Source: a virus
Virus record (IMG/VR): IMGVR_UViG_3300006789_000189
Coordinates: 1 to 22,634 of that record
Strand: one strand, 5' to 3'
Length of the DNA: 22,634 bases
Below, one piece after another: positions 1 to 22,634 of this stretch. The notes below the pieces were generated by a model. The model worked only from the letters and a program-made list of their open reading frames with translations, ran no database searches and had not been told where the DNA came from. The position numbers and the translations under genes are program-made. Every line of letters starts with the position of its first letter. The stretch's first letter is position 1.

Positions 1-47
1 GGTACTCTCTCTTCCGGTAAAAATTTACGATAGGAATTTTCTCCCAC

Positions 48-140
48 TGTCCACCTAGCTTGTATTTTATCGCGCGCGTGTTTTATTAAATACAAGTGGA
101 CATAACTACAATAATTAATAATTAACTGGACAGCTGGACA
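48..140. other. candidate packaging (cos/pac) or terminase-binding region
   Basis: This non-coding stretch in front of the small terminase gene carries a repeated heptamer, TGTCCAC, at 48-54 and, inverted, GTGGACA at 96-102. Two further TGGACA copies follow at 127-132 and 135-140. The first two copies flank an inverted repeat, CTTGTATTT (59-67) and AAATACAAG (88-96), whose loop holds a run of alternating C and G (71-78) that stands out in AT-rich DNA. Two more TGTCCAC copies lie inside the small terminase gene at 195-201 and 300-306. In lambda-type phages the small terminase binds repeats beside its own gene, so a packaging role is the natural guess. Regulation of the terminase genes is an alternative. 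Confidence 0.4.
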
Positions 141-145
141 TTTGT

Positions 146-619
146 ATGGATCTTTCGGGGATGACTCACGCACAACTTGGTGCTCACTATAACGTGTCCA
201 CTAAAGCAATTCAACGCTGGAAAAAGAAGGGCGTTAATGTTTACGATGAGAACGAAGTTGCAAACCATTCTAGGAGTTCGACGGCAATATCCCATGATGT
301 GTCCACATCATCTATACATGAACAGATAGCTAATGCCACAACTTATGATCAAGCCAGATTTATCAAGACTAAAGTTGAAGCCGCTAAAGCTCAACATATG
401 CTTGAAGTTGCTGAAGGTCTTTACATAAAGAATACAGAAGTTAAAGAGGCCACTATTAGAATCTTATCTATTTTAAAAGCCGGTATGCAAAAGCTTGAGT
501 CTGATTTACCGAATAAGCTTTATGGGTTAGATGCGGCTGATATACAAAAAGAGATAAGAGCGGCGACTAATACACTACTTACTCAATTTAGCGAAATAGC
601 ACAGGAAGAATTTAATTGA
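146..619 (+). CDS. phage terminase small subunit
   Basis: A 157-residue protein whose N-terminus looks like a helix-turn-helix (roughly residues 9-30, with the recognition-helix-like stretch STKAIQRWKKKGV), followed by a long helical C-terminal part. The size, the DNA-binding N-terminus and the position directly before the GpA-like large terminase identify it as the small subunit (Nu1-like), which would recognise viral DNA and recruit the ATPase/nuclease to start packaging. The ATG at 146 has only a weak ribosome site. An in-frame ATG at 161 is possible, with CGGGG too close upstream. The stop overlaps the TTG start of the next gene. The reading frame contains two TGTCCAC motifs and an 18-bp near-palindrome at 294-311. 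Confidence 0.75.
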   Translation: MDLSGMTHAQLGAHYNVSTKAIQRWKKKGVNVYDENEVANHSRSSTAISHDVSTSSIHEQIANATTYDQARFIKTKVEAAKAQHMLEVAEGLYIKNTEVKEATIRILSILKAGMQKLESDLPNKLYGLDAADIQKEIRAATNTLLTQFSEIAQEEFN

Positions 620-2355
620 ATCCAGTATATGAAGCCTTTACTGAAGTTATGCGCCCAGGCTCTGAGTTATCAATCGGTGAATGGTTTAGTGAACATGTTA
701 AGGTTGTTGATTCTCCGCACGGTGCAAACTATGATATTAATCAAACTCCCTGGTTTAAGGAAATAGCTGAAGCTGTAGCCGACAACTCTAACGACGAAAT
801 TATAATAGTTGCCCCTGTTGGCTCAGGTAAGACAGCTTTTTTTGAGGCTCTTATCCATTGGATCACCGCGGAAGAACCTGGCTTTACTTTGGTGGCTATG
901 CAGACAGAACAGGACGCCAAGGATCTTTGGGAGACTCGATTAAGTAAGGCGATGCAGCTTTGCCAGCCTATAAATAACCTATGGCCGAAAGACAGAAACG
1001 CTATTAGAAAGGGAGCTGTTATATTTCCTCACATGTCTCTATTAATGGGCGGCGCTAACCTATCACATTTACAATCTAAATCTTGTCGTTGGGTTATCGG
1101 TGATGAGGTATGGTTGTGGAAGTCGGGAATGATAGCTGAGGCCCGCGGTCGTACTCATGACCGGTGGAACGCAAGACTTATCTTTGTTAGTCAAGGAGGT
1201 GATGAAGGAACAGATTGGGATAAGGCATTTTTAGAAACTAATCAGTGTCATTATAGTTGGGAGTGTGAAGAGTGCGGAAAGTTCAATAAATGGAGTCACT
1301 CAAATATACGCTATGAAAAGATACGTGATGAAGATGACCAGTATGACTTTGAAGCCATAAAGAAAAGTGTTTATATGGAATGTCCTCACTGTGAAGCAAA
1401 GTATAAAGACGATGCTACAACGAGACGGAGACTATCAGTAAACAGTAAATACATAGCAGAGAACGAAAAAGCTTTAAAGGTTAATAAGGGATTTACATAT
1501 ACTGATTATGCCGTTTGGTGGAAGCCTTGGAGCAAGTTAGTATTGAGGTGGATTGAAGCAGCTGACGAAATGAAGCGCGGATATATAGACCCAATGAAGA
1601 AGCTAAAACAAAAGAGACTTGCGGAGTTTTGGAAAGATGATTTTGGTGATGTTAAAATTAAACTGATAGCGTCAGACTACAAGAAAACTGACTTTCTTTC
1701 CGGGGAATTGTGGGAGGGTGAAATGTATCGTGTTATTACTGTTGACGTCCAGCGTGATCATTATTGGGTTGTATTGCGAACCTGGAAGGCCGACGGGACA
1801 AGCCGACTAATCTATGAGGGGAAAGTATTAACTGATGAAGTTATTCGAGACATTCAGTTAATGTATAAGGTTCAAGATAAGTTTGTTTTTATGGATGCCC
1901 AATTTGATACAGGCCGGGTTTATGATTACTGTGTTAAATATGGCTGGACTGCTTTACATGGATCGGGTAACGATGGTTTTACGCATACAATAAAGCGCGG
2001 CTCGAAAAAGTTAAGGGTACGAAAATTCTACTCTAAATATGAAATGGCTCAAGCTCCTAATGGTGGCGCGGCCCCTTACATATTTTGGAGTAATGAAAAA
2101 ATTAAAGATGCACTAATGATACTCAGAAGCGGTCAGGGTATGAGCTGGGAAGTGCCAGAAGATATGAGTGAAGATTACAAACATCAAATAGATTCAGAGG
2201 TAAAGCGGGAAGTTATAAACAAAGCTACAGGGCAAGTAACAAAAAGATATGTAAAGATTAAAAAAGACAATCACCTGTTAGATTGTGAGGCTATGCAAGT
2301 TGCAGTGTCAATGATGCTTAATATACTCAAGTCTCCTGAAGAGGAAGTTTTGTAA
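616..2355 (+). CDS. phage terminase large subunit (GpA family)
   Basis: A 579-residue packaging motor protein of the lambda GpA type. It hydrolyses ATP to translocate DNA into the prohead and cuts the DNA with a C-terminal nuclease. A Walker A motif APVGSGKT lies at 66-73, and a Walker B-like stretch ending in GDE lies at 157-164. CxxC pairs at 217/220 and 256/259 look like a zinc knuckle. The C-terminal half has acidic positions typical of the RNase H-like nuclease (D377 in TVDVQRD, D427 in FMDAQFD, and the DNHLLDCE segment at 551-558). The start is TTG at 616, in a TTGA overlap with the previous stop and preceded by AGGAAG at 603-608. The first in-frame ATG (649) would lose 11 residues and has no better ribosome site. 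Confidence 0.93.
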   Translation: MNPVYEAFTEVMRPGSELSIGEWFSEHVKVVDSPHGANYDINQTPWFKEIAEAVADNSNDEIIIVAPVGSGKTAFFEALIHWITAEEPGFTLVAMQTEQDAKDLWETRLSKAMQLCQPINNLWPKDRNAIRKGAVIFPHMSLLMGGANLSHLQSKSCRWVIGDEVWLWKSGMIAEARGRTHDRWNARLIFVSQGGDEGTDWDKAFLETNQCHYSWECEECGKFNKWSHSNIRYEKIRDEDDQYDFEAIKKSVYMECPHCEAKYKDDATTRRRLSVNSKYIAENEKALKVNKGFTYTDYAVWWKPWSKLVLRWIEAADEMKRGYIDPMKKLKQKRLAEFWKDDFGDVKIKLIASDYKKTDFLSGELWEGEMYRVITVDVQRDHYWVVLRTWKADGTSRLIYEGKVLTDEVIRDIQLMYKVQDKFVFMDAQFDTGRVYDYCVKYGWTALHGSGNDGFTHTIKRGSKKLRVRKFYSKYEMAQAPNGGAAPYIFWSNEKIKDALMILRSGQGMSWEVPEDMSEDYKHQIDSEVKREVINKATGQVTKRYVKIKKDNHLLDCEAMQVAVSMMLNILKSPEEEVL

Positions 2356-2385
2356 GTTGACAATTGCTAAAAATTAAAAACTAAG
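2353..2385 (+). promoter_or_regulatory. recurrent GTTGACAAT intergenic element, copy 1
   Basis: Directly at the terminase stop codon begins TAAGTTGACAAT, followed by the A-rich CTAAAAA and TAAAAA blocks and AAGG before the next ATG. TTGACA occupies 2357-2362, and the distance to the start codon at 2395 is 32 bases. Almost the same arrangement recurs at three other gene junctions in the late region. TTGACA equals a consensus -35 box, but no convincing -10 box follows at 16-18 bases, so it is recorded as a regulatory element of unknown mechanism. Confidence 0.5.
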
Positions 2386-2394
2386 GTTAATTAA

Positions 2395-2700
2395 ATGAGT
2401 CTTGGAATACATGACATACGGGCTATAATTCGAGCCTCACAAAGTGACGGCGGAGTCATTCAGGGGAAGTTAACGACAGAGCGAAACGCCTTAGTCCTTG
2501 ATATTGTAGAGAACCCTGAAGCCGGTAAAGAGATTATAAGCGGTTCAGGTAATGGTGTTTCAATGAATGCGTCGGTCACCTATACAAAATCAGACCGTTT
2601 ACAATTTTTAGATAGAGCTTTGTATTATGTTGAAAATGGTATATGGCCTTCTAGTACTTCATGGGCTAGGTTCGGTGGTGGCAATGGGGTGCAATTATGA
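2395..2700 (+). CDS. small head-joining-position protein (gpW-like by position)
   Basis: A 101-residue protein lying between the large terminase and the portal, the slot held by the gpW head-tail joining protein in lambda-like phages. The sequence itself is not diagnostic. A C-terminal helix-like segment (YTKSDRLQFLDRALYYVENG, about residues 63-82) resembles what is seen in such small joining proteins, but I cannot confirm homology. It starts with ATG preceded by AAGG, and its stop overlaps the portal start (ATGA). It is the first gene after copy 1 of the recurrent intergenic element, so it may open a transcription block with the portal and protease. Confidence 0.5.
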   Translation: MSLGIHDIRAIIRASQSDGGVIQGKLTTERNALVLDIVENPEAGKEIISGSGNGVSMNASVTYTKSDRLQFLDRALYYVENGIWPSSTSWARFGGGNGVQL

Positions 2701-4202
2701 GCAGCGGTTTAGTAGATCAATACGGTTACCCGGTATTTGTAGAAAGTAAATTTGCTAAAGCAGCGCAGCAGGGAGTTAATAAACCATTTGAGCGGCAATT
2801 CATTGGTGACATTGACGACCTTATACCATCCTATGACTGGAATACTTTACTTAGTGCTTCCCGGCGTTTATTTACCAATATGGGCATAGTTAAGAGTGCA
2901 ACAATACAAAAAGCGAACTATAGTATCGGGCGTTCATGGAATCCCGTATTCAAGGGCAAAGATAAAGAGTGGGGCAAGTTGGCTGAAGATTGGCTACTTG
3001 AACAGTTCTATCCGGTGTCTGATGTTCGGGGATCTATGTTCGATTTCAAAACAGATTTATATATTGACTCAATTGCCATTGATCGTGATGGGGATTATTT
3101 TATATTACTTACTGAAAGTAAAGACGGCTTTCCACAAACTCAGAGAATACCAGCTCACAGAGTAGGCCAGCGTCAAATAGATGGGGCAGTAATTTCAGGA
3201 CCATTTAAGAAGAAGGGTAACACAATAAAGAACGGTGTTATCTATAATGATGTTGGTCGGCCTATTGCTTATCGCGTTTTAGGTAAAGAAGAAAAAGACG
3301 ATAGAGATATTTCAACGCGAAATCTAATCCATGTTTTCAACCCTAATTGGCACGAACAAGGCCGCGGATTAATGGCGGCTACTCATGCAATTGATAATCT
3401 TTTAAGTTCTGTTAAGTCTGAAGAATACGAACAGATGGCGCAACTAATGTTGTCAAGTATTGGACTAATTGAACATAATGAAATGGGTATGGCCGATGAA
3501 GGTGACCCCGCTAATTTCTTAAGGAATAATACCGATAATGTTGAAAGCGGTTTAACTACTCAAACCTTTTCTGGTGGTTCTGTAAGATACTTTAAGGCTA
3601 ATTCAGGCAGTAAGCTTGAGACCATTAATGTTGACCGTCCGGGTAATGTTTGGGAGTCATACCAAGACAGAGTTGCTCGGCTATTTATTACTGGAATGAA
3701 CTGGAGTTATAGCTTTGTATGGAAGTCAGCAGAGTTGACCGGTACAAGCCAGCGGGCAGAGATTGAGAAAGTTAGGAGGTCTATAGATGATCGTCAGGCT
3801 TTACTTGAACCACCTGCAAGGCGTGTTGTCGGTTATGCAATCGCTAAAGCTCAAAAGCTGGGAATACTACCACCTAATGATGAATGGTGGAAGTGGGGAT
3901 TTACTTTACCGCCTAAGGTTTCTATTGATCCGGGCAAAGATTCTGTTGCTAATCTTAATGAATGGCGAGCAGGAATTAAAAACGTTTCAACTATTCTTTC
4001 TGAGCAAGGTATACAATACGAGGATCATATTCGACAGCGAGCGAATGAAATAGCCGTAAGAAAGAAGATTCAGGAAGAGACAGAAGAAAGAACCGGAATG
4101 CAAATAGATGACCGTGAAATGGCTATGTATACACCTAATGAGATGGCAGAGCCTAAAGAAGATGACCAAGAAGAATCACAACCAACACAGGAAGATAATT
4201 AA
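2697..4202 (+). CDS. phage portal protein (lambda family)
   Basis: A 501-residue protein with the size, gene position and sequence character of lambda-family portal proteins, which form the dodecameric ring at one capsid vertex through which DNA enters and to which the tail connects. Supporting stretches include the N-terminal segment around SRRLFTNMGIVKSATIQ, the DRDGDYFILLTE strand region, and IHVFNPNWHEQGRGLMAATHA-like text in the middle, where portals typically have an R-G-P/L-rich loop. The C-terminus is acidic and low in complexity (many E, D, Q). It overlaps the previous gene by ATGA and ends one base before the protease gene. Confidence 0.9.
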   Translation: MSSGLVDQYGYPVFVESKFAKAAQQGVNKPFERQFIGDIDDLIPSYDWNTLLSASRRLFTNMGIVKSATIQKANYSIGRSWNPVFKGKDKEWGKLAEDWLLEQFYPVSDVRGSMFDFKTDLYIDSIAIDRDGDYFILLTESKDGFPQTQRIPAHRVGQRQIDGAVISGPFKKKGNTIKNGVIYNDVGRPIAYRVLGKEEKDDRDISTRNLIHVFNPNWHEQGRGLMAATHAIDNLLSSVKSEEYEQMAQLMLSSIGLIEHNEMGMADEGDPANFLRNNTDNVESGLTTQTFSGGSVRYFKANSGSKLETINVDRPGNVWESYQDRVARLFITGMNWSYSFVWKSAELTGTSQRAEIEKVRRSIDDRQALLEPPARRVVGYAIAKAQKLGILPPNDEWWKWGFTLPPKVSIDPGKDSVANLNEWRAGIKNVSTILSEQGIQYEDHIRQRANEIAVRKKIQEETEERTGMQIDDREMAMYTPNEMAEPKEDDQEESQPTQEDN

Positions 4203-5003
4203 ATGTACCCCATTATAATGCAGAAAGTATTTTCTGAGCCTTGGCTAATTATACCACAGGCTCATGAGGCAATACAGCAATCTTTACTAAGCCATATTGC
4301 AGCAGCGCCTCAAGTAATGGATAGCTTAGGCAACTCTGGCGAAGGTCACACAGTACAGGCCGGCTCTAATATTGCTTATGTCCAATTATATGGTGTTGTT
4401 GGTAAACACTTGTCAGGTTTAGAAATGGCTTGTGGTGGCTGTAGCTTGGATAAAGTAGCGGCAGAGTTGCAAGCGGCGGCTGATGATCCTTCAATAGATA
4501 AGATCATTCTGGACGTTGACTCACCGGGCGGAACTATTACAGGAGTGCCGGAGTTAGCTCACTTAATAAGAGAGATTAAAGCAAGTAAAGAAATATTTGC
4601 ATTTACAGAAAGAATGATGGGTTCGGCAGCTATGTGGATTGCTTCGGCTTGCTCTGGTATCTTATCAACTCCATCGGCTAAGGTTGGCAGTATTGGCGCT
4701 TATCTGGCTATGGTTGATAACTCCGCCAAGATGGAGAAAGACGGGCAAAAGCTTTTATTATTTGAAGCAGGAGCGCATAAGGCTATAGGGCTTAGACCAC
4801 CGACGGCTGAAGAATCTAAGATGATGCAAGACAGAGTAGAGGCCATTCACGAAGACTTTAAGGCAAGTATTCTTATAGAGCGTCCAAGCGTCCAAGACAG
4901 TACTATGGAAGGACTTGTTTACTCTGGTATAGAAGCTGAAGGTTTAGGCTTAGTTGATGCTGTAGTAATGAGTTTTGATGAAGCACTAAAGGCTATTAGT
5001 TGA
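4203..5003 (+). CDS. S49-family (SppA/ClpP-like) capsid maturation protease
   Basis: A 266-residue serine protease of the S49 signal-peptide-peptidase type, as used by lambda gpC-like proteins to process the prohead. Visible marks are the strand LDVDSPGG (103-110), the nucleophile motif GSAA with Ser141, the following VGSIGAY stretch (161-167), and Lys193 in GAHKAIG. The Ser-Lys spacing of 52 residues matches that of the bacterial SppA Ser/Lys dyad. It likely acts on the scaffold and internal capsid proteins inside the prohead. The ATG follows the portal stop directly, with GGAAG upstream. The gene ends in TGA, which lies inside the TTGACA of the second recurrent intergenic element. Confidence 0.9.
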   Translation: MYPIIMQKVFSEPWLIIPQAHEAIQQSLLSHIAAAPQVMDSLGNSGEGHTVQAGSNIAYVQLYGVVGKHLSGLEMACGGCSLDKVAAELQAAADDPSIDKIILDVDSPGGTITGVPELAHLIREIKASKEIFAFTERMMGSAAMWIASACSGILSTPSAKVGSIGAYLAMVDNSAKMEKDGQKLLLFEAGAHKAIGLRPPTAEESKMMQDRVEAIHEDFKASILIERPSVQDSTMEGLVYSGIEAEGLGLVDAVVMSFDEALKAIS

Positions 5004-5051
5004 CAATTTTAAAATAATGAATAAACATAAAACATAAAAAAGGAATTAAAT
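4998..5051 (+). promoter_or_regulatory. recurrent GTTGACAAT intergenic element, copy 2
   Basis: TTAGTTGACAAT starts at the end of the protease gene, with TTGACA at 5000-5005 overlapping the TGA stop codon. A long A-rich stretch leads to AAGGAA and the ATG at 5052. This copy is the most divergent of the four after the first 12 bases and is about 15 bases longer before the start codon. No good -10 box is seen 16-18 bases downstream. It precedes the scaffold/capsid block, which must be made in large amounts. Confidence 0.45.
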
Positions 5052-5498
5052 ATGTTTTTTAGCAACAAAGATCTTAAGGTTAAGATCGCCTCTCTCGAAG
5101 AGGAAAACAAAGAGTTGAAAGCTCAGGCTGGTTCGCTTGAATCGCTCCAGAGTGACAATGATCGGTTATCTGAAGAATTAGCCACAGCTAGCAGCGCTCT
5201 TGAAGTTGCTAATGCTAAAATTTCAGATCTAGAAAAGGTATCTAGTGAAGCGGCTGACGTGAAAGCTAAAGCTGAAAAGGTAATTGAAGAGCAACCAGCG
5301 AAAGTAGCTGCCGCGGCTTCAGCCACTGTTGCTTCTCTTGGAGTTGATCCAGTTTCTGAAGTTGCCAACGCTGATAGTGTTGAAGGTGTTCAGGTTGATG
5401 AATACGCGTCTTTAGCTAAACAACTTGAGTCTTGTGAATCAGCTTCAGAGCGCGGAAAGATAGCGCAAAAGATGTTACAGATTTTTGAAAATAAATAA
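5052..5498 (+). CDS. coiled-coil scaffold-like protein
   Basis: A 148-residue protein, almost wholly charged and helical. A coiled coil runs from about residue 8 to 80 (ASLEEENKELKAQ onward, with repeated SLESLQSDNDRLSEEL-type heptads), followed by an Ala/Val-rich linker and a short helical C-terminus. Its position between the S49 protease and the major capsid protein is the standard site of a scaffolding protein, which guides shell assembly and is then degraded by the protease. A decoration or capsid-accessory role is the alternative. It is preceded by a strong AAAAAAGGA ribosome site. No enzymatic motif is visible. Confidence 0.6.
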   Translation: MFFSNKDLKVKIASLEEENKELKAQAGSLESLQSDNDRLSEELATASSALEVANAKISDLEKVSSEAADVKAKAEKVIEEQPAKVAAAASATVASLGVDPVSEVANADSVEGVQVDEYASLAKQLESCESASERGKIAQKMLQIFENK

Positions 5499-5522
5499 TA
5501 ATATTTAAAAGGATTAAATAAA

Positions 5523-6452
5523 ATGGCACTAACATTAAACGTACCCGTCTTAATCGCTAAGACACTAGAAGCATACAAACAGAAAGTTCCTATGCTTGGA
5601 GCTATAAGTACAGACTGCAACGACCAAGCAAGCCGTAAAGGTCAGCAGGTAATTGCAAATATTGCTAAGGTTCCAACTGTTGCCGACTTTAACGCTACTC
5701 AAGCAACTAATGCACAAGATGCTAAGACCTTGCTTGAAGATATTCCAGTGACTCTTAACCGCCACCGTGAAAGTGTTATCAAGTGGATTCAGGACGACGT
5801 CGAAAAATCTCAGATTGAGTTACTTAAAGCTATGACCGAGTTAGGCTATGCTATCTCGAAAGATGTTACAGATTACATACTTTCTCAGGCTTTAGCGACT
5901 AACTTTAGTACATCAGTAACTCAAGCAACGCCAGACCGTGCAACTCTTAGAGAAATTACCTCAGCCATGAATGCTAATGGTGCTGGTGATGTTCGTTATG
6001 GTATTGTGAACAGTGATGTTTATGATGATTTAGATAATGATCCTGAAATCACTTCAAGTGACTTCTCTGGTCAGTTACAAGGCGCTAATCCTTGGGGTAC
6101 TCTCGCGAATATCTCAGGCTTTACAAATATCTGGGAATACCCGGACACTCCAGCCAATGGCGAAAACATGACCGGTGTTTTCTTTGATCCGACGGCTTTT
6201 GTTTTGTCTTCTCGTCCTATGGTTCTAAATCAAAACATGGCTTCAGCTCTTGGTATTCCTCTCCAGTCTAAAGTTGATGTTGTTTCAGATCCTACTACCG
6301 GCATGACTTTCACCGCTTTCACTTGGCAGAGTAATACTAGCTTTGATATCTATACAAAGCTTGTTGTTCTCTATGGTGTTTCAGCTGGTAAAGCTACAGG
6401 CAGTGCTGGTGACCTTACTGACTTCGGCGGATGTCTTCTTAAAAGCGTTTAA
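5523..6452 (+). CDS. major capsid protein
   Basis: A 309-residue protein in the major capsid position, directly after the scaffold candidate and with an AAAAGGATT ribosome site. The content fits a coat protein: an N-terminal helical segment, a middle stretch with ESVIKWIQDDVEKSQIELLK, a typical RYGIVNSDVYDDL-like strand-helix segment, and a C-terminal part rich in G, T and aromatic residues (TFTAFTWQSN). Length and composition agree with an HK97-like fold without a large N-terminal delta domain, consistent with a separate scaffold gene. Family assignment rests on position and general character, not on a signature motif. Confidence 0.75.
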   Translation: MALTLNVPVLIAKTLEAYKQKVPMLGAISTDCNDQASRKGQQVIANIAKVPTVADFNATQATNAQDAKTLLEDIPVTLNRHRESVIKWIQDDVEKSQIELLKAMTELGYAISKDVTDYILSQALATNFSTSVTQATPDRATLREITSAMNANGAGDVRYGIVNSDVYDDLDNDPEITSSDFSGQLQGANPWGTLANISGFTNIWEYPDTPANGENMTGVFFDPTAFVLSSRPMVLNQNMASALGIPLQSKVDVVSDPTTGMTFTAFTWQSNTSFDIYTKLVVLYGVSAGKATGSAGDLTDFGGCLLKSV

Positions 6453-6462
6453 GGAGTAGGTT

Positions 6463-6750
6463 ATGAATCGTCATATTATAATTGGATTCAAGAAAGGAGC
6501 TTCTTTTAAAAGTGATCTAGGTGATGTTATTGGCATTGCCGAGAATCTTAAAGAAGCTAAAGCCCAAGCGGCCAAAGCCATAAAGGCCAAAGATTCTAAA
6601 GTTGAGTATTGTACAATAGTTAACGGAAAGAAGCCTTGCGCTAAAGTTGGCAATAGATCTAATGTTAAATCATCCGTTAAGGTTGTCGGCATTGAGGTCA
6701 TGAAAGCTGAACAGACTAAAGCTAAAGTGGCTGAAGCTAAAAAGAAATAA
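6463..6750 (+). CDS. small Lys/Ala-rich protein downstream of the capsid gene
   Basis: A 95-residue basic protein of unrecognised family. It has a short strand-like start (MNRHIIIGFKKG), an Ala/Lys-rich helix (about residues 28-43) and a strongly basic C-terminus ending in AKVAEAKKK. It follows the capsid gene by 10 bases with a good AAGGAG ribosome site and is followed at once by a strong terminator, so it is probably co-expressed at high level with the capsid. A capsid-bound, DNA-interacting or decoration role is conceivable but unsupported by any motif. Confidence 0.6.
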   Translation: MNRHIIIGFKKGASFKSDLGDVIGIAENLKEAKAQAAKAIKAKDSKVEYCTIVNGKKPCAKVGNRSNVKSSVKVVGIEVMKAEQTKAKVAEAKKK

Positions 6751-6775
6751 GAGCCAACCTCCTTTGGTTAGTTTG

Positions 6776-6811
6776 AGCCCTTTTAAGTTAATTCTTAGAA
6801 GGGCTTTTTTT
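6776..6811 (+). terminator. rho-independent terminator after the capsid block
   Basis: AGCCCTTTTAAG (6776-6787) pairs with CTTAGAAGGGCT (6794-6805) over 12 positions with one G-U pair. The loop is TTAATT, and the hairpin runs straight into seven T residues. This is a textbook intrinsic terminator in the rightward sense. It stands between the capsid genes and the head-completion/tail genes, so it should limit read-through and raise capsid-to-tail expression. Confidence 0.9.
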
Positions 6812-6825
6812 ATAAGGTGAATATT

Positions 6826-7161
6826 ATGAATATGTTAAATGACTTTTTAAGCGCTGGATTAACAGAGGTTATGCCAATTATAGGCAATGACAAAACCTTG
6901 ACTTATGAAGGGGATGACATTCAGGGCGTTTTTAATGAGAAACAACTTGGTAGTGAATTAGACTTTGCCGGCAAGCTTGTCACTCATGAAACGAGCTTTT
7001 TAGTACCTCAGAATCTAATAGATGCAGCTGGTATTACATTTAGTAAAGATAATCAATGTACTGTAGATGGACGAACTTGGAAGATTGCAAGGATTATAGA
7101 TGGTCCAGTTTCAACTACTCTAATGTTAGAGGACCCCAATGCCACAAAAGTACCACTCTAA
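6826..7161 (+). CDS. head-tail connector-position protein, unrecognised
   Basis: A 111-residue protein right after the terminator. I chose the ATG at 6826 because AAGGTG ends six bases upstream. The frame is open to an in-frame GTG at 6817, but that codon lies inside this ribosome site. The C-terminal half (CTVDGRTWKIARIIDGPVSTTLMLEDPN) resembles the beta-rich ends of small head-closure or stopper-type proteins, and the gene lies between capsid and tail-completion genes. Function is inferred from position only. Its end overlaps the start of the next gene by 23 bases. Confidence 0.6.
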   Translation: MNMLNDFLSAGLTEVMPIIGNDKTLTYEGDDIQGVFNEKQLGSELDFAGKLVTHETSFLVPQNLIDAAGITFSKDNQCTVDGRTWKIARIIDGPVSTTLMLEDPNATKVPL

Positions 7162-7924
7162 AATAAATATAAATGACCTTGAATTGTCTAAAGAGTTTAG
7201 GCAGTTTGATAGGGGAATCCAGCGACTAATAAAAGAGACTGAAAAGGATTCTAAAGAGGTTTTGATTTCTCAGGCTCGCTTGTTTTGTGTTGATTTGGTA
7301 CATGTTACACAGCCGTGGGGAAGGGGTAAGAAAGCCCAAAGATTAGGGCAAGGGGCGGTCAGTAGAGATATAAACAAAGTTTACTTGACTGAAAGCGATT
7401 TGTATGGATTGATTAAGCAGCACAGCATAGACCAGGCGAAAGCATTTTATTACAATGTCAAGAATGGTAATTTTGATGAGGCTGACAAGATAGCTAGAAC
7501 TGTAAATATAGACATAAGTCATTTTGACGGAGGGAGAAAACACAGAAATTCAAGAAATAATAGAGGGAGAGTATCGCCTGGTGTTCGTGGAACTTTCTCA
7601 CCTAAAAAAGATTTAGATAAATATACCAATGAAGTTAAAAACCGTGTTGGCTTTGCCAAATCTGGTTGGTCAGATTGTGCTAAAGAGCTTGGAGGTACAA
7701 GAGGTATACCGGCATGGATTAAAAACCAAGGTGGTGATATGGGACAAGTTAAGAAGAAATTTGTAGGTAGTTCGCTTGAAATAATACTAATTAACAAGGT
7801 TAAGTATATCGGTAAGCTTGTTGACAATTACCATATTAAAAAGGCGGCTGGCTCAAGAGCCAGAGCAATAGAGCGCCTAATTAAAAAGGTTGTAGAGATT
7901 AACGCTAAGAAGAGTTTGGAATAA
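7139..7924 (+). CDS. minor tail / head-completion protein, unrecognised
   Basis: A 261-residue basic protein (many K and R) with helical N- and C-terminal parts and a Gly/Arg/Asn-rich centre (GGRKHRNSRNNRGRV, about residues 131-145). The position between the connector-like and tail-terminator-like genes corresponds to the tail-completion or gpZ-like minor tail slot of lambdoid phages. The ATG at 7139 is used despite the 23-base overlap because GAGGA sits six bases upstream. The gene contains another GTTGACAAT at 7820, about 100 bases before the next gene, without the full A-rich continuation. Confidence 0.55.
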   Translation: MPQKYHSKININDLELSKEFRQFDRGIQRLIKETEKDSKEVLISQARLFCVDLVHVTQPWGRGKKAQRLGQGAVSRDINKVYLTESDLYGLIKQHSIDQAKAFYYNVKNGNFDEADKIARTVNIDISHFDGGRKHRNSRNNRGRVSPGVRGTFSPKKDLDKYTNEVKNRVGFAKSGWSDCAKELGGTRGIPAWIKNQGGDMGQVKKKFVGSSLEIILINKVKYIGKLVDNYHIKKAAGSRARAIERLIKKVVEINAKKSLE

Positions 7925-8379
7925 TGCCGACAGCGACACCACTAAAGAAGAGAATAGAGGACTTAATTGAAACTGTTATACAAGCACAGTTTACAAATGA
8001 TTCTTTGACTTGTGCGACTTTAAAGGGACATGATCAAGGAGATAAGCCAGCTTTACCTTACTTGTTAATAGTTTGTGAATCTGTGCCGAATAATCCAGAG
8101 TTTCCAACTACAGCCGGCGTTAAGTCTGCTAATGTTATTCTTTCCATGGTCTCTAATGTTAATGAAGATACGGAAAGTGTCATTGACGCTTGTTTACAGT
8201 CGTCTAATTGCGCCATGGAAGACACGTCGGCAATGCAAACAGAAGCGGCGGCAAATTATCCAGATGTATTTATTCATGAGTTCGAGTTTAGTGATTCAAA
8301 CACAGATAGAGATCAAGAGAATTTTCAATACGATTTTAATATCTATACAGGTGTTTTGGAATATATAGACGTTCCATAA
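7924..8379 (+). CDS. tail terminator-position protein
   Basis: A 151-residue protein. It begins with an amphipathic helix (PLKKRIEDLIETVIQAQF), followed by a strand ALPYLLIVCES and alternating strand/helix segments, ending in a beta-like FQYDFNIYTGVLEYIDVP. This layout and size fit the small tail-terminator family (gpU-like), which caps the tail tube and joins it to the head. It starts in a TAATG overlap with the previous gene and lies just before the tube candidate. No signature motif was recognised, so the assignment is positional. Confidence 0.5.
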   Translation: MPTATPLKKRIEDLIETVIQAQFTNDSLTCATLKGHDQGDKPALPYLLIVCESVPNNPEFPTTAGVKSANVILSMVSNVNEDTESVIDACLQSSNCAMEDTSAMQTEAAANYPDVFIHEFEFSDSNTDRDQENFQYDFNIYTGVLEYIDVP

Positions 8380-8381
8380 TT

Positions 8382-8413
8382 AGTTGACAATCTAAAAATA
8401 ATAAAAAATAAGG
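8382..8413 (+). promoter_or_regulatory. recurrent GTTGACAAT intergenic element, copy 3
   Basis: AGTTGACAAT directly follows the tail-terminator gene, with TTGACA at 8384-8389. It continues with CTAAAAATAATAAAAAATAAGG and reaches the ATG at 8421 after 31 bases, nearly the same spacing as copies 1 and 4. The A-rich blocks CTAAAAA and TAAAAA align with those copies. It opens the block of the tail-tube candidate, another high-copy structural protein. Confidence 0.5.
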
Positions 8414-8420
8414 TAATATT

Positions 8421-8762
8421 ATGGCAGCACAGACATTCGGTACAGCACATTTATTTGGAGTAGCGGGAACAATCGGAGACGCTACAGTTATGAGCTTTTC
8501 AGACGGCGCTAGTTTTGCACTTGCAGACGAAACAAAAAACGAAAGTGGCGTGACTATTGAAAGACATTATAATGACCGGCAAAATGACGTATCAATTAGC
8601 ATCAAAATGCAATCAGCATATACTAAACCTGCCCAAGGTGATACGCTTACGTATAATGGTGTTACTTATGAGATTGTAAGCACTTCAGAGTCGCAAGAAA
8701 ATCAAGGTTTTAGAGTATTCGAGCTGACTATGAAGAAATCAGAAGGGATAACATACCCTTAA
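8421..8762 (+). CDS. tail tube candidate
   Basis: A 113-residue protein predicted to be mainly beta, with segments such as VTIERHYNDRQNDVSISIKMQ and FRVFELTMKK and a repeated pattern of turns. Small beta-rich proteins between the tail terminator and the pre-tape-measure gene are usually the tail tube subunit, although this one is shorter than many. It stands directly behind copy 3 of the recurrent intergenic element with an AAGG ribosome site, as expected for a protein needed in many copies. Identification is by position and size only; a second connector or stopper is possible. Confidence 0.45.
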   Translation: MAAQTFGTAHLFGVAGTIGDATVMSFSDGASFALADETKNESGVTIERHYNDRQNDVSISIKMQSAYTKPAQGDTLTYNGVTYEIVSTSESQENQGFRVFELTMKKSEGITYP

Positions 8763-8773
8763 TAGGTGGATTA

Positions 8774-9406
8774 ATGGAAACCTTTTACCAGTCTTTTTTG
8801 CCGCCTGTTGTATCGATATGCGGGTATAAATTAAATGAATTTAGTTATAATCATTTAACTATATTGAGAGCGATTAAAAGCCCCTTTACTGATGCTGGTG
8901 AAAGGGGACTTGCTACTTCAGCTGATTTAATTATTGCCTTAAAGGTTTGTTCTGGAAAATATCCTGATAAAGATTTTACCTTTACAAGGAAAGATAGATT
9001 AAGAGCTTTTATATTAGGCCGTCAAAGAGCCAGGCTAATAACTGAGTGCATTAATTTTAGCGCTTATATATCTTGCCACCAGCAGGGCCCAGAATTTTGG
9101 GAGTTTAAAGATAAGGGTTGGACTCCTGCAAGTTCTCCAGATGAATTGTCCACTGTTGCATTGTTAATTAAAAACAATATAGAGCATGGTGAGGCGTGGA
9201 ATATGTCTATAGGTTATGCAAATTGGTTAAGCGCGGTCATTTTAGAGCAGGCCGGGAACCCACGGGTTTTTGTTAATGATGACAATGATGACACGATAAA
9301 TTTAAACTCATTACCTGAAGAAGAAGTAGTAAATATTGCAAAAGAAAACTTGCCACCAGATAGATTTAAACAATGGCTTAAAGCCAGAAAAGAAAGGGGC
9401 GCGTAA
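8774..9406 (+). CDS. pre-tape-measure protein (tail assembly chaperone position)
   Basis: A 210-residue, mostly helical protein directly before the tape measure gene, where tail assembly chaperones (lambda gpG/gpGT) are found. The sequence has no motif I can name. It is acidic near the C-terminus (NDDNDDTINLNSLPEEE) and ends in a basic helix. No slippery sequence or second overlapping frame was noticed, so a gpG/gpGT-type programmed frameshift is not supported here. It begins with ATG after AGGTGG, and its TAA overlaps the ATG of the tape measure gene (TAATG). Confidence 0.45.
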   Translation: METFYQSFLPPVVSICGYKLNEFSYNHLTILRAIKSPFTDAGERGLATSADLIIALKVCSGKYPDKDFTFTRKDRLRAFILGRQRARLITECINFSAYISCHQQGPEFWEFKDKGWTPASSPDELSTVALLIKNNIEHGEAWNMSIGYANWLSAVILEQAGNPRVFVNDDNDDTINLNSLPEEEVVNIAKENLPPDRFKQWLKARKERGA

Positions 9407-10629
9407 TGGCCTTTAAAGTACCATTTGGGATAGATAGCAGCAAGTTTAAAGCTGGCTTAAAAGATATGCGGGCAGGCGTAAAAGAGTTTGGCAAAAAGGT
9501 TGAGGGGGATTTAACATCAGGTAATAGAGGCTTTTTGAAGGCGGCTGGCAATATTGGTTTAGTCACAGCTGCTTTAACTGGTGCAATTGGCGCGGTTGGC
9601 TTACTGGCAAGACGCGGTATAGCTATGGGTAATAACATAAGTAATCAAGCAGCTGAGGCAAAAACAAGCGTTGAAGGGTTACAAGTTGCATTAAATCTTG
9701 GTGAAGATGCAGGCGCACAGAGCGAACAGGTTGTTGCAGCTCTAAAGAATATCAATACTAGAGCGGTAGATGCGGCGAACGGAGCTAAACAATATCAAGA
9801 AGCTTTGGCCCGGTTAAATATAGACTCTCAAAAGTTTAAAGATTTAGCGAGTGAACGAAAGCTTGAAGCGGTCGCTAAGGGCTTTGTAAATGCTGAAGAT
9901 GAAGCACAAGCTTATAGAGATATATTAACCTTGCTTGGTGAAGATGCAGGCCCGAAACTTATTAAAGTTCTAGAGGAACTTGGGGCATCTGGATTCGACA
10001 CGCTTAACGCTAAAATGAAGGAGTCAGGCCGAATAATCGAAAAAGACGTTATAGAACAGATTGACGAAGCGGCCAAAGCTTTTAATAAACTTCAAAAATT
10101 TATTGATACTCAGTCAGCAAAAGGCGCTGGCAATCTTGCGTCTTTGCTTGGCTTTGGAACAAAAAGAGATAAAGAGCTATTAACAGCAGAGTTAGCCGAT
10201 ATGATGACATTTGGAATCGCTGACTTTACAGGGATAGTTTTAGAAAAAGTAGGAAAACAAGAAGATTTAAGGGTAAAAACAGAGGTCGAGAATAGAAAGA
10301 GCGAAGCTAGAATAGCGGAAATAGATAAAGAAATAGCAAGGTTGGAATCTCTTTCACCCGAGAATAAAGCGAAGCGTGAAAAAATACAGAAAGATAAAGC
10401 GTTCAATGAAGGAATATTTGGTAAGTTTATAAAACCTCAAAAAGAAAAAGGCTTTCAGGGTGTGCCTGTGTCTTCTCTTCAATCTATCGGCGGTGGCGGG
10501 GCTGTTGGTGGTGTTAATAGGGTTGTTGGTATGGATATAAAAAGAAACACTTTACTTGAACAGATTGTTAAAAATACCTCTGAAAATAATGACGGTGCGG
10601 GGGATTCTACCGGCGCAAGGTTAGGATAA
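9406..10629 (+). CDS. short tape measure protein
   Basis: A 407-residue protein with the features of a tape measure. It has an N-terminal basic helical region, a hydrophobic segment at about 47-68 (GNIGLVTAALTGAIGAVGLLA), and long helices including the phrase SEQVVAALKNINTRAVDAA. A segment near residues 135-200 (LASERKLEAVAKGFVNAED, then LLGEDAGPKLIKVLEELG) has the usual tape-measure pattern of alternating helices ahead of a GPKL-type stretch. A coiled coil (about 285-330) and a Gly-rich C-terminus follow. It is short for this family. At the generally used 0.15 nm per residue it would set a tail of about 60 nm. Confidence 0.7.
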   Translation: MAFKVPFGIDSSKFKAGLKDMRAGVKEFGKKVEGDLTSGNRGFLKAAGNIGLVTAALTGAIGAVGLLARRGIAMGNNISNQAAEAKTSVEGLQVALNLGEDAGAQSEQVVAALKNINTRAVDAANGAKQYQEALARLNIDSQKFKDLASERKLEAVAKGFVNAEDEAQAYRDILTLLGEDAGPKLIKVLEELGASGFDTLNAKMKESGRIIEKDVIEQIDEAAKAFNKLQKFIDTQSAKGAGNLASLLGFGTKRDKELLTAELADMMTFGIADFTGIVLEKVGKQEDLRVKTEVENRKSEARIAEIDKEIARLESLSPENKAKREKIQKDKAFNEGIFGKFIKPQKEKGFQGVPVSSLQSIGGGGAVGGVNRVVGMDIKRNTLLEQIVKNTSENNDGAGDSTGARLG

Positions 10630-10632
10630 ATT

Positions 10633-11331
10633 ATGGCTAAAGTTACACATGGATCAAAAACAAATACTTTACAGCTCCAACCTGGATGGACTTTGGTTAA
10701 TCACTTTGATCAAACAATTACGGGCACGGGCGTTTTTAAAGTTGATAAAGATAAGGCTTTCACTAATCCACCAAGAATAGGCGACCCACACCCATTTAAT
10801 GGCGATGTAAGAGTTATTAATTTCTCTCTATCTGGTGGGGCCTTACAATATGAGTATTCAGTACAGTATTTCGGGCTTCAGGCTTCCCCGACAAAATCAA
10901 TATATAGTTACTATACCTCTCTATCCGAGGAGCCGATAGAAACACATCCAGATTTTAAAACCTTTGGCGGTACGGCTGACGCACCAGGACCGGGGGCCGT
11001 TTTTGACTCTGTGACTAAATTATTTGAAGGCTTTAATGATCTGGCTCCACAAGATTTAATAGGTGGGCGCGGTTATTTGACTGGTCAAGGATCTATTAGG
11101 CGCACATTTTATACTACTAGTGTCTTTACTGGCATGGAAGATATAACGACCACAAGAGAGCTAAAAGAAGGCGTTGTCCCTGGTGTGTCTGAAGCTCAGA
11201 ATGTACTAAAGACAAATTGGTCTAGTGAATTAATAGGTAATAACTTTTACAGAGTTACAGAAGAATATCTATTAAGTGGTAGTGCTGGATGGAGTGAAAC
11301 AATATACGAGAGTTCCGGAAATGTCGAGTAA
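10633..11331 (+). CDS. tail protein, unrecognised (distal-tail position)
   Basis: A 232-residue protein after the tape measure, rich in beta-forming residues, Gly, Thr and aromatic residues, with no motif I recognise. Its place suggests a distal-tail or baseplate component linking tube and tip. The ATG at 10633 follows the tape measure stop by three bases with AAGGTTAGGATAAATT upstream. The C-terminus (GSAGWSETIYESSGNVE) overlaps the start of the next gene by 11 bases. Confidence 0.55.
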   Translation: MAKVTHGSKTNTLQLQPGWTLVNHFDQTITGTGVFKVDKDKAFTNPPRIGDPHPFNGDVRVINFSLSGGALQYEYSVQYFGLQASPTKSIYSYYTSLSEEPIETHPDFKTFGGTADAPGPGAVFDSVTKLFEGFNDLAPQDLIGGRGYLTGQGSIRRTFYTTSVFTGMEDITTTRELKEGVVPGVSEAQNVLKTNWSSELIGNNFYRVTEEYLLSGSAGWSETIYESSGNVE

Positions 11332-11722
11332 TAACCCTTATAGGACAGACCCTTTTAAAAGAAATGATCGTTTAACGGCGGCACATCTAGAGACTTTAAG
11401 AGATGGTACAAGTTCGAATATACAGCTAAGGAACCCGGATAACTTTGTCAAAAGATACCCTAACGGTCATATATTGACTAGTAAAAAAAAGTCTAAAGGC
11501 GGTGCACAGAGACCGTATATAATCATTACAACAGCGACTGACGAAAATAATTATATAGGTGATGTCATAAAACCTACTGACGCGACGGTGATAAAGAGCG
11601 GCGTAACTATTAAGGCTTTACAGCCTAGCGGTGGCGGGGCTTTGCCAATTGGTACAGAGTTTTTTGCTGATTTTGCTGATGATGTTTATTACATACAGCC
11701 AGCCGTATTTTACGGGACGTAG
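11321..11722 (+). CDS. small tail-tip protein, unrecognised
   Basis: A 133-residue protein beginning MSSNNPYRTDPFKRNDRLTA. I place the start at the ATG at 11321. The longer GTG start at 11276 would overlap the preceding gene by 56 bases and adds residues that look like shadow translation. The sequence contains a short basic segment (KKKSKGGAQRPY) and a Gly-rich turn, and is probably mostly beta at the C-terminus. It lies in the row of tail-tip genes between the tape measure and the fibre. The function is unknown. Confidence 0.55.
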   Translation: MSSNNPYRTDPFKRNDRLTAAHLETLRDGTSSNIQLRNPDNFVKRYPNGHILTSKKKSKGGAQRPYIIITTATDENNYIGDVIKPTDATVIKSGVTIKALQPSGGGALPIGTEFFADFADDVYYIQPAVFYGT

Positions 11723-11726
11723 TTAA

Positions 11727-13004
11727 ATGGCAGATACAAAATGGTTGGACCCTGAAAACTGGACTCTTGCAGATTGGGAAGATGATACTTTAACCGTTAT
11801 AGTAAGTGCTTTATGGGATACCCTGAAGGGCGCTTCTGACGAAAGACAGGCTTTTATTGAACAAGAGTTTTCAGCCAGTTTTAATACTGACAATGAATTC
11901 CCTGACTTTAACCAGCTTATGAGCATATTTTTATCTGGTGGGGCAGTTACTCCCAATGATTCGGACAGGATTGAAAACGCTTTAAATAATACAAGCGGAA
12001 CTTATTTTGATTTTGTAAAAACAGATACACTAGCCGCTAATGGGACAACTGTAGTCGATTCCGTAAGGGCAGATTATATAAGTCTATCTGATATGCTAAC
12101 GGATGTCTTCGGTTATAGCACAGGAACTCTTTTACATGTATTAGACACTTTAAGCGGCAACCGAAATGCCATATTAAAAATGGCATGGGTAAAGCAATGG
12201 TACGAGGTTTTGAATTATACGCAGTATTATGCGAGACAAATAATAAATGTTACAGATGACTTTTTTTCAGAAATTCAAACTCAAGCCACAGCATTAACAG
12301 TTATATATACTACTAATAATGTCTTAGGGACATTAAATAGAGCTAATGCAAATTACACCAATCCACCTAATCCGCTAATAGATTTATACGTCGCTAATGA
12401 CTTAAACGAGACAGCGCCATTTTCTACACCACAGGAAGTTTATGACTACACAGAACTAACTTTTAGCGGTCAGGCATCCGGCGCGGACTGGGAGACAGTT
12501 ACAGACGTAAGGAGTTATATTGTTGCTAGCCATGCGGGCATGAATATAGAATTACCAGTTACAGGAGCTGAAACAAAATACACGTCAGGTATATCAAGGA
12601 CTAGAATTAGATTTAAAGTAACAGACAATAAAAGAGCCTTATCTCCTAATACATATATTTCAGTACTTAAACAATATTTATTTTTAATAGAGTCGGCAAC
12701 TAATACATTTAATGATTTCAATATTGGTTTAAATGAGCGAGAGACAAACCTTTTCACACTGAGTCCAGATGGTAGCGATTATTACTATCTTGAGCAAACT
12801 ACACAGCCAGATTTTACTCTTTTCACAGTTCCGCCTTATCCGGCTACAGATGGAACTACAGAGAATAACGGCGAAGGTTATAGACAATTCTCGTTGAATG
12901 AAAATACTAATGTTACAACTCCGGTACTTGGAAGTAATTTTACAGATATATTAATAGAGGCTAATAATTCAGACGGAACATCATTTGAATATTATAGTCC
13001 ATAA
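11727..13004 (+). CDS. large tail/baseplate protein, unrecognised
   Basis: A 425-residue acidic protein of unrecognised family. The N-terminal part is aromatic and acidic (KWLDPENWTLADWEDDTLTV). The middle is helical (about 150-215), and the C-terminal half is rich in Asn, Thr and Tyr with beta character, ending in NNSDGTSFEYYSP. No catalytic motif was seen. It sits immediately before the tail fibre gene and could be the adaptor that holds the fibre on the tail tip, or a host-contact protein itself. It is followed at once by copy 4 of the recurrent intergenic element. Confidence 0.55.
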   Translation: MADTKWLDPENWTLADWEDDTLTVIVSALWDTLKGASDERQAFIEQEFSASFNTDNEFPDFNQLMSIFLSGGAVTPNDSDRIENALNNTSGTYFDFVKTDTLAANGTTVVDSVRADYISLSDMLTDVFGYSTGTLLHVLDTLSGNRNAILKMAWVKQWYEVLNYTQYYARQIINVTDDFFSEIQTQATALTVIYTTNNVLGTLNRANANYTNPPNPLIDLYVANDLNETAPFSTPQEVYDYTELTFSGQASGADWETVTDVRSYIVASHAGMNIELPVTGAETKYTSGISRTRIRFKVTDNKRALSPNTYISVLKQYLFLIESATNTFNDFNIGLNERETNLFTLSPDGSDYYYLEQTTQPDFTLFTVPPYPATDGTTENNGEGYRQFSLNENTNVTTPVLGSNFTDILIEANNSDGTSFEYYSP

Positions 13005-13042
13005 GTTGACAATCCCTAAAAAGTAAAAAAAAATGGTACACT
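13003..13042 (+). promoter_or_regulatory. recurrent GTTGACAAT intergenic element, copy 4
   Basis: TAAGTTGACAAT starts at the stop codon of the preceding tail gene (TTGACA 13006-13011), followed by CTAAAAA and a long A run. The ATG of the fibre gene is 31 bases after the hexamer. Unlike the other copies, no clear AAGG ribosome site precedes the start; TACACT at 13037-13042 resembles a -10 box but lies 25 bases from TTGACA, too far for a normal pair. Confidence 0.5.
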
Positions 13043-14983
13043 ATGAGTTTTAAAAAACAATTATGGATAAACACGGACACAAGACAATTAGTTCAAGGTT
13101 TTTTACAGAGTTTAGCCGAAACAAACATAACTTTTACACAGGGTGACACAGTACCATTAAACATATATTTACTTAAGCAGCTAACAAACAATCAAGGCCG
13201 CCCATTTCAAAATATTGAGCTCACAAATGAAACTTTAAAGGTGGCATTGGGACGACTTGACGAAAAAGCCACAGGGGGAACTTTTACGCTTTCCTTTGAT
13301 GGAGATGACACAGGCGCATTACCTTATAATGATTCATCATCTAATATTGATACCGCCTTAAATGCGTTAACGTCTGTTATTGCAGCCGGTGGCGTTATTG
13401 TCTCTGGTGATGATTCCGGACCATGGACAGTTACTTTTAATAACGATGGGGCGCGGTCTTCAATTATGGCTGATGCCGCTTCAGTTACTCCGTTATCTGA
13501 TTTAATAGTGACAACGGTTACGGAGGGAGACGGCAGTACTCAAGAAGTCCAGGTACTTAAGTTAAAAGAATCTCCTGTAGCGGTACAATCCACCTTTACA
13601 ATAATCGCATCTCCAACAATTGCAGTTACAGAAGTGATAGAAGGTGCTTCGGGTATTAATGAAATCCAGAAAGTGAAGATTGATCAAGTTTGTCAAGACG
13701 GTAGTTTTACATTGAGTTTTGATAGTTCCTCAGCTGTTATAAATTACGGCTCAAGAGCTGACCAAGTAGTTACCGCTCTTGAATCTACAGCGGGGATATC
13801 TTCAGGAGATGTCGCAGTTCAAAAGCTTTCTGACATTGAATATAATATCACTTTTACCGGATCACTTGCAGGAGCACCGCAAAGCTTAATTATTGCAGAC
13901 TCTTCTGGCTTAATTGGTTTTTCAGGTTTTGAGGCAGATTTGAATCTCGGTAGTTATGCCGTTGAGCAATTATTAAACGGACTAGATCAAAATGAAGAAG
14001 CTGTCTTTGAGGTTGAATTAAATTTATCGGGTGATAAAACAACAGTTTTAAAAATACCTGCAATCTTACAAAATGATCTAATCGACGAAAGTGTAACGAC
14101 TCCACCTAATAACGGTATAGACTGGGACGCACTATTAGCCGAAAAGGTTACCGGGCCAGCTTCAGCCGTTGAGGATAATTTATTATTATTTGATGGGACA
14201 ACGGGCAAGCTTGTTAAAGATAGCGGCGTAAATATAACAACTTTTACTGATTCATTAGCCGAAAAGGTTACCGGGCCAGCTTCGGCAATTGATGGCAATA
14301 TTTCAACTTTTGACGCTACGACAGGTAAACTAATAGAAGATAGTGGTGTAAATATATCGGCGGTCAATGCTAATACTGCCAAGGTTACTAATGCAACCCA
14401 CAGTGGCGACGCTAGTGGAGATACTACTTTAACACTTGCTACAGTTAACGCCAATGTGGGCAGCTTTACAAATTCTAATATCACAGTTAATGCAAAGGGT
14501 TTAATCACCTCCGCGTCGAATGGAACAAGTGGGGCTATATCAATCGCAACTTACCAAGACCAAAAAGCAAGTGGCACGGCGGGCGGGTCAAGCGTTACAG
14601 GAGTACAGACCAGAACCATAAATACTGAAGTTTCTGACGTTGACAATATAGCTACTTTGTCAGCCAATGCTATTACGCCAATTGCGGGTAGGTATTTAGT
14701 AATTGCCACATCACCAGCTAACCGCTCAAATGATCATAGAATTTATTTACATGACGGCACAAGCAATGTTTTACAGGGTGTTAATGCTTATAATGGAGGC
14801 GGTTATATTGTACAGACGTCTAGTACAATATGGGGATATATAAGTACGGCAGGTTCAACGGCTTACACAATAGAACATGAAATAAATAGATATCAAGCAA
14901 CTAATGGCCTTGGGCAGGCTGTAACCGATGGAAATTCTGAAATATACACTCAGGTAACTTTAATTAGATTAGGAGATCAATAA
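13043..14983 (+). CDS. modular tail fibre / receptor-binding protein
   Basis: A 646-residue fibre protein. The N-terminus (1-70) probably attaches to the tail. Two related beta modules follow at about 75-160 and 215-300, both containing a FTLSFD strand. Two 40-residue repeats begin at 364 and 404, each with AEKVTGPASA and an FD.TTGKL..DSGVN segment. Then comes the common fibre shaft motif HSGDASGDTTLTL...VNANVGSF...TVNAKGLI (453-491). The last about 145 residues resemble a C1q/TNF-like jelly-roll head found at phage fibre tips (YQDQKASGTAGG, RTINTEVSD, and EHEINRYQATNGLG). The head is expected to trimerise and bind the host surface. No ribosome site is obvious upstream. Confidence 0.85.
   Translation: MSFKKQLWINTDTRQLVQGFLQSLAETNITFTQGDTVPLNIYLLKQLTNNQGRPFQNIELTNETLKVALGRLDEKATGGTFTLSFDGDDTGALPYNDSSSNIDTALNALTSVIAAGGVIVSGDDSGPWTVTFNNDGARSSIMADAASVTPLSDLIVTTVTEGDGSTQEVQVLKLKESPVAVQSTFTIIASPTIAVTEVIEGASGINEIQKVKIDQVCQDGSFTLSFDSSSAVINYGSRADQVVTALESTAGISSGDVAVQKLSDIEYNITFTGSLAGAPQSLIIADSSGLIGFSGFEADLNLGSYAVEQLLNGLDQNEEAVFEVELNLSGDKTTVLKIPAILQNDLIDESVTTPPNNGIDWDALLAEKVTGPASAVEDNLLLFDGTTGKLVKDSGVNITTFTDSLAEKVTGPASAIDGNISTFDATTGKLIEDSGVNISAVNANTAKVTNATHSGDASGDTTLTLATVNANVGSFTNSNITVNAKGLITSASNGTSGAISIATYQDQKASGTAGGSSVTGVQTRTINTEVSDVDNIATLSANAITPIAGRYLVIATSPANRSNDHRIYLHDGTSNVLQGVNAYNGGGYIVQTSSTIWGYISTAGSTAYTIEHEINRYQATNGLGQAVTDGNSEIYTQVTLIRLGDQ
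14134..14283. repeat. 30-bp perfect direct repeat in the fibre gene (120-bp period)
   Basis: The 30 bases at 14134-14163 recur without change at 14254-14283. They encode the LAEKVTGPASA part of the two 40-residue fibre modules. Outside the perfect block the two modules are similar only at the protein level, so the identical stretch points to recent duplication or gene conversion, or to purifying recombination at that spot. It is a likely site for module loss or gain. Confidence 0.85.
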
Positions 14984-14984
14984 A

Positions 14985-15446
14985 ATGTGGCTTTATTTTA
15001 CTAGGTCGAACGGAGACATTGATAGTATGCCAAATAGAGACGATTTAAAGACTTTAAAACAGAGAAAAGACTTTATCGGGGATGATGCAGAGAAGTTTAG
15101 TGTTCAAGAATCCGTAATAAACCCAATTTGGGACGGATCAAAATATATTAAAGACATAAATAATAAAGACTTAGAGAAAAAAGAGCTAAAGAGGATTAGA
15201 GAAGAATCTCTCAGTAATTGCACGGTTGAATTAAATGGTAATGTATATCAGACCCGGCCAAGTGATGAACCTAATTTCAGATTACGGATAGCAGGCCTAG
15301 AATCAGGGCAAGAAACAAAGTGGATTTTAGAAAATGATGAAACTGTTACTGTCTCAAAGGAAGAACTTGAAGAGGTTTTTAACTTAGGTCTTTTGGCTAA
15401 TGGTGCTATATGGGACGACTATATGCAAAAAAAAGAACAGTTATGA
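14985..15446 (+). CDS. DUF4376-like tail fibre accessory protein
   Basis: A 153-residue protein directly after the fibre gene. The C-terminal two thirds resemble the DUF4376 group seen beside phage fibre genes: a helical run of charged residues (LEKKELKRIREESLSN), then VELNGNVYQTRPSDEPNFRLRIAG, a W-containing strand (TKWILENDETVTVSKEELEEV), and a final helix. The role is not established; an assembly or fibre-associated function is plausible from context. It starts two bases after the fibre stop and ends in an ATGA overlap with the next gene. Confidence 0.6.
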   Translation: MWLYFTRSNGDIDSMPNRDDLKTLKQRKDFIGDDAEKFSVQESVINPIWDGSKYIKDINNKDLEKKELKRIREESLSNCTVELNGNVYQTRPSDEPNFRLRIAGLESGQETKWILENDETVTVSKEELEEVFNLGLLANGAIWDDYMQKKEQL

Positions 15447-15850
15447 GTGATCAAGAATTGATTCAATGGTTTGTTAATCTGTCGATATACCCGGCACTTT
15501 CTGAGGCTATCGGCGAATATAACCCGTCACTAGATTATGCCGGACCGGAGAACAACAAAACCTTATCCCTATTTATACCGCGTACTCTATACGGTATAGA
15601 TTGCAATCTTGCTTTTTATCACCATGATGGACTTTATGAGATTGGAGGGACGTCAAAGGACCGTTTTAAATCTGATATTGCAATGTTGGCGACTGCTTTG
15701 TTTATCATCGAGCAAACGCCGGACAGATGGTTTCTTTGGGGCGGTAACTGGGCAAGACGGCATTTAGCGCGGGTAAGATTAATTAAATACTTTGAGTCAG
15801 TCAGGGCAGGCGGTAAAGACTCATTTAACTTTGAAAAATATAAAGTTTAA
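15443..15850 (+). CDS. phospholipase-A2-like HD..Y protein in the lysis region
   Basis: A 135-residue protein. The ATG at 15443 (ATGA overlap with the previous stop) is preferred to the earlier GTG/ATG-type frame opening at 15410. The centre reads GIDCNLAFYHHDGLYEIGGT and continues SKDRFKSDIAML, so it has Cys54, His61-Asp62, Tyr65, a GG turn and Asp78. This H-D-x-x-Y...D arrangement is that of phospholipase A2-like and DUF1353-type phage proteins. An Arg-rich C-terminal helix (RRHLARVRLIKYFESV) follows. It lies just before the spanin-like pair where an endolysin could be expected, so a membrane-lysis or entry role is possible but unproven. It has no signal peptide or membrane segment. Confidence 0.55.
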   Translation: MSDQELIQWFVNLSIYPALSEAIGEYNPSLDYAGPENNKTLSLFIPRTLYGIDCNLAFYHHDGLYEIGGTSKDRFKSDIAMLATALFIIEQTPDRWFLWGGNWARRHLARVRLIKYFESVRAGGKDSFNFEKYKV

Positions 15851-15924
15851 AGTAGTGTACATTTAGGTTGTTTTTTGTATATAGCTTTTTTTAACTTTTA
15901 ATAATAACTTAACAAGGTCAGTCA

Positions 15925-16305
15925 ATGAAAGAATTTATAGTCCCCGGATGTTTAGCAATTTTCACTCTATTCATTGGTTGGATTGGACGTATTAAAGCAA
16001 AGTCAGATAAAGCAGACGTGGAAAAAATCGTGAAAGATGAATTAATTTCAACTAATAAAGAGATTGAAGAACTTAAAAAGAAGCAAGAGTTTTTCAAAAA
16101 TGCCATTCAAGAAATAACAAGATACAACGAACTGGCCGCGGAAAAATCAAAGAATACGAGAAAGAATATTCAAGAAACTTTAGACCGCCAAGAGAAAGAC
16201 TTTAAAGACTTTGCAGAAGAACAAAGGCTGCACAATGAAAAGATGTTTAAAAAGGTCGGGGAGATCATAACAAAGCAAGCCGTTATGGATGCAACGCATC
16301 AATGA
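15925..16305 (+). CDS. inner-membrane spanin-like (Rz-like) protein
   Basis: A 126-residue protein with one N-terminal membrane segment (about residues 4-20, FIVPGCLAIFTLFIGWI) and a long, highly charged coiled coil to the C-terminus. This is the shape of an i-spanin, an inner-membrane protein that spans the periplasm and joins an outer-membrane lipoprotein to fuse the membranes at the end of lysis. The paired lipoprotein gene overlaps its end by 4 bases (ATGA). It starts with ATG seven bases after AAGG, following a 74-base AT-rich gap. A holin-like or uncharacterised membrane role is the alternative. Confidence 0.6.
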   Translation: MKEFIVPGCLAIFTLFIGWIGRIKAKSDKADVEKIVKDELISTNKEIEELKKKQEFFKNAIQEITRYNELAAEKSKNTRKNIQETLDRQEKDFKDFAEEQRLHNEKMFKKVGEIITKQAVMDATHQ

Positions 16306-16478
16306 AGATTCTCTTCTTATCCTTGGTTATATTCCTTTCCTCTTGTACGATGACTGTAAAAAGCCCCGCGACTCAAATAGAGTATACAGGGGCTATATCA
16401 GAAAAGGGCATTTCAATCACTGCCGTTCCGCCGTTCTGGAAGTGGGCTGTTGACCTTTATAGTCACCTCTCTCAATAG
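16302..16478 (+). CDS. small outer-membrane spanin-like lipoprotein (Rz1-like)
   Basis: A 58-residue protein with a lipoprotein signal peptide, MKILFLSLVIFLSSC, with lipobox L-S-S-C at residues 12-15. Processing would leave a peptide of about 44 residues anchored by Cys15, containing a Pro-rich segment and ending in WKWAVDLYSHLSQ. Together with the overlapping upstream coiled-coil gene this fits an o-spanin of a two-component spanin. It implies a Gram-negative host. The frame is too short to be picked up by simple length filters. Its last 62 bases overlap the end of the CII-like gene on the other strand. Confidence 0.7.
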   Translation: MKILFLSLVIFLSSCTMTVKSPATQIEYTGAISEKGISITAVPPFWKWAVDLYSHLSQ

Positions 16479-16878
16479 CTGCAAACAAAGCCTGAACTAT
16501 CGCGCTACAGTCGGCCCATTCCTTTTTAATCTTTTTATACTCCGCTTCAGTCACTTTTCCATCAAGTAAGCTTTCAGCTAAGACATTCATTAACTCTGTG
16601 AATTCTTTCAGTAATGCCGGGATAACAGTGAAATCAGAAGCGCCTAATCTCTTCACGTCCCGGAAGAAAAAACCGTCTTGACTTGCTGCCAGGTATTGTA
16701 TAATCCTGTCGCCGTCTTCAGCATTCATGAAACCGATTACCTTGTCAAGCATAGAGTGTTTTGCCCGTCCGTCAATTTCGCGAACTACGGTATTTCTATG
16801 ACAACCTATATTAAACGCGATCTCTTTTATATTGCGCTCTGACGTTTCTTTTAATAGCTTCTGGTGTTCTTTATTCAT
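16417..16878 (-). CDS. CII/CP76-like phage regulatory protein
   Basis: A 153-residue protein that begins with a helix-turn-helix region (roughly residues 15-33, SERNIKEIAFNIGCHRNTV) and continues with SMLDKVIGFMNAEDGDRIIQYLA and GFFFRDVKRL. This resembles the phage regulatory CII (CP76) family. The rest is helical. It would bind DNA and control lysogeny- or replication-related genes. It is the last gene of the leftward operon, overlaps the upstream nuclease gene by 4 bases, and its 3' end overlaps the lipoprotein gene on the plus strand. A regulator at the far end of the operon, exposed to antisense transcription from the late region, is unusual. Confidence 0.6.
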   Translation of the reverse strand: MNKEHQKLLKETSERNIKEIAFNIGCHRNTVVREIDGRAKHSMLDKVIGFMNAEDGDRIIQYLAASQDGFFFRDVKRLGASDFTVIPALLKEFTELMNVLAESLLDGKVTEAEYKKIKKEWADCSAIVQALFAAIERGDYKGQQPTSRTAERQ

Positions 16879-17210
16879 TTTACATGATCCTTTATAATTA
16901 ATCCCGCGGCTTCTCTTATCGCCGTAAATACTCTTTCAATCTTTGATACATCTTCTAAGCTTTCACAAAGAAAATACATTCCTTTCCACTCTTCTTTAAA
17001 CTTCAATTCTCCTATAGAAAGCTTTCTTGCAGATGGGGAAAGGCTGCCGTCTTTTATTTCAATTGTCGCGGTCAGCTTATCCCTTGCTATAATAATATCT
17101 ACACAGTTTTTTAGCTGGTGGGTGTGCAAAACGCTAAAGCCTAGCTGTCTAAACTTGGCAACGATCTGTTTTTGGTTTCCGTCAACTTTGGCAGCTCTTC
17201 TGAAAGTCAC
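16875..17210 (-). CDS. VRR-NUC-like nuclease (Holliday-junction resolvase type)
   Basis: A 111-residue small nuclease. The features are a basic start (RRAAKVDGNQKQIVAKFRQLG), then CVDIII-type strand with Asp38, and the E-x-K pair in TIEIKDG (Glu51, Lys53), followed by PSARKLSIGELKF. This is the pattern of phage VRR-NUC domains of the PD-(D/E)XK superfamily, which cleave branched DNA such as Holliday junctions. The start is GTG at 17210, with AAGGAG about ten bases upstream. It lies downstream of the recombination genes in the same operon, consistent with resolving recombination intermediates. Confidence 0.75.
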   Translation of the reverse strand: MTFRRAAKVDGNQKQIVAKFRQLGFSVLHTHQLKNCVDIIIARDKLTATIEIKDGSLSPSARKLSIGELKFKEEWKGMYFLCESLEDVSKIERVFTAIREAAGLIIKDHVK

Positions 17211-17259
17211 TTGTATTATTCTCCTTTTTAGCTATATTGCAGTATAAATTTGTTCCCTG

Positions 17260-17308
17260 CCCCGCGGCCTTCTCTCCCTATCTCCTGCCGCGGGGTTCCT
17301 TTTTTATT
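17260..17308 (+). terminator. GC-rich hairpin, rightward terminator candidate
   Basis: CCCCGCGGC (17260-17268) pairs perfectly with GCCGCGGGG (17287-17295) around an 18-base pyrimidine-rich loop. In the rightward sense the stem is followed by TTCCTTTTTTATT, giving a credible terminator although the loop is long. In the leftward sense no T-run follows. It lies in the gap between the SSB-like and nuclease genes, and would stop late transcripts that have run past the lysis genes and across two minus-strand genes. Leftward it might only slow polymerase or act as an mRNA processing or stability element. Confidence 0.6.
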
Positions 17309-17318
17309 AGATTCTACT

Positions 17319-17621
17319 TTAAAATGGTATTTCTGACTCTGGAACTTCTGTTAAATTTCCGGGCATTGGTGGCGGCTCGAAGGCTGGCGCGGGTTGCTGT
17401 TGAGGCTGGCTGTTTTGAGGCTCCCATGTATCAAGCTCGGCGTATACCTTACCAGACTGCCCACGCTTAACACTGACATTTACCCAACCGTTTTTATTGT
17501 GAGTATCAAGCCAGGCTTTAATCTCGTCAACTTTAAAAGATAATGAGCACAGTACAAAGTCCGGCGCGCGGTCGTTTCTCTTGGCTATTAATCCATCTAC
17601 AAATATTTTATCGTTGTTCAT
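17319..17621 (-). CDS. SSB-like protein with acidic IPF tail
   Basis: A 100-residue protein. The N-terminal 68 residues (DKIFVDGLIAKRNDRAPDFVLCSLSF..., GWVNVSVKRGQSGKVYAELDTW) look like a compact beta fold. A Gln/Pro-rich linker follows (70-90), and the last six residues, ESEIPF, match the acidic C-terminal tip of bacterial SSB proteins that docks partner proteins. It probably binds single-stranded DNA or acts as a co-factor for the annealing protein and exonuclease in the same operon. The N-terminus is too short for a classic full SSB domain. One base separates it from the upstream coiled-coil gene. Confidence 0.65.
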   Translation of the reverse strand: MNNDKIFVDGLIAKRNDRAPDFVLCSLSFKVDEIKAWLDTHNKNGWVNVSVKRGQSGKVYAELDTWEPQNSQPQQQPAPAFEPPPMPGNLTEVPESEIPF

Positions 17622-17622
17622 T

Positions 17623-17991
17623 TTATGCCATCCTTACAATTTTATTTCTTAGTTGTTCGTTTTCTCTTCTTAGATCTTCATAACCGTTTTCTTTAAGATC
17701 CTTTAACTCTTCTTCAAGACGTTTATTAATGCCGTCAATTTGCTCAATGCTTACAAGCAAGCCCTTAACGTATTGGTAGGATTGAGAATTATTATACCAC
17801 TCCGATAAAGAATCGTTCGCGGATTGGTAAGATTCTTTCACTTCCTTAATCTCTTCTTTATGCTCAATCTTTAATTTAGATATTTTTTTGAGGTTGTTAT
17901 TTACTGCATCATAATATCCTATGGTTTGGATAAGTAGATCAACCTTATTAAGCTTTGAGAGCATCATTATTTCGTCTTCTCTTGTTCTCAT
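17623..17991 (-). CDS. coiled-coil hypothetical protein
   Basis: A 122-residue protein that is almost wholly helical and charged, with coiled coil from about residue 30 to the end (KISKLKIEHKEEIKEVKES and KRLEEELKDLKENG are typical). No known domain was recognised. It is flanked by the exonuclease (4-base overlap) and the SSB-like gene, so it is probably made with the recombination proteins and may be an adaptor for them. The ATG is preceded by AAGGAG inside the upstream gene. Confidence 0.6.
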   Translation of the reverse strand: MRTREDEIMMLSKLNKVDLLIQTIGYYDAVNNNLKKISKLKIEHKEEIKEVKESYQSANDSLSEWYNNSQSYQYVKGLLVSIEQIDGINKRLEEELKDLKENGYEDLRRENEQLRNKIVRMA

Positions 17992-18791
17992 TTTTCTAAC
18001 TCCTTTACTAGTTCATTTATATAATTTTGACACATTGCAACGCGTTCTTTAACCTTGTCAATAACTGCCGTATCACGCTCAATATGAAAAAGTTTGTATT
18101 TATATTTTGTGTCTATGTTTCTGTAAGTCATATACTTTCGGACCTCATGAAAAACGGCGCTTCCTTCTTCGCTCTTGTAATCAATGCCGGAATGATAACA
18201 TTGGCTTTTAGCTTCACGCTCGATTAGGTGAAAAGGCGCATCCATGAGAGTGTAAGCAAGTGTAGCTTTAGGCTTATCGTACAACTCCATATAACATTGT
18301 AACTGGTAGTAGTAATCCTTGTTTTTAATCCCATAATCATAAAGTGGGAAGGTGTCGAAATCCCAAGAATTCTTAATATCAATAATTGTGTCACTGGTGA
18401 CAATATCAGCGGTTCCGGTTAAAAAATCATTCTCTTTATATTCTTGGCACTTTTCCCAGTTTTCCAATAGTATTTGATTCAAAAATTCTATGCTTTGGTT
18501 TTCGCAAAAATTCCCTTTATCCGTATACTTAGACCGGAATTCTTTACGCCGCTTATAGATCTTCTCTTTTCGCCATTTTTGGCAGAATGTCTTAAGTCCT
18601 GCGGGTAATGGCGGATTGTTCAAAATTCCTATAAGCTTGTCATTCTCCGCAGCTTGTAAGGCGGTTAATTCTTTACCCGCTTTGACTTTATCCTGGAAGG
18701 TTTTAAGCTTCTTTTGTTGAGGCTCAGAAAGCCCCACATTTCCGGCCATGATGGAACCACAGGCTGAAGCCCTAATTTTAAAAGTCTTCAT
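17988..18791 (-). CDS. YqaJ-like recombination exonuclease
   Basis: A 267-residue nuclease of the PD-(D/E)XK type used with phage annealing proteins, like lambda Exo or YqaJ. Catalytic positions can be placed: Glu97 in the NFCENQSIEFLNQ helix, Asp129 in LTGTADIV, Asp138-x-Lys140 in IIDIKNSWDFDTFP, and the later QLQCYM stretch with Gln163/Gln165 and Tyr167. It would resect double-stranded ends 5' to 3', leaving single strands for the ERF protein encoded just upstream. The ATGA overlap and a CGGAG ribosome site link the two genes. Confidence 0.85.
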   Translation of the reverse strand: MKTFKIRASACGSIMAGNVGLSEPQQKKLKTFQDKVKAGKELTALQAAENDKLIGILNNPPLPAGLKTFCQKWRKEKIYKRRKEFRSKYTDKGNFCENQSIEFLNQILLENWEKCQEYKENDFLTGTADIVTSDTIIDIKNSWDFDTFPLYDYGIKNKDYYYQLQCYMELYDKPKATLAYTLMDAPFHLIEREAKSQCYHSGIDYKSEEGSAVFHEVRKYMTYRNIDTKYKYKLFHIERDTAVIDKVKERVAMCQNYINELVKELEK

Positions 18792-19390
18792 TTACTCAAC
18801 TCCGTTAGTTCTTTTTTACGCTGTTCATAGGCGGCGACAATAACCGGATCACTTTTATATAGTGCGAATGAATCCGCTTTAGCTTTCTTCTCTTCGAGCT
18901 TCTGGAGATTATCGGCAAGTTTAAAAGCGCTTATGATTTGTTGCGGCTTTGGTGCTTGGGGCGGTTGCGGCTTTGTCGGTGCTGTATAATTCGGCTTCTT
19001 TGGAGTGCTTGCCGCTTGCCCGTCATCGTCTTCAGAGGGAATTCCGAGTATAGATTGATAAGCATAACGGCGGGCGTACGTAATCGCCGACCCCATGCCT
19101 TGTGGATCAAGCTTTGCACACTTCAAAAGTAAAGTATCTTCAATCCACTGTCCGCTATTGTGCATTAATAGCGTTGTAACTCCGGCTTGCGTCTCGTTAG
19201 TTACGGGAAACTGTGAAACACTTAAACCGTTATTCATTAACGCGTCTTTAGCACAATGTATTACTTCTTCAAGATTGGCGTATTTGGACTTAAAATACGG
19301 GTTAGCCGCTTTTTTCTTTGCTCCGCTCATTTCAGACTGCGCCTTACATAATGCCCCGGCTAAGTCCTTAATGTCTTCTGATTTATTCAT
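18788..19390 (-). CDS. erf: ERF-family single-strand annealing protein
   Basis: A 200-residue protein with clear ERF family marks. These are ANPYFKSKYANLEEV (29-43), the NNGLSVSQFPV stretch, TLLMHNSGQWIE (73-84), GSAITYARRYAYQSILGI (100-117) and the acidic EDDDG (120-124). A Pro/Lys-rich linker and a helical C-terminus follow. ERF proteins bind single-stranded DNA and anneal complementary strands during phage recombination and end repair. It follows the small RHH-like gene directly with AAGGGGTG upstream and precedes the exonuclease. This pairing forms a complete exonuclease-annealase module. Confidence 0.92.
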   Translation of the reverse strand: MNKSEDIKDLAGALCKAQSEMSGAKKKAANPYFKSKYANLEEVIHCAKDALMNNGLSVSQFPVTNETQAGVTTLLMHNSGQWIEDTLLLKCAKLDPQGMGSAITYARRYAYQSILGIPSEDDDGQAASTPKKPNYTAPTKPQPPQAPKPQQIISAFKLADNLQKLEEKKAKADSFALYKSDPVIVAAYEQRKKELTELSK

Positions 19391-19537
19391 TTACTTCACC
19401 CCTTTGTATTTGTTTGGAAATTCGGACTTTACCAAGTCTTTAACTATCCGGCTAATCGGTCGGCCAGTAAAGCCTTTGGCAGCGACTAGCACGTCATAGG
19501 TGAAACTATCTATCTTAATAGATTTATATTCTTTCAT
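19391..19537 (-). CDS. small ribbon-helix-helix-like protein
   Basis: A 48-residue protein, MKEYKSIKIDSFTYDVLVAA then GRPISRIVKDLVKSEF, with the strand-helix-helix pattern of Arc/CopG-type repressors. A longer frame begins upstream, but I take the ATG at 19537 because AGAGGA lies four bases before it and the extension is hydrophobic translation of a promoter region. It is the first gene after the leftward promoter and so could autoregulate the divergent promoter region. The family match is by pattern only. Confidence 0.55.
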   Translation of the reverse strand: MKEYKSIKIDSFTYDVLVAAKGFTGRPISRIVKDLVKSEFPNKYKGVK

Positions 19538-19570
19538 ACATCCTCTGTTTTTGGTTAATGTTACGAGGTT

Positions 19571-19599
19571 ATTATATTGCCGTTGTGGAGGTATTGCAA
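19571..19599 (-). promoter_or_regulatory. leftward promoter of the recombination operon
   Basis: Read on the minus strand, TTGCAA (19599-19594) is followed after exactly 17 bases by TATAAT (19576-19571). This is a near-consensus sigma-70-like promoter, with the first gene's start about 35 bases downstream of the -10 box. The -35 box is preceded by AC (ACTTGCAA), the same octamer as the opposing promoter, and the spacer contains CTCCACA. Confidence 0.75.
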
Positions 19600-19649
19600 G
19601 TCCATTAAACACTAAATTCAAAATAAATGTAGAAAAAAGTAGAATACAC

Positions 19650-19678
19650 TTGCAAAGGTAGAACTCCACACTTATACT
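19650..19678 (+). promoter_or_regulatory. rightward promoter of the small-gene operon
   Basis: TTGCAA (19650-19655), a 17-base spacer and TATACT (19673-19678) make a sigma-70-like promoter that would start transcription near 19685, about 25 bases before the first gene. ACTTGCAA and the heptamer CTCCACA (19664-19670) are shared with the opposing promoter 50 bases away. This suggests a common regulator binding both. Confidence 0.7.
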
Positions 19679-19709
19679 ACCTACATAACCAAAACGGAGA
19701 ATGAAGAAA

Positions 19710-19895
19710 ATGAATAACCTGAACTATAGAATTGAAATTCAAAAAACACTTATTCAAACACTTAAAGATAATATAGAATTTGCAATGAGTCGCTTAGAGA
19801 ACCCAAGAAGCAGAAAATCAAAATGGGAGAATGCAATATTAGCAAATAAAGAAGCTATAAAGTCAGCAGAACAAGTACTATCTAAACTAATCTAA
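19710..19895 (+). CDS. small helical protein, unrecognised
   Basis: A 61-residue charged helical protein (NNLNYRIEIQKTLIQTLKDN...). Two in-frame ATG codons exist at 19701 and 19710. The second is chosen because CGGAGA ends directly before the first. The equivalent spacing is also used by the next gene, where the earlier ATG is out of frame. It is the first gene of the rightward early operon. No function can be given; its size fits small phage host-takeover or regulatory proteins. Confidence 0.55.
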   Translation: MNNLNYRIEIQKTLIQTLKDNIEFAMSRLENPRSRKSKWENAILANKEAIKSAEQVLSKLI

Positions 19896-19896
19896 A

Positions 19897-19908
19897 GCCC
19901 TTCGGGGC
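19897..19908 (+). other. UUCG tetraloop hairpin
   Basis: GCCC-TTCG-GGGC forms a short, very stable stem capped by a UUCG tetraloop two bases after the stop codon of the preceding small gene. No T-run follows in the rightward sense, so it is more likely an mRNA boundary or stability element than a terminator. Confidence 0.45.
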
Positions 19909-19927
19909 AAAAACGGAGAATGAAGAA

Positions 19928-20104
19928 ATGAACATTGAACAAGCAATAGAATCAATACAGGAGCTGCAAAAAAAAGACGGCTCAAAATATGAGCAAGATC
20001 TTTTAGGAATGGCGGAGGCTGCTTTAGTTGACCTTGTCAATTACTATAGCGACGGCCCACAAAGCTTTAACACCGAAATAATGATTAAGGAGTTTACCAA
20101 ATGA
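19928..20104 (+). CDS. small acidic helical protein, unrecognised
   Basis: A 58-residue protein beginning MNIEQAIESIQELQKKDG and ending MIKEFTK, with mixed acidic and hydrophobic helical content. CGGAGA and the leader AACGGAGAATGAAGAA repeat those of the previous gene almost exactly. Here the upstream ATG opens a three-codon frame ending in TGA that overlaps the true start. Its own stop overlaps the next ATG (ATGA). It is too short for length-filtered gene finding but is tightly packed in the operon. The function is unknown. Confidence 0.6.
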   Translation: MNIEQAIESIQELQKKDGSKYEQDLLGMAEAALVDLVNYYSDGPQSFNTEIMIKEFTK

Positions 20105-20517
20105 CAGCAAACGCGACACGACCAACGAAGACCAAAGCAGGCGGCCCGCACCACTGCAATCAGTTAAAGAACCTGCAAGAGACTCACGCGGCATTAGAAA
20201 ATAAACACACTATCCTCCAGAGAAGTTTTGACACTAGCTTGAAAAAAATATCTAAAATGGAGAGACATGAGCAATTTTTAAAAACCTCATTAGATAGCTA
20301 TATTGAAGAGCTTAATATCTCTCATAAAAGGTTTAACGATATAAGATTAGACATTAAATCTTATAAAAAGCTACTCAGTGATCTAGGCGAAGAAGTAAAC
20401 GCCCTGGAAGAAGACAATAAAGACTTGAATCATATCGGCCAACTTTGGCGAGCTTGCTCCGTCTTTTTAGTTGCCGCTTTGATAGTCGCGGCCGTAATGG
20501 TTGGGGGGATAAAATGA
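20101..20517 (+). CDS. coiled-coil protein with C-terminal membrane anchor
   Basis: A 138-residue protein. A basic N-terminus (about 1-18) is followed by coiled coil from about 20 to 112, then a single hydrophobic segment at about 116-136 (LWRACSVFLVAALIVAAVMV) near the C-terminus. This is the layout of a tail-anchored inner-membrane protein with its bulk in the cytoplasm. No known family was recognised. In an early operon such a protein could tether phage processes to the membrane or interfere with host functions, but this is a guess. It overlaps both neighbours by 4 bases. Confidence 0.6.
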   Translation: MTANATRPTKTKAGGPHHCNQLKNLQETHAALENKHTILQRSFDTSLKKISKMERHEQFLKTSLDSYIEELNISHKRFNDIRLDIKSYKKLLSDLGEEVNALEEDNKDLNHIGQLWRACSVFLVAALIVAAVMVGGIK

Positions 20518-20954
20518 GAGAGATTAAGTTTAGAGCGTGGGATTCTGAGCGTAAAAGGATGTGTGTGGATAGAAATTGGGTGGAGTATCAGCATTATAAA
20601 TGTGGGACGATGAAGGCTATTAATAATAGCAGAAAAGGGGCTACGCAAGATCTTATTATCATGCAATTCACCGGACTGCTCGATAAGAACGGCAAGGATA
20701 TTTACGAGGGGGATATATTAAAGATGCCTTATTACACTTGTTTACCGCCTGAATATGGTGTTGAAGATGATGAGGGTTTTTATATTGGCGCAGTGAGCTT
20801 TATTCCCTCAAAGGGTTTTTGTATCCCGAAATGTTTAAAATATTCAGATGTTGAAGAAGAGAATAAGCTTGTTAAAGTTTGTCGATATTTTCAAATAAGG
20901 GCAGGCTTGGAAATCATCGGCAATATTCACGAGAACGGGGAGCTACTAAAATGA
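20514..20954 (+). CDS. YopX-like protein
   Basis: A 146-residue protein that opens MREIKFRAWDSERKRM, has IIMQFTGLLDKNGKDIYEGDIL in the middle and closes with LEIIGNIHENGELL. These are the hallmark stretches of the YopX family found widely in phages and prophages. Its molecular role is not established. The ATG at 20514 is chosen over a longer frame because it lies in an ATGA overlap with the previous stop, after a GGGGGG ribosome-site-like stretch, and begins exactly at the family's usual N-terminus. Confidence 0.88.
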   Translation: MREIKFRAWDSERKRMCVDRNWVEYQHYKCGTMKAINNSRKGATQDLIIMQFTGLLDKNGKDIYEGDILKMPYYTCLPPEYGVEDDEGFYIGAVSFIPSKGFCIPKCLKYSDVEEENKLVKVCRYFQIRAGLEIIGNIHENGELLK

Positions 20955-21115
20955 ACTACCAAGAAGCATGGAACGAGTTGAAAGGAGATCTGGAAAGGAT
21001 GAAACTTTTGTTTATTGAATTCGGCGGGGGCAAATATCACGAGGGATATATTGAAGCCATTAAAGAAACTGAAGATATTATAAAAACAATTGAAATTAGC
21101 CAGGAAGATATATAA
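20951..21115 (+). CDS. small helical protein, unrecognised
   Basis: A 54-residue protein (MNYQEAWNELKGDLERMKLL...) with two helices separated by a Gly-rich GGGKYHEGY turn. The ATG overlaps the YopX-like gene's stop (ATGA), and GGGGAGC lies upstream; a longer open frame to the left would overlap YopX by 75 bases and is not used. No family was recognised, but small phage proteins with this coiled, Glu/Lys-rich character are common in early operons. Confidence 0.6.
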   Translation: MNYQEAWNELKGDLERMKLLFIEFGGGKYHEGYIEAIKETEDIIKTIEISQEDI

Positions 21116-21241
21116 ATGACAATTAGAGAACATCTAAAAGAGTCAATAAAAATCCAGCGTGAATATCCTAATAAATGTTCATTTTCGGAAATAAAAAAGA
21201 GCTGGCCTTTAAGAGAGTCAGTTAAAAAGGTAAAAAAATGA
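21116..21241 (+). CDS. 41-residue protein, unrecognised
   Basis: A short frame, MTIREHLKESIKIQREYPNK followed by a Cys, a Ser/Lys-rich stretch and a basic end. It starts directly after the previous stop, with CAGGAAG upstream, and ends in an ATGA overlap with the ASCH gene. Its tight packing between two genes with matching spacing is the main evidence that it is translated. The function is unknown; it is basic (pI high by eye). Confidence 0.5.
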   Translation: MTIREHLKESIKIQREYPNKCSFSEIKKSWPLRESVKKVKK

Positions 21242-21558
21242 AAACACTACACCTAATACTAAAAAAGAAATGGTTTGACATGATCATTTCAGGCGAAAAA
21301 AAAGAAGAGTACCGAGATCTTACTAATCATTGGCGTAGTAGATTATTAGATAATACGGGGAATTATAAAAATTTCGATACAATAACTTTCACCAATGGAT
21401 ATGCTAAGACAGCGCCCCGCTTTATTATTGAGTTTCAAGGGATTTATGAAGGATTTGGTGTTGAGTCTTGGGGAGCAAGTCCAAATAAATCATATTATGT
21501 CATCCAGCTTGGTGACATCCTGGCAGTATCAAGAAGTGGAAGAACAAATGACAAATAA
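21238..21558 (+). CDS. ASCH-domain protein
   Basis: A 106-residue protein with the ASCH fold signature. These are KTLHLILKKKWFDMIISGEK at the start, the conserved GEKKEEYRDL (19-28), W32, FDTITFTNGY (46-55) and a strand YYVIQLGDIL (86-95). ASCH domains are PUA-like and bind RNA or modified nucleosides. In phages they may act in transcript or RNA-linked regulation, or in nucleoside processing. It follows the 41-residue gene by ATGA overlap, and its last 11 bases overlap the start of the next gene. Confidence 0.85.
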   Translation: MKTLHLILKKKWFDMIISGEKKEEYRDLTNHWRSRLLDNTGNYKNFDTITFTNGYAKTAPRFIIEFQGIYEGFGVESWGASPNKSYYVIQLGDILAVSRSGRTNDK

Positions 21559-21745
21559 CCGCGACTTTAAAAATGAATTGGAAATATTTAAAAAATCATT
21601 GTCTGAAGTTGTCGAGCTATCAGAAAAGGATTCAGAAACCTTTCCTCTAGAAGAGGTTTACAGCGATTTGACAATGTGCCTGAAAGACCTAATCAAAGAA
21701 GATAATCATATTTTAGTAAGACTTAATAAGCGGGGTGCGAAATGA
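21548..21745 (+). CDS. small acidic helical protein, unrecognised
   Basis: A 65-residue acidic protein (MTNNRDFKNELEIFKKSLSE...) ending in LNKRGAK. The ATG at 21548 is preferred to the frame opening at 21395, which lies inside the ASCH gene; GGAAG lies six bases upstream. Its end shares the codons for LNKRGA with the end of the next gene and carries a GCGGGG ribosome-site-like stretch for it. No function is recognised. Confidence 0.55.
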   Translation: MTNNRDFKNELEIFKKSLSEVVELSEKDSETFPLEEVYSDLTMCLKDLIKEDNHILVRLNKRGAK

Positions 21746-22020
21746 ATTATAAAATACAAGAAGTGCTCGAAATGCTTGACTGCGAAGAAAGCATATCAGA
21801 AAATACAACCAATGCACTATTTCAGATTGAGCAGAATTATATTGATGATATCGATAATCTAAAATCAAATTTAAGAAGAAAGCATGATATTTTAACAAAT
21901 AATAATTGTGCAATCACTGATTTTTCGAAAGTCTCAAAGAAGAGAAATGATACTATAAAAGATCTTAAGGAAGAATTAAAAATACTTAAAAAGAAACTTA
22001 ACAAGCGGGGCGCGGAGTGA
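21742..22020 (+). CDS. coiled-coil protein, unrecognised
   Basis: A 92-residue protein with an acidic N-terminal helix (EVLEMLDCEESISEN) and a Lys/Glu-rich coiled coil at the C-terminus (about 62-90, KKRNDTIKDLKEELKILKKKL), ending NKRGAE. The ATG overlaps the previous stop (ATGA). It is the last gene of the rightward early operon; after it the sequence changes to a promoter and structured leader. No family was recognised. Confidence 0.6.
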   Translation: MNYKIQEVLEMLDCEESISENTTNALFQIEQNYIDDIDNLKSNLRRKHDILTNNNCAITDFSKVSKKRNDTIKDLKEELKILKKKLNKRGAE

Positions 22021-22046
22021 AAGCCCCAAGTAATTATTAATTTAGT

Positions 22047-22074
22047 TTGAACGCTCCAGGTTTTGGGGTATAGT
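22047..22074 (+). promoter_or_regulatory. promoter of the replication gene
   Basis: TTGAAC (22047-22052), a 16-base spacer containing TTTTGGGG, and TATAGT (22069-22074) form a plausible sigma-70-like promoter. The expected start near 22081 lies just before the structured leader, and about 147 bases before the start codon. An inverted repeat CCCCAA (22024-22029) / TTGGGG (22063-22068) reaches into the spacer and may be an operator. Confidence 0.6.
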
Positions 22075-22090
22075 AAAAAGTATATTTAAT

Positions 22091-22187
22091 AGCGGCTCAG
22101 CTTTAGGCTTGATCACCTAGGGTTTAAGATTTTCTCATTGTTCTTATGAGCCGCTTCCTTTTCACAATGAGCTAACAATGAGAAGCG
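22091..22187 (+). ncRNA. structured leader (candidate cis-regulatory RNA or origin repeats)
   Basis: AGCGGCTCA (22091-22099) pairs with TGAGCCGCT (22147-22155). Between them fit CTTTAGG/CCTAGGG (22101-22107/22116-22122, with two G-U pairs) and TAAGA/TCTTA (22125-22129/22142-22146), giving a three-way-junction-like fold. TCCTTTTC follows the closing stem. An 11-bp perfect inverted repeat, TTCTCATTGTT (22132-22142) and AACAATGAGAA (22174-22184), interleaves with the first stem, so both together would form a pseudoknot. CTCAT/ATGAG (22134-22138/22146-22150) offers a competing hairpin. CAATGAG occurs twice (22165, 22176). It may be a switch-like leader RNA or a DNA-level control/origin site. Confidence 0.45.
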
Positions 22188-22227
22188 CAAGAAAAATACC
22201 TGCATTCTCTTTAACGGAGAAATCCAA

Positions 22228-22634
22228 ATGGCAAAACGGTTTATAGATACCGAACTATGGGACAAGACTAAGTTTAATTCTTGCTCTCAAAAGATAAAAT
22301 TATTAACTATATTCATCACATGTAAAAGCGACCTTATAGGAGTCTTTAAAATGGCCCCTATGCTAATCAATGCTTACATTGGCGATACAGTAACCGAGGA
22401 AGAAATACTATCTATTCCTTGCGACATTGTAAAGCTTGAAGATGGTGTTTACTGGCTTGAAAGGTTTTGTGCTTTTCAGTATGGTGAATTGTCAGAGACT
22501 TGTCGACCTCACAAAAAATACATTCAAATGCTTAAATCTTCTAATTTGTATGAAAGGGTATCTAAAGGGTATTCAAAGGGTATTAATACCCTACAAGACA
22601 AAGAACAAGACAAAGAACAAGACAAAGAACAAGA
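22228..22634 (+). CDS. replication-initiator-like protein, partial (3' end missing)
   Basis: The first 135 residues of a protein cut by the right edge. It begins MAKRFIDTELWDKTKFNSCS and contains a helical segment with LLTIFITCKSDLIGVFKMAP. This is followed by IPCDIVKLEDGVYWLERFCAFQYGEL, then HKKYIQMLKSSNLYERVSKG, a GYSKGINTLQDKEQ phrase and QDKE repeats. This layout resembles phage replication proteins with an N-terminal winged-helix-like DNA-binding domain (DnaD/O-like) and a repeat-rich charged linker. AACGGAGA lies seven bases before the ATG. The coding DNA carries iteron-like repeats and a palindrome, which also suits a replication initiator acting on its own gene. Confidence 0.65.
   Translation, partial: MAKRFIDTELWDKTKFNSCSQKIKLLTIFITCKSDLIGVFKMAPMLINAYIGDTVTEEEILSIPCDIVKLEDGVYWLERFCAFQYGELSETCRPHKKYIQMLKSSNLYERVSKGYSKGINTLQDKEQDKEQDKEQ
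22553..22592. repeat. iteron-like repeats and palindrome (candidate origin)
   Basis: AAAGGGTAT occurs at 22553-22561, 22564-22572 and 22575-22583, spaced by 11 bases, close to one helical turn. The last copy runs into AGGGTATTAATACCCT (22577-22592), a perfect 16-bp palindrome that adds an inverted copy. Phage lambda carries its origin iterons within the gene for its initiator, so this arrangement inside a replication-like gene is a credible origin. The repeats also encode the SKGYSKG peptide, so a protein-level explanation remains. Confidence 0.45.
22594..22634. repeat. 12-bp tandem repeat at the right edge
   Basis: CAAGACAAAGAA is repeated three times in full (22594-22629) and then cut off after CAAGA by the end of the window. 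In frame it encodes QDKE repeats, a charged linker. The ending inside a perfect repeat suggests that an assembly may have stopped here; the true copy number is unknown. Confidence 0.9.

Follow-up and report, generated by a model that had tools for sequence, protein, structure and literature searches.

The E. coli trp promoter is of the sigma70 type and combines a consensus -35 box with a weak -10 box (TTGACAATTAATCA). T4-type late promoters are recognized by the motif TATAAATA, and leaderless phage transcripts are known from Thermus phage P23-45. Little is known about how phages of Verrucomicrobiota, some of which have few Shine-Dalgarno (SD) sites (PMC10783764), control their late genes. Phage transcripts are frequently leaderless (PMC5312081). 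For the cultured Verrucomicrobia phage P8625 (PMC4642752), a term search indicated that the paper mentions neither promoters nor intergenic elements.

The window analyzed here (22,634 nt; IMG/VR record IMGVR_UViG_3300006789_000189) runs from the late into the early region of a tailed phage, with genes for terminase, portal, protease, capsid, and tape measure, and carries GTTGACAAT at four gene junctions. As with T4-type late promoters, several late blocks each have their own copy of one short motif; TATAAATA itself was found three times in the window, which equals the chance expectation, and at none of the four junctions. Like sigma70-type promoters, the elements have TTGACAAT at -35 and a 17-bp spacing to a weak, predicted -10 box, and in relatives, the A at the second -10 position is the most conserved. 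They differ from such promoters in matching TATAAT at only three or four of six positions in the window, in a predicted start at most 3 nt from the ATG, and in extra conserved A-rich blocks in the spacer. Leaderless phage transcripts also start at or adjoining the start codon, which is predicted here, but AAGG lies upstream in copies 1 and 3, and copy 2 is leadered. Finally, in P8625, TTGACA precedes the ATG by 36 nt in both the gpW and the fibre position, within a broadly similar gene order, but this phage harbors GTATCC-N7-GGATAC, lacks the CTAAAAA blocks, and has no copy before the capsid gene.

The element recurs at late gene junctions of the window

The late genes are tightly packed, leaving five gaps of at least 30 nt in all. 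Four of the five contain GTTGACAAT, against an expectation of 0.0008 to 0.0016, confirming that the four intergenic elements described in the initial annotation are real; the fifth gap (6751-6825) holds a terminator-like hairpin and no GTTGACAAT. In the whole window, six exact copies were found versus 0.15 expected from dinucleotide shuffles, none of 100 of which reached six. The two further copies are intragenic and lie outside the element set (Table 1). The hexamer TTGACA, whose first T served as the coordinate in the initial annotation (2357, 5000, 8384, and 13006), matches the -35 consensus exactly in all copies and lies 38, 52, 37, and 37 nt from the ATG in copies 1 to 4, respectively.

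Placement at stop codons, as annotated initially, was also found: TAA directly precedes copies 1 and 4, copy 2 includes the TGA of the protease gene, and copy 3 begins 3 nt past a TAA. Overlap with the stop codon was rejected as a rule, since only some of the upstream genes end at the TGA within TTGACA. The A-rich blocks likewise held up, with CTAAAAA and a second A-tract in copies 1, 3, and 4; copy 2 is A-rich only.

Table 1. Coordinates of the elements and associated features (window numbering unless stated otherwise)
Feature	Position	Strand	Basis	Details
Copy 1, element	2356..2394	+	sequence	TTGACA 2357-2362; A-rich spacer
Copy 1, weak -10	2380-2385	+	predicted	ACTAAG; spacer 17; +1 at ~2392
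Copy 1, downstream ATG	2395	+		head-joining/gpW-position gene, then portal
Copy 2, element	4999..5051	+	sequence	TTGACA 5000-5005, overlapping TGA stop of protease gene
Copy 2, -10-like	5023-5028	+	predicted	AAACAT; +1 at ~5035
Copy 2, SD in leader	5039-5044	+	leader predicted	AAAGGA; leader of 17 nt
Copy 2, downstream ATG	5052	+		scaffold-position gene, then capsid
Copy 3, element	8383..8420	+	sequence	TTGACA 8384-8389; ATG 8421, tail-block gene
Copy 3, -10-like	8407-8412	+	predicted	AATAAG; +1 at ~8419
Copy 4, element	13005..13042	+	sequence	TTGACA 13006-13011; ATG 13043, fibre-position gene
Copy 4, -10-like	13029-13034	+	predicted	AAAAAT; +1 at ~13041
Intragenic GTTGACAAT	7820..7828	+	sequence	Val-Asp-Asn codons; outside element set
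Intragenic GTTGACAAT	14639..14647	+	sequence	fibre-position gene, Val-Asp-Asn codons; outside element set
Intrinsic-terminator-like hairpin	6775..6806	+	consensus scan	after capsid block; window hit count not above chance
GTATCC-N7-GGATAC in P8625 (L135)	5426, 8089, 9634, 10750, 11267, 15573, 17515			often between TTGACA and ATG

The element is kept in a full-length copy and in a sister phage

An IMG/VR contig of 33,530 bp (G001) matches the window and is identical to it wherever compared. It carries GTTGACAAT seven times in forward and never in reverse orientation, all on the late strand. One of these, at 30650, is a fifth intergenic copy; it comes immediately after a terminator-like hairpin, and the gene that follows encodes a superinfection-immunity domain. 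Since G001 continues through the run of GACAAAGAACAA repeats that ends the window inside a gene (22595-22634), the window end is probably the break of a shorter assembly. The presence of GGTACTCTCTCT both at window positions 1 to 12 and at the end of G001 (L134 17510-17531) suggests a circular or circularly permuted genome. The fibre-position gene contains an imperfect 103-bp direct repeat (14134-14356; 76% identity).

Only one close sister, L215, was found (portal 59% and terminase 62% identical), and a terminase search for further ones returned L215 alone, besides the phage itself. Absence of the element from the same junctions in relatives, named in the initial annotation as grounds for refuting it, was not observed in this phage: GTTGACA is kept at all four junctions (2563, 5160, 8402, and 13121), and one more copy lies before terS. 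At the second junction the leader is longer and an SD site is also present, and at the third the ATG is 48 nt away. Common to the window and L215 copies are GTTGACAAT-n-CTAARAA and another A-tract.

TTGACA lies about 36 nt before late genes in P8625-type relatives

The portal and terminase of P8625 are 32 and 23% identical to those of the window. TTGACA was found at two of the corresponding junctions, namely, 36 nt before gp08, which occupies the position of the copy 1 gene adjoining portal (5412), and 36 nt before gp22, the homolog of the gene after copy 4 (15558). It also precedes gp15 and gp31; at gp07, it lies 35 nt ahead of an upstream ATG that is in frame, and the site at 22406 directly follows a terminator-like sequence. 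In P8625-type relatives, TTGACA is found at -36/-37 at the copy 1 junction, and the counterpart of copy 3 sits one gene further upstream. Akkermansia phage Moulinsart showed no comparable TTGACA sites at the corresponding junctions.

Relatives were gathered through portal alignment and comprised 49 contigs from IMG/VR and a single contig of an Opitutae MAG; a DNA-pattern scan of IMG/VR was rejected, the matches listed being mostly due to chance. In an unbiased count, all hexamers were tallied by their distance to candidate start codons (638 nonredundant starts, window phage included). Among the P8625-type contigs and the window, the top-ranked combination was TTGACA at -34 to -38 (27 of 64 occurrences versus 3.8 expected). 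At 28 nonredundant junctions from P8625-type relatives, window copies included, matches to TATAAT peaked at a spacer of 17 (mean, 3.04 versus 2.05 in shuffled sequences; 0 of 5,000 shuffles reached this value), although such shuffle-based statistics overstate the support because the junctions are related by descent. The second -10 position was an A in 75% of these junctions (37% when shuffled), and A+T reached 96 and 89% at -12 and -11 before the ATG, compared to 54 and 59% at other starts of the same phages. In a looser -35/-10 search, predicted leader lengths peaked at 0 to 3 nt (18 in these four positions), and a weak peak at 0 nt persisted after exact TTGACA was excluded. Terminators immediately upstream were only slightly enriched (2 of 28 versus 10 of 298), which counts against a promoter. 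At the MCP gene and other late genes of the P8625-type loci, we also observed AACCAA about 14 nt before the ATG at 9 nonredundant starts, and AATATT directly before the ATG at 14, of which the window phage has two. P8625 seems to have few SD-like sites.

The elements as probable late promoters

Judged from sequence, the element is real, conserved, phage-specific, and late. This part of the initial annotation, which had proposed that late expression is partitioned either by late promoters of a family specific to the phage or by an element acting after transcription, stood, given the same junctions in L215 and partly in P8625 and the fixed start distances across dozens of related contigs; as between promoter and RNA element, the evidence is mixed. 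We lean toward the four elements being late promoters of one phage-specific family, with confidence that is only moderate because of the placement at -20 in other relatives described below. The weak -10 at a spacer of 17 in the -36 group favors a promoter. The earlier statement that no proper -10 follows TTGACA needs amending, since weak boxes lie at this spacer in all four copies (ACTAAG, AAACAT, AATAAG, and AAAAAT). Also in line with a promoter, the fifth intergenic copy of G001 and the P8625 site at 22406 come straight after terminator-like sequences. A standard promoter scan passed copy 4 alone (TTGACA-17-AAAAAT; 10 of 12 positions), and as a whole it gave 62 hits, not clearly above the 52 expected (standard deviation, 7.5).

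The RNA polymerase of the host, carrying the main sigma factor, would read the consensus -35 (TTGACA, extended to GTTGACAAT) together with the weak -10 at 17 bp, and the weakness of the latter could plausibly impose dependence on a late phage-encoded activator bound at the A-rich spacer. Each element would open one block: head joining/portal, scaffold/capsid, tail tube, or fibre. At copies 1, 3, and 4, only 2 to 3 nt separate the predicted +1 from the ATG, so that the mRNA would be near leaderless; the spacing of TTGACA to ATG (35 to 38 nt) likewise predicts a leader of 0 to 3 nt. At copy 2, transcription would start 17 nt before the ATG, leaving an SD site in the leader. An SD-like AAGGA sits in the extra leader where the ATG is farther off, namely, in copy 2 and at junctions 2 and 3 of L215; copy 4 has no clear SD. 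The sequences show the elements, their placement and conservation at the same junctions, and the -35/-10 geometry of the P8625-type group; from these features we infer transcription from the elements, their start sites, late timing, the activator, and leaderless translation. Further observations argue against a promoter. In copies 1 and 3, AAGG is found at SD distance but upstream of the predicted start, so that transcripts of this kind would not use it. The -10 boxes are poor in the window and in L215 alike, and the conservation between the two phages lies in CTAARAA and the A-tract inside the spacer, not in the -10.

TTGACA lies about 20 nt before late genes in other relatives and prophages

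A different placement, TTGACA(T/C)C at -19 to -22, was found in most other portal relatives, largely 37 to 49% identical to the window, and in Verrucomicrobiota prophages (match in 19 of 388 genomes). In this set, 20 of 43 occurrences fell at -19 to -22, compared to 2.0 expected, and counting TTGACG and GTG starts, 59 nonredundant sites of the -20 type were collected. They have no -10 and no SD, their spacer is C-rich, and they stand before many single late genes, in one case before each of two successive genes. In phage G425 (33 kb), seven late genes but none of the early ones have such a site upstream, on the late strand only. Instances 19 to 22 nt before late starts, TTGACATC or TTGACACC, were noted in L341 (3565, 3864, 8083, 10868, 12252, 13937, and 17388) and in prophage loci L286 to L300. 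The start codons after the -20 sites look genuine, because differences in the gpW-gene codons beyond them are mostly synonymous. In about 1.2 Mb sampled from four Verrucomicrobiota chromosomes, all with a portal match, TTGACA at -20 was absent and no clear peak was seen at -36, which rules against host-wide use. When 52 genomes from the order were compared by a gene-blind pattern search, leaderless spacing was matched more often than leadered spacing, a result to which we give no weight.

At -19 to -22, TTGACA is too near the start to be the sigma70 -35 box of a transcript carrying that codon. As the terL/head-joining junction holds TTGACA in both the -20 and the -36 group, either the hexamer there belongs to two distinct signals or a single signal acts unconventionally. 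Of the two placements, the one at -20 in other Verrucomicrobiota phages is the more surprising. A tentative broader reading is that tailed phages of Verrucomicrobiota, but not host chromosomes, share a start signal specific to late genes, TTGACA(N)C/TTGACAAT, fixed at about -20 or about -36; it would constitute a new late-expression code, read at the RNA level by a phage factor or by a modified, -10-less RNA polymerase.

Somewhat doubtful, in our view, is an RNA-level late element, in which UUGACA in late mRNA, at about -20 in most such phages and about -36 in the group of the window, would be recognized by a phage or host factor or by the ribosome and would set translation or processing of chosen late cistrons. 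The -20 sites before many late genes, with their C-rich spacer and neither -10 nor SD, their late-only use in G425, their absence at -20 from the four sampled chromosomes, and the single hexamer at the terL/head-joining junction of both groups all speak for it. It fits poorly with the -36 group, where a -10 signature occurs at exactly the right spacer and leaders peak at 0 to 3 nt, and -36 is outside the usual ribosome footprint. Moreover, no general structure emerged (mean z, -0.39 and -0.31 versus 0.07 and 0.10), no Rfam match was found at the junctions, and an RNA hairpin or translational operator as a general rule was rejected when hairpins spotted by eye around some starts failed across the sets.

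Candidate regulators and other control signals

No sigma factor encoded by the phage was identified. Two genes are candidates for late regulators, judged by sequence only: one for a 253-aa HTH protein just upstream of terS (L134 16639-17397; phrog_7061, E 1e-4), with a homolog in L215 (42% identical), and one for a CII-like protein (window 16420-16878; phrog_101, E 1e-4). The predicted structure of the HTH protein was unusable (pLDDT 41). In P8625, the late-region palindrome GTATCC-N7-GGATAC (eight matches versus 0.49 expected) is likely the operator of a late regulon, and its position adjoining several TTGACA sites suggests DNA-level control there; it has no match in the window, even with up to two mismatches. 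The window also harbors back-to-back sigma70 sites at 19571-19678, TTGCAA-N17-TATAAT (-) and TTGCAA-N17-TATACT (+), likely divergent early promoters, which differ from the late elements by good -10 boxes and longer leaders.

The element could also be the binding site of a late regulator rather than a core promoter, transcription starting elsewhere and the bound protein gating elongation or read-through. The window/L215 conservation running through the spacer (GTTGACAAT-n-CTAARAAt-AAAAA), the palindrome at related junctions of P8625, and the HTH gene upstream of terS are in line with this proposal. We nevertheless consider it unlikely: the tight start-codon spacing in relatives is unexpected for a remote binding site, and the hexamer exactly equals the -35 consensus. 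Coincidence or coding constraint fits two of the six exact copies, which are plain Val-Asp-Asn codons, but is excluded for the element set by four intergenic copies against about 0.002 expected and by conservation at the same junctions in a phage with a terminase only 62% identical.

Implications for phages of Verrucomicrobiota

A motif that marks late blocks makes late operons predictable from sequence and names specific start sites for mapping. The second placement, at -20, ranks first in relatives and prophages but is unseen there in the sampled host chromosomes; it poses a defined question, namely, whether it concerns the start of late mRNAs or their translation.
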